Positions 1-64,000 of a stretch of 64,000 nt of DNA are shown piece after piece. The position numbers and the translations under genes were made by a program. Below the pieces are notes generated by a model that was not told the origin of the DNA, searched no databases, and saw nothing but the letters and a program-made list of their open reading frames with translations. The stretch is from the NCBI RefSeq assembly GCF_001969445.1, contig NZ_CP017297.1:3720001-3784000 (forward strand). The letters are read 5' to 3'. The first letter of the stretch is position 1. The number at the start of each line of letters is the position of its first letter. This stretch comes from Brachybacterium sp. P6-10-X1 (lineage in GTDB: Bacteria; Actinomycetota; Actinomycetes; Actinomycetales; Dermabacteraceae).

Positions 1-275
1 GTGCTCGACGGTGCCTCGCAGCGCCGTGTCCCGCGCTCGGCCGAGCGGACCGCGTCCGGGGGCGAGCGGCAGCCCGGGTGGGGGACGGTGCCGACTGGGC
101 AGGGCGAGCGGGGAGAGCGAGGCGGTGGCGTAGGGGAGGCCGGTCAGCTCGTGCAGCAGCTCGGCACCGAAGCAGGTGCCCTCGCCTTCTGGCCCCGCCC
201 CTGCAGGGCCCGGGCGAGGCCGAGCAGAGGATGCAGATGTCCCGCGAAGGGGGTGGCAGCCAGCAGAACCCGCAT
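1..275 (-). pseudogene. MGT-type (GT1) glycosyltransferase, internally deleted; continues off the left edge
   Basis: Reading leftward from an ATG at 275, the first 28 codons encode the N-terminal beta-strand and loop of a GT-B glycosyltransferase (MRVLLAATPFAGHLHPLLGL, then ARALQGRG). That frame then stops at 144. From about 198 down to 1 another minus-strand frame stays open and encodes a later stretch of the same fold (GAELLHELTGLPYATASLSP, then PLALPSR and GRGPLGRARD). In intact family members about 100 residues separate these two blocks; here they nearly abut, so a deletion plus a frame change has joined them near 185-200. The gene follows the SDR at 299-1063 on the same strand with a 23 bp gap. 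A sequencing error alone would not explain the missing middle. Confidence 0.75.
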
Positions 276-298
276 CGGAACGTCCCGTCGTCGAGTGC

Positions 299-1063
299 TC
301 ACCGCCCGCGCTCGGCGAGCCTCGCCATGAGGCCGGACGGCGCGAGCTGCGCGAGGGTCCAGATCGCTCGGTACCGCCGACTCGGCACCGACACGGCCTT
401 GCCCCGCTCGACGTCCCGCAACGACTCGGTCACCACCCGCGGTGCTTCGAGCCACAGCCAGTTCGGGATGCCTTCCTCGCCCTTCGGCAACCCCAGCCGG
501 GCGTGGAAGTCCGTGTGGGTGTACCCGGGGCACACCGCCGTCACGATGACCCCGCGGGACGCGTACTGCGCGTTCGCCCAGCGGGAGAACATCACCAGCC
601 ATGCCTTGCAGGCGGCGTAGGTGGAGCGCGGCATGACGGCGGAGGCCGAGGCGATGTTGAGGATCGTGCCCGAACGCCGGGCCAGCATGCTCGGCAGCAC
701 GGCGTGCATGAGCCGCATCGGCACCTCGTCGTGCAGCCGCAGGTGGCGCACCTCGTCCTCGATGTCGTTGGTCTCGAAAGCCAGCGGCAGCCCGAACCCG
801 GCGCTGTTGATCAGCGTCGCGACGGGCCGTGCCGGGTCGGTGAGGCGGCTGGTGACCGCGGCGATGCCCTCAAAGCAGGTCAGGTCCGCGCTGAGCACCT
901 CGACGTCGACCGCGCCCTCGCGCGTCAGTTCGGCGGCCAGCTGTTCGAGCCGGGCGGCGTCCCGGGCGACGAGCACGAGGCGGTCTCCGCGTCGGGCGAG
1001 CCGGCGGGCGTACTCGGTGCCGAGGCCGGAGCTGGCGCCGGTGATCAGGGACGTCGATGTCAT
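299..1063 (-). CDS. SDR family NAD(P)-dependent oxidoreductase
   Basis: This 254-residue protein is a classical short-chain dehydrogenase, a cytosolic oxidoreductase of unknown substrate. The Rossmann motif TGASSGLG is at residues 6-13, the NSAG-type strand is mid-protein, and the catalytic Y-x-x-x-K appears as YAACK. Longer starts exist upstream, but homology begins at the ATG at 1063. There is no ribosome-binding site; instead TAGGCT lies 7 nt upstream, so the transcript is probably leaderless. The broken glycosyltransferase follows on the same strand, so the two may once have formed an operon. The substrate cannot be told from sequence. Confidence 0.9.
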   Translation of the reverse strand: MTSTSLITGASSGLGTEYARRLARRGDRLVLVARDAARLEQLAAELTREGAVDVEVLSADLTCFEGIAAVTSRLTDPARPVATLINSAGFGLPLAFETNDIEDEVRHLRLHDEVPMRLMHAVLPSMLARRSGTILNIASASAVMPRSTYAACKAWLVMFSRWANAQYASRGVIVTAVCPGYTHTDFHARLGLPKGEEGIPNWLWLEAPRVVTESLRDVERGKAVSVPSRRYRAIWTLAQLAPSGLMARLAERGR

Positions 1064-1070
1064 GGCGCCG

Positions 1071-1076
1071 AGCCTA
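1071..1076 (-). promoter_or_regulatory. -10 element (TAGGCT) of the SDR gene, leaderless arrangement
   Basis: TAGGCT on the minus strand is separated by 7 nt from the ATG at 1063, and no Shine-Dalgarno sequence lies between. This fits a transcript starting at or next to the A of the start codon. Confidence 0.55.
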
Positions 1077-1189
1077 GTCACCGCCGGACCGCCGTTCACC
1101 TCGCGCGCAGAGGACGCCCCTGCAGTGTCCCGTCGCCCCGTCGGCCGCACCGAGCGGCCTTCCCCACCTGGCCTGCGGGGGCTGGGGGA

Positions 1190-1195
1190 TACGGT
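1190..1195 (+). promoter_or_regulatory. Candidate -10 (TACGGT) for the ABC-class ATPase gene
   Basis: TACGGT matches the -10 hexamer seen before several other genes here. It would give a 5' leader of roughly 80 nt before the ATG at 1281. No convincing -35 is visible. Confidence 0.35.
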
Positions 1196-1280
1196 GGCCG
1201 ACCGAGATCTCCGGACACGGCGCCCACAGGGCGCATGATCGGCCCCGCCGTGTCCCCGCCGACGCGAAAGGCCGGTGCCC

Positions 1281-2990
1281 ATGAGCGGCGACGCCGATTC
1301 CCTCCGACAGCTCCTCACCTCGATTGACGGCCGCGGCTACGGCTCCTACAAGCAGCTGAAGGGCACCTACGACCTCGGCCTATGCCGCCTGATCGTGGAC
1401 CACGTGCAGGTCGACCCCTTCGCCCCGCCGTCCCTGATGCGCCTGGTCCTCGACCGGGCCGCCGCCGACCTCCCCGAGGACCTCGTCAGCGACCGACGAG
1501 GACGCGTCGCGACCACCGACTACCTGGCCCGCGCCGTCGCCGCCGCCGCACGGTCGATCGACGGCGTCAGCATCGGCACGCCGCAGCAGGAAGTCCTCGA
1601 ACGCACCAGCGTCGCCCTCACCGGGCAGGGCCTCGAGGCGCGGATCGCAGTCCAGCTGCCCGCCGCCGGCCGGCGGATCAAGGGCCGCCAGGCGACCCGG
1701 CTGCTCACCGAGGACCTGCCCCGGATCGCCGAGGTCGCATTGGTCCACGCGAGCCTCGATGCCGCGGCCCTGCGCGCGCACGTGACCCTCCACCGCGACC
1801 AGGAGGCCCTGCGCGACCAGCTCGCCGAGCGGGGCCTGGTGGCCTTCGTCGGCGACGGGGCGATCCTGCCGCGCCGCTCGGGCGACTCCGACCTGCCGCT
1901 GCAGCAGGGAGCCGTCCCGTTCCGCGGCCCCGAGTCCCGGCAGGTCAGCTTCGACCTGCCCAGCGGGGCCCGCGTGAGCGGGATGGGCGTCCCCGACGGG
2001 GTCACCGTCATCGTCGGCGGCGGGTACCACGGCAAATCCACCCTGCTGCGAGCCATCGAACGCGGCGTCTACCCGCACCGCCTCAGCGACGGCCGCGAAT
2101 GGGTGATCACCCGGGCCGACGTCGCCTCCGTCCGCGCCGAGGACGGACGCTCCGTGGCCGGGGTCGACATCTCGCCGTTCATCACCGGCCTGCCCTCGGG
2201 CACCGACACCCGCAGCTTCTCGACCACCAACGCCTCGGGCTCGACCTCCCAGGCCGCCACCCTCGTCGAAGCGATCGACGCCGGCGCCTCCGCGCTGCTG
2301 ATCGACGAGGACACCTCGGCCACCAACTTCATGATCCGCGACGAGCGCATGCGCGCCCTGATCCCGGCCGAGCGCGAACCCATCACCCCGTTCGTCGACC
2401 GCATCCGCCCGCTGCACACGGAACGCGGGGTCTCCACCGTGCTGGTCGCCGGCGGCTCCGGCGCCTTCTTCGACGTCGCCGACCACGTGATCGCCCTGGA
2501 TGAGTACGTGCCCCACGACGTCACCGAACGAGCCCGCGCGCTCGCCGACGACGCCACCCCGCGGCCTGAACAGCCGGTGTTCGGGCCCTCGCGATCCCGG
2601 ACCCCGGCCTCCGGAGCCCTGCGCCCGACGAGCAAGACCAAGCCCGCCACCGCACGCGGCCGCGGGACCATCCGCTTCGGACGCGAGAACATCGACCTGG
2701 CGGCCGTGTCCCAGCTGGTCGATGCCGCACAGACCGAAGCGATCGCCAAGGCTCTCGACCGTCTGGCCGAGCTGCTGGAGCAGGCGGGAGCATCCGAGCG
2801 CCCCGGTCCGTCGGGCTCCGCTCTCACGCTCGACGCGGTGATCGCCGACCTGTTCGAGCATCTCGACGCCGAGGGGCTCGAGGCGCTCTCGCCCCATCGC
2901 GGCCACCCCGGCCACCTCGCGCGGCCGCGGCCGCTGGAGGTCCATGCCGCGGTGAACCGCTACCGGGGGCTGCGGCTCGACCAGGGGTGA
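1281..2990 (+). CDS. ABC-class ATPase domain protein (PF09818-like)
   Basis: The 569-residue product belongs to the predicted ATPases of the ABC class, soluble proteins without a membrane partner whose role is not established. A GGGYHGKST Walker A loop (about residue 245) is followed by the family's SDGREW-type segment and a Walker B strand ALLIDEDTSATNF. The C-terminal region after about residue 440 is basic and Pro/Ala-rich, then helical. ATG 1281 has GAAAGG nine bases upstream; a GTG six bases earlier is too close to that site. It stands alone between divergent and downstream single genes, so context gives no pathway. Confidence 0.85.
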   Translation: MSGDADSLRQLLTSIDGRGYGSYKQLKGTYDLGLCRLIVDHVQVDPFAPPSLMRLVLDRAAADLPEDLVSDRRGRVATTDYLARAVAAAARSIDGVSIGTPQQEVLERTSVALTGQGLEARIAVQLPAAGRRIKGRQATRLLTEDLPRIAEVALVHASLDAAALRAHVTLHRDQEALRDQLAERGLVAFVGDGAILPRRSGDSDLPLQQGAVPFRGPESRQVSFDLPSGARVSGMGVPDGVTVIVGGGYHGKSTLLRAIERGVYPHRLSDGREWVITRADVASVRAEDGRSVAGVDISPFITGLPSGTDTRSFSTTNASGSTSQAATLVEAIDAGASALLIDEDTSATNFMIRDERMRALIPAEREPITPFVDRIRPLHTERGVSTVLVAGGSGAFFDVADHVIALDEYVPHDVTERARALADDATPRPEQPVFGPSRSRTPASGALRPTSKTKPATARGRGTIRFGRENIDLAAVSQLVDAAQTEAIAKALDRLAELLEQAGASERPGPSGSALTLDAVIADLFEHLDAEGLEALSPHRGHPGHLARPRPLEVHAAVNRYRGLRLDQG

Positions 2991-3097
2991 CCGACCAGCC
3001 GTTGCTCCTGAGGGTCCCTGGGCCCGGTCGGCGCAGACCTCCGTGCGACGAACTGCGCGCTCCCGTGCCACCCGCATCGACCGTTCGGCCCGGAACA

Positions 3098-3126
3098 TTG
3101 CCGCAGCGTGCGGGGCTCGTTAGCGT
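3098..3126 (+). promoter_or_regulatory. dps promoter
   Basis: TTGCCG (3098-3103) and TAGCGT (3121-3126) are separated by exactly 17 bp, a good vegetative-type promoter. The start codon lies 40 bp further with its own ribosome-binding site. Confidence 0.6.
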
Positions 3127-3166
3127 GGACAGCGTCCGAGCAGTTCATCGACAAGGAGGACTTCTC

Positions 3167-3697
3167 ATGAACGACACCGTCACGGTTCCCGATCCCGCCG
3201 GCGCGAAGCGCACGACGACGGAGAACGCCGAGAGCGGCTTCCTCGCCCCCGCGGGGCTGTCCAAGAACCTCCAGGCCGTCCTCGTGGACCTCACCGCACT
3301 GCACCTGGTGGGCAAGCAGGCGCACTGGAACATCGTCGGCCCGAACTTCCGCGACCTGCACCTGAACCTCGACGAGGTCGTCGACATCGCCCGCGCGAGC
3401 GCCGATGACATCGCCGAGCGGATGCGCGCTTTGCACGCCACGCCCGACGCCCGCCCGGCCGTGGTCGCCGAGCAGACCTCCCTGCCCGAGTTCCCGCAGG
3501 GCGAGGTGCTCACCCACGACGCGATCGACCTGATGACCACGGCGATCGAGAAGACGGTGGGCACCATGCGCACCGTCCATGACGAGGTCGACGACGCCGA
3601 CCCCACCTCGGCGGACATCCTGCACGCCGTCCTCGAGAAGCTCGAGCAGCAGGCCTGGTTCATCAGCGCGGAGACCCGCACCCCGAAGCAGCGCTGA
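3167..3697 (+). CDS. dps: Dps-type DNA-protection ferritin
   Basis: The 176-residue protein is a miniferritin that oxidises and stores iron and shields DNA in starvation or oxidative stress; it assembles as a dodecamer in the cytoplasm. The ferroxidase signature is visible as KQAHWNIVGPNFRDLHLNLD followed by DDIAERM, with the conserved His, Asp and Glu ligands. The N-terminal 30 residues are an unstructured polar tail of the kind that can touch DNA. AAGGAGGA (3153-3160) sits at good distance from ATG 3167. A strong hairpin follows the gene, so it is monocistronic. Confidence 0.95.
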   Translation: MNDTVTVPDPAGAKRTTTENAESGFLAPAGLSKNLQAVLVDLTALHLVGKQAHWNIVGPNFRDLHLNLDEVVDIARASADDIAERMRALHATPDARPAVVAEQTSLPEFPQGEVLTHDAIDLMTTAIEKTVGTMRTVHDEVDDADPTSADILHAVLEKLEQQAWFISAETRTPKQR

Positions 3698-3714
3698 CCC
3701 GCTTCCCCGACGGC

Positions 3715-3750
3715 GAGGGCCGGGCCGCGAGTGATCGCGGCCCGGCCCTC
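3715..3750 (+). terminator. Terminator hairpin after dps
   Basis: A perfect 15-bp inverted repeat (arms 3715-3729 and 3736-3750, 6-nt loop) begins 17 bp after the dps stop codon. No long T-tract follows, as is usual in such GC-rich genomes. Confidence 0.75.
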
Positions 3751-3904
3751 CGCTGTGACCGGTGGCGACCGCCCGGAGCAGGTACCGTCGACATCATCGA
3801 CGGCGGTGCCCTCCTCACCCGATCCCACCGCCTCCTGCTCACCCTCGGGGACCTCACTCCGGAGACCCCACCCCCGAGAGCCCGACCCCGGACGAAGGAG
3901 CGCC

Positions 3905-4555
3905 ATGAGCGTCCCCCACCTGCTCGACCACGTCGTCATCGCCGGCCCCGACCTGGGCGAGATCGTGGACTGGTTCCGCGAGCTGACCGGCGTCACCGCC
4001 GCGCCCGGCGGCACCCATCCCTCCGGGACCGCCAACGCGCTGGTCGCCCTCACCGTCGGCGGCCAGCCGCGCCCGCACTACCTCGAGCTGATCGGACCCG
4101 ATCCCGACCGGGACGAGGAGGAGCTGCCGAAGACCTTCAGCATCAACCGCCTCAAGAAGCCCACCCTGATCACCTACGCCGTGCATCCCACGGGCATCGA
4201 CCAGGTCGTCGAGCACGCCCGCGCCGAGGGCTTCGACCCCGGCGAGGTGCAGGACCTCTCCCGCCGCACCCCGGACGGCGAGCTGTTGCAGTGGCGGCTG
4301 ACCCAGGCGCAGGCCCCGCGCAACTACGGCGTCCCCTTCCTCATCGACTGGGGTGAGACGACTCAGCCCGGTCTCGGTGACCTGCCCGCGATCGAGCTGC
4401 TGAGCTTCGAGCGCGTCGAGGTCGACCCGGCACCGCAGCAGAAGGCCACCGCCGCGCTCGGCCTCGGCGACGGCGTCGCCGAGGTCCGTGAGGGGCGCGG
4501 GTCCCGATTCGTGCTGCAGCTGCGCACCGAGGATGGCCGCGAGGTCGAGATCTGA
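3905..4555 (+). CDS. VOC superfamily protein (Glyoxalase_3-like)
   Basis: The 216-residue product starts with the VOC pattern LLDHVVIAGPDLGEIVDWF and has the repeated beta-alpha-beta halves of the glyoxalase_3 (PF13468-like) branch, which lacks an assigned reaction. Central segments such as PHYLELIGPDP and LSRRTPDGELLQWRL are typical of that branch. The start ATG 3905 is preceded by GAAGGAG at 3894-3900. It stands alone between two terminator-like hairpins. A metal-dependent lyase, isomerase or dioxygenase role is possible, but the sequence does not decide. Confidence 0.8.
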   Translation: MSVPHLLDHVVIAGPDLGEIVDWFRELTGVTAAPGGTHPSGTANALVALTVGGQPRPHYLELIGPDPDRDEEELPKTFSINRLKKPTLITYAVHPTGIDQVVEHARAEGFDPGEVQDLSRRTPDGELLQWRLTQAQAPRNYGVPFLIDWGETTQPGLGDLPAIELLSFERVEVDPAPQQKATAALGLGDGVAEVREGRGSRFVLQLRTEDGREVEI

Positions 4556-4557
4556 GG

Positions 4558-4618
4558 CGACGCAGCGACCACCAGGCGCGGATCACGTCCCGGTCGAGGG
4601 AGCGCGACCGTTGCGTCG
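4558..4618 (+). terminator. Candidate terminator after the VOC gene
   Basis: Nested inverted repeats follow the stop codon: outer arms CGACGCA (4558-4564) and TGCGTCG (4612-4618), inner arms CGGTCG (4591-4596) and CGACCG (4605-4610). There is no T-run, so termination is inferred from position only. Confidence 0.4.
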
Positions 4619-4718
4619 GTGGCTCCTTCGAGCTCCCAGACTGCAATGCGCGCAACGGTGGAAGGTACCGAGTGCCACAGCCTCGTCGGCCCCGAGGGCG
4701 CGGCCGCGCCGTTCCCGC

Positions 4719-4724
4719 TATCGT
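4719..4724 (+). promoter_or_regulatory. Candidate -10 (TATCGT) of the enolase-superfamily gene
   Basis: TATCGT lies 37 nt before the ATG at 4762, which has its own GGAAGGAGA ribosome-binding site. No clear -35 is seen. Confidence 0.35.
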
Positions 4725-4761
4725 CGGCGGTCTCAGCCGGCACAGGAAGGAGAGACCACCG

Positions 4762-5934
4762 ATGCTCACGATCTCCCGGGTCGACACCTTCGTCCTCCGA
4801 GCGCCTCTGGGCGCCGACCGCTTCTACTCCTCCCAGGCCGAGTTCCCCGAGCGCACCTCGCTGCTGGTGCGTCTGACCAGCACGGAGGGCGAGGTCGGCT
4901 GGGGCGAGGGCGGTCAGTACGGCCCCGCCGAGCCGGTCCGCGCCTGCCTCGAGGACGTGCTCGCCCCGCAGCTGCTGGCGATGCGCGATGCCTCGCCCGG
5001 GGTGGTGTGGGACCTGCTGTACGCCCGCACCCGGGACTTCGGCCAGCGCGGCCCCTACATCGAGGCGCTCAGCGCGATCGACATCGCCCTGTGGGACCTG
5101 CTCGGCACGCGCCTCGGCGCCCCGGTCAGCGAGCTCATCGGAGGTCGGCACCGCGAGAGCGTCCACGCCTACGGCACCGGCGGCTACTACACCTCCGTCG
5201 GCTTCGACCCGGAACGGGGCCTGCAGCAGCTCGGCGACAGCGTCGCCGGCTACGCCGAGCAGGGCCTGACGATGCTGAAGATGAAGATCGGCCTGCTGCC
5301 CATCGCCCAGGACGCCCAGCGCGTCGCCACCGTGCGCGAGCGGCTCGGCGACGAGTTCGTGCTCGCGGCCGACGCGAACCATGCCTACAACGCCCGGACG
5401 GCGATCGCCATGGGCCGCGTGCTCGACCAGCACGGCTTCGTCTTCTTCGAGGAGCCCGTGCCGCCGGAGGACCGCGAGGGCTACGCGCGGGTGCGCGACC
5501 GCCTGGACCTCGCGATCGCCGGGGGAGAGGCCGAGTACACCCGCTTCGGCTTCCGGGACCTCCTCGGTGCCGGCTGCGTGGACATCATCCAGCCCGATAT
5601 CTGCGTGACCGGAGGGATCACGGAGGTCCAGCGCATCATCGCCCTCGCCTCGGCCCACAACCTGCGCACCATCCCGCACGTGTGGGGCTCCGGGATCGCC
5701 GTGGCTGCGGCGCTGCAGGTGTGCAGCACACTGCCGCAGGTGCCGTACACCCATCGCCCGGTGCCGCTGGAGAACGAGCCGGTCATCGAGTTCGACCGCA
5801 CGCGCAATCCGCTGCGCGACGAGCTGCTCACCACGCCCTTCACCCTCGAGGACGGTCGAGTAGCGGTGCCGTCCGAGCCGGGTCTCGGGGTCGAGGTGGA
5901 CATGGACGTCGTCGAGACGTACGCCGTCCACTGA
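4762..5934 (+). CDS. Enolase superfamily enzyme (mandelate racemase/muconate lactonizing type), probable sugar-acid dehydratase
   Basis: This 390-residue protein has the N-terminal capping domain and C-terminal modified TIM barrel of the mandelate racemase subgroup. Visible active-site elements in order are MLKMKIG (catalytic Lys pair), AADANHAYN (first metal Asp), FFEEPVPPED (second metal Glu), GGEAEYTRF (third metal Glu) and PHVWGSGIA (His on strand seven). Such enzymes remove a proton next to a carboxylate; dehydration of an aldonic acid is the commonest activity. GGAAGGAGA precedes ATG 4762. The next gene is an SDR on the same strand 183 bp away, a frequent partner in sugar-acid catabolism. 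The substrate is unknown. Confidence 0.85.
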   Translation: MLTISRVDTFVLRAPLGADRFYSSQAEFPERTSLLVRLTSTEGEVGWGEGGQYGPAEPVRACLEDVLAPQLLAMRDASPGVVWDLLYARTRDFGQRGPYIEALSAIDIALWDLLGTRLGAPVSELIGGRHRESVHAYGTGGYYTSVGFDPERGLQQLGDSVAGYAEQGLTMLKMKIGLLPIAQDAQRVATVRERLGDEFVLAADANHAYNARTAIAMGRVLDQHGFVFFEEPVPPEDREGYARVRDRLDLAIAGGEAEYTRFGFRDLLGAGCVDIIQPDICVTGGITEVQRIIALASAHNLRTIPHVWGSGIAVAAALQVCSTLPQVPYTHRPVPLENEPVIEFDRTRNPLRDELLTTPFTLEDGRVAVPSEPGLGVEVDMDVVETYAVH

Positions 5935-6002
5935 TCTGTCCCTCGAGCAGTTCTCGCGCGCCGCGGCCAGCAGCGCTCCGGTGAACGCCCAGCCGCTCGG
6001 TT

Positions 6003-6008
6003 TACGAT
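6003..6008 (+). promoter_or_regulatory. Candidate -10 (TACGAT) of the SDR gene at 6118
   Basis: TACGAT lies 109 nt upstream of ATG 6118. It is the best -10-like hexamer in the 183-bp gap, but no -35 supports it. Confidence 0.25.
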
Positions 6009-6117
6009 GCGAGGAGTCCGGGCGGAGCTCTGCGAGCTCGACGCGAACGCAGGTCTTCGGGGGCGGGCACCCCACCTCACGAGCTCCCCCAGCGGGAACC
6101 GAGCGAAGGAGCGACAG

Positions 6118-6954
6118 ATGCAGGACGTCCTGGTCGTGATCGGAACCGGCGGCATGGGGGAGGCGATCGCCCGGCGCAGCGGAGCGGGACAGCAGGTGCT
6201 GCTCGCCGACTTCGACGAGGCCGCCCTCGAGCGGGTCGGCACCGCGCTCGCCGGGGACGGCTTCGCCGTGACCACGCAGCAGGTGGACGTCTCCTCCCGC
6301 GACTCCATGGCGGCACTCGCCGCGGCCGCCGCGGAGCTCGGGCCGGTGCGGCACGTCGTGCACACCGCGGGCCTCTCGCCCCAGCAGGCGCCGACCGCGG
6401 CCGTGCTCACGGTCGACCTGTACGGCGTGGCCGTCAGCCTCGAGGAGTTCGGGAAGGTCATCGCCCCCGGCGGCGCGGGCGTGGTCATCGCGTCGATGGC
6501 TGGTGCCATGGCGGTCGGTCGTTTCCCGGGGGAGCTGGAGGCTGCCCTGTTGTCCACTCCCACCGAGGAGCTGCTGTCCCTGCCGTTCCTGCGGGAGGGC
6601 GCGCTGCCGGACTCCGGCGCCGCCTACAGTCTCGCCAAGCGCGCCAACCAGCTGCGCGTCCACGCCGCGGCCGCCGACTGGGGCGCCCGTGGGGCCCGCA
6701 TCAACTCCATCAGCCCCGGCGTGATCTCGACGCCCATGGGGCAGCACGAACTGGCCAGCGAGAACGGCGCCGGCATGCGCACCATGATCGACGGCTCCGG
6801 CAGCGGACGCATCGGCACCCCGGCGGACATCGCCGGCGCCGCCGCTTTCCTGCTCGGTCCCGACGCCAGCTTCATCACCGGGACGGACCTGCTGGTGGAC
6901 GGGGGAGTGGTGGCCGCGGTGCGCGCGGGAGGGATCGAGTTGCCGGGGGCGTGA
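6118..6954 (+). CDS. SDR family oxidoreductase
   Basis: The 278-residue protein carries an unusually short N-terminal nucleotide loop (GTGGMGEAIAR, residues 9-19). It has the active-site pattern YSLAK and a C-terminal TGTDLLVDGG segment, all standard for classical SDRs. An extra stretch around residues 140-165 (GELEAALLSTPTEELLSLPF) precedes the catalytic Tyr and may shape a substrate lid. GAAGGAG sits before ATG 6118. It follows the enolase-superfamily gene and could act in the same sugar-acid route, but that is inference from neighbourhood only. Confidence 0.85.
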   Translation: MQDVLVVIGTGGMGEAIARRSGAGQQVLLADFDEAALERVGTALAGDGFAVTTQQVDVSSRDSMAALAAAAAELGPVRHVVHTAGLSPQQAPTAAVLTVDLYGVAVSLEEFGKVIAPGGAGVVIASMAGAMAVGRFPGELEAALLSTPTEELLSLPFLREGALPDSGAAYSLAKRANQLRVHAAAADWGARGARINSISPGVISTPMGQHELASENGAGMRTMIDGSGSGRIGTPADIAGAAAFLLGPDASFITGTDLLVDGGVVAAVRAGGIELPGA

Positions 6955-7046
6955 GGGAAGACGCCATGCCTATGGGATCCGCTGGGAGTCCGGGCCACCT
7001 TTCGTGATGGCGAGCACGCTACGGGTGGGTACAAGGAGAGTGAATT

Positions 7047-7247
7047 ATGCACAATGCACGCAGGTCGACGCTGCTCTGGGGCGGTGTGGCCCTCGTCAGC
7101 CTGCTGCTGGCGTTCCTCGCGTACGGCAGCCACGCGCAGGGCTGGATGTCGAACGGCGTGGCTGTCCCGCCGGCCCTTGCTGGAGTCATCGGGTTCGCGG
7201 GCGCCGCACTTGTCACGGCTCATGGGCGGCGCTCGCCTCGGGACTGA
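7047..7247 (+). CDS. Small two-helix membrane protein, function unknown
   Basis: A 66-residue ORF with a strong AAGGAGAG ribosome-binding site (7033-7040) before ATG 7047. Two hydrophobic stretches, about residues 9-26 and 40-58, are joined by a short polar loop, and the C-terminus is basic (HGRRSPRD). This pattern predicts a small inner-membrane protein with both ends probably cytoplasmic. I recognise no family. Its codon third positions are slightly less GC-rich than those of the neighbours. The good start site argues that it is real. Confidence 0.6.
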   Translation: MHNARRSTLLWGGVALVSLLLAFLAYGSHAQGWMSNGVAVPPALAGVIGFAGAALVTAHGRRSPRD

Positions 7248-7641
7248 GCTGATTGACCGGTGCGGGCCGACGCTGACCGTGACGTCCTGATCGTGACTCC
7301 CTGCTCGCGGTGCAGCGCAGAGTCGGGGTACCGGGAATGTGCAACGGTCAAGTCGCGCCTTCGGGAGCTGGATCGTCATCGGCCTCTGCGACGCGCCGCT
7401 GACGGATGAGAGCCAGCTGAGCACGGGCCCACCTCCCACGACATCACGCACACCGATCCCGCAGGAGCTGCAGAACCCTGGTCATCCAGCTCCGCCATGA
7501 CCTCCCGGAGTCCCAGCGCAGCGGGCTGCGGGAGGACGGGTGAAATCGTCGTGGACGGGTGTGGCGGCGGCAGCGAGGTGCTCGGTAAGGTCGCTCGACC
7601 TGCTCCCGCGCGGAGCGTGCCATCCCCACCAGGAGTCACCG
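7248..7641. other. 394-bp gap before the Nramp-like gene
   Basis: No gene, repeat or recognised RNA element is visible. Short open frames on both strands lack a ribosome-binding site and resemble no family. I looked for a metal-responsive leader ahead of the transporter and found none I could support. Confidence 0.5.
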
Positions 7642-9066
7642 GTGACTGCGTCCTCCTCCCCGTCCGAGATCTCGGAGAAGTCCTCTGAGCGGTTCGTCAG
7701 CGGCGACCCGTACAGCCTCGACCCGTCGGCCGTGAAGGAGCCGCCCGTCGGCTGGCGGGCCTCCTCGAAGTTCTTCGGACCCGGTCTGATCGTCTCCGCC
7801 TCCGTGGTGGGGGCCGGCGAACTGATCACCGCCACGTCCCTCGGCGCCCAGGCCGGCTTCGTGCTGCTGTGGCTCGTGTTCGTCTCCACCATCGTCAAGG
7901 TGGCGGTGCAGATGGAGATGGCCCGCTACTCCATCGTCACCGGCGAGGGCGGCATGGAGGGCTACAACCGCGTCCCGCCCCGTCTGGGGCGGGTCAGCTG
8001 GGTGTTCCTGATGTGGGCGCTGATGGCGCTGAGCAAGCTGATCCAGACCGGCGGGCTCATCGGAGGCATGGCCGCAGCCCTGTCGATCCTCGCCCCGCTC
8101 GGATTCGGCCCGCTCTCCCCGGTGGCCGTGACGATCTGGGCCGTCGTGGTCACCGTGATCGCCATCGCCACGTTGATCTCCAACCGGTACGGACTGATCG
8201 AGAACGTCGCCACGTTCCTGACCATGGCGTTCGTGGTGATCACCGTGCTGGTCGTGATCGCGCTGCCGGCCAGCGACTTCGCGTACACCGGAGCAGACCT
8301 GGCCTCCGGCCTCAGCCTCCAGCTGCCTCTCGGCGCCGTCGGCATCGCCCTGACGATGTTCGGTCTGACCGGGGTGGCTTCCGAGGAGATCACGGCCTAC
8401 ACCTATTGGTGCCTGGAGAAGGGGTACGCCCGCTGGTCCGGCCCCAACGACGGCTCCCCGGAGTATCGTCTGCGTGCCCTCGGCTGGATCGCCGTGATGC
8501 AGAAGGACGCGCTGGTCTCGTGGTTGATCTATACGGTCTCGACCGCGGCGTTCTTCATCCTCGGTGCCGCGGTCCTGCACCCGCAGGGCCTCGTCCCCGA
8601 GGGCAACGAGATGATCCTGACCTTGTCCGCGACCTTCTCCGGAGTGTTCGGCGAGGTGGGGCGGATCGTCTTCCTGCTCGGCGCGCTCGCCGCCCTCGGC
8701 TCGACGATCTGGGCCGCGATCCCGTCCTGGTCGCGGTCCTGGGCGAACGCCCTGTCGATCGTCGGCGTCTTCGACTGGGCCGACGGCCGCAGGCGGAACC
8801 TCTGGATGCGCGTGTTCATCGCCTTCCTGCCGATCATGTGGCTGCTGACCTTCCTGTGGATCAACCAGCCGCTGGTCATGATCATGGTGGGCGGCATCGC
8901 CGGGGGCATCTTCCTCGCGGCGGTCGCCGTCTCCGCGCTCTACCTGCGCCGCCGCATCGAGCCCGAGCTGCGCGGCGGACGATTCATCCACGTCGCGCTG
9001 ATCGTCAGCTCGCTCGCCATCATCGCGCTGGGCATCTACTCGGCGGTGACCGCGCTGGCCGGCTGA
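7642..9066 (+). CDS. Nramp-related membrane transporter with altered metal-site motifs
   Basis: The 474-residue protein has about eleven hydrophobic helices and the overall layout of the Nramp/MntH family, proton-coupled importers of Mn2+ or Fe2+. The first helix reads FFGPGLIVSASVVGAGEL: the G-P-G entry is kept, but the usual D-P-G-N metal-binding turn is G-A-G-E. The sixth-helix M-P-H signature is also absent (FGLTGVASEE). It is therefore a divergent member whose substrate may not be a transition metal. GTG 7642 is chosen because AGGAG (7631-7635) lies 6 nt upstream; more upstream starts have no such site. Tandem repeats and a hairpin follow the stop. Confidence 0.8.
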   Translation: MTASSSPSEISEKSSERFVSGDPYSLDPSAVKEPPVGWRASSKFFGPGLIVSASVVGAGELITATSLGAQAGFVLLWLVFVSTIVKVAVQMEMARYSIVTGEGGMEGYNRVPPRLGRVSWVFLMWALMALSKLIQTGGLIGGMAAALSILAPLGFGPLSPVAVTIWAVVVTVIAIATLISNRYGLIENVATFLTMAFVVITVLVVIALPASDFAYTGADLASGLSLQLPLGAVGIALTMFGLTGVASEEITAYTYWCLEKGYARWSGPNDGSPEYRLRALGWIAVMQKDALVSWLIYTVSTAAFFILGAAVLHPQGLVPEGNEMILTLSATFSGVFGEVGRIVFLLGALAALGSTIWAAIPSWSRSWANALSIVGVFDWADGRRRNLWMRVFIAFLPIMWLLTFLWINQPLVMIMVGGIAGGIFLAAVAVSALYLRRRIEPELRGGRFIHVALIVSSLAIIALGIYSAVTALAG

Positions 9067-9170
9067 CGCGCGGCGACCCGCCGACCGGCTGACGCGCGGC
9101 GCCCGCCGACGCGCGGCCCCCGGTGGCCGGCTGATGCGCGGCGCCCCGCTGGCCGCCTGACGCGCCGGCG
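9059..9170 (+). repeat. Degenerate tandem repeat spanning the Nramp-like gene's stop codon
   Basis: The 17-mer CCGGCTGACGCGCGGCG occurs at 9059-9075 and 9085-9101. Diverged or partial copies follow at 9108-9117, 9127-9143 and 9153-9170. The first copy contains the real TGA stop, so the repeat multiplies the 3' end of the gene. Confidence 0.8.
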
Positions 9171-9183
9171 ACTGGCCCCCGAT

Positions 9184-9219
9184 CCCCCGATCCGCACCAT
9201 GAACGGTGCAGATCGGGGG
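9184..9219 (+). terminator. Terminator hairpin after the Nramp-like gene
   Basis: Arms 9184-9198 and 9205-9219 pair over 15 bp with one mismatch around a 6-nt loop. It lies 117 bp after the stop, beyond the tandem repeats. Confidence 0.65.
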
Positions 9220-9339
9220 ATTCGGCGGCGCCGAGCCGCATGTCGTCGGCCAGGCCCGCGTCATCGGGCCGAGACGTCGTCCCTGCCGACATGGTTGTCC
9301 CGGCTAGCACCAGGGGTCGGGGACAACGATTTCCCCCGT

Positions 9340-9363
9340 ATTCTGTCGAACTATGTACGGAAT
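9340..9363. promoter_or_regulatory. Candidate operator upstream of the ROK regulator
   Basis: ATTCTGT (9340-9346) and ACGGAAT (9357-9363) form an inverted repeat with one mismatched pair around a 10-bp spacer. They sit in a locally AT-rich patch about 30-50 bp before the ROK start codon. Autoregulation by the ROK protein is the natural guess. The 324-bp gap 9067-9390 otherwise holds the repeats and terminator described. Confidence 0.4.
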
Positions 9364-9376
9364 AAATCCGGCCGAC

Positions 9377-9382
9377 TAGCGT
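9377..9382 (+). promoter_or_regulatory. -10 element (TAGCGT) of the ROK operon
   Basis: TAGCGT lies 8 nt before ATG 9391 with no ribosome-binding site, consistent with a nearly leaderless transcript. Confidence 0.45.
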
Positions 9383-9390
9383 CTCCGCTC

Positions 9391-10623
9391 ATGGACCGGC
9401 AATGGAGCGTCAGGGACCAGCACCGCGCAGACGTGCTGGCGCTGCTGCATCGCGGCCGGAAGCTCACCCGCGGCGAGATCTCCGAGGCGCTGCGGCTGAC
9501 CCGCACCACCGTCTCGGACATCCTCGGCAGCCTGCTGGACCAGGGCATCATCACCGTCACCGAGCAGCGCTCCCCGGGCGGGCGGGGTCGCCCGGCCGAG
9601 GTCCTCGGCATCCACCCCGGAGCTGTGCGCTTCGTCGGCCTCGACTTCAGCCACACCGCGGCCACCGTGTGCCTGGCGAACTCCGCCGGGACGGTGATCG
9701 CCTCGGCCATCGCCGAGTACCCCACCGGCGCCGGCTGGGAGGCTCGGGTGGCGCAGACTCAGCGCACCATCCGCGATCTCGCCGTCGGCGAGGTGCACCT
9801 GGAATTCCTCGCCGGCATCGGCATCGGCCTGCCCGGCCCGAACTCCGCCAGCTGGCACGGATTCCCCCGCTCCGCCACCCCGATGGAGCCTTTCCAGCTC
9901 GTCAAGGCCCGCATCCGCGAGCTGTTCGCGGACGAGTTCGGGTGCCCCGTGCTGGTGGACCATCACATCCGCTTCGCCGCCCTGTACGAGGCGACCATCG
10001 CCGGGGAGGCAGACCGCAACATCGTCTACCTGCGCCTGTCCACCGGCGTCGGAGGAGCGGTGCTCGGCGCCGGCGCCGCCCTGCGCGGCGCCCACCTGCT
10101 GGCCGGTGAGATCGGGCACCTGATCACCGACGACACCCCGGAGGCCCGCGCGTGCCGCTGCGGCCGACGGGGATGCCTGGAGACCGTCGCGTCCAAGGAC
10201 GCGGTCCTGGACACCTGGCAGGAGATCACCGGCATGGAGGACGACCAGGTCGGCCTCGACGATCTCGCCGCCGCCCTCGAGGGCGGCGACCCGCGCGCGC
10301 TCGAGCTCGCGACCGGGCTGGCGGGAACCGTCGGTCGCGCCCTCGGCATCGCCGCGCTGATCATCGACCCCGACGAGATCGTGCTCGCCGGCGAGGTCGG
10401 CACCCTTCTCGAGCCCGTCCTGCCCACCCTGCGCGAGGCGATGGCCCGCCAGTGCCTCACCGGCGCCGAGGTGCAGGTGCGCAGCGGCGAGACCGCCGAC
10501 AAGCAGGGCGCCCGCGGCGCCATCGCCGCCCTGCGCGCCGCCGACCTGCCCCCTGCCCGCGCTCGGTCCGCCCGCGCGGGAACCCTGACCTACCCGGCCG
10601 AAGGAGGCCCCCGTGTCCGCTGA
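9391..10623 (+). CDS. ROK family transcriptional regulator
   Basis: The 410-residue protein has an N-terminal winged helix (about residues 8-65, with [19 protein letters not shown]) and a C-terminal ROK sugar-kinase-like domain. The ROK zinc motif is present as [10 protein letters not shown] near residue 255. Such proteins are usually repressors released by a sugar or sugar phosphate. The kinase-like half has lost some ATP-site residues, as is common in the regulators. The stop overlaps the GTG of the downstream permease by 11 bp, so regulator and transporter are one transcript. A sugar-type sensor driving a sulfonate-type importer is unusual. Confidence 0.88.
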
Positions 10624-11419
10624 CCCCGACACCCTGGTGGCGAGGAGGGACGAGGCCGTCGCCCCCGAGCCCCGGAAAGTCCCCACCCTGCTGATCCTCA
10701 ACATCGCCACCGTCTTCCTGGGCCTCGGCCTGTGGTGGCTGCTGTCCCTGGTGGCCGCGCAGGTACCCGGCCCGCAGGAGGTGGTCGCCGCTGCGATCGA
10801 ACTGGCCCTCGCCGGCACCCTGTTCAGCGACATCGTCGCCTCGCTCATGCGGGTGTTCACCGGCTTCGCGCTCGGCACCCTGCTCGCCATCCCCGTCGGC
10901 TTCCTGATGGGCTGGTACACCTGGGCGCGCGGCCTGCTCGAGCCGTGGGTGCAGTTCTTCCGCACGATCCCGCCGCTGGCGATCATCCCGCTGGCCATCG
11001 TGCTGATGGGCATCGGCGAGCAGCCCAAGATCTTCGTGATCTTCCTGGCCTCGTTCCTGGCCTGCGTCATCTCCACCTTCCAAGGCGTGGTGCAGGTGGA
11101 CAGGACGCTGCTGAACGCCGCCCGCGTCCTGGGTGCCAAGGACGGCACCATCTTCGCCCGCGTGGTGGTGCCCGCCTCCACCCCGTTCATCCTCGTCGGC
11201 ATGCGCGTGGGGCTCGGCTCCGCCTGGGCCACCGTCGTCGCGGCCGAGCTGATCGCCGCCCAGCAGGGCCTCGGATACCGCATGCAGCAGGCGCAGATCT
11301 ACTACGACCTGCCCACCATCTTCGTGGGCATCCTCGTCATCGGCATCTTCGGCTTCGTCATGGACCGGACCCTGCTGGCGATCGAGGCCCGTGCGACCCA
11401 GTGGCAGGAACGCCGATGA
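10613..11419 (+). CDS. ABC transporter permease, TauC/SsuC type
   Basis: This 268-residue membrane protein has six predicted helices and the BPD-type permease loop near residues 175-195 ([20 protein letters not shown]), the contact for the ATPase. It belongs to the nitrate/sulfonate/taurine importer class. Its partners are the ATPase and binding protein encoded next. AAGGAGG (10601-10607) directs GTG 10613, inside the end of the ROK gene. Upstream ROK and downstream sulfatase suggest that the cargo is a sulfate ester, perhaps of a sugar. Confidence 0.9.
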
Positions 11420-12216
11420 CCACGAACAGGAGCCCCATGACCGCATCCGAGACCCTCGACCGGCCCACGATCCAGGTCCAGGACATCACCAAGGATTTCA
11501 CGGTGGGCGGCAACCGCTTCGAAGCGCTCGGCGGCGTGAGCCTCGAGGTCACCGAGAACGAGTTCGTCACCGTCGTAGGCCCCTCCGGCTGCGGCAAGTC
11601 CACCCTGATGAACATCCTCGCCGGGCTCGAGGAGCCCACCTCCGGCACCGCCCGGGTGGACGGCACTCAAGTGCGCGGACCCAGCCCCGAGCGCGGCGTG
11701 ATCTTCCAGCAGTACGCCCTGTTCCCCTGGCTCACCGTGCGCGACAACGTCGAGTTCGGGCTGCGGACGGCGAAGGTCCCCGCTGACGAGCGCCGCGAAC
11801 GGGCCCAGCACTTCATCGACATGGTGGGGCTGTCCGAGTTCGCCGACTCCCTGCCCAAGACCCTCTCGGGCGGGATGAAGCAGCGCTGCGCGATCGCTCG
11901 CGCCTACGCCATGGACCCCTCGATCCTGCTGATGGACGAGCCCTTCGGAGCGTTGGACGCCCTGACCCGGGTGCGCATGCAGGAGCACCTGCTGCAGACC
12001 TGGGAACAGGACAAACGCACGATCGTGTTCATCACCCACGACGTCGACGAAGCCGTCTTCCTCGCCGGCCGCGTGGTGGTGATGGCCGCCAAACCCGGCC
12101 GCATCGACCGGGTCATCGACGTCGACCTCCCCTATCCCCGCAACGAGGAGGTGCGGCTGTCCGAGCGGTTCTCCACGATCCGCAACGACGTCTGGACCTC
12201 CGTGTACCACCAATGA
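11416..12216 (+). CDS. ABC transporter ATP-binding protein, TauB/SsuB type
   Basis: The ATPase (266 residues from ATG 11416) has Walker [10 protein letters not shown], a Q-loop FQQYALFPW, the signature LSGGMKQR, Walker [10 protein letters not shown] and the H-loop TH. ATG 11416 overlaps the permease stop as ATGA. An alternative ATG at 11437 has AGGAG four bases upstream and would shorten the protein by seven residues; both remain possible. It energises uptake through the permease encoded just upstream. Confidence 0.9.
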
Positions 12217-12285
12217 CCAGGACCGTCCCCGCACGCCCCGACGGCAGAGCCGCCGTCGGAGAACCCACCCGATAGGAAACCTGTC

Positions 12286-13272
12286 ATGACACTCACCAGA
12301 CGCACCGTTCTCGGTGGACTCGCCGCGGTTCCCGCCCTCTCGGCGCTGGCCGCCTGCGGCTCCGGATCCGGCACCACCGCGGTCACCTACGGTTACATCC
12401 CCGACTACAACGGCACCAGCCTGCTCGCGATCGCCGAGGACCGTGGGCTGTGGGAGGAGAACGGTCTGAAGGCCACCTTGAAGACCTTCACCAACGGGCC
12501 GCTGCAGATCCAGGCCCTGGGCACCGGCGACCTCGACTTCGGCTACATCGGCCCCGGCGCCATGTGGCTGCCCGCCTCCGGGAAGGCCAAGGTGGTCACC
12601 GTCAACGGCGTGGGTCAGGCCGACCGCCTCATCGCCCAGCCCGGCATCGAGTCCATCGAGGACCTCGCCGGGAAGAAGGTGGGCATCCCCGAGGGCACCA
12701 GCGGCGACATGATCGTCCAGCTCGCCCTCGAAGCCGCCGGCATGACCCTCGAGGACATCGAGAAGGTCGCGATGGATCCCGCCACGGTGGTCTCCGCCTT
12801 CTCCTCCGGGCAGGTCGAGGGCGCGGGAATCTGGTATCCGCTGATCGACAACATCGCCGAGCAGGTGCCGGATCTGGTCGAGCTCGCCCAGAACTCCGAC
12901 TTCGCCGACGTCATGCAGTTCCCCAACGTCATGGTCACCGGCGCCACCTACCCCGAGAAGAACGAGGAGACCACGATCGCGGTGCTGAAGGTGCTGCGCG
13001 CCGCGATGGACGTGCGCGTCGACGAACCCGATGCGACCATCGAGCTGGTCGCGAAGATGACGGGATCCGATGCCGAGGCCGTGGCCGGAGACGCCGCCAA
13101 CGGCGAGTACTACAAGGCCGCGGATCTCGACGGCCTGATCGAGGACGGCACCATCGAGGGCTGGCTGACCGCCATGAACGGATACTTCGAGGACAACGAC
13201 AAGATCGAGGGGGAGACCGTGGCCCCGGCCGACTACTACACCTTCGACCTCTTCACGAAGGCGGGCGAGTGA
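12286..13272 (+). CDS. ABC transporter substrate-binding lipoprotein, TauA/SsuA-like (NMT1 family)
   Basis: The 328-residue precursor has a twin-arginine (R5-R6), a hydrophobic core and a lipobox ending at C24, so it is a Tat- or Sec-exported lipoprotein anchored on the outer membrane face. The mature part (VTYGYIPDYNGTSLLAIAED and onward) is a periplasmic-binding-protein type 2 fold of the sulfonate/nitrate/taurine group. It captures the cargo for the adjacent permease and ATPase. The stop overlaps the start of the sulfatase gene by 4 bp, so the enzyme that probably acts on the imported compound is translationally coupled to its receptor. Confidence 0.9.
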   Translation: MTLTRRTVLGGLAAVPALSALAACGSGSGTTAVTYGYIPDYNGTSLLAIAEDRGLWEENGLKATLKTFTNGPLQIQALGTGDLDFGYIGPGAMWLPASGKAKVVTVNGVGQADRLIAQPGIESIEDLAGKKVGIPEGTSGDMIVQLALEAAGMTLEDIEKVAMDPATVVSAFSSGQVEGAGIWYPLIDNIAEQVPDLVELAQNSDFADVMQFPNVMVTGATYPEKNEETTIAVLKVLRAAMDVRVDEPDATIELVAKMTGSDAEAVAGDAANGEYYKAADLDGLIEDGTIEGWLTAMNGYFEDNDKIEGETVAPADYYTFDLFTKAGE

Positions 13273-14819
13273 CCATCCACGAGCCCGCCGCCCCGCAGGA
13301 CGCACGACCGGGGACCACCGGTCCGCGCAACGTCCTGTCCATCCTCACCGACCAGCACCGCACCGACACCCTGGGCTGCTACGGCAACCCCCTGGTACGC
13401 ACCCCACACCTGGACGCGCTCGCCGCGAGCGGCACCCGCTTCGACCGGTGGTACACGCCGACGGCGATCTGCACCCCGGCGCGGGCCAGCGTGCTCACCG
13501 GGTACGCGCCCTTCCGCCACAAGCTGCTGGCCAACTACGAGCGTAATGTCGGCTACCAGGAGGACCTGCCGGACGGGCAGTTCACCTTCTCTGAAACGCT
13601 GCGGGACGCCGGTTACCAATGCGGCCTGCTGGGCAAATGGCACGTCGGCACCGAGAAGCTGCGCGGCGACTTCGGCTTCGACGGCGCCGAGCTGCAGGGG
13701 TGGCACAATCCTGTCGACCATCCCGACTACCTCGACTACCTCGTTGAGCGGGATCTGCCGCCCTACGAGATCTCCGACCAGATGCGCGGCACCCTGCCCA
13801 ACGGCGGCCCCGGAAACCTGCTGGCCGCCCGACTGCACCAGCCGGTCGAGGCGACCTTCGAGCACTACCTCGCCGACCGCGCCATCGAGCAGCTGCGCCG
13901 CTACGCGAGGGATCAGGAGGCCGACGGGACGCCCTTCTACCTGGGACTGCACTTCTTCGGCCCCCACCTGCCCTATGTCATCCCGGATCAGTACTTCGAC
14001 CTCTACGACCCCGCCCAGATCCAGCTGCCCGCCTCGATCCAGGAGACCTTCGCCGGCAAGCCGCCCGTGCAGGCCAACTACTCCGCGCACTGGACCTTCG
14101 ACACGATGAGCGAGGCCGACAGCCGCAAGCTCATCGCCGTCTACTGGGGGTACGTCACCCTCATCGACGAGCAGATCGGCCGGGTCGTCGCCGAGATGGA
14201 CGCCCTGGGCCTGACGGACTCCACCGCGGTGATGTTCAGCTCCGACCACGGCGAGTTCACCGGCGCCCACCGCCTGCACGACAAGGGCCCGGCGATGTAC
14301 GAGGACATCTACCGCACCTGCGGCATCGTCCGCGTCCCCGGCGCCCCCGCCGGACAAGTGCGCGACGAGTTCGTGAGCCTGCTGGACACCACCGCGACCG
14401 TGCTCGACTGGTGCGGTCTGGACCCCTCACCGGCCGTGGACTCCCGCTCCCTGCTGCCGCTGGTGCGCGGCGAGGACGTGGCATGGGACGACGCGATCGT
14501 CTGCGAGTTCCACGGCCACCACTTCCCCTACCCCCAGCGGATGCTGCGCACCGACCGGTACAAGCTGGTCGTGAACCCCGAATCCGTCAACGAGCTCTAC
14601 GACCTCGAGCTCGACCCCGATGAGCTGCACAACCGCATCGAGCACCCGGAGATGCGCGCAGTGCGTGAGGAGCTGGTCACCGATCTCTACCGGCGCCTGC
14701 GCGCTCGCGGCGACAACTTCTATCACTGGATGACCTCGATGTACGACATCGGGCAGGTCGACTACGACCCCTCGATGAGCGGGCTCGACGAGGGGACTCA
14801 CCGGGCGGCGGGACAGTAG
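13269..14819 (+). CDS. Type I sulfatase (formylglycine-dependent), cytoplasmic
   Basis: The 516-residue enzyme belongs to the arylsulfatase/alkaline phosphatase superfamily. The metal site NVLSILTDQHRTDTLGCYGN is N-terminal and the formylglycine motif C-T-P-A-R starts at C68. SSDHGEF later supplies further metal ligands, and the C-terminal RTDRYKLVVN segment is typical. C68 must be oxidised to formylglycine by a generating enzyme; none is encoded in this window. There is no signal peptide, so it acts inside the cell on something imported. GTG 13269 overlaps the binding-protein stop (GTGA). The organisation resembles ats-type sulfate-ester cassettes of proteobacteria, though those are not ROK-controlled. 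Confidence 0.88.
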   Translation: MTIHEPAAPQDARPGTTGPRNVLSILTDQHRTDTLGCYGNPLVRTPHLDALAASGTRFDRWYTPTAICTPARASVLTGYAPFRHKLLANYERNVGYQEDLPDGQFTFSETLRDAGYQCGLLGKWHVGTEKLRGDFGFDGAELQGWHNPVDHPDYLDYLVERDLPPYEISDQMRGTLPNGGPGNLLAARLHQPVEATFEHYLADRAIEQLRRYARDQEADGTPFYLGLHFFGPHLPYVIPDQYFDLYDPAQIQLPASIQETFAGKPPVQANYSAHWTFDTMSEADSRKLIAVYWGYVTLIDEQIGRVVAEMDALGLTDSTAVMFSSDHGEFTGAHRLHDKGPAMYEDIYRTCGIVRVPGAPAGQVRDEFVSLLDTTATVLDWCGLDPSPAVDSRSLLPLVRGEDVAWDDAIVCEFHGHHFPYPQRMLRTDRYKLVVNPESVNELYDLELDPDELHNRIEHPEMRAVREELVTDLYRRLRARGDNFYHWMTSMYDIGQVDYDPSMSGLDEGTHRAAGQ

Positions 14820-14882
14820 CGCCGGGGCGATCGGGCGCTGTCGGCGGGGATCACCGCGCGGCGCCGGCGGATCGGGTCGTCG

Positions 14883-15947
14883 TCAGCGCGGCGGCGCCGT
14901 GGACTCACGGACCACGAGAGCGGGCGTGACCAGGCGGCCCGTCGACCGGGTCCGGTGGGGCGCATCCCCGCGGGCGGCGGAGGCGTCCCTCGCCCCGTCG
15001 GCCTCGATCAGGCCCAGGAGATGCGCGAGGCTGCGGCGGCCCACCTCTTCGAGGTCCTGGGCCACCGTAGTCAGAGGTGGGGTGAGGAACGGGGCGAAGT
15101 CCTGATCGTCGTAGCCGACGATGCTGAGGTCCTCGGGGACCCGGATCCCCTTCTCGGTCGCGGCCCGCAGCGCCCCGGCGGCCATCTGGTCGTTGGCCGC
15201 GAAGATCGCGGTGACATCCTCTTGCCCCAGCAGCTCGAGCGCCGCACGGTACCCGGAGGTCGGGGACCAGTCGCCGGGAACCGCGGCCGGCACCGGGCAC
15301 GCGTTGCGGGTGAGCATTCGGTGCCACGCCCTGCGGCGGCGCTGGGCCGGATTGGAGCCGGCCGGGCCGGCGAGGTGATGGACCGTGCGGTGACCCAGCT
15401 CGAGCAGGTGGGCGACGGCCTCGCGGGCCCCGGCGGCCTCGTCCATCCCGAAGGTGGGGTGATCGTGGGAGGCCCCGCTGTCGGCGATCACGACGGGCAC
15501 CTCCTGGGGCAGCTGGAGATTCGGCGTGTCCAGCACGCGCGCTTCGATGACCACGATCCCGTCGACGGCGCGGTCGGTCAGCGTGCGCACGGCGGCGCGG
15601 ACGTCCTGCTCGGTCGGGGCCTCGACCACCGCCATGTTCACGGCGTAGCCATGGGCCTGGGCCTCCCCGATCACGGTGTCGACGATGCGGATGTTGCCGA
15701 CGGCGGTGAGGTTGAAGGTGACCACGCCGATGGTGCGGAAGCGGCCCGTCGCCAGGGCGCGGGCCGCGGCGTTCGCGCGGTACCCCAAGCGCTGCATCGC
15801 CGCTTCGATGCGCTCGCGGGTCTCGGAGGAGACGCCGGGATTGTCGTTCACCACGCGCGAGACCGTCTGCCCGGAGACTCCCGCCAGACGGGCGACGTCG
15901 GACATCGAGGCGCCCTTGGAGGCGCCGGTGCCGGGTCGTCGGGCCAC
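14883..15947 (-). CDS. LacI family transcriptional regulator
   Basis: The 354-residue repressor has the LacI helix-turn-helix at about residues 14-60 (MSDVARLAGVSGQTVSRVVN) and a C-terminal periplasmic-binding-like sensor domain. GTG 15947 is preceded by GAGGAGG. It is divergent from a sugar ABC importer, GH51 glycosidase and sulfatase, across a gap holding a perfect LacI-type operator. It probably represses that operon until an arabinose-containing oligosaccharide or its product binds. It converges with the first sulfatase gene. Confidence 0.9.
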   Translation of the reverse strand: MARRPGTGASKGASMSDVARLAGVSGQTVSRVVNDNPGVSSETRERIEAAMQRLGYRANAAARALATGRFRTIGVVTFNLTAVGNIRIVDTVIGEAQAHGYAVNMAVVEAPTEQDVRAAVRTLTDRAVDGIVVIEARVLDTPNLQLPQEVPVVIADSGASHDHPTFGMDEAAGAREAVAHLLELGHRTVHHLAGPAGSNPAQRRRRAWHRMLTRNACPVPAAVPGDWSPTSGYRAALELLGQEDVTAIFAANDQMAAGALRAATEKGIRVPEDLSIVGYDDQDFAPFLTPPLTTVAQDLEEVGRRSLAHLLGLIEADGARDASAARGDAPHRTRSTGRLVTPALVVRESTAPPR

Positions 15948-16212
15948 CAGGGCCTCCTCTCACGACGCTGGGGTCATCGAGCACACCTTATTCCGCGTCG
16001 ACGGGGGTCGACGCCTCCTGCCGTGTCCGTCCGACGACGATGGTCCCTCAGGCGACCGTCGGTCGCGCTCGGGTGATGGGGCCACCCCAGGTGTGTGCGC
16101 AAACATCAGGGATGCTCTGCGGAGCTCGCGCCGCAGCCGAATCTCCGAGCTGTGCGCCCACCATGTCCCTGCGAACTGGAGTTCATGGCGGCAGAACATC
16201 ACGTCGAACCCC

Positions 16213-16241
16213 TTGACGTGTGAGCTCGACCACCATACGTT
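16213..16241 (+). promoter_or_regulatory. Promoter of the sugar ABC importer / GH51 / sulfatase operon
   Basis: TTGACG (16213-16218) and TACGTT (16236-16241) are separated by 17 bp. The -10 overlaps the LacI-type palindrome by 3 bp, so a bound repressor would block the polymerase. Confidence 0.6.
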
Positions 16242-16250
16242 AGCGCTAAC
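16239..16250. promoter_or_regulatory. LacI-family operator
   Basis: GTTAGCGCTAAC is a perfect 12-bp palindrome with the central CG step typical of LacI-family operators. It overlaps the -10 region of the operon at 16321-22984 and lies 291 bp from the divergent lacI-type gene. I found only this copy in the window. Confidence 0.7.
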
Positions 16251-16320
16251 ATACCGGAGTCCGGACGGATGGCAGACGGACGGGCACCACCTCGAGTCGA
16301 CGACGACGAAGGGCATTCCC

Positions 16321-17817
16321 ATGGGTTCACAGCGCACCAGCACCACATCCCCGTCCGCCATCGGCCGCCGAACGGTGCTCGGGGCCTCCGGCGCCGGCGC
16401 CGTGGCCGCCGCCCTGGCCGCGTGCACCGGCGGCGGGCAGTCCGCCCAGGAGGCAGGCGGCGGGGGCGGGGGAGAGGGCACCCTCCAGTGGTGGGACCAG
16501 TTCCGCCCGCTGACCGAGACCTTCGAACAGGATCTGTTCGGGCCGTTCATGGAGGAGAACCCGGAGATCACGGTCGAGCGCCGCCAGCTCGCGGCCGCGG
16601 ACCTGGGTCAGGCCCTGCAGATCGCCAGCCGCAGCGACCAGCTGCCGGACGTCCACTCCCTGGCCGGCCTGGACTCCTCACCCGCAGCGCTGGTCAGCGA
16701 CGACTGGTTCCAGCCCATCGGCGAGTTCGCCGACTTCGAATCCAGCGAGATCGCCGACCAGCTCTACGACGGCATCCAACGATTCGACGACGAGCTGTAC
16801 ACGGTCCCCATGTTCTCCGGCCGGTGGCACGAGAACGTCCCCTGGTTCAACACCGCCATGATGGAGAAGGCGGGGATCGATCCTGAGGGCGAGGGGCCGG
16901 CCACCTGGGACGAGCTGCGCGACGTCACCCGGACGGTGATGGACGGGGCTGATACCGAGGGCATCTTCGTGCCCGGTCAGGACCCGGCCTATCTCAACCA
17001 GCTCGTGACCCGCCTGGCCCAGACCGCCGGAGCGCCCGGGACCATCGACTGGGCCACGGGCGAGTACGTCCAGGATTCCCAGCCGTTCCTCGACGTCTTC
17101 GAGTTCCTGCAGTCCCTGCTCCAGGACGGCCTGATCCACCCCTCCTCGCCCTCGATGAACCCTCGCGATGCCCGGGCCCGCTGGGCCGCGGGGGAGGGGG
17201 CGATCTATCCGTGGGGCGCCTGGTTCATCGGGGGGCTCTCGGTCGAGGAGCCCGAGGCCGTCGAGCGCGGCATCTCCTGCTGGCACCTGCCCGGCCCCGA
17301 GGTCGAGCGCAACCCGATCTACTCCGGCCCCTCCGGCGGGACCTTCTGGGTCTCCGCCGATGCCCGGGAGCCGGAAGCGGCCGGGCAGCTGCTGCATCGT
17401 CTGACCACCCGCGACTTCCAGATGGCACTGGCTGCCGCGATGGATCAGCCGCCGGCGCTGCTGGACGTGATCGAGGAGGCCGACGTGCACCCCGCCTACG
17501 CCCGGTGCGTGTCCTTCTTCCAGGACGACGTCCTGATCTCCCCTGTTCCGGAGTCCGGCACCCCGGGCGCCTGGCGGGTGGCCGCCGAGATGCGGGACGT
17601 CCGCCCGGACGTCGGAGACCTGCTCCAGTCGATGCTGGCGGGGGAATCGGTCGACGTCGCCGGGGAGCTGACCCGCTTCACCGACGAGCTGAGCAAGGAG
17701 CGGGACCGCGCGATCGAGGCCGTCCAGGACGAGACCGATGTCGACCTCGGCGCCTGGGTCTTCGAGAACTGGGATCCCAGCAGCGACTACGAGCGGACGG
17801 ACTATGACGCACGCTGA
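16321..17817 (+). CDS. Sugar ABC transporter substrate-binding lipoprotein (family 1)
   Basis: The 498-residue precursor has a twin-arginine (R16-R17) and a lipobox Cys at C35. A flexible Gly-rich linker follows, then a family-1 solute-binding fold (TLQWWDQFRPLTETFEQDLF and onward). It is anchored to the membrane and delivers an oligosaccharide to the two permeases that follow. GAAGGG lies before ATG 16321. The 3' end overlaps the first permease by 14 bp. CUT1-type importers need a shared MsmK-like ATPase; none is encoded here. Substrate is inferred from the downstream arabinofuranosidase. Confidence 0.88.
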   Translation: MGSQRTSTTSPSAIGRRTVLGASGAGAVAAALAACTGGGQSAQEAGGGGGGEGTLQWWDQFRPLTETFEQDLFGPFMEENPEITVERRQLAAADLGQALQIASRSDQLPDVHSLAGLDSSPAALVSDDWFQPIGEFADFESSEIADQLYDGIQRFDDELYTVPMFSGRWHENVPWFNTAMMEKAGIDPEGEGPATWDELRDVTRTVMDGADTEGIFVPGQDPAYLNQLVTRLAQTAGAPGTIDWATGEYVQDSQPFLDVFEFLQSLLQDGLIHPSSPSMNPRDARARWAAGEGAIYPWGAWFIGGLSVEEPEAVERGISCWHLPGPEVERNPIYSGPSGGTFWVSADAREPEAAGQLLHRLTTRDFQMALAAAMDQPPALLDVIEEADVHPAYARCVSFFQDDVLISPVPESGTPGAWRVAAEMRDVRPDVGDLLQSMLAGESVDVAGELTRFTDELSKERDRAIEAVQDETDVDLGAWVFENWDPSSDYERTDYDAR

Positions 17818-18805
17818 CAGCTCTGTGCTGCGGGAGGTGAGCGACCCGGGACCGGGCACCTCCCGCCGCGAGATCGCCGGCACCTCGCGGTCCCGTCCGT
17901 CGCTGCTGCGGCGCCTGCGCCGGGACTGGTGGATCTACCTGTTCCTGCTGCCCACCATCGTCGGCTACGGCGCGTACACCGTGTACCCGCTGGTGGCCTC
18001 CTGGTGGTTCGCGCTGCTGGACTGGCCGGGATTCGCCGCCGTCGGCACCTTCACCGGACTGGACAACTTCGCGCGGCTGATGGGCGATGGCCTCTTCTGG
18101 AACGCCTTCGGCAACTCCCTGATCTTCCTGATCTGCGCGGTCCCGCTGCGGGTGGGGATCGCCCTGATCCTGGCGATCCTGCTGAACCGCCGCGCGACCC
18201 CGTTCAAGGGCTTCCTGCGGACGCTGTTCTTCCTGCCGGTGGTGACCACCGGCGCGATCATCGGCGTGGTGTTCACCCTGCTGCTGGACGCCGGCGGACC
18301 GATCAGCCTCGCGATGGTGGCGTCCGGGCTGCTGGATTCGCCCGCGAACTTCGTCGCCGACACCGGCACGTCCCTGTTCGCCGGCGTGGCCGTGTGGGTC
18401 TGGAAGTGGCTGGGCATCACGATGATCTATTGGCTGGCCGCGCTGCAGACCATTCCCGAGGAGGTGCGCGAGGCCGCCATGATCGACGGCGCCGGCCCGG
18501 TGCGCGAGTTCTGGCACGTCACCCTGCCGCTGCTGATCCCGTTCCTGGTCATCATCACCTTGATCGACACCGTCGGCGCCCTGAACGTCTTCGATCTGAT
18601 GTACACCATGACCGGCGGAGGGCCCTCGTTCTCCTCCGAGGTGATCGAGATCTTCATCTACCGCACCGCCTTCGGGGCGACCGTGCCCCAGCTCGGCTAC
18701 GCCTCCGCGGCCGCCGTGCTGTTCGGCCTGCTGACGATGGGTCTGGCCGTGGCCCAGGCCGTCGGGGTCCGGTGGGCCCGCCGCGCGACAGGAGCGATGT
18801 CATGA
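17804..18805 (+). CDS. Sugar ABC transporter permease (CUT1, MalF/UgpA type)
   Basis: The 333-residue protein has six predicted membrane helices after a basic 45-residue N-terminus, and the permease loop EVREAAMIDGAGPVREFWHV that docks the ATPase. It pairs with the permease encoded next. ATG 17804 lies within the end of the binding-protein gene, and the stop overlaps the following ATG (ATGA), so translation is coupled throughout. Confidence 0.9.
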   Translation: MTHADSSVLREVSDPGPGTSRREIAGTSRSRPSLLRRLRRDWWIYLFLLPTIVGYGAYTVYPLVASWWFALLDWPGFAAVGTFTGLDNFARLMGDGLFWNAFGNSLIFLICAVPLRVGIALILAILLNRRATPFKGFLRTLFFLPVVTTGAIIGVVFTLLLDAGGPISLAMVASGLLDSPANFVADTGTSLFAGVAVWVWKWLGITMIYWLAALQTIPEEVREAAMIDGAGPVREFWHVTLPLLIPFLVIITLIDTVGALNVFDLMYTMTGGGPSFSSEVIEIFIYRTAFGATVPQLGYASAAAVLFGLLTMGLAVAQAVGVRWARRATGAMS

Positions 18806-19752
18806 CCGCCCCCGGCTCCCTCGACCCGGCCCCTGAGGCGGCCGACGCCGACCGCGGGCCCATCGGCGGCGGATCGCAGCGTCGCGCCCTCGCACGCCGG
18901 AGCCGGGCACGGCGCTGGCAGGCGATCCGCGCCCGACCCGGCAACCTCCTGATCTTCCTGGGCCTGCTGATCCTGGCCGCCCTGTGGATCTACCCGTTCA
19001 TCTGGCTGATCTCGGCCTCGCTGAAGACTCCCGGCGAGGTCTTCGGCTCCGGCCTCGGGCTGATCCCGGAGAAGCCGATCTGGGAGAACTACTCCCGCGC
19101 CTGGACCACCGTCGGCTTCGACAAGTACTTCCTGAACACCATCATCATCACCGCCGGCACGGTGCTGCTGATCGTCGTGCGCAGCGCGCTGGCCGGCTAC
19201 GTCCTGGGCCGCTACTCCTTCGCCGGGAAGAAGCTGCTGATCATCATCTTCCTGATCACCTTCTTCCTGCCGGAGGGGTACACCATCATCCCGGTGGTGC
19301 AGCTGACGGACCAGATGGGTCTGCTCAACACGCACCTGGGCGTGATCCTGGGCCTCGGCGCCGGAGGGCAGATCGCCTCGACCCTGCTGTACGCCGGCTA
19401 CTTCCGCGGCCTGCCCAAGGAGCTCGAGGAATGCGCCCGCCTCGACGGCGCGGGTCACTTCCGGATCTTCTTCCAGGTGATGCTGCCGCTGGCCTGGCCG
19501 ATCACCGCGACCGTGGTGATCCTGACGTTCCTGTTCGCCTGGAACAACTATCTGCTCCCGCTGGTCTTCACCCTCAGCGAGCCGGATCTGCGCACCCTCG
19601 CCGTCGGCATGACGGCCTTCGTCGGCGAGTACGGGACCGACTGGCCCGGCATGGCCGCAGCGGCCATGCTCTCCCTGGTGCCGGTGATGATCGTGTTCGT
19701 CGTCCTGCAGAACAAGTTCGTCGACTCCATCGCCGGAGCGGTGAAGCAATGA
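18802..19752 (+). CDS. Sugar ABC transporter permease (CUT1, MalG/UgpE type)
   Basis: The 316-residue partner permease has six helices and the loop LEECARLDGAGHFRIFFQVM near residue 215. AGGAG (18790-18794) serves ATG 18802. It completes the membrane channel of the importer that begins at 16321. The ATP-binding subunit must come from elsewhere in the genome. Confidence 0.9.
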   Translation: MTAPGSLDPAPEAADADRGPIGGGSQRRALARRSRARRWQAIRARPGNLLIFLGLLILAALWIYPFIWLISASLKTPGEVFGSGLGLIPEKPIWENYSRAWTTVGFDKYFLNTIIITAGTVLLIVVRSALAGYVLGRYSFAGKKLLIIIFLITFFLPEGYTIIPVVQLTDQMGLLNTHLGVILGLGAGGQIASTLLYAGYFRGLPKELEECARLDGAGHFRIFFQVMLPLAWPITATVVILTFLFAWNNYLLPLVFTLSEPDLRTLAVGMTAFVGEYGTDWPGMAAAAMLSLVPVMIVFVVLQNKFVDSIAGAVKQ

Positions 19753-19772
19753 CCCGATCGGAGGATCACCCC

Positions 19773-21476
19773 ATGACCGACCCGTCCGCCCCGCGCACCG
19801 GCCCGTCCACCCCGCGCACCGACCACCACGCCGGTCACGACCGCGCCCTGCCGGAAGCCCACGTCCGGATCGACACCCGACGCCCGCTGGGCACCGTCAG
19901 CGACGACATCTACGGCCACTTCCTCGAATCCGCCTTCTTCGGCAACATCACCGGCGGCGTGTTCGACGAGGGCTCCGAGCTCTCCCTGGACGGCCCCGGC
20001 CACCTGGACGGCATGCGCTCCGACGTGCTCGACCTGGTCAAGGAGCTGCGCCCGGGAGCGATCCGCTGGCCGGGCGGGAACTTCACCTCGGCCTACCACT
20101 GGGAGGACGGCATCGGCCCGCGCGATCAGCGCCCCGCGCGGCGCGAGCTGGCCTGGGGCGAGATCGAGACCAACCGCTACGGGACCGACGAATTCCTGGC
20201 CTGGTGCGAAGCCGTCGGGGCCGACGCCTACCTCGCCCACTCCGCGCGCGACATCGACGAGGCGGTGCGCTGGGTCGACTACACCAATGGCGCAGGGGAG
20301 ACCACCATGGCCCGGGCCCGCCGCGCGAACGGCCGCGAGGACCCCTGGCGGGTGCGGTACTGGGGCGTCGGCAACGAGGTGTACGGGCCGTGGCAGATGG
20401 GCCATCGCAGCGCCGAGCGGTACGCGGAGGACGCCGCCGAGCACGCCCGCTTCATGCGCGCGGTCGACCCGGGCATCGAGCTGGTCGGGGTGGGCATCCC
20501 GTGGGACCAGGAACGCTGGACCACCCCGCTGCTGGCGAAGGCCGGCCGCTTCCTGGACCACCTCTCGCTGCACCACTACGGGGCCAGCAACCACCTGATC
20601 ACCGGCGACGACTACGACGACGTCGTCGCCCAGTCGCTGTTCTTCGAACGGGAGATCTCCCGCTACTCCCAGCTGATCACCGACCTCTCCGCCCGGCTGG
20701 GCCTGGACCGGGTGCCGCAGCTGGTGATCGACGAATGGAACATGCGCCATCTCGAACCGGCCTCCTGGCCCGAGCCCCGGGCGGGGGCCGACGGCGGCAT
20801 CGCGGAGCGGGACACCCCCGCGGTCGAAGGGCTCCCGCAGCACACGAGGGTCAGCCGCTACAGCCCGCGCACGCTGGGCGACGCCGTCTTCTCGGCAGGA
20901 GTCTTCCAGGCCATCCATCGCAGCGTCGGCGACGCCTCGGCGGTGACCATGGCCAACCCGGTGAATCTGCTCAACGCCAACGGCATCGTCGTGGCCCGCC
21001 CGGAGGGTGCCTTCGGCTCGACGCTCTATCACGTGTGGCACCTCTACCGGCACCACACCGGCCGCACCGTGCTGCCGGTGACGGTCGACGGCCCCGCGCG
21101 GTCGACGAACGTCCGCCTGGGCGACAGCCGGGACCCGGAGGGGAACCAGCCCACCGCCCCGATGACGGTGCCCTACCTCGACGTGGTCGCCACCCGCGCG
21201 GACGACGGGTCGATCCGGCTGGCCGTGGTCAACCGCCACCGCTCGCAGTCGATCCGGCTGCGCCCGGTGCTGGACGACTCCGCGGACGCCACACCGACTC
21301 GGGCCCGCATCCGGTCCCTCGGCGGGGACGTCACGGATCTGAACGCGTCCAACAGCCTCTCCGCGCCGGCGACGGTCGCCGTGCGCGACCTCGGCGACGT
21401 CGCGGCCGACGGGGGAGCGTGGGTGCTGCCACCGCACTCCGTCAGCGTGCTGATCTTGGCCGGGGCCGGTACCTGA
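19773..21476 (+). CDS. GH51 alpha-L-arabinofuranosidase
   Basis: The 567-residue enzyme is a clan GH-A glycosidase of family 51, releasing terminal L-arabinofuranose from arabinans, arabinoxylans or arabinogalactans. The general acid/base is E202 in GVGNEVYGPW and the nucleophile is E321 in VIDEWNM; ISGHFLE-type opening motifs are also present (IYGHFLESAFFGNITGGVFD). There is no signal peptide, so it cleaves imported oligosaccharides in the cytoplasm. ATG 19773 is preferred because CGGAGG lies 8 nt upstream; ATG 19749 overlaps the permease stop and is the alternative. A sulfatase gene follows 74 bp downstream. Confidence 0.9.
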   Translation: MTDPSAPRTGPSTPRTDHHAGHDRALPEAHVRIDTRRPLGTVSDDIYGHFLESAFFGNITGGVFDEGSELSLDGPGHLDGMRSDVLDLVKELRPGAIRWPGGNFTSAYHWEDGIGPRDQRPARRELAWGEIETNRYGTDEFLAWCEAVGADAYLAHSARDIDEAVRWVDYTNGAGETTMARARRANGREDPWRVRYWGVGNEVYGPWQMGHRSAERYAEDAAEHARFMRAVDPGIELVGVGIPWDQERWTTPLLAKAGRFLDHLSLHHYGASNHLITGDDYDDVVAQSLFFEREISRYSQLITDLSARLGLDRVPQLVIDEWNMRHLEPASWPEPRAGADGGIAERDTPAVEGLPQHTRVSRYSPRTLGDAVFSAGVFQAIHRSVGDASAVTMANPVNLLNANGIVVARPEGAFGSTLYHVWHLYRHHTGRTVLPVTVDGPARSTNVRLGDSRDPEGNQPTAPMTVPYLDVVATRADDGSIRLAVVNRHRSQSIRLRPVLDDSADATPTRARIRSLGGDVTDLNASNSLSAPATVAVRDLGDVAADGGAWVLPPHSVSVLILAGAGT

Positions 21477-21550
21477 GGGACGCTGGGAAGCATCCGCACC
21501 ACCATGCCGAGGTGCCATGCCTCGGCGTGACACCGGACAGGAAGGACCTC

Positions 21551-22984
21551 ATGGAGCAGCCGAACATCCTCCTGCTGTGCACCGACCAGCAGCGGTTCGA
21601 CGCCGTCGGCGCCTCCGGCAATCCGCACATCGACACCCCGCACCTGGACCGGCTCGCCGCCGACGGGGTGCTGTTCGAGAACTGCTACGTGCAGTCCCCG
21701 GTGTGCGGGCCGTCCCGGGCGAGCCTGATGACGGGACGCTATGTGCCCTCGCACGGTCTCTACGCCAACGGGGTGGACCTGCCCGCTCACGAACGGCTGT
21801 TCACCCGGGATCTGGCCGATGCCGGCTACGACTGCGGGCTGGTCGGCAAACTGCACCTGGGCGCCTGCGCCGGTGGCCGCAGCGAGCCCCGCACCGACGA
21901 CGGTCTGCGCGTCTTCCGGTGGGCGCACGACCCGTACCCGGGGTCGTCGGAGAACGCGTATCACCGCTGGCTGCGGGCGAGGTACCCCGAGCTGTACGAG
22001 GAGGCCCTGCAGCAGGGCGGTCACGGCTTCGACGCCATGCCCACCCGAGCGCACTACACCCACTGGATCGGGCAGGAGACGATCGACTTCCTGCGCCGCG
22101 ACCGGAAGGCCGACGCCCCGTTCTTCGTCGCGGCGAACTTCTTCGATCCCCACCACGGCTTCGGCGCGCCGCAGGAGTACCTGGACCGCTACCCGCTGCA
22201 GGACGTCCCGGCTCCGGTGACGTTCGAGGGGGAGCTGGCCACGAAGCCGCCGATCCACACCGAGGCGTCCGAGAGGTCCTACGCCGGAGCGGCGAAAGGG
22301 TACGCCGAGTACTCCGCAGCGGAGCTGCAGGAGGCTCGCCGCGCCTACTACGCGATGGTCTCGCTGGTGGACGACGAAGTCGGCCGCATCCTCGACGCCC
22401 TCGAGGAGGAGGGTCTCGCCGAGACCACGATCGTGGTCTTCACCAGTGACCACGGCGAGATGCTGGGCGACCACCAGCTGATGCTCAAGGGGCCGTTCAT
22501 GTACGACTGCGCGATCAAGGTGCCGCTGATCATGCGCTGGCCCGGCCTCTCGCAGCCTGGTTCCCGTCGGCAGGAGCTGGTGCAGTGGGTGGATCTGGCG
22601 CCGACGTTCCTCGGTGCGGCCGGCCTCCCGGTGCCGGATGCGGTCCAGGGGGAGAGCCTGGAACCGCTGATGCGCGGAGCGGACGTCTCCTGGCGGGAGT
22701 GGGCCCTGTGCCACTACCGCAACAGCGGCAACCCCTATCCCGACCCCGCGCACGTGACGATGCTGCGCCACGGCCGATACAAGCTCGTCGTGCACCACGG
22801 ATCCCCCGCCAGCTCCCGGGAGCGGGCCGGGGAGCTCTACGACCTGGAGACCGACCCGCAGGAGCTCACGAACCTCTGGGACGAGGAGGGGCACCGCGAG
22901 ACGCGGAGGTGGCTGCAGGAGATGCTGCTCGATGTCGAGGTCGCGACCGAGGACCGCAGCGCCGCCAGGGTCGCGGTGTGGTGA
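21551..22984 (+). CDS. Type I sulfatase (formylglycine-dependent)
   Basis: The 477-residue enzyme has the metal site NILLLCTDQQRFDAVGASGN, the formylglycine motif C-G-P-S-R at C52, VFTSDHGEMLGDH and a C-terminal HGRYKLVVH segment. No signal peptide is present. It is last in the LacI-controlled operon with the importer and GH51 enzyme, and GGAAGGA precedes ATG 21551. It probably desulfates the sugar chain or the arabinose product. It is not a recent duplicate of the sulfatase at 13269: the sequences align only at family motifs. Confidence 0.88.
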   Translation: MEQPNILLLCTDQQRFDAVGASGNPHIDTPHLDRLAADGVLFENCYVQSPVCGPSRASLMTGRYVPSHGLYANGVDLPAHERLFTRDLADAGYDCGLVGKLHLGACAGGRSEPRTDDGLRVFRWAHDPYPGSSENAYHRWLRARYPELYEEALQQGGHGFDAMPTRAHYTHWIGQETIDFLRRDRKADAPFFVAANFFDPHHGFGAPQEYLDRYPLQDVPAPVTFEGELATKPPIHTEASERSYAGAAKGYAEYSAAELQEARRAYYAMVSLVDDEVGRILDALEEEGLAETTIVVFTSDHGEMLGDHQLMLKGPFMYDCAIKVPLIMRWPGLSQPGSRRQELVQWVDLAPTFLGAAGLPVPDAVQGESLEPLMRGADVSWREWALCHYRNSGNPYPDPAHVTMLRHGRYKLVVHHGSPASSRERAGELYDLETDPQELTNLWDEEGHRETRRWLQEMLLDVEVATEDRSAARVAVW

Positions 22985-22993
22985 GGCCCCCGG

Positions 22994-23029
22994 CCGGTCC
23001 GTCGGCCGGTCCGCCGACCGGTCCGCCGA
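22994..23029 (+). repeat. 12-bp tandem repeat, three copies
   Basis: Units CCGGTCCG[TC]CG[GA] start at 22994, 23006 and 23018, beginning 9 bp after the sulfatase stop codon. The units can also pair with one another, so the transcript end may fold. Confidence 0.7.
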
Positions 23030-23236
23030 CCCCGGCGTGGCCACGGCTCCCCTCCGCGACCCAGCCGACCTCTGCGGACTCGTTCCCATAAGCGGCCTTG
23101 GCACCGACACCGCAGAACTCGGCAGTCGGGAAGCGAGTGGCAGAGGGCGCCTCGTGGTGAAGCGCCGGTGCGGGGCCCGGCGCGTCCGCCGTGGTCCGGA
23201 TCCGGAGAGATTCCTGCGCACAGCGCGCGGTTCTGC

Positions 23237-23242
23237 CACGGT
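23237..23242 (+). promoter_or_regulatory. -10-like element (CACGGT) before the DinB-fold gene
   Basis: CACGGT is followed by 6 nt (ggaggc) and ATG 23249. The spacing matches the leaderless pattern seen elsewhere. The GGAGG that touches the start codon is too close to act as a normal ribosome-binding site. Confidence 0.35.
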
Positions 23243-23248
23243 GGAGGC

Positions 23249-23842
23249 ATGGCAGAACCGCGAGACCTCCGCCCGGCCGCCAATGCGATCGCGACCATCG
23301 TCGAGGGCGTTCCCGATAAGTCCCTGACAGATCCGACGCCGTCGTCGGACTACCGCGTCGGCGATCTCCTCGAGCACATCGACGGACTCTCGACCGGTCT
23401 GCAGGCGGCCGCTCGCAAGGAGTCGGTGCCGGAGGCGGAGCTGCGCGACGGGGACGCCGCCCTGCTGCGGTCCGACTGGCGCGAGCGCATCCCCGTCCAG
23501 CTGGCCGACCTCGCGCGGGCATGGGCGCACCCCACGTCGTGGCAAGGCGAGACGATCGAGGGCGGCATCCCCATCCTGGCCTCCGCCGCGGGGATGTTCG
23601 TGCTCGATGAGCTGATCGTCCACGGCTGGGAGCTGGCGCGAGCCACCGGCCAGCCGTTCGACGCGCGCGAGGACGACGTGCTCTCCCTCATCGACTTCCT
23701 CGAATCGCTGCCGCCGATGCCGGAATCGGAAGGGCTGTTCGCCCCGCCCGAGCCGGTGCCGTCGGCGGCCCCGCCGCTGGACCGCCTGATCGGGTTGACC
23801 GGCCGCGATCCCGCGTGGCTGGGGGCCTCGCGAGAGCGCTAG
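23249..23842 (+). CDS. TIGR03086-type DinB-fold protein (mycothiol-dependent maleylpyruvate isomerase family)
   Basis: The 197-residue protein has the N-terminal four-helix DinB/MDMPI fold: RDLRPAANAIATIVEGVPDK, then LLEHIDGLSTGL, with His residues placed to bind a metal and a later DELIVHGWELA helix. Members are metal-dependent enzymes, some using mycothiol, but most have no proven reaction. It is a lone gene preceding the PTS operon by 118 bp. The Pro-rich C-terminus (PPMPESEGLFAPPEP) is family-typical. Confidence 0.8.
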   Translation: MAEPRDLRPAANAIATIVEGVPDKSLTDPTPSSDYRVGDLLEHIDGLSTGLQAAARKESVPEAELRDGDAALLRSDWRERIPVQLADLARAWAHPTSWQGETIEGGIPILASAAGMFVLDELIVHGWELARATGQPFDAREDDVLSLIDFLESLPPMPESEGLFAPPEPVPSAAPPLDRLIGLTGRDPAWLGASRER

Positions 23843-23893
23843 CTAGGCGACGTCGACAGGCATCCGCCACCGGCACCGTTGCCGCCCACCCCA

Positions 23894-23909
23894 AGTGGGC
23901 TAAACCATT
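23894..23909. promoter_or_regulatory. GntR/HutC-type operator in front of the PTS gene
   Basis: AGTGGGCTAAACCATT matches 13 of 16 positions of the palindromic DasR-like consensus AGTGGTCTAGACCACT. It lies 51 bp before the PTS start codon. The convergent gene at 26466-27215 encodes a GntR/HutC regulator, the likely ligand of this site. Confidence 0.55.
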
Positions 23910-23960
23910 TCGGGTCATGTGGTGGCCCAGCACGGTGTCACCCTGTCGAGGAGGCCGGTC

Positions 23961-25823
23961 ATGGGCACATTCGAAGCCGTCGTACGCGTCATCACGGACA
24001 ATCTGTTCGCGCAGGTGTCCATCCTCATCGGGCTGATCGCGCTCGTCGGGCTGATCCTGCAGCGCAAGCCGTTCGACGAGGTCGTCGCCGGTGCTCTGCG
24101 CGCCACCATCGGCGTGGTCATCCTGAACATCGGCGTCGAGATCTTCACCGGTGGGCTGACCAGCTTCCAGGCGATCGTCTCCAGCGCCATGGGGCTCGAG
24201 CCGCCGCAGGCCACCTCCACCCTCGCCGACTTCACCGCCGGCGCCGGATCGGTGGTGCCGCTGATCATCGCGGGCGGCTTCGTCGTCCACCTGGTCCTGG
24301 TGCGGATCTTCCCGGCGGCCCGATTCGTCTACCTCACCGGCCATCTCATGTACTGGATGAGCGTCGTCATCGCCGCCTCCCTGGTCGAAGCCTTCGGCGA
24401 CGTCAATCGATGGGTGCTGGCTGCCGTCGGCTCGATCCTCATCGGCTGCTACTGGGTGCTGCAGCCTCTGTGGACCCGACCGCTGATGCGGAAGGTGATG
24501 GGCGACGACGAGGTGGGCCTCGGCCACACCGACTCGCTGATCGCCGTCGCCTCCGGCTACGGCGCCCGAGCGCTGAAGCTCGGCGACCCCGTCGAGCACG
24601 ACTCCGAGAACGTGCGCCTGCCCAAGCCGATCTCGTTCTTCAAGGACATCAACGTCTCCACCGCCACCGTCATCAGCGTGATCATGGTGATCGCGATCCT
24701 GTTCGCCGATTCCGGCGTGGTCAGCGAGCAGATGGGAGACGCGACGGTCCTGCCCGGCGTCTGGGCGATCCTCCAGGCGCTGCGCTTCGCCGCCGGCATC
24801 GCGATCCTGCTGTTCGGTGTGCGCATGTTCCTGGCGGAGATCGTCCCGGCCTTCAAGGGCCTGTCCGAGAAGGCGCTGCCGGGCACGAAGCCCGCCCTCG
24901 ACCTCCCGGTCACCTTCACCCGCGCCCCCACCGCGGTCATGATCGGCTTCCTCGCCTCGACCGTGGTGTTCCTGGCGCTGATGCTGGTCTTCGCCGCCAC
25001 CGGCTGGTTCGTCCTGGTCCCCCCGATGATCATGCTGTTCTTCGGTGGAGGCGCCGGCGGCGTGTTCGGCAACGCGGTGGCCGGCTGGCGCGGCGCGATC
25101 TTCGGCGGCGTCCTCAACGGCATCGTGCTCTCCGTCGGCCAGGCCATCGGCTGGAGTCTCTATGCCGGCACCGCCCCGGAGCTCGCGACCCTCGCCGACG
25201 CCGACTGGTACGCGGTCGGCTGGGCGCTCATCGGCCTCGGCTCGCTCCTCGCCCCGCTGGGCGCCTGGGCGGTCTGGGTGCTCGCCGGGGCCGCGCTCGT
25301 GATCACCATCGCGATTCTCGTGGTGCTGGGCCGTCGAAGCAGCTCCACCGGCACCGGTGAGGGGGCTGCTGAGGCCCGCGTGCCCGCCGCTGTCGGCGCG
25401 GGCGCCGTGGCCGTCGACCAGGAGGCCAATGGGCCGGAGCCGGTCAGTTCGCCCGGGAGGGCTTCCTCGGACGCAGGACCGGGACCGGCTGCGGCGACGA
25501 CACCGGCCGCGTCGACGTCGTCGGGGGACCGACCGGAGATGCTCGACGTGCTCGCCGTCTGCGGCGCCGGCATGGGATCGAGCCTGATCCTGCGCACCAC
25601 CGCCGAGAAGGCGCTGCAGCGCCTCGACATCCCGGCGACCCTGCGTCACACCGACGTCGGCTCCGCCCGCGGCGAGCGCGTCGACGTGGTGATCGCGCAG
25701 CAGACCTATCTCGACGAGCTCGGGGACATCGCCCCCGTGATGGTTCCGATCACCGACTTCGTGAATCTCGACCACGTCGAACAGCGGCTCCGTGAGGGCC
25801 TGGAGAAGGAGGGATGGCGATGA
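23961..25823 (+). CDS. Ascorbate-type PTS transporter, fused IIC-IIB (UlaA-UlaB like)
   Basis: This 620-residue protein joins a membrane IIC domain of the ascorbate/SgaT class (residues 1-460, about ten helices) to a cytoplasmic IIB domain. The joint is an Ala/Pro/Ser-rich linker of about 70 residues. The IIB phosphorylation site is C534 in VCGAGMGSS. It imports and phosphorylates a sugar or sugar acid. No IIA is encoded nearby, so phosphate must come from a IIA elsewhere. GAGGAGG (23948-23954) selects ATG 23961. The stop overlaps the SIS gene. The usual ascorbate catabolic genes (lactonase, decarboxylase) are absent, so the substrate is open. Confidence 0.88.
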   Translation: MGTFEAVVRVITDNLFAQVSILIGLIALVGLILQRKPFDEVVAGALRATIGVVILNIGVEIFTGGLTSFQAIVSSAMGLEPPQATSTLADFTAGAGSVVPLIIAGGFVVHLVLVRIFPAARFVYLTGHLMYWMSVVIAASLVEAFGDVNRWVLAAVGSILIGCYWVLQPLWTRPLMRKVMGDDEVGLGHTDSLIAVASGYGARALKLGDPVEHDSENVRLPKPISFFKDINVSTATVISVIMVIAILFADSGVVSEQMGDATVLPGVWAILQALRFAAGIAILLFGVRMFLAEIVPAFKGLSEKALPGTKPALDLPVTFTRAPTAVMIGFLASTVVFLALMLVFAATGWFVLVPPMIMLFFGGGAGGVFGNAVAGWRGAIFGGVLNGIVLSVGQAIGWSLYAGTAPELATLADADWYAVGWALIGLGSLLAPLGAWAVWVLAGAALVITIAILVVLGRRSSSTGTGEGAAEARVPAAVGAGAVAVDQEANGPEPVSSPGRASSDAGPGPAAATTPAASTSSGDRPEMLDVLAVCGAGMGSSLILRTTAEKALQRLDIPATLRHTDVGSARGERVDVVIAQQTYLDELGDIAPVMVPITDFVNLDHVEQRLREGLEKEGWR

Positions 25824-26515
25824 TCGACGACCTCACCGCCCTGATCAGTCAGGTGATCGACGACAATCACGACGCGCTGGATTCCTCGGCCGAGGCGATC
25901 GCGGCTTCCGGGCGCGACGGCGGGCTGATCTACGCGGCCGGGGCCGGACACTCCCTGGCTGCCGTGATGGAGACGTTCTTCCGCGCCGGCGGCCTCGCCT
26001 TCGTGCGGCCGCTGTGGAACGACCGCATCCTGCCGCTGGCCGGAGCACGGGCGTCGACAGCAGCGGAGCGCGAAGTGGGCCTCGGCGCGGGCATCGCCCA
26101 GCAGGCCCCCATCACCGACGCCGACACCGTGCTGATCTTCTCCAACTCCGGGGTGAACCCCTACCCGGTGGAGATCGCGGAGCACGCCCGGGAACAAGGG
26201 GCCACGGTCATCGCGATGACCTCGGTCGCCGCGAGCGCGACAGCACCGAAGAGAGCCGACCACCGACTGTTCGAGGTCGCCGACATCGTCCTGGACACCG
26301 CGGTGCCCGCAGGGGACGTCACGTGGCCCCCGGAGGCACCCGTCACAGCTCCGGCCTCGACGCTCCTGACGGCGTCGCTGTGGGCGGCGATCCTGCGGCG
26401 CATCGACACGATCGCCCCGGACGCCCCGCGCTGGAAGAGCGCGAACGTCGCGGGCACCGACGACCTCAACGCCGCACTCGTAGAGCGCTTCGGCCCCCGG
26501 ATTCCTGAGCTGTGA
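25820..26515 (+). CDS. SIS-domain sugar isomerase-like protein
   Basis: The 231-residue protein has a single SIS fold: GLIYAAGAGHSLAAVMETFF, where the Ser follows the first strand, and LIFSNSGVNPYPVEIAEHA, a second sugar-phosphate loop. It resembles the SIS_2/UPF0309-type group and presumably isomerises, or senses, the phosphosugar delivered by the PTS. ATG 25820 overlaps the PTS stop as ATGA with AGGAGG seven bases upstream; ATG 25814 is too close to that site. Its last 50 bp overlap the end of the convergent GntR gene. Confidence 0.85.
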   Translation: MIDDLTALISQVIDDNHDALDSSAEAIAASGRDGGLIYAAGAGHSLAAVMETFFRAGGLAFVRPLWNDRILPLAGARASTAAEREVGLGAGIAQQAPITDADTVLIFSNSGVNPYPVEIAEHAREQGATVIAMTSVAASATAPKRADHRLFEVADIVLDTAVPAGDVTWPPEAPVTAPASTLLTASLWAAILRRIDTIAPDAPRWKSANVAGTDDLNAALVERFGPRIPEL

Positions 26516-27215
26516 CCGGCGCGATCTGAGCCGACAGCTCGAAACGGTCACCCGGATAGGTGGAGACCGTGCGCTCGATCGAGCGGCCCCCCGTGCCGGA
26601 CGTGCGGACGAACTCGAGCACGGCCGTGCCCTGGTCGACGCCGAGCTCCTGGGCATCCTCCGGACGGATGGTCGCGGCCCGGATGATCTGCTCGCCGGCG
26701 TCGAACACGATGCCGTAGCGCGCCTCGAGCTCTCCGTAGAGGGAGCGCCGGGTGAAGTCGACGTCGACGAGCCCGGGGACGACGCGCGCATCCAGCGCAG
26801 TCCGCTCCAATGCCATGGGTCGGCCGTCGGCGAGGCGCACCCGATCCAGACGGGTCACGGGCGATCCCTTCTCGAGTCCGAGCGCCTCCGCCGTGGACGC
26901 ATCGGCCGGCTCCTCGAGAAGCCGCAGCACCCGCGAGCCCGCCTCGATCCCCCGTGCGGCCATGTCCTGCGTGAACCCCGTGAGATGCAGCGGCAGATTC
27001 ACCGCCGGGCGGGCGACGAAGGAGCCGCGGCCCACTTCGCGCACGATCCGACCCTCACGGGTGAGCTCGTCCAGAGCGCGTCGCGCGGTCATCCGCGAAA
27101 CCCCGGAATCCACGGCCAGGGCCCGCTCGCTGGGGACGGACGAGCCGACCGGGAGCTTCTCGATCTCGCGGCGCAGGTCGTCCACGAGTGCGCGGAACTT
27201 GGAGCGGTCGACCAT
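26466..27215 (-). CDS. GntR family regulator, HutC subfamily (UTRA domain)
   Basis: The 249-residue protein has a GntR winged helix (about residues 10-70, SSVPSERALAVDSGVSRMTA) and a UTRA ligand domain that usually binds a phosphosugar or amino sugar. It is convergent with the PTS-SIS operon and overlaps it by 50 bp at the 3' ends. A DasR-like site precedes the PTS gene, so it is the probable repressor. ATG 27215 has no ribosome-binding site; GAAGAT lies 6 nt upstream, a weak leaderless-type -10. Confidence 0.87.
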   Translation of the reverse strand: MVDRSKFRALVDDLRREIEKLPVGSSVPSERALAVDSGVSRMTARRALDELTREGRIVREVGRGSFVARPAVNLPLHLTGFTQDMAARGIEAGSRVLRLLEEPADASTAEALGLEKGSPVTRLDRVRLADGRPMALERTALDARVVPGLVDVDFTRRSLYGELEARYGIVFDAGEQIIRAATIRPEDAQELGVDQGTAVLEFVRTSGTGGRSIERTVSTYPGDRFELSAQIAPVTAQESGGRSALRVRR

Positions 27216-27337
27216 GCGTCGATCTTCGCACGGGCCGCACGAGAGCACCCCGTCCGCTGTCGGTCGAGATGTGCGCGACGGCCACGTCGGGGAGCTCATG
27301 AAGCGACGACCAGGTAGAACCCCGCGCGCTTGCCGTG

Positions 27338-27373
27338 TACGGTCCGAGACGTCGCCGGGCTTCGCGCCCGGCG
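27338..27373 (+). promoter_or_regulatory. ectD promoter -10 and 5' leader hairpin
   Basis: TACGGT (27338-27343) is a likely -10. Just downstream, CGCCGGGC (27353-27360) and GCCCGGCG (27366-27373) form an 8-bp stem with a 5-nt loop in the leader. The hairpin may stabilise or attenuate the transcript. Confidence 0.4.
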
Positions 27374-27444
27374 TCGGCATGTCCTCGGTCGTGCCGCGGT
27401 CGGGGACCTGCCCGCACTGTGACAACGCTCGAGGAGAGGACACC

Positions 27445-28341
27445 ATGACCACGGCGACCATGACCGACGATCTCTACCGCACCCGACTCACGGAGACGGC
27501 CGAGCCCGTCGCCCGCGAGCACCCCACCGTCTGGGGCGCCGCCGAGGACGGCCCCTTCGACGCCGCGGCGCTCGCCGCGCACGATCAGCGCGGCTTCACC
27601 ATCATGCAGGACCTCGTCACCGCGGACGAGGTGGCGACGTACCGCGAGGAGCTGGACCGGCTCAGCGCCGACAGCTCGCTGCGGGAGGACGACCGCGTGA
27701 TCACCGAACGCGCTTCCGGCGAGGTCCGCTCGATCTTCGCCGTCCAGCAGCTCAGCGAACTGATCGACCAGCTCTCCCGAGATCCGCGGCTGCTGGAGCG
27801 CGCCCGCCAGCTGCTCGGCTCGGACGTCTACCTGCACCAGAGCCGGATCAACTCCATGCCCGGCTTCAGGGGCAACGGCTTCTTCTGGCACTCCGACTTC
27901 GAGTCCTGGCACGCCGAGGACGGCATGCCCGCGCCCCGCGCCGTCAGCTGCTCGATCGCACTGACGCCGAACTTCCCCTACAACGGTGGGCTGATGGTCA
28001 TGCCCGGCTCCCACCGCACCTTCGTGCCGAGCGTGGGGGAGACCCCCGAGAACAACCACCTCTCCTCGCTCAAGGAGCAGACGGTCGGCGTGCCCTCGGA
28101 GGAGGTCATCACCGATATGGCCCACCGCCATGGCATCGACCAGTTCACCGGCCCGGCCGGCTCGGCCCTCTGGTTCGACGCGAACATCATGCACGGCTCG
28201 GGCAACAACATCACCCCGTTCCCGCGCTCGAACATCTTCATGGTGTTCAACAGCGTCGAGAACACCCTGGTGCAGCCGTATGCGGCCGCCGCTCCGCGCC
28301 CCGACCACATCGCGCACCGGGACGCTCGGCCGCTGAGCTGA
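27445..28341 (+). CDS. ectD: Ectoine hydroxylase EctD
   Basis: The 298-residue enzyme is an Fe(II)/2-oxoglutarate dioxygenase that converts ectoine to 5-hydroxyectoine, a compatible solute. The EctD signature is intact as FFWHSDFESWHAEDGMP, supplying the His and Asp of the iron site; the distal His is in NIMHGSGNN. Length is normal for the family. GAGGAGAGGA precedes ATG 27445. The ectABC synthesis genes are not adjacent, so it depends on ectoine made from another locus or taken up. A perfect hairpin follows the stop. Confidence 0.95.
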   Translation: MTTATMTDDLYRTRLTETAEPVAREHPTVWGAAEDGPFDAAALAAHDQRGFTIMQDLVTADEVATYREELDRLSADSSLREDDRVITERASGEVRSIFAVQQLSELIDQLSRDPRLLERARQLLGSDVYLHQSRINSMPGFRGNGFFWHSDFESWHAEDGMPAPRAVSCSIALTPNFPYNGGLMVMPGSHRTFVPSVGETPENNHLSSLKEQTVGVPSEEVITDMAHRHGIDQFTGPAGSALWFDANIMHGSGNNITPFPRSNIFMVFNSVENTLVQPYAAAAPRPDHIAHRDARPLS

Positions 28342-28385
28342 TGACCGAGGAAGCGATCCCGCCACAGGTGGCGGGAGACGGCGAC

Positions 28386-28414
28386 GGGGACGGACGAGCA
28401 GATCGTCCGTCCCC
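28386..28414 (+). terminator. Terminator hairpin after ectD
   Basis: GGGGACGGACGA (28386-28397) and TCGTCCGTCCCC (28403-28414) form a perfect 12-bp stem with a 5-nt loop, 45 bp after the ectD stop. Confidence 0.7.
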
Positions 28415-28554
28415 ATCGTCCTGCGCGCCGGCTCGCCATGGCGGTCGAGATCCGCACCGGCGGCGATCCCGCATGGGGTGGGAGGCGATGCACCACCTCC
28501 CGGGACCGGGCAGGCGGGATCCCGTCGTGGCCGGCGAGTAGCCCGCTCAGCCCC

Positions 28555-29192
28555 TCACCGCCACAGGAAGCAGTGCGTGTACCCGTTGGGGGCGGTGACC
28601 TGCTGCAGCTCGAAGCGATCGGCGAGCTCCTCGGGGCTCTCCCAGAGCTTCAGCCCGGTGCCGAGCTCCCACGGGGCGACGGCGATGTGCATCTCGTCGA
28701 TCAGGTCCGCCTCGAGGAACTCCCGCACGGTGGTGACCCCGCCGCCGATCCGCACGTCCTGACCGTCTGCCGCCGCGGTCGCCTGCGCGAGAGCGTCGGC
28801 AGGTGTCGCATCCAGGAAGTGGAAGGTGGTCTCCCCGAGAGAGAAGGAGGGGCGCACGTGATGGGTCAGCACGAACACCGGCGTGTGGAACGGCGGCCGT
28901 CGCCCCACCAGCCTCGCCAGGTCTCGTCGGCCCATGGCCCGCGCTGCGGACCGAACTTGTTGCGCCCCATGATCTCGGCGCCGATGTTGCGGGAGAAATC
29001 GCGGGTGAGGTGGTCCTCGAAGCCTCGTGACCCGCCCGGATCGGTGCGGCCCGGCCAGCTGGCCGTGGCCCCGGCCCAGGCGAACAAGTCGCCCGGATCG
29101 ACGTGGCCGAAGGGGTGCTCGTAGCTCTGCTCCGCCCCGGCGCCGATGCCGTCGCGGGAGACGGTGAAGTTCTGGACACGTACACGAGCCAT
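28555..29192 (-). pseudogene. Dihydrofolate reductase-family (RibD C-terminal type) protein, frameshifted
   Basis: From ATG 29192 the minus strand reads MARVRVQNFTVSRDG and continues to IMGRNKFGPQRGPW and WWGDG, the start of a DHFR-like (PF01872) protein. The frame then ends prematurely at 28866. A second frame, open to a stop at 28555, continues the same protein: PPFHTPVFVLTHH, VRIGGGVTTVREFL and LIDEMHIAVAPWELGTG. One base is missing near 28893-28902, in the run encoding WWGD-x-PP. Both halves look otherwise unblemished, so the mutation is recent or a base-calling error. The family acts as NADPH-dependent reductases of unknown substrate. Confidence 0.8.
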
Positions 29193-29355
29193 GACGGGAG
29201 CCCTCCTCGGGCCTCGGATCCTCGGATGCCCTGCCCATCGTGCCCCGCAGTGCGCCCGGTGTCACGGTGTTTCCGGCGTCCGGGTTTCCGCACTGGGCAC
29301 CGCAGATCGCGCCCGCTACCGTGGTGCCGCGATACCGCCGACGATGAGGTGAGCG

Positions 29356-30147
29356 ATGTTCGTCCTCGACCAGGGCAGCGGGCCGGCCGTGGTGCTGGTG
29401 CCCGGCCTGGGCTGCGACCACACGATGTACGCGCCCCAGCTCGACGCGCTGTCGGGCATGCGACTGCTGGCAGCAGATCTGCGCGGCACCGGGCGTTCGC
29501 CGAGCCTCGAGGGCATCCCGCTCGCCGACGTGCTCTCCACCCAGGCCGACGACATCGTCGACGCTCTGCAGGAGCGCGGCATCGAGAGCGCCCACCTCGT
29601 CGGCATCTCCTACGGCGGCGTCGTGGTGCAGCAGGTCATGGCGCGCCATCCCGAGCTGGCCCGCTCCGCGGTGATCTGCGACAGCCTGTGTGACACCGGG
29701 CCCCGCACGCTTACAGAACGGGTGCAGATGTGGCCCGCCCATCTGCAGCCCGCGATGCTCCGCGCCGTCCCCCGTCGGGCGCTGGCGAAAGCCACGCGCG
29801 CGGCCTACCCGCGCTGGCCCGAGGCCGGCGAGGCGATGGCCCAGGTGTTCCTCCGTGCGGATCTCGGCGACCTGATCACCCAGCGCCGCGTGGTCAACAC
29901 GATCCGTTTCGAGGAGATGCTGCGCGGCTGCGAGACGCCCACGCTGTGCCTGGTCGGCGACCAGTCCGCCCTGGCGAAGTCGATGATGGTCCGTACCCAC
30001 GACGCGCTGGCGCACTCCGAGTTCCACATCATCCCCGACTCCTTCGACCCCTCCAGCCTGTGCAACCCGGAGGCCTTCACCGCCCATCTGCAGCGCTGGG
30101 TCACCGCGCGGGAAGCGGGGGAGAGGCTCGGGCTGCCGCTGATCTGA
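29356..30147 (+). CDS. Alpha/beta hydrolase-fold protein lacking the usual catalytic His
   Basis: The 263-residue protein has the oxyanion segment VLVPGLGCDHTMY, the nucleophile elbow GISYGG and the acid strand CLVGDQSAL. In the last conserved block, where a G-x-G-H is expected, the sequence reads PDSFDPSSLCNPEAF with no His. It may be catalytically impaired or use another residue. GAGGTGAG precedes ATG 29356, and TACCGT at 29318-29323 is a possible -10. It is divergent from the broken DHFR-like gene. Confidence 0.82.
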   Translation: MFVLDQGSGPAVVLVPGLGCDHTMYAPQLDALSGMRLLAADLRGTGRSPSLEGIPLADVLSTQADDIVDALQERGIESAHLVGISYGGVVVQQVMARHPELARSAVICDSLCDTGPRTLTERVQMWPAHLQPAMLRAVPRRALAKATRAAYPRWPEAGEAMAQVFLRADLGDLITQRRVVNTIRFEEMLRGCETPTLCLVGDQSALAKSMMVRTHDALAHSEFHIIPDSFDPSSLCNPEAFTAHLQRWVTAREAGERLGLPLI

Positions 30148-30203
30148 GGGACACCGCGACGACGGAGACGCTCCGGCGGGCCGGTGGCCGCCATCTGTTC
30201 CAC

Positions 30204-30283
30204 CGTTCGAACGACGGGATCGATACGCTCGGAGGACCACACCTCCTGCGCGGGATCGGAGGACCACACCTCCCGTGCGGGAG
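30204..30283 (+). repeat. Palindrome and 27-bp tandem duplication upstream of the aminotransferase
   Basis: CGTTCGAACG (30204-30213) is a perfect palindrome. Then a unit beginning CGGAGGACCACACCTCC occurs at 30230 and again at 30257, a period of 27 bp. Each unit holds GGAGG and CCTCC arms able to form a small hairpin. TACGCT at 30225-30230 may be the -10, which would put both units in the 5' leader. Confidence 0.6.
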
Positions 30284-30353
30284 CAGCGCCGTCCCCGCGG
30301 GAACGTCCCCGCCCACGCGGGAGCGCGCCCGCCCACCGTCGAAGGAGACTCCA

Positions 30354-31532
30354 GTGCCCGGCATCGACGAACTCGACGCGATCACCCAGGACGAGCTGAT
30401 CGCCACCGGGGCCACCCGCTGGGCCCGCGGCGAGGACGTGATCGGCGCCTTCGTCGCCGAGATGGACTTCGGCACCGCCGCGCCGATCACCCAGCGGCTG
30501 CACCGCGAGGTGGACCGTGGCGCCTTCGGGTACCTTCCCTCAGGCATGAAGGCCGAGATGCAGCAGGCGACCGCCGAGTTCCTGCATCGTCGGACGGGAT
30601 GGGCGGTGAACCCGGCCGACATCCACGAGATGCCCGACGTCATCTCCGTGTTCGAGGCGGTGCTGGACCACTTCCTGCGGCCGGGTGCGAAGATCATCGT
30701 CCCCACGCCCTCCTACATGCCTTTCCTCCAGGTCCCCGCCCTCCACGGCCGGGAGATCCTCGAGGTCGAGATGGTCGCCGACGAAGGCGGCCGCTACCGC
30801 TACGACCTGGACGCCCTCGAGGCCGCCTTCGACGCCGGGGGCGAGCTGCTGGTGCTGTGCAATCCGCACAACCCCACCGGGAGAGTGTTCTCCCGCGAGG
30901 AGATGGAGCCGCTGGTGGAACTGGTGGACCGCAAGGGCGGGCGCGTGTTCTCCGACGAGATCTGGATGCCGCTGGTGCTCCAGGGCGAGCACGTCCCCTA
31001 CGCCACGCTGAGCGAGACCGCCGCCGGACACGCGCTCACCGCGGTCGCCGCGTCGAAGGCGTTCAACCTGCCCGGGCTCAAGTGCGCCCAGATGATCACC
31101 AGCAACGACGCCGACCGCGCCCACTGGAACGAGGTGGGGCACTTCCCCATGCACGGCGCCGCGAACCTCGGCCTCGCCGCCACCTCTGCTGCGTATGACC
31201 AGGGCGCGGCCTGGCTCGACGACGTCGTGACCTACCTGCGCCGCAACCGCGAGACCCTCACCGAGCTGGTCACGACGCTCCTGCCCCAGGCACGGATCAC
31301 CACCCTCGAGGGCACCTACGTCGCCTGGCTCGACCTGCGCGCCTACTCCATCACCGGCTCCCTGCACGACCAGCTGCTCGAGCATGCCCGCGTCGAATGC
31401 ACCGACGGCACCGCCTGCGGTCGGTCCTGGGAGGGCTTCGTCCGCTTCATCTACGCGATGCCGCACCCGCTGCTGGTCGAGGCGATCACCCGGATCGCGG
31501 AGGTGCTGGAGCCGGAGCGCGCCGGGCGGTGA
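30354..31532 (+). CDS. PLP-dependent aminotransferase/C-S lyase, MalY/PatB type
   Basis: The 392-residue enzyme is a fold-type I PLP protein of the MalY/PatB group, which cleaves C-S bonds (cystathionine beta-lyase) or transaminates. The PLP Lys is K235 in AVAASKAFNLPG, the Asn of LVLCNPHNPTGRVF binds the cofactor, and FSDEIW holds the Asp that contacts the pyridine nitrogen. GAAGGAG (30341-30347) precedes GTG 30354. The leader holds the tandem duplication described separately. Confidence 0.88.
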   Translation: MPGIDELDAITQDELIATGATRWARGEDVIGAFVAEMDFGTAAPITQRLHREVDRGAFGYLPSGMKAEMQQATAEFLHRRTGWAVNPADIHEMPDVISVFEAVLDHFLRPGAKIIVPTPSYMPFLQVPALHGREILEVEMVADEGGRYRYDLDALEAAFDAGGELLVLCNPHNPTGRVFSREEMEPLVELVDRKGGRVFSDEIWMPLVLQGEHVPYATLSETAAGHALTAVAASKAFNLPGLKCAQMITSNDADRAHWNEVGHFPMHGAANLGLAATSAAYDQGAAWLDDVVTYLRRNRETLTELVTTLLPQARITTLEGTYVAWLDLRAYSITGSLHDQLLEHARVECTDGTACGRSWEGFVRFIYAMPHPLLVEAITRIAEVLEPERAGR

Positions 31533-31580
31533 CCGGACACCGGTGGGGGAGGCCCCCTGGCGCCCGCATCGCACTGTCGT

Positions 31581-31586
31581 CATGCT
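31581..31586 (+). promoter_or_regulatory. -10-like element (CATGCT) of the NmrA-like gene
   Basis: CATGCT is followed by 7 nt and ATG 31594. The GGGAGG in between ends one base from the ATG, too near for normal initiation, so leaderless transcription is preferred. Confidence 0.35.
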
Positions 31587-31593
31587 GGGAGGC

Positions 31594-32505
31594 ATGAGCG
31601 AGACATCTCCTCCGACTGCAGCCCGGAACGTCCTGGTCGCCGGGGCCGGCGGCTACCTGGGCCGCCACCTCGTCACCGAGCTGGCGAGGGGCGGCCACAG
31701 AGTGCGCTGCCTGGTCCGGCGGCCCGAGGAGCTGGCCCGCCCCGGCCGATCCGGCGCCCCCTCCCTCGCCGGGCTCGACCTCGACGTGCGCAGCGCCGAT
31801 GTCACCGACCCCTCCACGCTCGCCTCGATCGCGGACGGCGTCGACGCCGTGATCTCGACCATCGGAGTGACCGGCCACGGCGGGGATCCGTGGCGCGTCG
31901 ACCACGCCGGGAACCTCGCCCTGCTCGACGCAGCCCTCGCTGCCGGCGTGCGGCGCGTCGTCTTCGTGAACGTGCTGCACGCCGAGCAGATCCCCGCTGA
32001 CCTCACCCGTGCCAAGAGCGCCTTCGCCGCGACGCTGCGCCGCACCACCGACCAGCACCTGATCGTGAATCCGTCGGGCTACTTCTCCGATCTCGGCGCC
32101 TATGCCTCGATGGCCCGGCGCGGCGTCGCCCTCGTCGTCGGCGGCGGGCGGGCACGCCTCTCGCCGATCGACGGCGCCGACCTCGCCGCCGTGATCCGTC
32201 AGCAGCTCGAGGCGGGCACGACGGGAGACCTGGACGTCGGCGGGCCGCAGACCCTCACCCACCACGAGATCGCCGAGCTCGCCTTCGAGGCGAGGGGGAA
32301 GCGCCCCCGCATCGCCTCGGTTCCGCTGCCGGTGGCGCGCGCCGGCCTCGCCCCGGTGCGCATGGTCGCGCCGTCGGCCGCCGGGATCGCCACCTTCCTG
32401 CTCGCCGGGCTCGCCGCGGACTCCGCCGCCCCGCCCTACGGCCACCGCCGCATGGCGGAGCACTTCCAGCAGCTCGCCGCCGCGGACGACAGCGGCCGGC
32501 GATGA
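31594..32505 (+). CDS. NAD(P)-binding, NmrA-like atypical SDR
   Basis: The 303-residue protein begins with a Rossmann fold (VLVAGAGGYLGRHLVTELA) and has the sugar-epimerase-like layout of atypical SDRs (PF05368/PF13460 type). The usual YxxxK is replaced by NPSGYFSDLG, common in NmrA-type redox sensors and quinone reductases. It may act as a reductase or as an NADP-sensing regulator. Its stop overlaps the start of the N-acetyltransferase gene (ATGA). Confidence 0.82.
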   Translation: MSETSPPTAARNVLVAGAGGYLGRHLVTELARGGHRVRCLVRRPEELARPGRSGAPSLAGLDLDVRSADVTDPSTLASIADGVDAVISTIGVTGHGGDPWRVDHAGNLALLDAALAAGVRRVVFVNVLHAEQIPADLTRAKSAFAATLRRTTDQHLIVNPSGYFSDLGAYASMARRGVALVVGGGRARLSPIDGADLAAVIRQQLEAGTTGDLDVGGPQTLTHHEIAELAFEARGKRPRIASVPLPVARAGLAPVRMVAPSAAGIATFLLAGLAADSAAPPYGHRRMAEHFQQLAAADDSGRR

Positions 32506-33341
32506 CCGGGGTCGGCCAGGCCGACGGGGCCGACTGGGGCATCGAGGCCTTCGACCCCGCCCTCTATCTCGACCGGATCGGCGTCGAGCCGGGCCCGCCG
32601 AGCCTCGACCTCCTCGAGCGCATCCACCGTGCGCACGTGGCGACCTTCCCCTTCAGCAACCTCGACGTGCTGCTGGGACGCCACCCCGGCGTCGACCCCG
32701 AGACCGTCGCCCGGCGCATGCTGCACGAGGGCGCCGGCGGGTACTGCTTCGAGCACGCCCAGCTGTTGGCCGGGGTGCTCGAGCGGCTGGGGATGACGGT
32801 GCGGCGCCGGCTGGGCCGTGTCCATTCCCCGACCAACACCCGCACCCACATGACCGTCGACGTCGAGCTCGAGGAGCGGTGGTGGATGCTGGATCCCGGC
32901 TTCGGCCTCTCCCTGACCGGTCCGATCCCGCGCGAGGACGGCGCCCGACGCGAGGAATGGTTCGGCACCCTGTCGATGCATCACCTCGAGAGTGCCGGCG
33001 GCATCGAGCAGTGGGAGCTGCGCCGCGGCGAGGATCTCCAGCACGTCACCGACCTGCTGCCCGTGGTGCCGGCCGACGTCCGCGCGGGCCACCACGTCAC
33101 CTCGACCATGCCCGGTGCCGGGCCCTTCACGACAATGCTCATCGTCAGCCGATTCACCGAGGACGGGCACGTGACCGTCACCAGCGCCGCCCGCACGATC
33201 CGTCGGCCCGGGCAGGAGACCATCCACGAGGAACTGACTCCCGCGCAGGTGATCGACGCCGTCGCGGACCTCGGCCTGCCTCTGGACGCCGGCACCGCCC
33301 GCACGCTGCGGAACCTCCGGGCGCAGGAGCCAGCGGGCTGA
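32502..33341 (+). CDS. Arylamine N-acetyltransferase (NAT)
   Basis: The 279-residue enzyme transfers acetyl from acetyl-CoA to arylamines or hydrazines. The catalytic triad is visible: C82 in GGYCFEHAQL, His in TRTHMTV and Asp in LDPGFG. Length is normal. ATG 32502 overlaps the NmrA-like gene stop, so the pair is co-translated. In actinobacteria, NATs serve xenobiotic inactivation or aromatic biosynthesis; the partner reductase could handle the same compound, but that is speculation. Confidence 0.92.
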   Translation: MTGVGQADGADWGIEAFDPALYLDRIGVEPGPPSLDLLERIHRAHVATFPFSNLDVLLGRHPGVDPETVARRMLHEGAGGYCFEHAQLLAGVLERLGMTVRRRLGRVHSPTNTRTHMTVDVELEERWWMLDPGFGLSLTGPIPREDGARREEWFGTLSMHHLESAGGIEQWELRRGEDLQHVTDLLPVVPADVRAGHHVTSTMPGAGPFTTMLIVSRFTEDGHVTVTSAARTIRRPGQETIHEELTPAQVIDAVADLGLPLDAGTARTLRNLRAQEPAG

Positions 33342-33400
33342 GATGCGGCCCGCTGCCTGCGCCCGCGGCCCCTGGCCCGCAGACCGCAGCCTGCTGCCGG

Positions 33401-33961
33401 TCAGCCGGCGAGCAGGTGCTCCGGGATGGCCTCGCGCCCCTCGACCTCCGCGATCAACGACCGATCGATGGTCGACCCGCGACGGACGACGGTGAGGTTG
33501 CCGCGCGTCTCGAGGATCACGAGCTCGGCCTCGCCCAGGTCGAGCACTCCGTGGGAGCGCAACAGTTCCCACAGATTCCGCTGCGTGAGGTGGACCCGGT
33601 GCAGCCCGGAGGGCATCGGCCGTCCTCCGATCATCAGGACCGTCGGCCGTCGACGTGGCAGCGGGTGCGGCAGCTTGCGCATCGTCCCCAGCAGGTACTC
33701 CATGACCATCAGCGTGTTCAGCACGATCAGCGCACCCAGCATGGTCGGCGCCTCGCCGAGGGTGGCGCGCGCGGTGACCCCGCCGATCACGGCGAGCACC
33801 GCGAAGCTGCCGACGGTGGGGTTCGCCATCAGGCGCGGGCCCGACAGATGCATGAGCAGCGCGAAGAACAGGTACAGCACGATGGTGGAGACCACCACGC
33901 CCAGCGCTCCGCTCCAGCTGATGCCGATGTAGTCCCGCCACACGATGTCCCAGTCGATCAT
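33401..33961 (-). CDS. DUF421 (YetF-type) membrane protein
   Basis: The 186-residue protein has three N-terminal membrane helices (about residues 15-95) and a small cytoplasmic C-terminal DUF421 domain (TVLMIGGRPMPSGLHRVHLT and onward). The role of this family is unsettled; Bacillus homologues affect spore and germinant-related processes. It converges with the NAT gene. CACAAT lies 6 nt before ATG 33961, a leaderless-type -10. Confidence 0.85.
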   Translation of the reverse strand: MIDWDIVWRDYIGISWSGALGVVVSTIVLYLFFALLMHLSGPRLMANPTVGSFAVLAVIGGVTARATLGEAPTMLGALIVLNTLMVMEYLLGTMRKLPHPLPRRRPTVLMIGGRPMPSGLHRVHLTQRNLWELLRSHGVLDLGEAELVILETRGNLTVVRRGSTIDRSLIAEVEGREAIPEHLLAG

Positions 33962-33997
33962 CGCTCCATTGTGGCGTGTCGCCGGTGCCCGGCCTCG

Positions 33998-34915
33998 TCA
34001 GCCCTCCTCGATCAGCGCCCGGAACGCGACCTCTGCCGCCTCGGCGACGAGCCGGTCGTCGTACTCGGCGTCCGGAGCGTCGCGATGCGACATCACCGCG
34101 ATCACGATCGGGGCGCGATCGCCCGACGGCCAGGCGATGCCCAGATCATTGCGGGTGCCGTAGGCGGCGGCACCGGACTTGCTGCCGACCTCCCACCCGT
34201 CGAGCGCCCCCGCCATGATCAGCGTGTCCCCCGTGGTCGTCGTGGTGAGCATCTCGGTCAGCAGCTCGCTCCGGTCGGCGTCGAGCACGCCGTCGAGCAC
34301 GAATGCCTGCAGGGACGTCGCCAGGGCACGCGGGGTGCTGGTGTCGCGGACATCGCCGGGGGAGACCTCGTTGAGCTCCGGCTCCCAGCGGTCCACGCTC
34401 GTGGTGCGATCGCCGATCGCCCGCAGCGCGGCCTCGAGTCCCGCGGGGCCGCCGAGCTGGGCGAGGAGCAGATTGCCCGCGGTGTTGTCGCTGTAGCGCA
34501 CGGCGGCGTCCGCCACCTCGCGGAGGGTGACCGTGCTCCCGACCTGCTCCTGCAGGATGGGCGAATACTCGACGAGGTCCTCCGCCTCCACCGGGATGGG
34601 AATCTCCAGATCAGGTGCCGAGTCGAGCACTGCAGCGGCAGCCAGGGCCTTGAGGGTCGAGGCGTGGCCGAATCGTTCGTCGGCCCGGTGCTCGATGCGC
34701 GTACCGCTGCCCGTGTCGAGAGCGAACAGGCCGAGGGTGGCGGAGAAGCGGCTCTCGAGAGCGGAGAACGCAGCGTCGGGGGAGGCCGGCCCGCCGGTGG
34801 CGGGCTCAGGGGCGGCGGCGTCCGCCGACTCGCGGCCCGCGGCGGCGGCGCAGCCGGTGAGCGCAAGCGGTGCGGCGGACAGGATGACGGTGCGGCGGGA
34901 GACGGATGTCGTCAT
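33998..34915 (-). CDS. Class A beta-lactamase, predicted Tat-exported lipoprotein
   Basis: The 305-residue protein has all the class A motifs: STLK with S86 as nucleophile and K89, SDN, the omega-loop EPELNE with the general base Glu, and KSG in place of the commoner KTG. The signal peptide has R7-R8 and a lipobox ending at C22, so it should be Tat-exported and membrane-anchored. It probably hydrolyses penicillins, though no activity can be proven from sequence. AGGAGG is five bases before ATG 34915. It shares the strand with the SDR gene upstream (29 bp gap). Confidence 0.88.
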   Translation of the reverse strand: MTTSVSRRTVILSAAPLALTGCAAAAGRESADAAAPEPATGGPASPDAAFSALESRFSATLGLFALDTGSGTRIEHRADERFGHASTLKALAAAAVLDSAPDLEIPIPVEAEDLVEYSPILQEQVGSTVTLREVADAAVRYSDNTAGNLLLAQLGGPAGLEAALRAIGDRTTSVDRWEPELNEVSPGDVRDTSTPRALATSLQAFVLDGVLDADRSELLTEMLTTTTTGDTLIMAGALDGWEVGSKSGAAAYGTRNDLGIAWPSGDRAPIVIAVMSHRDAPDAEYDDRLVAEAAEVAFRALIEEG

Positions 34916-34944
34916 GGGGACCTCCTCAGGTCGTGGTGTGAGTG

Positions 34945-35706
34945 TCAGGGGCGCAGGTGCGAGGCGCCGTTCAGATCCAGCACCGCGCCCGAGGCCCACT
35001 GCGCCCCGGGCGAGGTGAGGTAGACGATCGCGGCGGCGACCTCCTCGGCGGTGCCCACCCGCCCGAAAGGGCTCTGAGAGCGCACGTCATCGCCTGCCTC
35101 GCTGTCGAGCTTCGGCTGCTGGCGCTCGGTGGCGATGAACCCGGGAGCGACCGACGCCACCGCGATCCCGAGCGGGGCCAGGGACAAGGCGAGGGACTGG
35201 CCGAGAGCGTGCAGCCCCGCCTTCGCCGCGGCATACGCGGGCGCGCCGGGCTCTCCGCGGAAGGCTCCGCGGGATCCGACGTTCACGATCACCCCCGGGG
35301 CGTCGCGGGCGATGAGGGAACGGGCCACCAGGTAGCTGACGTTCGCCGGGGCGGTGAGGTCCACGTCGATCATCCGGGTGAAGCGCTGCTGCCAGGTGGC
35401 GTAGTCCGTCGCCTCCACGGGGTGGTCCGTGGACTCCCCGGGTGCGATCCCGGCATTGTTGACCAGCACGTCGATCTGCCCCAGCCCCGCCTCGGCCTCG
35501 GAGACCACGCGCCGGGCGGTCTCGGGGTCGGCGAGGTCCCCGCCGACGAGCACATGGCCCTCGCCGGAGAGCCGTGCCAGGGTCTCCTCGGCATCGGCCC
35601 TGTTCGCGGCGTAGTGGACCGCGACGCGCTCGCCGCGCTCGCTCAGCGCGATCGCCGTCGCCCGGCCGATGCCGCGGGAGGCCCCCGTGACCAGTGCGCA
35701 TCTCAT
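34945..35706 (-). CDS. SDR family oxidoreductase (FabG-like)
   Basis: The 253-residue protein is a classical SDR with TGASRGIGRA at residues 7-16, NNAG after strand four, the catalytic YAAAK and a C-terminal SGAVLDLNGA strand. ATG 35706 has AAAGGA about ten bases upstream; a nearer ATG is out of frame and stops after three codons. The beta-lactamase gene follows on the same strand. The substrate is unknown. Confidence 0.87.
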   Translation of the reverse strand: MRCALVTGASRGIGRATAIALSERGERVAVHYAANRADAEETLARLSGEGHVLVGGDLADPETARRVVSEAEAGLGQIDVLVNNAGIAPGESTDHPVEATDYATWQQRFTRMIDVDLTAPANVSYLVARSLIARDAPGVIVNVGSRGAFRGEPGAPAYAAAKAGLHALGQSLALSLAPLGIAVASVAPGFIATERQQPKLDSEAGDDVRSQSPFGRVGTAEEVAAAIVYLTSPGAQWASGAVLDLNGASHLRP

Positions 35707-36009
35707 GCGTTCATGTCCTTTCGTGGCGAGTCCCCATGGCGAATCCGATGCCGGACATCGTCCAGCTTGCCGCACCGAAGGGGCCGAGCGGGACAACGCG
35801 AGGTGGCCTACAGGGGTCGGGTCCGACGCACGGGGGATCGAGAGTGTCATTCCTGGCGCCTCCGGGCGGCGCGAGGCGCCCGGATCGACGCTCTCGATCC
35901 TCACGTCCGGCCGCACTCCGTGCGTCCTCCCCGCCGGTGAGCTCTTCGCCGAGGAGGTGCTGGCTGAGAGGATCGGGGCATCGCACCTGCCAGGACAGGA
36001 GACGCTGCC
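35707..36009. other. 303-bp divergent gap holding a nested palindrome
   Basis: No gene is evident. The gap between the SDR and the sugar dehydrogenase is dominated by the nested inverted repeat at 35825-35926. Only the ribosome-binding sites of the two flanking genes are otherwise recognisable. Confidence 0.5.
35825..35926. repeat. Nested inverted repeat between divergent genes
   Basis: Three arm pairs are nested: GACGCACGG (35825-35833) with CCGTGCGTC (35918-35926); GATCGAGAGTGTC (35836-35848) with GACGCTCTCGATC (35887-35899, one G-T pair); and TCCGGGCG (35861-35868) with CGCCCGGA (35877-35884). The right side carries about 18 extra unpaired bases between its outer and middle arms. Confidence 0.75.
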
Positions 36010-37083
36010 GTGATCACTCGACGACGCTTCACCGCCTCGGCCGGCGCGCTCGCCGGCGCGTCCCTCCTCGGCTCCTGCGGCCGGCCGCGCACGGATCCGC
36101 CACCCGAGGAGAGCTCGCAGGCGTCGGGCGCTCAAGCCCTGGCCTCTGTGATCACCACCGGCCTGCAGGCGCCCTGGTCGATCGCGTTCGTCGGCGAGAG
36201 CGCATTGATCAGCGAACGCGACTCCGCCCGGATCCTCGAGCTCACCGCCGACGGCACCACCCGCGAGGTCGGCGTGATCGACGGCGTCGACCCCGGGGGA
36301 GAGGGCGGCCTGCTCGGCCTGGCTGTGCACGAGGGTCAGCTGTTCACCTATCTCACGGCTGCCGAGAGCAATCGGATCGAGCGCCGCGAGCTGACCGGAT
36401 CCCCCGGTGGCTTCGGGCTCGGCACTGCCCGGACCGTGCTCGAGGGCATCCCGTCGGCACGGATCCACAACGGTGGCCGCCTCGCGATAGGGCCGGACGA
36501 CATGCTGTACGCGACCACCGGCGACGCGGGGGATCGCGACAGCGCCCAGGACCTCGACTCCCTCGGCGGGAAGATCCTGCGGATGGCGCCCGACGGGACG
36601 GCACCGGCCGACAATCCCTTCCCCGACTCGCTGGTCCACAGCTACGGGCACCGCAACTGCCAGGGGATCGCCTGGGACGAGGAGGGCACGATGTATGCCA
36701 GCGAGTTCGGACAGGACACCTGGGACGAGCTGAATCTCATCGAGCCCGGCGGCAATTACGGCTGGCCGCATGTCGAGGGCATCGCCGAGCAGGAGGGCTA
36801 CCGCGATCCGCTGCAGCAGTGGGAGCCGGCCGAGGCCAGTCCCAGCGGCATCGCGATCACCGGTCGAAACCTCTACCTCGCGAACCTCCGTGGCCGACGC
36901 CTGCGCGTGGTGCCGTTGCCGGACCCGTCGACCGCGTCGGAGCTGCTGGTCGGGGAGTACGGGCGGCTGCGCGACGTGGTCCTCGCGCCCGACGGCTCGC
37001 TCTGGGTGCTGACCAACACCACCGACGGCCGCGGCGACCCGGCCGAGGAGGGGGATCGGATTCTGCGGGTGGCGGTGGAATGA
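36010..37083 (+). CDS. PQQ-dependent sugar dehydrogenase (glucose/sorbosone dehydrogenase family) lipoprotein
   Basis: The 357-residue precursor has an R4-R5-R6 Tat-like start and a lipobox Cys at C23, followed by a six-bladed beta-propeller of the GSDH (PF07995) family. Signature blocks include LQAPWSIAFVGES, HNGGRLAIGPDDMLYATTGD, SYGHRNCQGIAWD and EFGQDTWDELNLI. Soluble glucose dehydrogenase homologues use PQQ and Ca2+ to oxidise aldoses outside the membrane. GGAGA precedes GTG 36010. No PQQ synthesis genes are nearby. A hairpin follows the stop. Confidence 0.88.
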   Translation: MITRRRFTASAGALAGASLLGSCGRPRTDPPPEESSQASGAQALASVITTGLQAPWSIAFVGESALISERDSARILELTADGTTREVGVIDGVDPGGEGGLLGLAVHEGQLFTYLTAAESNRIERRELTGSPGGFGLGTARTVLEGIPSARIHNGGRLAIGPDDMLYATTGDAGDRDSAQDLDSLGGKILRMAPDGTAPADNPFPDSLVHSYGHRNCQGIAWDEEGTMYASEFGQDTWDELNLIEPGGNYGWPHVEGIAEQEGYRDPLQQWEPAEASPSGIAITGRNLYLANLRGRRLRVVPLPDPSTASELLVGEYGRLRDVVLAPDGSLWVLTNTTDGRGDPAEEGDRILRVAVE

Positions 37084-37101
37084 GCCGCTGAGAAATACTG
37101 G

Positions 37102-37124
37102 GCACATCGCACGAGAGGATGTGC
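37102..37124. terminator. Hairpin after the sugar dehydrogenase gene
   Basis: GCACATC (37102-37108) and GATGTGC (37118-37124) form a 7-bp stem between two convergent genes. It may serve the plus-strand gene and possibly both. Confidence 0.45.
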
Positions 37125-37232
37125 GGGTGTGCGTTCTTCTCTGCGCGGCCGTCGGACGGGCGTGCCGGAAGCAGCACCCGGGCGGGAGGGGCGCCCCGGC
37201 AGCCGTGAGCGGCCGAGCTGAGGGACTGGGTG

Positions 37233-37610
37233 CTATCGCTTCGGGTCCGCGCCGGGGTCGTCATCGGTCCTCAGGAGGTCGCGGATCGAGGCCCGGAACG
37301 TCGACGTGACCTTGAGCGGGACCTCCTGATCGACCACGCCGTGATGACCCAGCCGGAGGGTGAGCACGGTTCCGGTCGGGGTCGTCGCGGTGCGGACGTC
37401 GAGGATCTCCGCGGCCGCCTCCGGGCCCACCAGGATCTCATCGCCCTCGATCGTGAGTGCTTCTCCCGCCCGCAGCTGCAACCCGTGCGCGGAGCACACG
37501 TCGAAGACGTGATCATTGGATTCGAACCACTCCTGGGGCCGTGAGCCGCACCCTCGGACCTCGCAGCGACGGGGGAACGCCTCGGCGTGCTCTCTGGCTC
37601 CGTAGCGCAT
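37233..37610 (-). CDS. Hypothetical protein with a Cys/His cluster
   Basis: The 125-residue product has RCEVRGCGSRPQEWFE and DVCSAHG: three Cys and a His that could form a zinc site, followed by a beta-rich domain. I do not recognise the family. ATG 37610 has GGAG a few bases upstream; a GTG at 37718 would add 36 poorly conserved-looking residues. It converges with the sugar dehydrogenase. Confidence 0.6.
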   Translation of the reverse strand: MRYGAREHAEAFPRRCEVRGCGSRPQEWFESNDHVFDVCSAHGLQLRAGEALTIEGDEILVGPEAAAEILDVRTATTPTGTVLTLRLGHHGVVDQEVPLKVTSTFRASIRDLLRTDDDPGADPKR

Positions 37611-37997
37611 GATCTCAGCTCCCTCCGACTCCACGGTAGGCACGCGACAGCATCCCGCCCAAGGCTCCCGACCAGTCGGACGATCCCGTCCCGCGGCCCT
37701 CGCACGGTCTGCTCCCACGGGGCGCGCGTCCAGGCCGGATCCGCGCTGTCCGTCCGCTCGCCGACGACGTGATCCGAGATCGCATCGAAGGCCGCGGTCC
37801 CCTCCGCGTGGAGGGGCAGGGAGGGTGCTGCGGCGTTCTCATCGATCCGTCCCGGCCGGCCGGTGCCCGGGATCGGCACCACCGGCAGGTCGTGGCGTCA
37901 GCCCTGCGGGGGCGATCGCCCGGCGAGGGTGACGGCCCGGCGAGGGCGGCTGCGCGGCGGGGACGTCGGCCCGGAGGACGCCGTCCCCGTGTCGGCG
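37611..37997. other. 387-bp gap without a confident gene
   Basis: On the minus strand a frame from GTG 37882 to about 37650 reads like plausible protein (AFDAISDHVVGERTDSADPA), but it continues into the next gene in a different frame and has no ribosome-binding site. It may be the remains of a gene. Nothing else is visible. Confidence 0.35.
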
Positions 37998-38210
37998 TCA
38001 GTCGGTCCTGTCCTTGTTCCCGAACATGCCCTCGGCCGCGCCCTTGACGGTGTCGCGGGCGTCCTGGGCCTTGTCCTTCAGCGCGGCCTTGCCCTGCTCG
38101 GCCCGACCCTCGGCCTGGGTCTCCTTGTCGTCGGTCAGCTTGCCGAAACCCTCCTTGGCCTGGCCGCTCACCGTGTCCTTGACGTTCTCGAACTTCTCTT
38201 CGTTGCTCAT
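37998..38210 (-). CDS. CsbD family stress-response protein
   Basis: The 70-residue, highly charged protein matches the CsbD family (MSNEEKFENVKDTVSGQAKE, then KLTDDKETQAEG), small general-stress proteins of unknown mechanism. CAGGAG precedes ATG 38210, and TATGCT on the minus strand (38259-38264) is a possible -10. The leader can form an ACGGGA/TCCCGT hairpin. It is separated from aconitase by 149 bp on the same strand. Confidence 0.9.
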   Translation of the reverse strand: MSNEEKFENVKDTVSGQAKEGFGKLTDDKETQAEGRAEQGKAALKDKAQDARDTVKGAAEGMFGNKDRTD

Positions 38211-38359
38211 CGGTGTCTCCTGGCGATGACGGGATCACACGAATCGTCCCGTGGGGCGAGCATACGACCCGGTGTCGCCCCAGGGCCCGGACTCCGACCT
38301 CCCGGTCGGGAGCGGGGCGTGCTCCGCCGTCGCGGATCCTGCGGCCGCCGCCGCGCCCC

Positions 38360-40303
38360 TCACATCTCCTGCGCGGCCAGCGGGATCCGGCCGCCGGCGA
38401 GGATCATGTCGACCTGCCGCGGCGAGAGATCATGATGCAGACCCACCTCGCGGCCGCCGATCGTCGCGGTGATCTGCCGCCCGGCGCGCAGCGCCTCGTG
38501 GATCCCGCCGAGGACCACCTCGTCGCCCTGCGTGCACCGGCCGTGGTCAGCAGGATCGTCGAACGCGAGGCCGAGGATCCCGAAGTTGGCGAGGTTCTGC
38601 CAGTGGATCCGTGCGAAGGAGGTCGCGATCACCGCGCGCAGCCCCAGGTAGCGCGGGGCGATCACGGCGTGCTCGCGGGAGGAGCCCTGCCCGTAGTTCT
38701 CCCCGGCGATCACCACATGCCCGTCCGTCGCCTCGCGGGCCCGCTGCGGGTAGGTCTCATCGAGCCGGGTGAACGAGAACTCGGCGATCTTGGGGATGTT
38801 GCTGCGGAAGGGCAGCACCCGGGAGCCGGCCGGCATGATCTCGTCGGTGGAGACGTTGTCGCCCATCACCAGCAGCGCCGGCACCCTCAGATCGTCCTCG
38901 ACGGGCGAGAAGTCCGGGAGCTTCGAGATGTTCGGCCCCTTGACAAGCTCGACCTTCGCGGCCTCCTCGGGCGGCAGCGGCGGCAGCAGCATGTCGTCCA
39001 CCGTCGAGTAGAACTCGGGCATGGTGGGTCGCGGGTAGACGAGGTCGTGGCTGGTCTCCAGCGTGCGCGGATCGGTGATCTTCCCGGTCAGGGCCGCGGC
39101 CGCGGCGGTCTCGGGGGAGCACAGCCAGACGGCGTCCTCCTCCGTGCCGGAGCGGCCGGGGAAGTTGCGCGGCATGGTGCGCAGGGAGTTGCGGCCGGTC
39201 GCGGGGGCCTGCCCCATGCCGATGCAGCCCATGCAGCCGGACTGGTGGATGCGGGCCCCGGCGGTGACCAGCGAGGTGAGCCAGCCGCCGGAGATCAGGT
39301 CGGCGAGGACCTCGCGGGAGGTGGGGTTGATGTCCAGGGAGAGGCCGGCGGCGGTCTGCTGGCCGTCGAGGATCTCTCCGACCACCGCGAAGTCCCGCAG
39401 GCCGGGGTTCGCCGAGGAGCCCACGACCACCTGGGAGACGTCCTCACCGGCCACGGAGGCGACGGTGACGACGTTGCCGGGGGAGGACGGCCTTGCGATC
39501 AGCGGTTCCAGCTGCGAGAGGTCGATGCGCTCGGTGACGTCATAGGTGGCGCCCTCATCGGCCTCCCAGCGCTCGAACTCGTCGGCGCGGCCGACGGCCT
39601 CGAGGTAGGTGCGGGCCGCGTCGTCGGCGGGGAAGACCGTCGCGGTGGCACCCAGCTCGGCGCCCATGTTCGCGATGACGTGGCGGTCCATCGCGGTCAG
39701 CTGCTTCAGCCCCTCACCGTGGTACTCGATGATGCGGCCGACGCCGCCCTTGACGCCGTGGCGACGCAGCATCTCCAGCACCACGTCCTTGGCGCTGACC
39801 CAGTCCGGCAGCGACCCGGTCAGCTCCACGCCCCAGATCTCCGGGGTCGAGACGTACAGCGGCTGGCCGGCCATCGCCATCGCGATCTCGAGGCCGCCGA
39901 CGCCGATCGCGAGCATCCCCAGCGCACCGGCTGCGCAGGTGTGGGAGTCCGAGCCGATCAGCAGAGCGCCGGGACGGCCGAAGTGGGCCTGATGAACGGG
40001 ATGGGAGACGCCGTTGCCGGCCTGGGAGAACCACAGGCCGAAGCGTTGGGCGGCGGACTGCAGGAACAGGTGGTCGTCGGGGTTCTTCTCGTCGGTCTGC
40101 AGGAGGTTGTGATCGACGTACTGGACCGACAGCTCGGTGCGGATCCGGTCCAGGCCCATCGCCTCGAGCTCGAGCATCACCATGGTGCCGGTGGCGTCCT
40201 GGGTGAGGGTCTGGTCGACCCGCAGGCCGACCTCCGAGCCGGGCTCCAGCGATCCTTCGACGAGGTGCTCGGCGATGAGCTTCTGTGCGACGTTGCGTGA
40301 CAC
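38360..40303 (-). CDS. Aconitate hydratase (about 650-residue type)
   Basis: The 647-residue enzyme isomerises citrate and isocitrate with a [4Fe-4S] cluster. The cluster ligands are visible: the first Cys in SDSHTCAAGALGML, and the pair in SGCMGCIGMG. The swivelling C-terminal domain carries AGENYGQGSSREHAV with the substrate-binding Arg. This single-gene 650-residue form is shorter than AcnA or AcnB but has all four domains. AGGAGGG lies 8 nt before GTG 40303. It is divergent from the DAHP synthase leader region. Confidence 0.92.
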   Translation of the reverse strand: MSRNVAQKLIAEHLVEGSLEPGSEVGLRVDQTLTQDATGTMVMLELEAMGLDRIRTELSVQYVDHNLLQTDEKNPDDHLFLQSAAQRFGLWFSQAGNGVSHPVHQAHFGRPGALLIGSDSHTCAAGALGMLAIGVGGLEIAMAMAGQPLYVSTPEIWGVELTGSLPDWVSAKDVVLEMLRRHGVKGGVGRIIEYHGEGLKQLTAMDRHVIANMGAELGATATVFPADDAARTYLEAVGRADEFERWEADEGATYDVTERIDLSQLEPLIARPSSPGNVVTVASVAGEDVSQVVVGSSANPGLRDFAVVGEILDGQQTAAGLSLDINPTSREVLADLISGGWLTSLVTAGARIHQSGCMGCIGMGQAPATGRNSLRTMPRNFPGRSGTEEDAVWLCSPETAAAAALTGKITDPRTLETSHDLVYPRPTMPEFYSTVDDMLLPPLPPEEAAKVELVKGPNISKLPDFSPVEDDLRVPALLVMGDNVSTDEIMPAGSRVLPFRSNIPKIAEFSFTRLDETYPQRAREATDGHVVIAGENYGQGSSREHAVIAPRYLGLRAVIATSFARIHWQNLANFGILGLAFDDPADHGRCTQGDEVVLGGIHEALRAGRQITATIGGREVGLHHDLSPRQVDMILAGGRIPLAAQEM

Positions 40304-40470
40304 GGTCCTGCCCTCCTGACATCGGTGTCCGCCACCGGCCCGGCAGCAGACCTCCTCCCACCGTAGCCGGTCCGGGCGCTGATGCACCGGTGCACGGACC
40401 GACCGCCGCTGGACGCTCGCCGTCACCCGTCGTCATCCGGACGCTCGCCTCGGCGCCGCGGCCCGTGGTG

Positions 40471-40476
40471 TACGGT
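40471..40476 (+). promoter_or_regulatory. -10 element (TACGGT) of the DAHP synthase leader transcript
   Basis: TACGGT is separated by 6 nt from ATG 40483 of the leader peptide, with no ribosome-binding site. Transcription would start at or beside the leader's first codon. Confidence 0.5.
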
Positions 40477-40482
40477 CCCGGC

Positions 40483-40542
40483 ATGAACACCCGTTGGTTT
40501 AGCTATGCGCGGTCGGCCCTGGAGGGGCCGGCGATGCCATAG
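40483..40542 (+). CDS. Leader peptide reading Trp-Phe-Ser-Tyr, upstream of DAHP synthase
   Basis: The 19-residue peptide MNTRWFSYARSALEGPAMP has Trp, Phe and Tyr within four codons. The Phe and Tyr codons are TTT and TAT, which are rare in this GC-rich DNA. Its stop lies in the right arm of a stem that begins at the Tyr codon, and alternative pairings and a terminator-like hairpin follow. This is the standard architecture of ribosome-mediated attenuation. The gene it precedes makes the first intermediate of all three aromatic amino acids. A Phe-reading leader before aroF is known in Corynebacterium glutamicum. Confidence 0.75.
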   Translation: MNTRWFSYARSALEGPAMP

Positions 40543-40590
40543 CGTCACCAACCCCTTCAGAGCCGACAGGGCAGAGCAGATGCTCTGCCC
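40502..40590 (+). promoter_or_regulatory. Attenuator structures of the DAHP synthase leader
   Basis: Three pairings are visible. Stem A: GCTATG (40502-40507) with CATAGC (40538-40543), with an inner GGCCC/GGGCC. Stem B, exclusive with A: CTGGAGGGG (40519-40527) with CCCCTTCAG (40552-40560), nine pairs counting one G-U. Stem C: GGGCAGAGC (40569-40577) with GCTCTGCCC (40582-40590), followed by TT, a candidate terminator. Which stem shields C cannot be decided by eye. Confidence 0.6.
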
Positions 40591-40646
40591 TTCGCCATTC
40601 CCGGCGGGCTCTGCAGCGGGTCCGCCCTGATCCCAGGACAGGACCC

Positions 40647-41870
40647 ATGACAGCTCTCGACACCGCCGTGGTCGCCCGCGCCACGGACGCCGCCCCCGCC
40701 GCAGACGCGACCGCCGCCCCCGCCGCAGACGCGACCGTCGCCGCAGGCGCCCGCACCGCACCGCCTTCCGACGGACCCGCCGTGCCCCCGCAGCGGCCCG
40801 GCACCGCGTCCGACCGTCACATCACGAGCCTCACCGCGCTGCCCACCCCGGCCGAGCTCCTCGCGGACCTGCCCCTGGACCCGGATTTCGCCGAGCTGGT
40901 CTCTGACAGCCGCGAGGCCGTCCGCGCCGTCCTCGAGGGCACGGACGACCGGCTGCTGGTGGTCGTCGGGCCCTGCTCGATCCACGATCCCGAGGCGGGC
41001 CTCGAGTACGCCCGGCTGCTGGCCGCGGCGCAGGCAGAGCTGGGCGAGGACCTGCTGCTGGTGATGCGCACCTACTTCGAGAAGCCGCGCACCACCGTCG
41101 GCTGGAAGGGGCTGATCAACGACCCGCACCTCAACGGCAGCCACGACATCGCCACCGGGCTGCGTCGGGCCCGCGGTTTCCTGCGCGAGGTCACCGCGCT
41201 CGGCCTGCCGTGCGCCACCGAGTTCCTCGAGCCCATCAGCCCGCAGTACATCGCCGACCTCATCAGCTGGGGCGCGATCGGGGCGCGGACCACCGAGAGC
41301 CAGATCCACCGCCAGCTCGCCTCCGGGCTGTCGATGCCGATCGGCTTCAAGAACGGCACCGACGGCGGCATCCAGGTGGCGCTCGATGCTGCTGCGGCGG
41401 CCTCGGCCCCGCAGGCCTTCCTCGGGATCGGGGCCGACGGGCGAGCGAGCCTCGTGGCGACCACCGGGAACCCGGACGTCTCGCTCATCCTGCGCGGCGG
41501 GGCGACCGGCGCGAACTGGGGTCCGGGACCCGTGCGCACCGCCGCCGAGCGACTGGTCGAGCAGGGCCTCCGCCCGCGCCTGATCATCGACGCCAGCCAC
41601 GGCAACAGCGGCAAGGACCACCTCCGCCAGGCGGAGGTCGCCCGTTCGCTGGCCGACCAGGTCGCCGTCGACGGCGAAGCGGTCGCCGGGATCATGCTCG
41701 AGAGCAACCTCGTCGCCGGTGCCCAGAAGCTCGACGTGGGCGCCGGTCCCGAAGGGCTCGCACACGGTCAATCCGTGACGGATGCGTGCATGGGCTGGGA
41801 GGTCACGGCCGAGGTGCTGCGCGAGCTCGCCGGGGGAGCGCGGCGGCGTCGGGTCGCGGCGGTGAGGTGA
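40647..41870 (+). CDS. 3-deoxy-7-phosphoheptulonate (DAHP) synthase, class I
   Basis: The 407-residue enzyme condenses PEP and erythrose 4-phosphate, the entry step of the shikimate pathway. Family blocks include VVGPCSIHDPEAGLEYA, YFEKPRTTVGWKGLIND, GARTTESQ, GFKNGTDG and DASHGNSGKDH. It is of the AroF/AroG/AroH type. The first 55 residues are an Ala/Pro-rich extension not needed for the fold, part of it encoded by a 24-bp tandem duplication. AGGACAGGA precedes ATG 40647. The upstream leader peptide and attenuator imply control by aromatic aminoacyl-tRNA supply. Confidence 0.93.
   Translation: MTALDTAVVARATDAAPAADATAAPAADATVAAGARTAPPSDGPAVPPQRPGTASDRHITSLTALPTPAELLADLPLDPDFAELVSDSREAVRAVLEGTDDRLLVVVGPCSIHDPEAGLEYARLLAAAQAELGEDLLLVMRTYFEKPRTTVGWKGLINDPHLNGSHDIATGLRRARGFLREVTALGLPCATEFLEPISPQYIADLISWGAIGARTTESQIHRQLASGLSMPIGFKNGTDGGIQVALDAAAAASAPQAFLGIGADGRASLVATTGNPDVSLILRGGATGANWGPGPVRTAAERLVEQGLRPRLIIDASHGNSGKDHLRQAEVARSLADQVAVDGEAVAGIMLESNLVAGAQKLDVGAGPEGLAHGQSVTDACMGWEVTAEVLRELAGGARRRRVAAVR
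40689..40736 (+). repeat. 24-bp perfect tandem duplication inside the DAHP synthase gene
   Basis: Units 40689-40712 and 40713-40736 are identical and encode the repeated peptide AAPAADAT in the N-terminal tail. The length keeps the frame. Confidence 0.85.
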
Positions 41871-41903
41871 TCGCGGGGACCTGGCGGGTACGCACCGCAG
41901 AAG

Positions 41904-41960
41904 AGGGACGCGAGCGGCACGACGTGACACCAGGCGATGGCTCGTGCCGCTGACGTCCCT
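41904..41960. terminator. Bidirectional terminator between convergent genes
   Basis: AGGGACG (41904-41910) pairs with CGTCCCT (41954-41960), and GCGGCACGA (41914-41922) pairs with TCGTGCCGC (41942-41950). The 16 paired bases lie between the DAHP synthase gene and the convergent phosphotransferase gene and could stop transcription from both sides. Confidence 0.65.
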
Positions 41961-41992
41961 GATGTGCTGCCCGAAGAGCGCGTCGGGCCGCT

Positions 41993-42889
41993 TCAGCCCG
42001 CCCGGCGCAGCGTGCGCGTGATCGTCTCCCGCACCCGGCCGGCCATCCCGGGGCCGTCGACGGGGGGGCGGCCGGCCACCTGGAGCGGGATGAACTCGGG
42101 CCAGTTCGGGCCGAAGTTCAGCAGGCGCTGAAGGTCGCACGCCGGGTCGACCCTCGCCCCGGCCAGATCCTCGTAGTCGTCGAGGAACCACATCGCGGCG
42201 TCGGCGGAGAACAGCACGGCGAGGTTGAGCCGGCAATGGCCCACGTCCAGCCCACGGTCCGCGAGGCCGACGGTGGGCCAGTCCACCACCGACGAGATGC
42301 TCCCGCCCTGCCAGAGCACGTTGAAGTGCTGGTAGTCGCCGTGGCTGAGCACGGCACAGGCAGGATCGGCGGGCCGAGCGGCGAGTTCGCGGGCGGTGCG
42401 GGCGAGCCCCGGGTCGCCGCCTTGCTCCAGCCAGGACAGCTCGGAGGACGCCCACAGCTCGCAGGGGCCGAGCACCGGCGCCGGCACCGCGTGGATCCGC
42501 GCCAGCATCGCGGCGAGCCGTCGCACCCAGGCCCGCAGATCGAGCGGAGCGAGCTCCACCCGCCCGGGCAGGAAGCGGGTCAGCGTGGTCGGCAGCCCGG
42601 AAGCGGTTCCCTCGGGGTCGGCGGCGATCAGGGAAGGGATCGGCAGACCGGCATCGGCCAGGGCGTCCAGCCCGGCGGTCTCACGGCGGACCATGTCGTG
42701 CTGCCAGCTCCCGTCCCCGGACCAGCGCCGCACGACGACGTCACCGCGACCGTCCACGCGCCGCACCTGCAGCATCTGCCCGGTGATACCGCCGACCAGC
42801 GAACGCACCAGCGTGACCTCGCCGACGAACGGGGAGAGCCAGGCGCGCAGCGCAGGGTCGAGGTCCGAGGCACCGGAGGTCGGGGGCAT
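41993..42889 (-). CDS. Aminoglycoside phosphotransferase-family (APH) kinase-like protein
   Basis: The 298-residue protein has a kinase fold: VVVRRWSGDGSWQHDMVRRE with the ATP-binding Arg/Lys region, the catalytic loop LSHGDYQHFNVLW and the metal Asp in VVDWPTVGLADRGLD. The family phosphorylates small alcohols, including choline, homoserine, fructosamines and macrolides, and drug resistance cannot be assumed. ATG 42889 is the first plausible start; no ribosome-binding site is clear. It ends at the bidirectional terminator. Confidence 0.82.
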   Translation of the reverse strand: MPPTSGASDLDPALRAWLSPFVGEVTLVRSLVGGITGQMLQVRRVDGRGDVVVRRWSGDGSWQHDMVRRETAGLDALADAGLPIPSLIAADPEGTASGLPTTLTRFLPGRVELAPLDLRAWVRRLAAMLARIHAVPAPVLGPCELWASSELSWLEQGGDPGLARTARELAARPADPACAVLSHGDYQHFNVLWQGGSISSVVDWPTVGLADRGLDVGHCRLNLAVLFSADAAMWFLDDYEDLAGARVDPACDLQRLLNFGPNWPEFIPLQVAGRPPVDGPGMAGRVRETITRTLRRAG

Positions 42890-43042
42890 GCGGCAGAGAC
42901 TGTCAGAGGGGTCCGAAGGGCTCAACCGGATTCCGGGACCTCGGTGAGCTCGTCCGGGCAGGATCTGTCCTCGCGTCTTTCTACGGTGGGTGCACACAGC
43001 GGCCCCGGCATCGGGCCGCGACATCTCTGGAGACGGGTCCCC

Positions 43043-43189
43043 GTGACCGCATCCTTGTCCGTCGTCACCCTGTACCGCGATCCTGTGGAGGCTGTGCGCT
43101 GGCTCGTCGAGGCCTTCGACGTCGAGGTGCTCGACTGCGAAGGACATCAGCGGTCGGTGGGCAGTTGCCGGCCCGGCCAGCCCTGGTGA
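43043..43189 (+). pseudogene. Truncated VOC (glyoxalase/PhnB-like) protein fragment
   Basis: From GTG 43043, with GGAG upstream, the product reads VTASLSVVTLYRDPVEAVRW then LVEAFDVEVLDCEGH: the first strand and helix of a VOC domain. It loses similarity and stops after 48 residues. A complete VOC protein needs about 120. The rest is not found in any frame of the 93 bp before the next gene, so this is a 5' remnant. Confidence 0.6.
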
Positions 43190-43261
43190 GGGAATAACGC
43201 AGCGCACGGGGACGTTGACAAGCGGTCCGCGCAGGATCCGCCACCGCTCCCAGGAGAATCC

Positions 43262-43927
43262 ATCACCGAGCACACCGCACTCATGAGCTCGTCCGCCGTC
43301 GCCCTTCCGGCTCTCGCCGTGCAGGCAGAGCGGCTCATAGATCTCGATGTCCATTCCCTCGCCGGCCTCTTCGAGGAGACGGTGCGGGCGGCCGTCGCAC
43401 AGTGGGGGAGCGAGCGCACCGACGTGCTGCTCGCGCTCGACCCGGCGCTCGCGCCGCCGTCGGCCCTGGCTCCTCTGCTGCGGCGCGGCGACAGGCCTGG
43501 TTTCGTGGTCGAGGACATGACCGACGTGGACCGCTTCGCCCCTACCGGCATCGAGCTGGGCGGCGAGGCGATCTATCTCGTCGAAGGGCTCGAGCGCGGG
43601 GACGACTTCGAGAACACCTCGCCCGCGGAGGCGCTCGTCGAGATCGCCTCCCGCAAGCGCACCCCGCTGCTGCTGAGCGAGGGCATCCACTGGGTGCTGC
43701 AGCAGCCGGAGATCCTCGAGCGCAATCACTGCTTCATGACCATCGGCTCGCGGCTGACGAAGCCGACCGGGAAGCTCGACTCCCGCACCCCGGCGCTGTG
43801 GATCTCCAACGGCACCGGGCGCGACGGGAAGGACCGCAAGGACGCCCCGAAGCTCGGATGGTGCTGGTGGAACAACCGCCACACCTGGCTCGGCATCGCC
43901 TCGACCGCGGGACGCACCGCCGCGTGA
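43262..43927 (+). CDS. DUF5701 family protein, possible non-standard ATC start
   Basis: The protein (214 residues from ATG 43283, 221 from 43262) belongs to the actinobacterial DUF5701 family, of unknown function. Conserved blocks include PLLLSEGIHWVLQQPEILER, CFMTIGSR and KLGWCWWNNRHTWLGIAS. The only good ribosome-binding site, AGGAG at 43252-43256, is 5 nt before an in-frame ATC (43262) followed by ACC GAG, whereas ATG 43283 has none. Either ATC is used, or an original ATG has mutated and initiation occurs downstream with reduced efficiency. The stop codon lies in a 35-bp tandem duplication. Confidence 0.75.
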   Translation: MTEHTALMSSSAVALPALAVQAERLIDLDVHSLAGLFEETVRAAVAQWGSERTDVLLALDPALAPPSALAPLLRRGDRPGFVVEDMTDVDRFAPTGIELGGEAIYLVEGLERGDDFENTSPAEALVEIASRKRTPLLLSEGIHWVLQQPEILERNHCFMTIGSRLTKPTGKLDSRTPALWISNGTGRDGKDRKDAPKLGWCWWNNRHTWLGIASTAGRTAA

Positions 43928-43992
43928 CGGACCGCGGCGCCCTGGCCTGCACCGCCGCGTGACGGACCGCGGCGCCCTGGCCTGCACCGCCG
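43916..43992 (+). repeat. 35-bp perfect tandem duplication at the DUF5701 stop codon
   Basis: Units 43916-43950 and 43951-43985 are identical and an 8-bp start of a third follows. The first unit contains the TGA stop of the DUF5701 gene. Confidence 0.85.
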
Positions 43993-44325
43993 CTCGGCCA
44001 CCCCGCCCCAGCCCGCCGCAGAGCTCGGTCTGCCCAGGGGCGTTGAGGGCCGGGTGCGCCGCTTCGAGCTCTGCGGGGTCGTTGCCAAGGCTGGTTGTGC
44101 GCACGGCAACGCAGATCTCGGTCGTCCCCGGTGCTTCCGGGCTGACCCCGCACGGGGCCGGCGGCCTGTAAGTCGTCCCCGCTCTCCCGCGCATCGCCCT
44201 CGTCGGTTACGGTGACCTCAATCGCGCGCGACGAGGACGCGAAAGGCGACCAGCGGGGCACGTCCCGTCGGCCCCTGCTCGTGGCCCCGTCGTGGACCCT
44301 TCCCCACCCCCGACAGGACAGCCCC
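43928..44325. other. 398-bp gap before cstA
   Basis: It holds the tandem duplication just described. TACGGT (44208-44213) is a likely -10 for the cstA operon, giving a leader of about 105 nt. The stretch 43993-44200 shows nothing I can name. Confidence 0.45.
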
Positions 44326-46038
44326 GTGAACTCCCTGATCCTCGCAGTGGTCGGCGTCGGCATGATGATCGCCGGCTACCTGCTGTACAGCCGCTTCCTC
44401 GCCCGGCGCGTCTACCGGCTCGACGCCGCCTTCCGCACCCCGTCCCACGAGCTGTCCGACGGCGTCGACTACGTCCCCACCAACAAGTTCATCCTCTGGG
44501 GCCACCACTTCACCTCGGTCGCCGGCGCCGCGCCCATCGTCGGCCCCGCCGTCGCGGTGATCTGGGGCTGGCTGCCCGCCTTCCTCTGGGTCACGCTCGG
44601 CACGGTCTTCTTCGCCGGCATGCACGACCTCGGCGCCTTGTGGGCGTCGGTGCGCAACCGCGGGCAGTCCATCGGCGCGCTGTCGGCCCGCTACATCGGC
44701 GCCCGCGGCAGCCGGCTGTTCCTGGTGGTCATCTTCCTGCTGCTGCTCATGGTCAATGCCGCCTTCGCGGTGGTCATCGCGGGCCTGCTGGTCTCCACCC
44801 CCACGGCGGTCATCCCCACCTGGGGTGCGCTCGTGGTGGCGGTGCTCATCGGCCAGGCGATCTATCGCCTGAAGTGGAATCTGCCGCTGGTCTCGATCGT
44901 CGGCGTGGCGGCTCTGTACGGGCTGATCCTGCTGGGCGACCGCCTCCCGGTGGTGCTGCCGGACTCGGTGCTGGGCCTGTCGCCGGAGGCGTTCTGGATC
45001 ATCGTGCTGTTCATCTACGCCGCGATCGCCTCGACGCTGCCGGTGTGGGTGCTGCTGCAGCCCCGCGACTACATCAACGGCCTGCAGCTGTTCATCGGTC
45101 TGGGCCTGCTGTACGGCTCGGTGCTGATCTTCAGCCCCACGATCGTGGCTCCCGCGGTCAATGCGAACGTCCCCGAGGGGACGCCGGGCATCATGCCGCT
45201 GCTGTTCGTCACCGTGGCCTGCGGCGCCATCTCCGGCTTCCACGGCATCGTCTCCTCCGGGACCTCCGCCAAACAGCTGGACAAGGAGACCGACGCCCGC
45301 TTCGTCGGCTACTTCGGCGCCGTCGGCGAGGGGCTGCTGGCTCTCGGCGCGATCATCGCCACCACGGCCGGGTTCCGCACCCTGGCGGACTGGGAGGAGG
45401 TCTACAGCGCCTTCAACGAGGGCGGCGTCGCGGCGTTCGTCACCGGCGGCGGCTCCATCCTCAACGCGGGCCTGGGGATCCCCACCTCGCTGTCGGCGAC
45501 GATCCTGGCCACCATGGCGGTGCTGTTCGCGGCCACCACCATGGACACCGGCGTGCGCCTGCAGCGCTTCGTCGTCCAGGAGATCGGCGACGTGATCGGC
45601 GTGAAGCTCGGCACCATCGTGGCCACGGCCATCGTGCTGGTGGTGTGCCTGGCGCTCACGTTCAGCGCCGGCGCCGACGGCTCCGGCGGCATGCTCATCT
45701 GGCCGCTGTTCGGCACCACGAACCAGATCATGGCGGGACTGACCCTGGCGATCCTCGCGGTGATGCTGATGCGCAAGCGCCGCCCGGTGCTGCCGATCAT
45801 GATCCCGCTCGTGTTCGTGCTGTTCATCAGCGTGTACGCGCTGATCATCCAGCTGGGCGGATTCCTCGCCGACGGCAACTGGCTGCTGCTGGTCCTCGAC
45901 GTGATCATCCTGATCGCCGCGGTCTGGGTGATCGTCGAGTCCGCGGTCGCGCTGAACCGCGCCCGCATCGCCGACCCCGAGCCCGACGACGAGGACGAGC
46001 GCGACTCGGTGGCTGCCGGCGGGAGCTCCCAGGAGTGA
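44326..46038 (+). CDS. cstA: Carbon starvation protein CstA family transporter
   Basis: The 570-residue membrane protein has about sixteen hydrophobic segments and the CstA (PF02554) hallmarks: DYVPTNKFILWGHHFTSVAG, WVTLGTVFFAGMHDLGALWA and CGAISGFHGIVSSGTSAKQL. CstA proteins take up pyruvate and, in some bacteria, peptides on starvation. This one is of the shorter group. AGGA precedes GTG 44326. The stop overlaps the start of the cory-CC-star gene, which in turn overlaps the ArsA ATPase gene, so three products are co-translated. Confidence 0.9.
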   Translation: MNSLILAVVGVGMMIAGYLLYSRFLARRVYRLDAAFRTPSHELSDGVDYVPTNKFILWGHHFTSVAGAAPIVGPAVAVIWGWLPAFLWVTLGTVFFAGMHDLGALWASVRNRGQSIGALSARYIGARGSRLFLVVIFLLLLMVNAAFAVVIAGLLVSTPTAVIPTWGALVVAVLIGQAIYRLKWNLPLVSIVGVAALYGLILLGDRLPVVLPDSVLGLSPEAFWIIVLFIYAAIASTLPVWVLLQPRDYINGLQLFIGLGLLYGSVLIFSPTIVAPAVNANVPEGTPGIMPLLFVTVACGAISGFHGIVSSGTSAKQLDKETDARFVGYFGAVGEGLLALGAIIATTAGFRTLADWEEVYSAFNEGGVAAFVTGGGSILNAGLGIPTSLSATILATMAVLFAATTMDTGVRLQRFVVQEIGDVIGVKLGTIVATAIVLVVCLALTFSAGADGSGGMLIWPLFGTTNQIMAGLTLAILAVMLMRKRRPVLPIMIPLVFVLFISVYALIIQLGGFLADGNWLLLVLDVIILIAAVWVIVESAVALNRARIADPEPDDEDERDSVAAGGSSQE

Positions 46039-46460
46039 GCCCCGCCCCTCAGCGCCGCCCCGCCGGCGGGTTCCCGGACGACCCGACCGACGGGGCGGCT
46101 CCCCGCCCGGTGGCTCCTGACGGGGTGGCTCCTGACGGGGTGGCTCCCGACGGGGCGGCTCATCCCGGGGGAGCGCCCCGTGCGGAGGCTCCCGGTCCCG
46201 GCCTCCGCGACCGCTGGCGGGCGTTCAGCGCGGGCCTGCACGAGTACTACGTCGGCCCCTACCGGCGCACCTTCGCCAAGGCCCAGCGGGACGAGGACGA
46301 CCTGTTCCGGATGCTGGTCATGTCCGAGATGCTCGGGGTGCCCAACCCCGCGTCCTACTACACGATCGAGTTGCTGCCGGTGCTCTACGACGGCTTCCAC
46401 GACTGGCACCGACGCATGGGCATGGAGCGCTCGCCCCTGGAGAACTACCGATGCTGCTGA
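46035..46460 (+). CDS. cory-CC-star protein (ends in Cys-Cys)
   Basis: The conserved 85-residue core (LHEYYVGPYRRTFAKAQRDE, LPVLYDGFHDWHRRMGMERS) matches the actinobacterial cory-CC-star family, named for its C-terminal Cys-Cys followed directly by the stop. The function is unknown. GTG 46035 overlaps the cstA stop, but the first 50 residues are a Pro/Gly-rich tail including three VAPDG repeats, and a start further downstream is possible. The 3' end overlaps the ATPase gene by 10 bp, so a stable 1:1 partnership is likely. Confidence 0.75.
   Translation: MSPAPQRRPAGGFPDDPTDGAAPRPVAPDGVAPDGVAPDGAAHPGGAPRAEAPGPGLRDRWRAFSAGLHEYYVGPYRRTFAKAQRDEDDLFRMLVMSEMLGVPNPASYYTIELLPVLYDGFHDWHRRMGMERSPLENYRCC
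46111..46155 (+). repeat. 15-bp tandem repeat, three copies, coding VAPDG
   Basis: Units start at 46111, 46126 and 46141; the first two are identical and the third differs by one base. All keep the frame of the cory-CC-star gene. Confidence 0.8.
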
Positions 46461-47539
46461 ACCTCGCCGCCGAGCGCCGCGTGCTGTTCCTGGGCGGCAA
46501 GGGAGGGGTCGGCAAGACCACGGTCGCCTCCGCGCTCGCCCTCGCCGCCGCCCGCGAGGGCCGACGGGCCCTGGTGGTCTCCACCGACCCCGCCCACAAC
46601 CTCGGCCACCTCTGGGACCAGAAGGTCGGCGACCGCCTCGCCCGCCTCGGCGACGGGGCGGGAGGGCGGCTGTCCGGGATCGAGATCGACCCCGACGCGA
46701 CCACCGATCAGCATCTGAAGGACGTGGCCCGGACCCTGCGCAAGCTGATGCCCGAGAACCTCGCGGGCGAGGTCGACAAGCATATGGAGCTCTCCCGCCG
46801 CTCCCCGGGCACCCACGAGGCCGCGGTGCTGGAGCGGATGACGGAGCTGGTCGAGAGCGGCATGGAGCGCTTCGACCTGGTCGTCTTCGACACCGCTCCC
46901 TCCGGGCACACCGCACGGCTGATGGCGCTGCCCGAGCTGATGACCGCCTGGACCGACGGACTGCTGGCCCGGCGGGAGAAGTCCCAGAAGCTCGGCGCGG
47001 CGATGCGCGGGCTCGACGGGGACCGCGGGAAGAAGCTGCTGGGCAGCACGGCCCCGCGCGACCCGGTCGAGGAGCGCGACGAGGAGATCCGATCGATCCT
47101 GTTGCGCCGCCGCGACCGCCTGGCCGGGCTGCGGGAGGTGCTCACCGACCGCGCGAGAACGTCGTTCGCGATCGTGCTGGCCGCCGAGCGACTGCCGGTG
47201 CTGGAGACCATCGCCCTGCACGAGGAGCTGACCCGCACCGGCGTCGACGTCGGCGGCCTCGTGGTCAACAAGCGCTCCCCGGCCGACCGCGGCGACTTCC
47301 TCGCCCGCCGCCACGCCCTCGAGGAGGAGCACCTGGGAACCCTCCGCGCGGCGCTGCCCGAGGTTCCGCTGCAGCAGATCCCGCTGGGGGAGGAGGACGT
47401 CGTCGGCCCCGCCGCCCTGGAACGGTTCGCCGGGCTGCTGGGCACCGCAGACGGCGTCCCGACGGCAGGGGCGCGCGGTGACGGCGGGAGGCCGACGGCG
47501 ACCTCGCGCTCAGACGGGGGAACAGCGCCCGCCGGCTGA
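46451..47539 (+). CDS. ArsA/Get3-family ATPase without cysteines
   Basis: The 362-residue single-domain ATPase has the deviant Walker A GGKGGVGKTT at residues 15-24, the switch segment VVSTDPAHNLGHLWDQKV and VFDTAPSGHTARLM. ArsA proteins power metalloid export through Cys ligands, and Get3 proteins use a CxxC zinc clasp. This protein contains no Cys at all, while its partner upstream ends in Cys-Cys. A disordered tail follows residue 335. ATG 46451 lies inside the cory-CC-star gene. No arsenite permease is nearby, so arsenic resistance is unlikely. Confidence 0.85.
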   Translation: MLLNLAAERRVLFLGGKGGVGKTTVASALALAAAREGRRALVVSTDPAHNLGHLWDQKVGDRLARLGDGAGGRLSGIEIDPDATTDQHLKDVARTLRKLMPENLAGEVDKHMELSRRSPGTHEAAVLERMTELVESGMERFDLVVFDTAPSGHTARLMALPELMTAWTDGLLARREKSQKLGAAMRGLDGDRGKKLLGSTAPRDPVEERDEEIRSILLRRRDRLAGLREVLTDRARTSFAIVLAAERLPVLETIALHEELTRTGVDVGGLVVNKRSPADRGDFLARRHALEEEHLGTLRAALPEVPLQQIPLGEEDVVGPAALERFAGLLGTADGVPTAGARGDGGRPTATSRSDGGTAPAG

Positions 47540-47647
47540 TCATGGCCCGGGCCCCGCCCGCGGCCGACCGGTCAGCACCCTGGACGCCGCACGCATCGGG
47601 ACGGATACTCGGGCCACCGACTCCGATCCGCTCACGGGAGAGCAACC

Positions 47648-48679
47648 ATGGAACACCGACTGCTGGGACGCAGCGGAACCTCCGTCTCGGTACAGACGCT
47701 GGGCACGATGACCTTCGGCGCCGAGGCCGACGAGTCCGCCTCGCACGAGATCATCACCGCCTACGTCGAGGGCGGCGGGAACATGCTGGACACGGCCGAC
47801 GTGTACAGCCGCGGCGTCTCCGAGGAGATCATCGGCCGCTGGCTCGCCGCGCACCCCACGGAGGCCGAGCAGGTCGTGCTCGCCACCAAGGGTCGGGCCG
47901 CGATGGGGGAGGGGCCCAACGACGTCGGCCAGTCCCGGCGCCACCTGCGCCGAGCCCTCGACGCCTCCCTGCGGCGCCTGGATGTGGAGCACATCGACCT
48001 CTACCAGATGCACGCCTTCGACGCGCTGACCCCGCTCGAGGAGACGCTGGGCTTCCTCGCCGAGGCGATCGCGAGCGGGAAGATCTCCTACTACGGGTTC
48101 TCGAACTATCTGGGCTGGCAGCTCACCAAGGCGGTGCACCTCGCGCAGGCGCACGGGTGGCCGGCGCCGGTGACGGTGCAGCCGCAGTACAACCTGCTGG
48201 TGCGCGACATCGAACACGAGATCGTACCCGCCGGCCTCGACGCCGGCATGGGCCTGCTGCCCTGGTCGCCGCTCGCCGGCGGCTGGCTGAGCGGGAAGTA
48301 CGAGCGGGACGTGCCGCCGACCGGCGCGACGCGGCTGGGCGAGAACCCCCAGCGCGGCATGGAGGCCTGGGAGAAGCGCAACGCCGACGAGCGGACCTGG
48401 GACACCCTGGACGTCGTCCGGGCGGTCGCCGATGCGCACCGTGCCTCGCCCTCGCAGATCGCGCTGGCCTGGGCGACGGCGCAGCCCGCCGTGACCTCGG
48501 TGATCATCGGTGCCCGCACCGTCGAGCAGCTGCACGACAACATGGGCGCCGCCGAGATCGAGCTGACCGACGAGGAGCTCGCGCGTCTCGACGAGGTGAG
48601 CGCCCCGGTGATGGACGACTATCCGTACGGGCCCGCCGGGATCCGGCAGCGTCACCGCTCGGTGGTGCAGGGCGAGTAG
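47648..48679 (+). CDS. Aldo/keto reductase
   Basis: The 343-residue TIM-barrel enzyme reduces carbonyls with NADPH. The tetrad is visible: Asp and Tyr in NMLDTADVYSRG, Lys in VLATKG and His in DLYQMHAFD. NADP contacts lie in SVIIGARTVEQL. It resembles the YajO/Tas-type group (AKR11-13). GGGAGAG precedes ATG 47648. It converges with a WYL regulator gene. Confidence 0.9.
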   Translation: MEHRLLGRSGTSVSVQTLGTMTFGAEADESASHEIITAYVEGGGNMLDTADVYSRGVSEEIIGRWLAAHPTEAEQVVLATKGRAAMGEGPNDVGQSRRHLRRALDASLRRLDVEHIDLYQMHAFDALTPLEETLGFLAEAIASGKISYYGFSNYLGWQLTKAVHLAQAHGWPAPVTVQPQYNLLVRDIEHEIVPAGLDAGMGLLPWSPLAGGWLSGKYERDVPPTGATRLGENPQRGMEAWEKRNADERTWDTLDVVRAVADAHRASPSQIALAWATAQPAVTSVIIGARTVEQLHDNMGAAEIELTDEELARLDEVSAPVMDDYPYGPAGIRQRHRSVVQGE

Positions 48680-48721
48680 GGGCTGCGCCGGATCACGCCT
48701 CGGGCCACGACGCCCCTGCGC

Positions 48722-49423
48722 TCATCGATCCACGCCCCGGAAATCCCACCGGGAGAGGTCCTCCTCCAGCGGATCGGGGTCGCGCTGCGGCGGCACCTCG
48801 TCCGTGCGGGCGATCTCGAGGATGCAGTCGGTGCGGAAGCCGCGCACGCCGCCTCGCAGTCGGCACCAGCCCACCAGGATCCAGCCGCCGCGCACGGTGA
48901 TCAGCCCCAACGGCTCGACGGACCGCCGGGTGCGCTCGCCGGTGTCGGGCCGCGCGTAGTCGAGCTCCACCACGCGGGGACGCTCCAGCACAGCTCGCAG
49001 CACCTCGGCGATGTGCTGATCCGTCGGGCCCTCCGGCGCCATCGCCGCGACTCGAGCGGCCAGGGCGCGGGATCGCCGGCGACGTGCGGGCGGCATCGCC
49101 CCGAGCACCTTGTCCATCGCGCGGGACGCGTCCTCGGCGAAGGGTGATCCCATCATGACGCTGAGTCCGGCCGTGACGGCCATCGCCTCGGGCGGGGTGA
49201 GGGCCAGCGGCGGCAGCGAGTAGTCCCGACGGATCGCGTATCCGCCGGTGCGCCCGGCCACGGCGTACAGCGGGACGCCTGCTTCCTGCAGGGCGTGCAC
49301 ATCTCGCTCGATCGTGCGCGTGCTGACCTCGAAACGAGCGGCCAGCCGGGGCACGGAGACCGGGCGCTCGGCATTCGCGCGCAGCACGTCGAGCAGGGCG
49401 TGGTGCCGTTCGCTGCGTCGCAT
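48722..49423 (-). CDS. YafY-type HTH/WYL transcriptional regulator
   Basis: The 233-residue protein has an N-terminal winged HTH (about residues 5-60, VPRLAARFEVSTRTIERDVH) and a WYL-type C-terminal domain (VELDYARPDTGERTRRSVEP, GGWILVGWCRLRGGVRGFRT). WYL domains bind nucleic acids or small ligands. TACGCT lies 6 nt before ATG 49423, so the mRNA is probably leaderless. It is divergent from a VOC gene, a frequent pairing, and may control it. Confidence 0.87.
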   Translation of the reverse strand: MRRSERHHALLDVLRANAERPVSVPRLAARFEVSTRTIERDVHALQEAGVPLYAVAGRTGGYAIRRDYSLPPLALTPPEAMAVTAGLSVMMGSPFAEDASRAMDKVLGAMPPARRRRSRALAARVAAMAPEGPTDQHIAEVLRAVLERPRVVELDYARPDTGERTRRSVEPLGLITVRGGWILVGWCRLRGGVRGFRTDCILEIARTDEVPPQRDPDPLEEDLSRWDFRGVDR

Positions 49424-49429
49424 CGACCC

Positions 49430-49435
49430 AGCGTA
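49430..49435 (-). promoter_or_regulatory. -10 (TACGCT) of the WYL regulator, leaderless arrangement
   Basis: TACGCT on the minus strand is followed by 6 nt and the ATG at 49423, without a ribosome-binding site. Confidence 0.5.
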
Positions 49436-49476
49436 GGGAGTCGGCGCCCGAGGGGGAAGATCGGTCCCGAAAACCC

Positions 49477-49492
49477 CGACACACCGTTGTCG
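49477..49492. promoter_or_regulatory. Inverted repeat in the WYL/VOC divergent gap
   Basis: CGACA (49477-49481) and TGTCG (49488-49492) form a dyad with a 6-bp spacer between the two divergent start codons. It is a modest candidate operator. Confidence 0.25.
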
Positions 49493-49546
49493 CGGGCCCG
49501 ACGGATCCTGAGGTCTCATCACTCCCGCATAGCGAAGGAATACCTC

Positions 49547-49915
49547 ATGACCAGCCCGAACATGTTCATCGTGTACGTCAGCGACGTCGCGCGCACCGTC
49601 GACTTCTACCGACAGCTCTTCGGGATCGAGCCCACGTTCTTCCCGAGCCCCGGATTCGCGACCTTCGCCCTCGGCAGCGGGGTCGACCTCGCCCTGTGGT
49701 CCGCCCACGACGTCGCGCTCGCCGGCGACGTCGTGCGCACCAGCGAGATCTGCCTGTGCCTGCCCGGCGGGCCCGAGGCGATCGAGGCGCAGCTGAGCAC
49801 CTGGGCCGCTCTCGGCGTCACCGTGCTCGAGCCACCGCATGACGCCGTCTTCGGCCGCACCACCGTCGTCGCCGACCCCGACGGGAACCGCATCCGGATC
49901 GCGCCCGTGGACTGA
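49547..49915 (+). CDS. VOC family protein (single glyoxalase-type domain)
   Basis: The 122-residue protein has two beta-alpha-beta-beta-beta halves: MFIVYVSDVARTVDFYRQLF, then VLEPPHDAVFGRTTVVADPD and GNRIRIAPVD. It resembles PhnB-like/bleomycin-binding VOC proteins of unassigned activity. CGAAGGAA lies before ATG 49547. It is divergent from the WYL regulator, which may sense its substrate. Confidence 0.87.
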   Translation: MTSPNMFIVYVSDVARTVDFYRQLFGIEPTFFPSPGFATFALGSGVDLALWSAHDVALAGDVVRTSEICLCLPGGPEAIEAQLSTWAALGVTVLEPPHDAVFGRTTVVADPDGNRIRIAPVD

Positions 49916-50029
49916 AGGACGCGGGGCGTCCGCCTCGCCGTGACCGGTATGGCGGGGCGGGCCGGCGGCCAGCACATCACGTTCGACCGGCTCCTCGATC
50001 CTGGGCAGGATGCGGGGGTAGCGCCGCCG

Positions 50030-50185
50030 TCACGGGATCAGACGAGTCGCCTCCGGATGAGCAGCAGCAAGAGCCTTGTCGACGGTCGGCAGATGCGCCC
50101 CGCGGCTCGCTGCCAGGGCCGCGAGATACGCGTCGGTGACGTGTCGATACCCGACGACCCGCGAGCGGAACGGCAGGTGCTGCTC
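50030..50185 (-). pseudogene. C-terminal remnant of a PIN-domain (VapC-like) toxin
   Basis: The minus strand reads LPFRSRVVGYRHVTDAYLAA, then SRGAHLPTVDKALAAAHPEA and TRLIP before the stop at 50030. This is the last third of a PIN RNase, including the conserved acidic D of VTDAYL. No start and no N-terminal PIN motifs are found upstream, where the membrane-protein gene ends at 50184. No antitoxin gene is present. It is a relic of a toxin-antitoxin pair. Confidence 0.6.
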
Positions 50186-50738
50186 AGCGCGAGGGATCCG
50201 GCTGGGCTCCCTTCTGTGCGGCGGCACCCCGTCGGTCCGCACGATGTTCCGCGAAGAACCGCCGCACGCTCGGCGGCGCCCACAGCAGCGTCGCCATGAG
50301 CACGTGCAGCACGTCGGTGGGGATCACGACGGCAAGGTACATCCCGCCCATGGTCGCGGAGTAGAGGCTGGCGGCAGTGGCGACCACCAGGTACACGGTC
50401 AGGGCGATCCGCGCCCACTGCCTGCCGCGGAGGATCTTCGGCGTCAGCCACAGCAGCAGGATCACGTCCACCAGGTGCAGCACGATCGCGTAGGCGAGCA
50501 CGAACACGACGATCCAGCTCATCCACTCCTCGCTCAGGGTGCCGGGGGTCTCGCGCTCGATCGCCGTCACCAGCTCGGTGCGCTTGATGACCATCAGCAC
50601 GGGCAGGCCGACGAGCAGCAGGATGCTGGCGCCGATGCCGACCACCAGCCAGCGCAGCGCGGCAGGCGCACGCAGCGGAGGGCTGTGCCGGCCGACGGTG
50701 GAGCCGGCGGTGGGCGGGGTGAGATCAGGAGATGACAT
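50184..50738 (-). CDS. Four-helix membrane protein, unknown function
   Basis: The 184-residue product has four hydrophobic segments (about residues 30-50, 75-97, 108-130 and 135-155) and no domain I recognise. GAGGAG (50745-50750 on the complement) precedes ATG 50738. A run of eleven GGTGC units lies immediately upstream of that site. It follows the large serine hydrolase gene on the same strand at 88 bp and is probably co-transcribed with it. Confidence 0.75.
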   Translation of the reverse strand: MSSPDLTPPTAGSTVGRHSPPLRAPAALRWLVVGIGASILLLVGLPVLMVIKRTELVTAIERETPGTLSEEWMSWIVVFVLAYAIVLHLVDVILLLWLTPKILRGRQWARIALTVYLVVATAASLYSATMGGMYLAVVIPTDVLHVLMATLLWAPPSVRRFFAEHRADRRGAAAQKGAQPDPSR

Positions 50739-50750
50739 GGTGCGCTCCTC

Positions 50751-50805
50751 GGTGCGGTGCGGTGCGGTGCGGTGCGGTGCGGTGCGGTGCGGTGCGGTGC
50801 GGTGC
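50751..50805. repeat. Pentanucleotide microsatellite (GGTGC)x11
   Basis: Eleven uninterrupted GGTGC units fill 55 bp of the 88-bp gap between two minus-strand genes. The array abuts the ribosome-binding site of the membrane-protein gene. Five-base units change spacing by amounts that are not multiples of three. Confidence 0.95.
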
Positions 50806-50826
50806 GGACGGTGGCCGTCGGTGGGC

Positions 50827-52827
50827 TCAGACGGTGAGGGTCAGCGGCACCCCGATCAGGCGGTAGAACACGGCGACGGCCACGAGTGCGCAGGCCGAGA
50901 CGGTCACGACGCCGTAGAGCACCCGGCCCCGCGGGGTCCACCATCCGCGCACCCACGCCAGGACGGCGAGGACGAGCATCACCAGCGCCACCAGGGCCAG
51001 GACCGACATCGTGTTCAGGGCGATCGACAGCGCCGGGCTCCCGGTCAGCGGGATCTGCGCCAGCAGGTTCGCGTCGGCCGTGACGATCACGAACCCGGTC
51101 GCGAAGATCACCGTGCACAGTCCGGCCATCCAGGCCAGCCCCTGCGCGATCCGCGCCACGACGGGCGAGCGCGCTCCGGCGGGCGCAGCGACGCGGCCTC
51201 CCCGTCGCCCGACGACCAGCCGTACGGGCAGGACGACGAACGTCGCCAGCAGGACCGCGGCGGCCACGGCGAGCACCACCAGGTGCAGCGTCGGGGACTG
51301 GTACCAGGCGAGCGGCTCGAAGGAGCTCGACGGCATCTGGGTGGTCACCAGGTCGCCGGCACCGGTGACTCCCAGCTCGGCCCCTCCGCCTTCGAGGACG
51401 AAGCGGTCCGGCGCGGTCGCCACCCAGACCTGCTCGGTCACGTCAGGGTCGGCGGAGAGGCCGACGGTGGTGATCCGCCCCGTCCCGTCGGCCTCCACCG
51501 TCACCGGTGCGGTCAGGGAGGCGACCTTGGTGAAGTTCGCGTGCGCCGTGCGCGCCGAGCGGTACGTGCCGGCGACGGCGTCGGCCGCCTCCTGCTCCGA
51601 CGTGCCCGGGGCGGGGTCGCCGTGAGGGGTCGAGGCACCGGACGACGTCCCGTCGCCGTTCTCGAAGGCCTCCGCCACCACGGCGCGGACCAGCTCCTTG
51701 CCGCCCCAGAACGCGGCCTGATCCGTCCCGTCCCCGGTGTAGGCGACGTGGATGCCGAGATCGTGCTGAGGCAGCAGCGCCATGTTGTGGTGGGTCCCCG
51801 GCTGATCACCGTCCTTGGTCACCACCTGCTGGCCCTGCATCGCGCGCTGCTCCCAGGCATATCCCATGCCCGGCAGATCAGGGTGGGCCGAGAACTGCTG
51901 GTGCTGCATCGCGCGCGGGACGCCGGCCCCGAGCGGGGAGTCCTCCTCCAGCTGGGCGATCATGAAGCGTCCCATGTCCGCGCCGGTGGTGATCACGTCG
52001 GGACCGGCCGGGGTGGCCGGACTGAGCTGGCCACCGGTCCGGGTCTGCTCGTCCTCGGTCGGGCGGTATCCGGGCACGATCGCCAGGTCGCCCACCGGAT
52101 GCGGCTGGCCGACGGAGGTGTCGACCATGCCGGCGGGCTCGAGCACGTGCTCGGCGACGTACTCGGAGAAGTCCTGCCCCGAGGCGACCTCGACCAGGCG
52201 CCCGGCCAGCACGTAGGCGAAGTTGTTGTAGGCGACCAGCTCGCCGGGCGGACGCACCCGCGAGGGCAGCTCGCCCGCGGTGAACTCCTCCAGGCTCGGC
52301 AGGTCCTGGCGGTCCCACTGCGACCAGCCGTAGATGTCGTCGTCGAAGCCCGCGGAGTAGGTCAGCAGATGATGCAGGGTCACGGGCCTGCCGGGGTAGG
52401 TCTCGGGGATCTCGAGGTCGGTGAGGTACTCGTTCACGTCCGTGTGGAGGTCGAGCTCGCCCTGCTCGACGAGCTGCAGGACCGCGGTCGCGGTGAAGAG
52501 CTTCGCGATCGACCCGGTGTAGACGCCTGTGCGGTCGGGGTCCATGGCCGTGTGCGCGGTGGGGTCGGCCTCGCCGTAGCCCTTCGAGACGACGGTCTCG
52601 CCGTCGGCCACCACGGTCACCACGGCGCCGGGGATCCGTCCCTCGGCCAACTGTGCGGGGACCAGCTCGTCGAGCAGCGGGCCCACGCCGTCCAGCTCGG
52701 GCCCTCGTGGCCCGGGGTCGGCGGCGGCGACCCCCGGGGCGGACAGCATGACCAGCGCAGCCAGGGCGAGGACGAGGGCGCTGGGGCGGCAACGCGGACG
52801 GCGTTGGTGGTACGACTGTGTTCTCAC
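50827..52827 (-). CDS. Serine hydrolase (beta-lactamase/PBP class C type) with C-terminal membrane domain
   Basis: The 666-residue protein has a Sec signal peptide ending near VAAADP and a class C-type serine hydrolase domain. The S-x-x-K nucleophile motif is SIAK in YTGSIAKLFTATA and the Y-x-N is YNN in VAYNNFAYVLAG. Four predicted helices occupy the last 200 residues. Such proteins are usually peptidases or esterases acting on the outside of the cell, not drug lactamases. GTG 52827 is chosen: TACGTT lies 7 nt upstream with TTGCCG a further 17 bp back. The divergent-looking palindrome at the start codon suggests control by the neighbouring TetR protein. Confidence 0.85.
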   Translation of the reverse strand: MRTQSYHQRRPRCRPSALVLALAALVMLSAPGVAAADPGPRGPELDGVGPLLDELVPAQLAEGRIPGAVVTVVADGETVVSKGYGEADPTAHTAMDPDRTGVYTGSIAKLFTATAVLQLVEQGELDLHTDVNEYLTDLEIPETYPGRPVTLHHLLTYSAGFDDDIYGWSQWDRQDLPSLEEFTAGELPSRVRPPGELVAYNNFAYVLAGRLVEVASGQDFSEYVAEHVLEPAGMVDTSVGQPHPVGDLAIVPGYRPTEDEQTRTGGQLSPATPAGPDVITTGADMGRFMIAQLEEDSPLGAGVPRAMQHQQFSAHPDLPGMGYAWEQRAMQGQQVVTKDGDQPGTHHNMALLPQHDLGIHVAYTGDGTDQAAFWGGKELVRAVVAEAFENGDGTSSGASTPHGDPAPGTSEQEAADAVAGTYRSARTAHANFTKVASLTAPVTVEADGTGRITTVGLSADPDVTEQVWVATAPDRFVLEGGGAELGVTGAGDLVTTQMPSSSFEPLAWYQSPTLHLVVLAVAAAVLLATFVVLPVRLVVGRRGGRVAAPAGARSPVVARIAQGLAWMAGLCTVIFATGFVIVTADANLLAQIPLTGSPALSIALNTMSVLALVALVMLVLAVLAWVRGWWTPRGRVLYGVVTVSACALVAVAVFYRLIGVPLTLTV

Positions 52828-52863
52828 GATCGTGAACGTACCAACGCCCCGACACCGCGGCAA
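52801..52863 (-). promoter_or_regulatory. Promoter and TetR-type operator of the serine hydrolase gene
   Basis: On the minus strand TTGCCG (52858-52863) and TACGTT (52835-52840) are 17 bp apart, and GTG 52827 follows 7 nt later. TCACGATCGTGA (52824-52835) is a perfect palindrome over the start site, flanked by longer interrupted arms (GCGTTGGT...TACG from 52801 and CGTACCAACGC from 52837). Confidence 0.6.
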
Positions 52864-52886
52864 GCAATATCCTCCGGACGGAGGAG

Positions 52887-53474
52887 TCAGCCCGCCAGGG
52901 CGTCCAGATGGGCGCGCAGCAGGCGCCGAGCTCCGTCCGGATCACCGCCGGAGCCCTCGAACACCAGGTGCATCGCGAGCCCGTCGAGCAGGGCGTGCAG
53001 ACGTCGGGTCTCGAGCTCGTGATCTGCGCCCGGGGCGAGGTCGGTCCCGTTGTCCAGGGCTCCGATGAGGTGCCGGCAGCTCATCCGCAGAGCGGCGTGG
53101 GCCTCCTCCCGCAGCGGCATGAGCTCGGGATTCGTCCGGGCCGCCATGAACAGGCTGAGGTAGATCTCCATCTCGGCGCGGCGCTCCGGATCCAGCGGCA
53201 GGAACTGGACGGCGACGGTCTCGACGCCGCGGCGATCGGACACGGGGAGCATCGGCTCGACGCGGCGGCCCACCCGATCCAGCACCAGCTGCAGCGAGAA
53301 CGCCAGCAGCTCGTCCTGGCTGGAGAAGACGTGGCGCAGCGAGCTCACGGTGAGCCCCGCCTCCGCGGCGACGCTGCGCACCGAGACCCGTCCGACGCCG
53401 TCCCGGAGCAGGACCCGCCATGCGGCCTCGGCGAGCTCCTCGCGACGGCGTGCGTGGTCGATCAGCTTCGGCAT
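52887..53474 (-). CDS. TetR family regulator
   Basis: The 195-residue protein has an N-terminal TetR HTH (about residues 10-55, VSVRSVAAEAGLTVSSLRHV) and a helical ligand domain resembling the BetI/TetR_C_6 group. ATG 53474 has no ribosome-binding site, but TACGGT lies 6 nt upstream. The gene precedes the serine hydrolase gene on the same strand, 59 bp apart, with a large palindrome in between; this is the likely operator. Confidence 0.87.
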   Translation of the reverse strand: MPKLIDHARRREELAEAAWRVLLRDGVGRVSVRSVAAEAGLTVSSLRHVFSSQDELLAFSLQLVLDRVGRRVEPMLPVSDRRGVETVAVQFLPLDPERRAEMEIYLSLFMAARTNPELMPLREEAHAALRMSCRHLIGALDNGTDLAPGADHELETRRLHALLDGLAMHLVFEGSGGDPDGARRLLRAHLDALAG

Positions 53475-53480
53475 GGGCTC

Positions 53481-53486
53481 ACCGTA
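53481..53486 (-). promoter_or_regulatory. -10 (TACGGT) of the TetR gene, leaderless arrangement
   Basis: TACGGT on the minus strand is followed by 6 nt (gagccc) and the ATG at 53474. Confidence 0.5.
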
Positions 53487-53551
53487 GCGACACGGCTGTG
53501 CCACCACAAAGTCCCGGTGCGCTGCGACCGGTCCGTCGTCCGCGCCGGTGC

Positions 53552-55156
53552 TCAGGCGGCGTCGGCGGCCGGGACCTGCCTCGACTCGTCCTCAGCGGAG
53601 CCCTGCTCGGCGGGATTCGCCCGCAGCGTGAGCGCCAGGCCCACGGCGATCGTGGTCATCACGCCGCCGAAGGCGAACGCCCAGCCGGCGCCGCTGGCCT
53701 GGGCGACCTGCGCCGCGGCCCCGGACTCCGACGCGACGACCGCACCGAGCGTGAGCAGGGCGATGAACACGGCGGTGCCCAGTGCTCCGGCCAGCTGCTG
53801 GAGCGTGTTCAGGATCGCCGACCCGTGTCCGTACAGCTCGCGCGGCAGGGCACCCAGGGACAGCGCCATCAGCGGGGTCATGACCATGGCCATGCCGATG
53901 CCGAGCGGGACGTTCAGCGCGATGACCATGCCCTGGCCGGCATCGGCGTCCAGCAGGAACACCTCGAGCCAGCACACGATCGCCATCAGCGCCATGCCCG
54001 GGACCACGATCGGCCGCGGGCCCAGACGGTCGTACAGGGTGCCCACGAACGGGCCGAGCACACCGGAGGCGGCCGCACCGGGCAGCATCGTCAAGCCCAC
54101 ATCGAGGGTGGACATGCCCAGCGATCCGGTCATGTACAGCGGCAGTGCCACGACGGTGCCGAGCATGGTGGCGAAGCCCATCAGGATCACCACCACGGAG
54201 ACGGTGAAGGTGCGCACCTGCAGGGGGCGCAGATCCAGCAGCGGCTCCTCGCCGCGGGTGCGCATGCGCACCTGGCGGGTGGAGAACACCGCGAGCGCGA
54301 GCACGCCGACGCCGGCCGCGATCAGCGGGATCAGGCGGGCCTCGCCCTCCACGATCTGGCTGATCGATGCCAGGGCGTAGATGACGCCGCCGAAGCCCAC
54401 CGCGGAGAGGGCGACGGAGACGAGGTCCAGTCGCACCTTCTCCGGCTCGGTGTAGTTGCGCATGAACAGCAGCCCGATCACCAGGGCGACCACGATGATC
54501 GGCAGCATCATCACGAACAGCGAGTGCCAGGACCAGTGCTCCAGGATGAACCCGGAGATGGACGGGCCGAGCGCCGGGGCCGCCGAGATGACCACGCCCA
54601 CCAGGCCCATCACCAGGCCGCGCTTCGAGATGGGGACCAGGGCCAGGACGGTGGTCATCAGCAGCGGCAGCACCATCGCGGTGCCGGCCGCCTGGATCAC
54701 GCGAGCTCCCAGCAGCACCCCGAAGGTCGGGGCCAGCATCGCGATCGTCGTGCCGACCAGGAACAGTCCCATGGCGGTGAGGAAGACAGCGCGCACCGAC
54801 AGGCGCTTCATGAGGAAGCCGGTGGTGGGGATGACCACGGCCATGGTGAGCATGAAGCCGGTCGAGAGCCACTGCGCGGTGACCGCGGAGATGGACAGGT
54901 CATCCATCAGGGTGGGCAGAGCGACCGACAGCAGGGTCTCGTTGAGGATCATCACGAACGCGGAGACCACCAGGACGGCGATGATCGGGGTGACCTTGTG
55001 GGAGGCGGGCGCCTGACCGTCGGTGACGGTGGTGCCGGGGTCGTCGGCACCGTTGCGGGTGGCGGCCTCGGCCTCGGCGGAGACGGCTCCGCCGGCGACG
55101 ATCCCGGGGGTCTCGACGGCGGGGAACTCGCCCGTGGGCTGACGGGGGGAGGTCAT
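53552..55156 (-). CDS. MFS drug/proton antiporter, DHA2 (EmrB/QacA) type
   Basis: The 534-residue protein has fourteen predicted membrane helices after a 55-residue polar N-terminus. Family motifs include LNETLLSVALPTLMDDLSIS in the first helix and AQWLSTGFMLTMAVVIPTTG in the second (motif D1/A region), with GPSISGFILEHWSW later (motif C region). It exports hydrophobic or cationic compounds by proton exchange. No clear ribosome-binding site precedes ATG 55156. It lies upstream of the TetR gene on the same strand, and that regulator may also control it. Confidence 0.88.
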   Translation of the reverse strand: MTSPRQPTGEFPAVETPGIVAGGAVSAEAEAATRNGADDPGTTVTDGQAPASHKVTPIIAVLVVSAFVMILNETLLSVALPTLMDDLSISAVTAQWLSTGFMLTMAVVIPTTGFLMKRLSVRAVFLTAMGLFLVGTTIAMLAPTFGVLLGARVIQAAGTAMVLPLLMTTVLALVPISKRGLVMGLVGVVISAAPALGPSISGFILEHWSWHSLFVMMLPIIVVALVIGLLFMRNYTEPEKVRLDLVSVALSAVGFGGVIYALASISQIVEGEARLIPLIAAGVGVLALAVFSTRQVRMRTRGEEPLLDLRPLQVRTFTVSVVVILMGFATMLGTVVALPLYMTGSLGMSTLDVGLTMLPGAAASGVLGPFVGTLYDRLGPRPIVVPGMALMAIVCWLEVFLLDADAGQGMVIALNVPLGIGMAMVMTPLMALSLGALPRELYGHGSAILNTLQQLAGALGTAVFIALLTLGAVVASESGAAAQVAQASGAGWAFAFGGVMTTIAVGLALTLRANPAEQGSAEDESRQVPAADAA

Positions 55157-55352
55157 GGGTGTGGCGTGCTTTCTGCCTCGAGGGACCGGAAGGCCGGAAC
55201 CCTTCCCTCCGCGAGCGGGCGGAGCGGACGGGTCACCATCCGGCGCGGCCGACGGGCCGTGACCCGGGACCACGGAGATTCTTTCACGGAGTGCAGGTTT
55301 CTGCGCTGTGAGGAGTGCCGCATTCGGGTGCCTCTGCACCGCGGGCGGGGCC

Positions 55353-56018
55353 CTACGCTCCCCGCCCCGGGACGACCAGACCCGACTCGTAGGCGATGAC
55401 CACCAGGCGGGAGCGGTCGCGGGCTGCCAGCTTGGCCAGCAGTCGGCTCACGTAGGTGCGGGCGGTGGCGGGGGAGAGGAACAGCTCCGCACCGATCTCG
55501 TCGTTGGTGAATCCGCGGCCCACCAGCGCCAGCACCTCCCGCTCGCGGGCCGTGACGCCCTCCAGCAGCTCGGGCCGCACGGAGGTGCCCAGGCGGTCCC
55601 CGAGCTGGCCGAGCACGGTGGTCGTCACCGACGGGGAGAGCAGCGAGTCACCGCGCGCGACGGTACGGATCGCGCTGCGCAGCTCGTCCGGGCCGACGTC
55701 CTTGAGGAGGTACCCGGCGGCCCCGGCGCGGATCGCAGCGAGGATGTCCTCGTCCTCGTCGAAGGTGGTCAGCACCACCACGCGCACGTCGGCCAGTTCC
55801 GGATCGGCGATGATCCGGGCGGTGGCGGCGATGCCGTCCAGCTTCGGCATGCGGATGTCCATGAGCACGACGTCCGGGCGCAGCTCCCGCACCCGGCGCA
55901 CCCCGGCGGCGCCGTCGGGGGCTTCGCCGACCACCTCGATGTCGCCGTCGCGCTGCGCGAGAGTGCTCAGCCCGGTGCGGACCAGCTCCTGGTCATCCAC
56001 CAGCACGATGCGGATCAT
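55353..56018 (-). CDS. NarL-type response regulator
   Basis: The 221-residue protein has a receiver domain (phosphoacceptor Asp in VVLMDIRMPKLDG, Lys in YLLKDVG) and a LuxR-type HTH (LTAREREVL-like VTAREREVLALVGRGFTNDE). It is partner to the kinase encoded immediately upstream, whose stop overlaps ATG 56018 (ATGA). The signal and targets are not evident; the pair is near an MFS exporter and small membrane proteins. Confidence 0.92.
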   Translation of the reverse strand: MIRIVLVDDQELVRTGLSTLAQRDGDIEVVGEAPDGAAGVRRVRELRPDVVLMDIRMPKLDGIAATARIIADPELADVRVVVLTTFDEDEDILAAIRAGAAGYLLKDVGPDELRSAIRTVARGDSLLSPSVTTTVLGQLGDRLGTSVRPELLEGVTAREREVLALVGRGFTNDEIGAELFLSPATARTYVSRLLAKLAARDRSRLVVIAYESGLVVPGRGA

Positions 56019-57442
56019 GTCGTCGGCCCCTCCCTCGTCTCCGGCTCGTCCATCGTCGTCGGCCCCTCGGTCGCCACCGGGCGTCCTGCCGTGGTCGCTG
56101 CCGCCGCCGCACCGAGCCGTACCGGCAGGCTCGCCCGGACGGTGAAGCCTTCCCCGGGGGCGGTCCGGGCCGAGAACGTACCGCCGAGAAGATGCACACG
56201 CTCGCGCATGCCGAGCAGTCCCACCCCGCCGGCGGAGGACGTGCCGACCTCGTCCGTCCCGTCGGCCCCGCGCCCGTCGTCGGCGACGGTGATCCGCAGC
56301 TGCCGGTCCTCGACCCGCACGTCGACGCACAGCGTGGACGCCGCCGCGTGACGCAGCGCGTTGGTCACGGCTTCCTGGATCACGCGGTACCCCGCGGAGT
56401 CCACCGCCCCGGAGAGCGACCCGCTCGGCACCTCCACCCGGTCCCGCACCGTGAGCCCGGCGCGGCGGGCCGGCGCCAGGAGGGAGGGCACGTCGGCCAG
56501 GGATCGCACGGCGCGGGGGGAACCGTCCGAGGTGGACGACGCCGTCGCATCATCCGCCTCCTCGGCACTCACGTCCCCGCCCGCTTCGTCGGCTCCGTCG
56601 GCCCTGTCGGCCCCGTCGGCTCCGTCGGCTCTGTCGGCTCTGTCGGCCCCGTCGGCCGAGCGTTCGCCGTCGGCCCGCCCCTCGCGCAGCAGGCGCACCA
56701 TCGACCTCAGCTCCTGCAGCGACTCGGTGGTCTGCCCGCGCACGTGGTCCAGGGCTCGGGCCGCGGAGTCGTCGTCGGTGCCGACAGCATCCCGCGCGAC
56801 CCCGGTGTGCAGGGAGATCACCGACAGCGCATGGCCGACGGTGTCGTGCAGGTCCCGAGAGATCCGCTCCCGCTCGCGCCGGATCCGCAGCTGCGCCTCC
56901 CGGCGGGCCCGCTCCTCGCGCAGCTGAGAGATCAGCTCTCGCTGGGTGATCTGCCGACGGTGCGAGCGCACCGCGCTGCCGAGCGCGAGGGCCGCCGCGA
57001 TCAGCGCGAGATTGGTGACCGCATCGGTGCCCAGCAGGGATCCCAGGGGCTGCGGGTCGTCGCGGAGCCGGAACAGCAGCGAGACCGTGAACACGACGGT
57101 GCCCGCGCCGATCGCCCACCGCAGCAGCCCCCGCTCCGCGGTCGAGTACAGCGCGGCGACCACCGGCAGGGCGACCCCGATCGTGGGCAGCTGGAGCGTG
57201 TAATAGGCGAAAGTGGCCAGCACGCTGAGCACGAGCATCGCCACCGGCACGCTGCGGCGCAGCAGCTGCAGGGCCCCGAAGCCGGCCGCGAACAGGTAGG
57301 CCAGCGGACTGGGTGGGGCGCCCGAGGCCGCCTGCTGGATCGTGATGACGCCCGCCAGCGCGAGGGCGACCCCGAGCGCGAGCACCACGTCCGCCGCGCG
57401 CGGAGCGGCCCGCTCGGGAGAGGCAGAGGCCGGGGCAGTCAC
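56015..57442 (-). CDS. Sensor histidine kinase (HisKA_3/NarX-type)
   Basis: The 475-residue kinase has about five N-terminal membrane helices, then the HisKA_3 dimerisation helix with the phosphorylated His in RERERISRDLHDTVGHALSV. The C-terminal HATPase follows (VIQEAVTNALRHAAAS, VADDGRGADG, GLLGMRERV). Between them an Ala/Asp-rich insert of about 23 residues is encoded by 9-bp repeats. GTG 57442 has TACGCT 6 nt upstream and no ribosome-binding site. It forms a two-gene operon with the regulator. Confidence 0.9.
   Translation of the reverse strand: MTAPASASPERAAPRAADVVLALGVALALAGVITIQQAASGAPPSPLAYLFAAGFGALQLLRRSVPVAMLVLSVLATFAYYTLQLPTIGVALPVVAALYSTAERGLLRWAIGAGTVVFTVSLLFRLRDDPQPLGSLLGTDAVTNLALIAAALALGSAVRSHRRQITQRELISQLREERARREAQLRIRRERERISRDLHDTVGHALSVISLHTGVARDAVGTDDDSAARALDHVRGQTTESLQELRSMVRLLREGRADGERSADGADRADRADGADGADRADGADEAGGDVSAEEADDATASSTSDGSPRAVRSLADVPSLLAPARRAGLTVRDRVEVPSGSLSGAVDSAGYRVIQEAVTNALRHAAASTLCVDVRVEDRQLRITVADDGRGADGTDEVGTSSAGGVGLLGMRERVHLLGGTFSARTAPGEGFTVRASLPVRLGAAAAATTAGRPVATEGPTTMDEPETREGPTT
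56588..56656 (-). repeat. 9-bp repeat array inside the histidine kinase gene
   Basis: GTCGGC followed by three variable bases recurs every 9 bp for seven full units and one partial unit. It encodes a GAD/RAD tripeptide repeat in the linker between the His helix and the ATPase domain. Confidence 0.85.
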
Positions 57443-57448
57443 AGGTTC

Positions 57449-57454
57449 AGCGTA
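57449..57454 (-). promoter_or_regulatory. -10 (TACGCT) of the kinase-regulator operon, leaderless
   Basis: TACGCT on the minus strand, 6 nt before GTG 57442. Confidence 0.5.
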
Positions 57455-57583
57455 GGAGCTGCTGATCGCGCGCGCCCGCCCCCTGGGGCGGGCACTGATG
57501 TCGCCTCCGGACGTACCCAGCAGCCGACGGGACGCGATCACCGTCGAGCCAGCGGGTGGATGCCCAGGTCAGCGACGCAGCTC

Positions 57584-57589
57584 TAGCGT
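57584..57589 (+). promoter_or_regulatory. -10 (TAGCGT) of the small membrane-protein operon, leaderless
   Basis: TAGCGT is followed by 7 nt and ATG 57597 with no adequate ribosome-binding site. It is divergent from the kinase promoter 130 bp away. Confidence 0.55.
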
Positions 57590-57596
57590 CGAGGGC

Positions 57597-58052
57597 ATGA
57601 ATGCTCCCCCGGTCCACCGTCCCCACGACCCCACCGCGCTGAACGCTCCGCAGGACCTGCGATGGCCGCTCATCATCGGCCTCGGTCTCGCCGGACTGGT
57701 CCGCCCCGTGACCACCATCGTCCTCGACCTGGCCGGCCTCGACCTCGGCGCCGCCGTCCCGCTGGGATGGACCCTGATCATCTCCCTGCTCTGGATCGGC
57801 GCTGTGGGCCTGACCCGCACGCCCCGACCGATCCTCACCCTCACCCTGGCCGGCGTCGTCTACGCGGTGGGCGCGATCCTCCTCAGCGGGATCCTCTCCC
57901 CGCTCCTGCTGGGGCACCTCGCCGGACCGCTCGCGAACCCCCTGGCCATCGTGCCGATGCTGGTCACGAACGTGGCGTGGGGCGCGCTCGCCGGAGCGCT
58001 CGCCCTCCTGCTGCAGCGGGTGCGCCCGGTGGGCAGGGAACGGCACCCGTGA
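57597..58052 (+). CDS. Membrane protein, unknown function
   Basis: The 151-residue product has four hydrophobic segments (about residues 23-48, 55-72, 78-100 and 112-140) after a polar 20-residue start. I recognise no family. The stop overlaps the next gene by 4 bp (GTGA), so both proteins are made together. Being divergent from a two-component operon, it may be a target of that system. Confidence 0.75.
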   Translation: MNAPPVHRPHDPTALNAPQDLRWPLIIGLGLAGLVRPVTTIVLDLAGLDLGAAVPLGWTLIISLLWIGAVGLTRTPRPILTLTLAGVVYAVGAILLSGILSPLLLGHLAGPLANPLAIVPMLVTNVAWGALAGALALLLQRVRPVGRERHP

Positions 58053-58252
58053 GGCATCTGGGCATGGCTCTGCTCGGGCTGCTGGGCGGACTGCTGGCCG
58101 GCGTCGTGCTGCAGGACGTGCTCGCGCCGGTGCTGGTGCGCGGGGGAGAGGTCACCGCGGCCGGCCTGGTGGTCCTGCCGCTGCTGCTCCCTGTCAGCGC
58201 GCTGGTCGGAGCGGTCATCGCGCTGGTGCTCAGCCTGGTCCGTTCCTCGTGA
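58049..58252 (+). CDS. Small two-helix membrane protein, unknown function
   Basis: The 67-residue product has two long hydrophobic helices (about residues 6-26 and 35-63) with a short charged loop. GTG 58049 overlaps the preceding stop. An ATG at 58063 is out of frame with it, while the in-frame ATG at 58064 would remove the first five residues. It likely pairs with the preceding membrane protein. Confidence 0.65.
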   Translation: MRHLGMALLGLLGGLLAGVVLQDVLAPVLVRGGEVTAAGLVVLPLLLPVSALVGAVIALVLSLVRSS

Positions 58253-58321
58253 GGCGGGGGATCGCACGATCGAGGCGGATCCGGCACGTGGGACCGGCAG
58301 GGCGCGGCGCGCCGGCCTCGC

Positions 58322-59086
58322 TCACCCGCGGTGCTGCTGCCACCACAGGGCGGCCTGCACGCGGGAGCCCAGCTGCAGCTTCGCCAACGCATGGGAGAGA
58401 TGGGACTTGACCGTGGTGATCTCGACGTACAGCTGCGAGGCGATCTGCTGGTTCGAGTGGCCCTGTGCGACCAGCTCGAGCACGTCCTCCTCCCGGCGCG
58501 TGAGGGCCGGGACGGGACCGGCCGACCCCGCCGGGGACGACGTGGAGCCCGCGGTCGAGGGAGCGGACGGCCCCTTCGCGTCCTGCGCCCCCGCCGTTGC
58601 TGATGCGTGCTGCACCCCCGCCCCCGACCCAGCGCTCGAGGGCGCCGCCCGCCCGCGCAGCGCTCCGACCACGGCGCGGGTCGCCGCGGCAGACAGCACG
58701 GCGTCCCCGCGGTGCACGTCCCGCACCGCCGCGAGGATCCGCGCCGGGTCCTCGGACTTCACCAGGTACCCGTCGGCCCCGGCGGCCAGCGCGCCCAGCA
58801 CGTAGTCATCGAGGTCGAAACCGGAGATCACCAGCACGTGCGCGCCGGTCGCGCGCAGCTGCGGGGTGATCTCGATGCCGGTCGCGCCCGGCATGCGCAC
58901 ATCCGTGAGGACCACCTCGGGGCGGTGCTGCCGGGCGGCGTCGATCGCGCCGGCCCCGTCGGCGGCCTCGGCGACCACGGTGATGTCCTCGGCGGAGTCC
59001 AGCAGGGCCACCAAGCCGGAGCGGACGGCGGAGTGATCGTCGGCGACGAGCACACGGATCGGGTCGTGCGCGGGGGCATCGGTCAC
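58322..59086 (-). CDS. NarL-type response regulator with a long linker
   Basis: The 254-residue protein has a receiver (phosphoacceptor Asp in VVLTDVRMPGATG) and a LuxR-type HTH (LTRREEDVLELVAQGHSNQQ). They are joined by an unusually long Ser/Ala/Pro-rich linker of about 55 residues; most NarL proteins have 10-20. GTG 59086 overlaps the kinase stop (GTGA). It is the partner of the kinase at 59083-60381. Confidence 0.9.
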   Translation of the reverse strand: MTDAPAHDPIRVLVADDHSAVRSGLVALLDSAEDITVVAEAADGAGAIDAARQHRPEVVLTDVRMPGATGIEITPQLRATGAHVLVISGFDLDDYVLGALAAGADGYLVKSEDPARILAAVRDVHRGDAVLSAAATRAVVGALRGRAAPSSAGSGAGVQHASATAGAQDAKGPSAPSTAGSTSSPAGSAGPVPALTRREEDVLELVAQGHSNQQIASQLYVEITTVKSHLSHALAKLQLGSRVQAALWWQQHRG

Positions 59087-60381
59087 GGGCGGGCCTCCTG
59101 GGCGGTGGTCTCGGGGGTGCTGTCGGCGTCGTGGGCGGAACCGTCGGGGTCCGAATCGGACGGATCCGAATCGGGGCAGGGCTCGACGCTGCGGGCCCGT
59201 GCGGGCAGGTGGGCGAGCACCCGCCAGGTCCCGGCCTCGGGGGAGTCCCGGGGGGCAGGTCCGGAGGTCGCGCTGCCGCCGACGGCTGTCGCCCGGTGGG
59301 CGATCGCCCCGCGGCCGACGCCCGAGCCCGGCAGCGCCGTGCCCGTGCGGCGGTTGCGCAGATCCAGGGACACGACGTCGTTCGCCACCTGCACCGTCAG
59401 CGAGATCGGCGCCTGCCCGTGGCGGACGGCGTTGGTGGAGGCCTCGGCGGCGATGCGCAGCAGCGCGGCCTGCACCGACGGCTCCACCCGCGCGGGATCG
59501 GTGGCCGCGGGGTCGATCCGGATCCGGGCCCCCTCATCGCGCCCCCGCAGCCGCGCCGACAGCGAGGGCCAGTCCAGGGTGACCGCGGGCAGCGTGCCGG
59601 ACTCCTCCGTGGACAGCACGCCGATCATCGAGCGCAGGTCCCGCAGGGCCGCGTGCGCCGACTCCCGGGCCGTGGTCAGGGAACGGTCGCGAGCCGCCTG
59701 GTCCTCGAGGGAGGACGCGAGATTGGTGTGCAGCGAGACCGCGCTGAGGTGCCCGGCGATCACGTCGTGCAGGTCGTGGGCGATGGTGCGGCGCTCCGTC
59801 TCCACCGCATGGGCGGCGCGGGTGGCGGCGAGTTCGTGCTCGACGTCAGCGAGGGACTCGGCGGCCAGGCGGGCGCCGCGGTGATGGCGCACCTCCCAGC
59901 CCCACAGCAGCGGCGTCGAGACCACCAGCGTCGCGACCAGCAGCACCACCAGCAGGATCGGCCCGTCCGCCCCCAGCGCGACCGCGACGACGAAGGCGAG
60001 GACCGCCACCCCGATGGCGACACCGGTGGTGACGCGGGCCAGGCGCCGGCTGCCGTGCATGATCGGCGTGAACAGCGCCTCGAACAGCAGGAAATAGGCG
60101 GAGATCTGTCCGCCGACGACGATCTCCGCGGCGGACAGCGTCCCGGCCACCACCAGCGCCAGCACCGGCACGCGACGACGCCACAGCAAGCTCACGCAGG
60201 CCACCAGCAGCAGCGTCACCGACACGGCGGCGGGCCAGCGGAGAGCCTCGCCGAGGAAGCCGGAGTTCGTGGCCCCGGAGACCGCCAGCAGCACGACCAC
60301 GGTCGCGTAACCGGCCGCCGCCATCGCATCGCGACGGTCGATCGCGAGGCGCCGGCGGTGGTCGACCGGGTCGGAGGGCAT
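59083..60381 (-). CDS. Sensor histidine kinase (HisKA_3 type)
   Basis: The 432-residue kinase has about five membrane helices in residues 20-165, the His helix RRTIAHDLHDVIAGHLSAVS and a HATPase core (RIAAEASTNAVRHGQAPISL, SGVGRGAIAHRA). The G2 and N boxes are degenerate compared with the first kinase. A 40-residue acidic tail follows. TAGCCT lies 6 nt before ATG 60381, so the transcript is probably leaderless. It is divergent from a GAP family gene. Confidence 0.9.
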   Translation of the reverse strand: MPSDPVDHRRRLAIDRRDAMAAAGYATVVVLLAVSGATNSGFLGEALRWPAAVSVTLLLVACVSLLWRRRVPVLALVVAGTLSAAEIVVGGQISAYFLLFEALFTPIMHGSRRLARVTTGVAIGVAVLAFVVAVALGADGPILLVVLLVATLVVSTPLLWGWEVRHHRGARLAAESLADVEHELAATRAAHAVETERRTIAHDLHDVIAGHLSAVSLHTNLASSLEDQAARDRSLTTARESAHAALRDLRSMIGVLSTEESGTLPAVTLDWPSLSARLRGRDEGARIRIDPAATDPARVEPSVQAALLRIAAEASTNAVRHGQAPISLTVQVANDVVSLDLRNRRTGTALPGSGVGRGAIAHRATAVGGSATSGPAPRDSPEAGTWRVLAHLPARARSVEPCPDSDPSDSDPDGSAHDADSTPETTAQEARP

Positions 60382-60387
60382 GGTTCG

Positions 60388-60393
60388 AGGCTA
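60388..60393 (-). promoter_or_regulatory. -10 (TAGCCT) of the second kinase operon, leaderless
   Basis: TAGCCT on the minus strand, 6 nt before ATG 60381, with no ribosome-binding site. Confidence 0.5.
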
Positions 60394-60483
60394 CGCGGCC
60401 GTGGCGCACGCCACTGCCCGAGTGGTCGCACTTCGCACCTTGGGAGGAGGACCGCAGGAGGCCTCGGCAACGAGGATGGGGAC

Positions 60484-61230
60484 ATGGAATCGCTCCCGGA
60501 GTTCGCCGGTCCGCTGGGTCTGCTCGTGCTCGCCCTCATCGACTCCACCTCGATGGGCACCCTGGTCATCCCCGTCATCCTGCTGGTGGTGGGACAGGGT
60601 GGGGCGCTGCGCATCGCCGGGCGCACTCTGCTCTACCTCGCCGTGATCGGGGCCTTCTACCTGGTCCTCGGCATCGCGCTGCTGGCCGGTCTGCTGCCGC
60701 TGATCGAGTCCTTCGGGCACCTGCTGGCCTCGCCGGTGGTGATGCTGGTGCTCGCCGTGATCGGGGTGGGGTTGGTGCTGTACTCCTTCCGCATCGACCC
60801 CAAGGCGGTCGCCAAGCGCGGCGGGGACCCCGAGGCCTCCGCCCGGAGGTGGACCGAGCGCGCCCGCCGTGCCAGCGGGCGACCCGGCGTGCTGGTGGGC
60901 CTGGCCCTGCTGGCCGGCGTCATCGAGGCGGCCTCGATGATCCCGTACCTGGCGGCGATGGGGATCATCGCCGACATGGGGATCGGACTGGGCCGGGGCG
61001 CGCTCGTGCTCGTCGGCTACTGCGCGGTGATGATCCTGCCCGGCGTGGTCCTGGCCGGGGTGCGCGCCGCGCTCGGCGAGCGGGCCGATGCCTTCCTCGA
61101 TCGCGCGCACGACTGGGCGGTGAAGAACGCGACCACCGCCTTCTCCTGGGCCGTCGGCATCGTCGGCGCGATCATCGTCCTGAACACGATCGGGCCCGCC
61201 CTGGAGCTGCTGACGGGCGGCGGGACCTGA
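60484..61230 (+). CDS. GAP (Sap) family membrane protein
   Basis: The 248-residue protein has six hydrophobic segments in two groups of three and matches the GAP/SfLAP (PF11139) family, related to LysE-type exporters and to mycobacterial proteins that address glycolipids to the cell surface. The first helix keeps LVLALIDSTSMGTLVIPVIL. A polar loop rich in Arg (about residues 105-130) separates the halves. It is divergent from the second two-component operon. Export of a lipid or small molecule is likely, but the cargo is unknown. Confidence 0.85.
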   Translation: MESLPEFAGPLGLLVLALIDSTSMGTLVIPVILLVVGQGGALRIAGRTLLYLAVIGAFYLVLGIALLAGLLPLIESFGHLLASPVVMLVLAVIGVGLVLYSFRIDPKAVAKRGGDPEASARRWTERARRASGRPGVLVGLALLAGVIEAASMIPYLAAMGIIADMGIGLGRGALVLVGYCAVMILPGVVLAGVRAALGERADAFLDRAHDWAVKNATTAFSWAVGIVGAIIVLNTIGPALELLTGGGT

Positions 61231-61323
61231 CGCCGTGAACGAGCCGGCGCCGCTGCTCGCGCGCCGCACGAACCCGCATCACCCAGCTCGTGCCACCGTC
61301 GCCACGATCTCCGGAGGACACCC

Positions 61324-62253
61324 ATGGATCTGCATCCCGACTCGCGAGCCGTTCTCGACCTCATCGCGGACGCTCCGCCGCTGGACACGCTCACCCCCGC
61401 GCAGAACCGGGAGAACAATGCGCGGGCGGGAGCGCTGCGCGGAGCGGTCCAGGAGCTCGCCGAGGTGCGCGAGGACGAGATCGACGGCGTGCCCGTGCGG
61501 ATCTACGTCCCTCACGGACTCGGTGCACGACCGCCGGCGTTCGTGTACTTCCATGCCGGCGGCTTCGTGGTCGGCTCCCCGCAGATGGGTGATGCGACGG
61601 TGCGCGAGGTCGCCGTCGAGGCCGGGGCGGTCGCGATCAGCGCGGACTTCCGACGGGCGCCCGAGACGCCGTTCCCCGGAGCGGTCGAGGATGCCCTGAC
61701 GGTGACCCGCGCCGTGCTCGAGGGGCGCGGCGGGCCGGACCTCGACCCGCATCGCGTCGCCGTGCTGGGGGAGAGCTCCGGGGGCAATCTGGCCGCGGTG
61801 GTGGCCCAGCAGCTGCGCGGAAGCACGCCCGGTCTCGTGCACCAGGGTCTCGTGTATCCGTATCTCGAGCCGATCACCGCACGGGGCGGAAGCAGGGACG
61901 AGTTCGCCGAGGGGTACGTCCCGACCGCCCGGGATCTCGCCTACTACTCCGCGGCGTACGCGGCCGAGGCCGACCCCGGGGACACCCGGCTGTCCCCGGC
62001 CCGGGAGCGCGACCTGACCGGTCTGCCGCCCGCCACCGTGCTGACGGCCGGCTGCGACCCGCTGCGCGACGAGGGCGAGGACTACGCCGAGGCACTGGCA
62101 GCGGCCGGGACGCCGGTGACCTCCGTGCGGTTCGCCGGCCATGTCCACGGATTCCTGCACCTCGCCGCGCTCATCGGGGCCGCCCGGACCGCTCGCCGGC
62201 TGCTGGGTGCCGAACTGCGGGCCGTCTTCGCGGAGGAACGCACCACGGGGTGA
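61324..62253 (+). CDS. Alpha/beta hydrolase, hormone-sensitive lipase family
   Basis: The 309-residue esterase has the oxyanion motif H-A-G-G (FVYFHAGGFVVGS), the nucleophile elbow GESSGG, the acid in GCDPLRDEG and the His in GHVHGFLH. It should hydrolyse short acyl esters in the cytoplasm. CCGGAGGA precedes ATG 61324. It is a single gene between the GAP protein and a LacI regulator. Confidence 0.9.
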   Translation: MDLHPDSRAVLDLIADAPPLDTLTPAQNRENNARAGALRGAVQELAEVREDEIDGVPVRIYVPHGLGARPPAFVYFHAGGFVVGSPQMGDATVREVAVEAGAVAISADFRRAPETPFPGAVEDALTVTRAVLEGRGGPDLDPHRVAVLGESSGGNLAAVVAQQLRGSTPGLVHQGLVYPYLEPITARGGSRDEFAEGYVPTARDLAYYSAAYAAEADPGDTRLSPARERDLTGLPPATVLTAGCDPLRDEGEDYAEALAAAGTPVTSVRFAGHVHGFLHLAALIGAARTARRLLGAELRAVFAEERTTG

Positions 62254-62452
62254 GGCGCAGTGTTCGCGCGGGGCCCGGCGGCGCGGAACCGCTCGTCGGG
62301 CCGCCCAGTGACGAGACGGTCGGTACCGGGCCGTCACCTCGATCAGCTGTTGCGCGCCGAGGCCGAGTGATGCCCGGCGCTGCGCCGACGTCGCCCGGCG
62401 ACCCGTCCCCCCCGGTCCGTCCCTTTCCTGTCACCGTGAGGAGACCCGGCGG

Positions 62453-62458
62453 TAGGAT
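62453..62458 (+). promoter_or_regulatory. Candidate -10 (TAGGAT) of the second LacI gene
   Basis: TAGGAT lies 60 nt before ATG 62519, which has an AGGAGGT ribosome-binding site. The rest of the gap 62254-62518 shows no other motif. Confidence 0.4.
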
Positions 62459-62518
62459 GCCGGGAACGAGGCCCCGCGCTGACCTGCCGAGCGCGACGAA
62501 ACAGGAGGTCCAGCCGTC

Positions 62519-63565
62519 ATGAGCAGCGAGGTCGCCGGTCCCGCACATCGCGCCGCGGTCACGCTCGCGGACGTCGCCGAGCAGGCAGGGGTCTCGATCG
62601 CGACCGCCTCGTTCGTGCTCTCCGGGCGCGGCGGCAGCCGTTCGGCAGGGTCGCCCGCGACCAAGGCGAAGGTGCGTGCCGCCGCGGAGGAGCTGGGCTA
62701 CGTCCCCAACCGCAACGCCCAGGCCATGCGCACCGGCCGCGGCGGCGGCATCGTGCTCGCGCTGGGCACGCTCGAGGATCCCTGGGGTGTGCAGCTGGCC
62801 AATCAGGTGCGCCGCGATGCCCTGCCCCACGAGCTGTCCACCCTGGTGCTCGCCGACGAGCGCTGGCTCGAGTACCTCTCCGGCGCCTCGGCCGACGCCG
62901 CCTTCATCACCAGCGTCGACTTCGTCGAGGACGGCCCCGAGCGGGTGCGCCGGTTGAACGCCGCCACCCAGACCGGGATCGTCGCCTTCACCGCCCAGAT
63001 GGAGCCCGACGGGTTCGACGTCATCTCCTCGACGCCGTACCAGGCCGTCGCCCAGGCCTACCGGCGGCTGCGCAGCCGCCATGAGAGGGTCCGGCTGCTG
63101 GCCCCGCACCTGGAGGACCGGGTGTGCTCCACGCTGACCCACCCCCGCACCCAGGCGTTCCTCGAGGTCGCGCGCGAGCTGGGGGAGAGCCGTCCCGAGG
63201 AGCTCGTCCGCATGAGCCCGGAGGGCAGTCGGGACACCTATCGCTCCAGCCTCGACTGGCTCTCCGGATCGGACCGCCCTCGTGCCGTCATCTGCTTCAC
63301 CGGCTACCAAGCCGTGGCGCTCCAGTTCGCCGCCGAGCGGCTGGGCCTGGACGTCCCCGGGGACCTCGAGATCATCTCCATCGGGGACGTCCCGGCCGAA
63401 TCCGAGTACTTCGACCCGATCAGCTACTACGGCGTCGACGACGTGTTCGCCCGGATCTCTTCCGTGGTGATCGACGCCGCTCGCGACCGCGAGGAGCGCC
63501 CGGGCCGGCTGCACGCCTTCGACTGGCAGTTCTTCCCCGGCGCCACCACCCGCGACGACGAATGA
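62519..63565 (+). CDS. LacI family transcriptional regulator
   Basis: The 348-residue protein has the LacI HTH (VTLADVAEQAGVSIATASFV) with the hinge helix diverged (VPNRNAQAMRTGRGGG), and a sensor domain with ISIGDVPAESEYF near the end. AGGAGGT precedes ATG 62519. No sugar operon adjoins it within the window; the next gene, a peptidase-like hydrolase, overlaps its stop (ATGA) and may belong to its regulon. Confidence 0.87.
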   Translation: MSSEVAGPAHRAAVTLADVAEQAGVSIATASFVLSGRGGSRSAGSPATKAKVRAAAEELGYVPNRNAQAMRTGRGGGIVLALGTLEDPWGVQLANQVRRDALPHELSTLVLADERWLEYLSGASADAAFITSVDFVEDGPERVRRLNAATQTGIVAFTAQMEPDGFDVISSTPYQAVAQAYRRLRSRHERVRLLAPHLEDRVCSTLTHPRTQAFLEVARELGESRPEELVRMSPEGSRDTYRSSLDWLSGSDRPRAVICFTGYQAVALQFAAERLGLDVPGDLEIISIGDVPAESEYFDPISYYGVDDVFARISSVVIDAARDREERPGRLHAFDWQFFPGATTRDDE

Positions 63566-64000
63566 GCCCGATGCCCCACACCACCTGGACCCTGCCCGGC
63601 CTGCACCTCGAGGACATCACCCACCCCGTCCCCCTGGACCACGCCGATCCCACCTCGGCGCGCCTGGAGCTGTTCGCCCGCATCGTCACCGCGCCGGGCG
63701 GGGAGGACCGCCCGTTCCTGGTCTACCTCCAGGGCGGTCCCGGCTCCGAGGCGCCGCGACCGTTGGAGGCGTCCTCCCCGGGATGGCTCGCGCGCGTGCT
63801 GCGTGATTACCGCGTGGTGATGCTGGACCAGCGCGGCACCGGACGCTCCACCCCCGTCGGCCTTGACGCGCCCCTGCCCGCCGGAGCGATCGACGGCGCC
63901 ACCACCCTGGGCGAGGCCACCCCCGCCCAGCAGGCGCACTACCTCACGCACTTCCGGGCCGACGCCATCGCCCGCGACGCCGAGCTGCTGCGCGAACACC
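63562..64000 (+). CDS. Proline iminopeptidase-type alpha/beta hydrolase (S33), partial
   Basis: The first 146 residues are present; the gene runs off the right edge. The oxyanion-hole segment LVYLQGGPGSEAPRP and the strand VVMLDQRGTGRSTPV are hallmarks of peptidase family S33. The nucleophile elbow lies beyond the window. ATG 63562 overlaps the LacI stop (ATGA); ATG 63571 is an alternative. It would release N-terminal proline or similar residues from small peptides. Confidence 0.82.
   Translation, partial: MSPMPHTTWTLPGLHLEDITHPVPLDHADPTSARLELFARIVTAPGGEDRPFLVYLQGGPGSEAPRPLEASSPGWLARVLRDYRVVMLDQRGTGRSTPVGLDAPLPAGAIDGATTLGEATPAQQAHYLTHFRADAIARDAELLREH

Follow-up and report, generated by a model that had tools for sequence, protein, structure and literature searches.

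An AroR-type leader candidate with mutually exclusive RNA helices upstream of class I DAHP synthase in Brachybacterium and other Actinomycetota

Main Finding

In a Brachybacterium genome, the gene for class I DAHP synthase (DAHPS) is preceded by a short leader ORF with clustered Trp, Phe and Tyr codons and by a series of RNA helices, some of which exclude one another. Comparison with related sequences documents the leader, its codons, the spacing of its promoter, the helices with their exclusivity, and the co-occurrence of the whole with the gene. In all likelihood this is an AroR-type leader, in which ribosomes reading aromatic codons would control class I DAHPS. An earlier note, made from the letters of the DNA, had proposed leader-peptide control with exclusive stems; that proposal gains strong support from conservation and covariation, but no simple terminator/antiterminator pair is apparent in the sequence.

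The Locus and Its Features

The window, by which we mean the whole 64,000-nucleotide stretch analysed (G000:C1:3720001-3784000), lies within a single-contig 4.39 Mb genome. An aconitase-family gene lies upstream of the DAHPS gene on the opposite strand; elsewhere, window positions 43283-43927 (+ strand) encode a DUF5701 protein (PF18959, E 1.4e-83). The features of the locus, in window coordinates, are as follows; percentages refer to cells paired in the alignment described below.

40471-40476, + strand: −10 element TACGGT of the putative leader promoter, TAnnnT spacing kept in relatives
40483-40542, + strand: leader ORF MNTRWFSYARSALEGPAMP, 19 codons, with Trp5 (TGG), Phe6 (TTT) and Tyr8 (TAT)
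40493-40498, + strand: P1 5′ strand GTTGGT, on the Arg4-Trp5 codons, partner 40547-40552
40512-40527, + strand: P2 5′ strand, antiterminator-like, putative ON state; 92.3%, three pairs changed on both sides
40515-40529, + strand: P0 hairpin GGCCC..GGGCC inside the leader ORF, overlapping the P2 5′ strand; 98.1% in 43 sequences, no double changes
40547-40552, + strand: P1 3′ strand ACCAAC, just past the leader stop
40552-40567, + strand: P2 3′ strand, of which 40558-40564 (CAGAGCC) doubles as P3 5′ strand
40568-40591, + strand: P4 hairpin, terminator-like, without U-run; nine-pair main stem 99.7%, four double-change pairs
40593-40606, + strand: P5 hairpin, CGCC (40593-40596) with GGCG (40603-40606), right after P4; 98.8%, no double change
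40603-40611, + strand: P6 5′ strand GGCGGGCTC, excluding P3 and P5; 98.7%, one double change
40607-40613, + strand: P3 3′ strand GGCTCTG, pairing with 40558-40564 as alternative to P2, putative OFF state; six-pair core 99.2%, one double change
40618-40626, + strand: P6 3′ strand GGGTCCGCC, of which 40618-40623 (GGGTCC) doubles as P7 5′ strand
40635-40643, + strand: DAHPS Shine-Dalgarno (SD) region AGGACAGGA, with an AGGA/GGAG/GAGG core in 39 of 43 aligned relatives
40641-40646, + strand: P7 3′ strand GGACCC, overlapping the DAHPS SD region; 88.2%, no column-wise double change
40647-41870, + strand: class I DAHPS, 407 aa, the putatively controlled gene (PF00793 DAHP_synth_1, E 5.4e-81; TIGR00034 aroFGH, 449.9 bits, cut-off 173.2)

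The earlier note had argued that sensing all three aromatic amino acids with one leader would be economical for a single DAHP synthase. This argument fails because the genome carries two such enzymes, the second being a class II synthase encoded at G000:C1:364122-365411. Class II DAHPS is in fact encoded in all 38 genomes examined from the genus, whereas class I is encoded in only 20 of them.

Leader Peptide, Codon Usage and Promoter

A 19-codon leader containing TGG, TTT and TAT had been noticed before and was confirmed here, the three lying at codons 5, 6 and 8; a short ORF with clustered aromatic codons directly 5′ of class I DAHPS is what would be expected of an AroR-type leader. The suggestion that its Phe and Tyr codons are of a disfavoured kind is likewise borne out by codon counts. 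Across the five window ORFs treated as genes, TTT occurs 0 times vs 61 for TTC, and TAT five times vs 30 for TAC, whereas in the first ten codons of 43 aligned leaders the preference is reversed (TTT 35 vs TTC 5; TAT 66 vs TAC 1).

All 43 relatives have a TAnnnT box that ends 6-7 nt (9 nt in one case) 5′ of the leader start, a box seen in none of 258 control windows further upstream; an SD core precedes the leader in only one of the 43. This spacing, together with the scarcity of SD cores, suggests that the leader is most likely translated from leaderless RNA, whose 5′ end would coincide with the leader start codon or adjoin it. A scan with the sigma-70 consensus found no promoter-like site at the locus, which is unsurprising because there is no −35 box.

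Conservation Within the Genus and the Order

An alignment of upstream regions in relatives, which the earlier note had proposed as a check, was made for 43 loci, from the leader start into the gene (alignment A1). It comprises 19 sequences from the genus and 24 others, mostly labelled Arthrobacter, Microbacterium or Sinomonas, with one Sporosarcina and one Avipropionibacterium. Left out of the alignment and of the detector sets described below were L002 and L003, which lie on the contigs of L092 and L095; L100, whose DAHPS gene is truncated by a contig end; L101 (29% identity over part, E 4.7e-4); and L080 (little upstream sequence). The short ORF and its aromatic codons are conserved and several of the stems covary. 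A leader was found in 43 of 43 sequences, usually reading RW[FY]xY and then A[LP]EGPA. There are exceptions: Trp5 and Phe6 vary within the genus, where RWQFY, RWQVY, RRFIY and RRYAY occur, and Tyr8 is kept in all 19 genus leaders, that of L086 starting one codon later. L022 lies on a contig titled Sporosarcina beigongshangi, and its leader peptide matches those of several Arthrobacter loci residue for residue, which may reflect contamination or transfer.

A covariance model (R1), itself built from these 43 sequences, matched 20 of the 38 genus genomes at E 5.6e-29 or better, exactly the 20 that encode class I DAHPS. At E <= 1 the count rose to 22, the two additional genomes matching at E 0.42 and 0.86. 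Across the order, 48 of 297 genomes matched at E <= 0.01, eight of these from the genus, and the 16 lower-scoring order-level matches that were examined all lie 5′ of class I DAHPS. These are among 20 weak or lower-scoring places, of which three lie 5′ of a tyrosyl-tRNA synthetase gene and one, L165 (E 0.34), next to neither gene. In a phylum-wide search of 396 genomes, R1 reached E <= 0.01 in five, two of which gave weak hits.

Range Across Actinomycetota

Because R1 reaches near relatives only, distant members were judged by a script detector. It requires an ORF that contains two or more aromatic codons, a strong hairpin, and a helix in which the second half of the ORF pairs with the bases preceding this hairpin; its thresholds were tuned after Micrococcales sequences had been examined. 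Its choice of ORF at times takes an upstream start, and in L029 it took a frame other than that of the F-Y-F ORF. The run left out L133-L161 and L206-L210. The detector passed 85 of the 99 class I DAHPS upstream regions counted as Actinomycetota (L022 included), compared with 16 of 990 dinucleotide shuffles of the same 99 regions, one of 39 class I DAHPS upstream regions from other phyla, and none of 31 class II DAHPS upstream regions (30 from the genus and the window genome's own). Among 26 loci tested from a phylum-wide draw, 13 passed, six of six from the same class and seven of 20 from other classes, three of these seven sharing identical leaders. The 14 failures are the other 13 loci of that draw, with L221 and L236 having under 250 nt upstream, and L171, whose leader is plain. 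RFYY-type leaders occur 5′ of class I DAHPS in other classes (L212, L213, L215, L216, L218, L229), some with more aromatic residues upstream. L070, in a Dehalococcoidia MAG, has an ORF (MNTLNGFFYYFWFTDARHREAAS) with seven aromatic codons 5′ of class I DAHPS, followed by a strong hairpin, its helix falling below the detector threshold.

The mixed Trp, Phe and Tyr composition that had been noted in the window is the rule among the 85 detected leaders, 71 of which contain all three residues; eight contain Phe and Tyr, four Trp and Tyr, and two only Tyr, so that Tyr is present in 85 of 85. It is extremely improbable that the locus combines a chance ORF with unrelated hairpins. High-GC DNA often contains short ORFs and hairpins, as the shuffles that pass the detector illustrate, but chance is refuted by the conservation of the element, its exact co-occurrence with class I DAHPS, the fixed spacing of the promoter, the codon bias and the covariation.

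RNA Helices and Their Exclusivity

The helix 40519-40527 × 40552-40560, described in the earlier note, was recovered as part of the longer conserved P2. P2 is imperfect, with a non-standard pair at column 36 in eight of 43 sequences (C-A in the window) and at column 38 in ten of 43, and with its two lowest pairs non-standard in 13 and 14. Taken together, P2, P4 and P6 are paired in 95.9% of the cells of A1, with nine pairs changed on both sides and a covariation score of 0.170, vs 0.118 ± 0.004 in shuffled alignments, which do not preserve relatedness, and at most 0.100 when the helices were slid; further pair types are less exceptional, being reached by 36 of 500 shuffles. The set of P0, P3, P4, P5 and P7 is paired in 97.0% of cells, with six double-change pairs (five in P4, one in P3, none in P0, P5 or P7) and a score of 0.117 vs 0.077 in the same kind of shuffles, 65 of 500 of which reached its further pair types.

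Against shuffles, P3 and P1 are weak (z < −2 in 15 of 85 and 16 of 56 sequences, respectively). A partner permutation followed, with 18 representatives chosen from the 43 to cut redundancy; here the number of permutations as low as native, out of 2000, was 0 for P1, P2 and P4, 4 for P7, 5 for P6 and 23 for P3, vs 467-1822 for five non-partner control pairs. In L023, the P2 5′, P2 3′ and P3 3′ strands have all changed in concert (CTCCG/CGGAG/CTCCG), a triple change that gives the strongest individual indication of two partners for the P2 3′ strand.

The other stem of the earlier note, 40502-40507 × 40538-40543, joins the Tyr8 codon to the stop codon, and the claim that it excludes P2 is right in topology, as the two interleave. 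As a conserved element it is kept within the genus and lost outside it. Its five inner pairs are intact in 18 or 19 of the 19 sequences from the genus and the outer pair in one, whereas in the other sequences three of the six pairs are present in 0 of 22, 0 of 22 and three of 24. Over all 43 sequences, 63.4% of cells are paired and both score and percentage exceed 500 of 500 shuffles; the count of double-change pairs does not exceed them. The stem was dropped as a family feature, with its pairs confined to the genus and because the Tyr and stop codons alone fix much of its pairing.

Searches of Rfam release 15, T-box included, returned no match to the locus up to E 1 over window positions 30000-50000, where two microRNA matches lie elsewhere and far below cut-off; at gathering score, the window together with L029, L032, L005, L023, L031, L042, L027 and L077 gave only one tRNA, in L042.

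A terminator-like hairpin had also been reported after the stems. The hairpin is present as P4, but its reading as a terminator is unsupported: a terminator scan found no terminator-like site at the locus, and the eight bases after the stem contain at most four T in 43 of 43 sequences, with no U-run. P2 ends at 40567 and P4 starts at 40568, so the two share no base, and P4 formed at 1.0 in every state of the folding described below; on these grounds a role for P2 as direct antiterminator towards P4 was rejected. So was a helix between the P2 5′ strand and the P4 3′ strand, which showed no permutation excess (1797 of 2000 as low). Because P4 forms in all states, it cannot alone be a regulated terminator, and because it has neither a U-run nor bases in common with P2, the classical trp scheme does not fit.

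These observations weigh against, without removing, a classical trp-type transcription attenuator with P2 as antiterminator and P4 as intrinsic terminator, which we regard as a serious possibility, if not the expected outcome. High-GC actinobacterial terminators can be without U-runs. P4 covaries and is paired almost throughout, the control codons of the leader overlap the alternative helices as such an attenuator would demand, and C. glutamicum aroR is described in published excerpts as transcriptional attenuation. The lack of a U-run terminator at the locus would also suit Rho-dependent attenuation, in which leader translation and P3 would govern whether Rho can reach the 5′ region and no intrinsic terminator would be involved, and excerpts of the literature suggest Rho control for a region 5′ of actinobacterial cysteine genes; nothing among the present findings is specific to Rho, and such a mechanism seems unlikely.

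Ribosome Position and the Proposed Switch

RNA folding, another check proposed in the earlier note, was run with a masked ribosome of assumed footprint, and the values given are means over 43 sequences. In this modelling, the position of the ribosome selects between two exclusive helix sets. In RNA ending just past P6, a stall at codon 5 or 6 gave P2 at 0.99 and P6 at 0.94-0.95, and a ribosome on codons 9-19 gave P2 at 0, P3 at 0.87 and P6 at 0.10. A stall at Tyr8 gave P2 at 0.96 with the leading edge at nt 31 and 0.48 with it at nt 34.

For the AroR-type leader, we infer ribosome stalling, P2 as the ON state, and what the switch changes, as follows. A ribosome paused at codon 5 or 6, and probably also at codon 8, to await Trp-, Phe- or Tyr-tRNA would sit on the P1 5′ strand and block P1, leaving P2 free to form. 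P2 would then occupy the strand that P3 needs, and the downstream strand could therefore pair as P6. A ribosome that reads on would instead cover the P2 5′ strand, so that P2 would fail and P3 would enclose P4 and P5. P2 should be the ON state, and P3 the OFF state, because starvation should select P2 and the enzyme makes aromatics. The output may be premature termination around P4/P5, the outcome reported for C. glutamicum aroR, release of the DAHPS ribosome-binding site through P6 in place of P7, or both. With no ribosome modelled, P2 had a mean of 0.71 (0.98 in the window), and an untranslated leader would be ON because P2 then dominates. With a ribosome at the stop codon, P2 was still favoured (0.73), so that the OFF state would rest on a mid-leader ribosome or on P0/P1 forming first.

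If the output were translational, the leader ribosome would pick P2 with P6 or P3 with P7, thereby opening or closing the DAHPS ribosome-binding site, and P4 would be only a spacer. P3 and P6 share bases, as do P6 and P7; both P6 and P7 exceed partner permutation; and in the folding, ribosome position decides between P3 and P6 before the SD is transcribed. Precedents in Actinobacteria are, according to excerpts of the respective papers, the LEU element of leuA, in which a leader is combined with SD pairing (PMC1262725), and aroR of C. glutamicum, called a translational regulatory leader in one paper (PMC7356990). However, full-length RNA at equilibrium had the ribosome-binding site open at 0.22-0.31 and P6 at no more than 0.16 in every state; opening of the SD at equilibrium, not seen in any folded state of the full RNA, was set aside, and a translational step would need kinetics because the site stays closed. 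P7 moreover lacks column-wise double changes, and the evidence for P6 and P7 is drawn from the 43 aligned sequences. Such a translational switch is less likely than not.

A Related Leader Before a Tyrosyl-tRNA Synthetase Gene

The three weak R1 matches mentioned above sit 5′ of a second tyrosine--tRNA ligase gene. Strong matches to it (E 2.6e-19 or better) occur in eight of the 38 genus genomes, including that of the window, whose copy scores 249.1 bits with TIGR00234 tyrS (cut-off 113.8). All eight loci (L182-L189) have a short leader ORF, the TAnnnT box and a Tyr codon, followed by a GGCTCTG helix and a P4-like hairpin; in the window genome the Tyr leader (MITRIDYRHGSGTSRGVVRAPRP, L185, G000:C1 about 2513072) has the same layout as the DAHPS leader. 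Seven of the eight fit the pattern (R or H)xDYx(H or Y)GS. No aromatic residue other than Tyr is present in seven, and L187 has one Phe and two Tyr. These leaders were detected with the limit relaxed to one aromatic codon and without a shuffle control. Class I DAHPS is encoded in every one of these eight genomes, an overlap with a probability of 0.0026 if the two genes were distributed independently; shared ancestry may account for it.

A wider reading, offered tentatively and as less likely than not, is that of a family spanning Actinomycetota, in which one leaderless ORF would read three aromatic amino acids and a relay of P2/P3 and then P6/P7 around a fixed hairpin would lead to the ribosome-binding site in place of a terminator/antiterminator pair, and the second tyrosyl-tRNA synthetase would be controlled by the same framework, in most cases carrying one Tyr codon only.

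Relation to Known Systems

Neshat and colleagues reportedly described, in 2014, the AroR leader and attenuator of aroF in Corynebacterium glutamicum. AroR-aroF is the closest known case, and it answers the earlier note, which could not place a mixed leader at this enzyme. Excerpts of the literature on this system report a Phe-Tyr-Phe leader before aroF, with a leader attenuator found by sRNA-seq (PMC4046766), an increase of aroF transcription under Phe limitation, Tyr availability being without effect (PMC11802643), and the replacement of aroR to relieve what the authors term translational control by Phe and Tyr (PMC7356990); AroR-aroF is also known from PMC6892785. Like AroR as there described, the leader studied here is short, has aromatic codons and lies directly 5′ of class I DAHPS, and a class II DAHPS is also present in the genome (PF01474 was found in the C. 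glutamicum control genome). Two Corynebacterium loci, L029 (..QRFYFGG..) and L032 (..WRFYFSK..), have an F-Y-F leader and the order leader, P0/P2, P4 as in the window. By contrast, the window leader reads W-F-S-Y and lacks F-Y-F, a motif treated here as a lineage trait and not as defining, given the predominance of leaders with all three residues, and its P4 tail is poorer in U than those of L029 and L032. P1, P3, P6, P7 and the wide range are absent from the excerpts on C. glutamicum AroR, and the absence of a Tyr effect in that species, as excerpted, differs from the constancy of Tyr in the leaders detected here.

Excerpts describing the LEU element of leuA show a leader with the regulatory amino acid, interleaved pseudoknot-like helices and possible SD involvement, as here. 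In that element leucine codons pair with the SD box (PMC1262725), whereas the pairing seen here joins the regulatory codons 4-5 to 40547-40552, just past the leader stop and more than 80 nt 5′ of the SD region, and P4 intervenes.

Enteric trp and phe leaders likewise have control codons and mutually exclusive helices. Unlike them, the present leader has no U-run, three amino acids and not one repeated, and an antiterminator-like helix that shares no bases with the terminator-like hairpin.

The leaderless leader ORFs trpL, leuL and ilvL of Streptomyces lividans lie 5′ of biosynthetic or tRNA-synthetase genes, a likeness to the present case, and no DAHPS or tyrosine leader is among the eight leaders named in excerpts of that study (PMC8079986). 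Excerpts of a 2005 survey of Actinobacteria report no conserved RNA structures 5′ of phenylalanine or tyrosine operons and do not mention aroF or DAHP. In the open-licence literature, the titles and abstract openings among the matches listed contain no such leader in Micrococcales or with Trp, Phe and Tyr. The principle is already known from AroR, and the codon set, RNA architecture and range look like a new variant of it.

Significance

The leader very probably raises the first enzyme of aromatic synthesis when aromatic amino acids run short. What had been an observation in a single species, aroR of C. glutamicum, is extended to a regulatory RNA that is conserved and can be aligned, belonging to the enzyme at which aromatic synthesis begins; its helices form a defined set that can be mutated, and a related Tyr leader lies 5′ of a tRNA synthetase gene. 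The system is a natural setting in which to ask how three amino acids are weighed by a single leader, and whether transcription or translation is the target of actinobacterial leaders that have no U-run terminator. It also bears on the engineering of aromatic production in actinobacteria.
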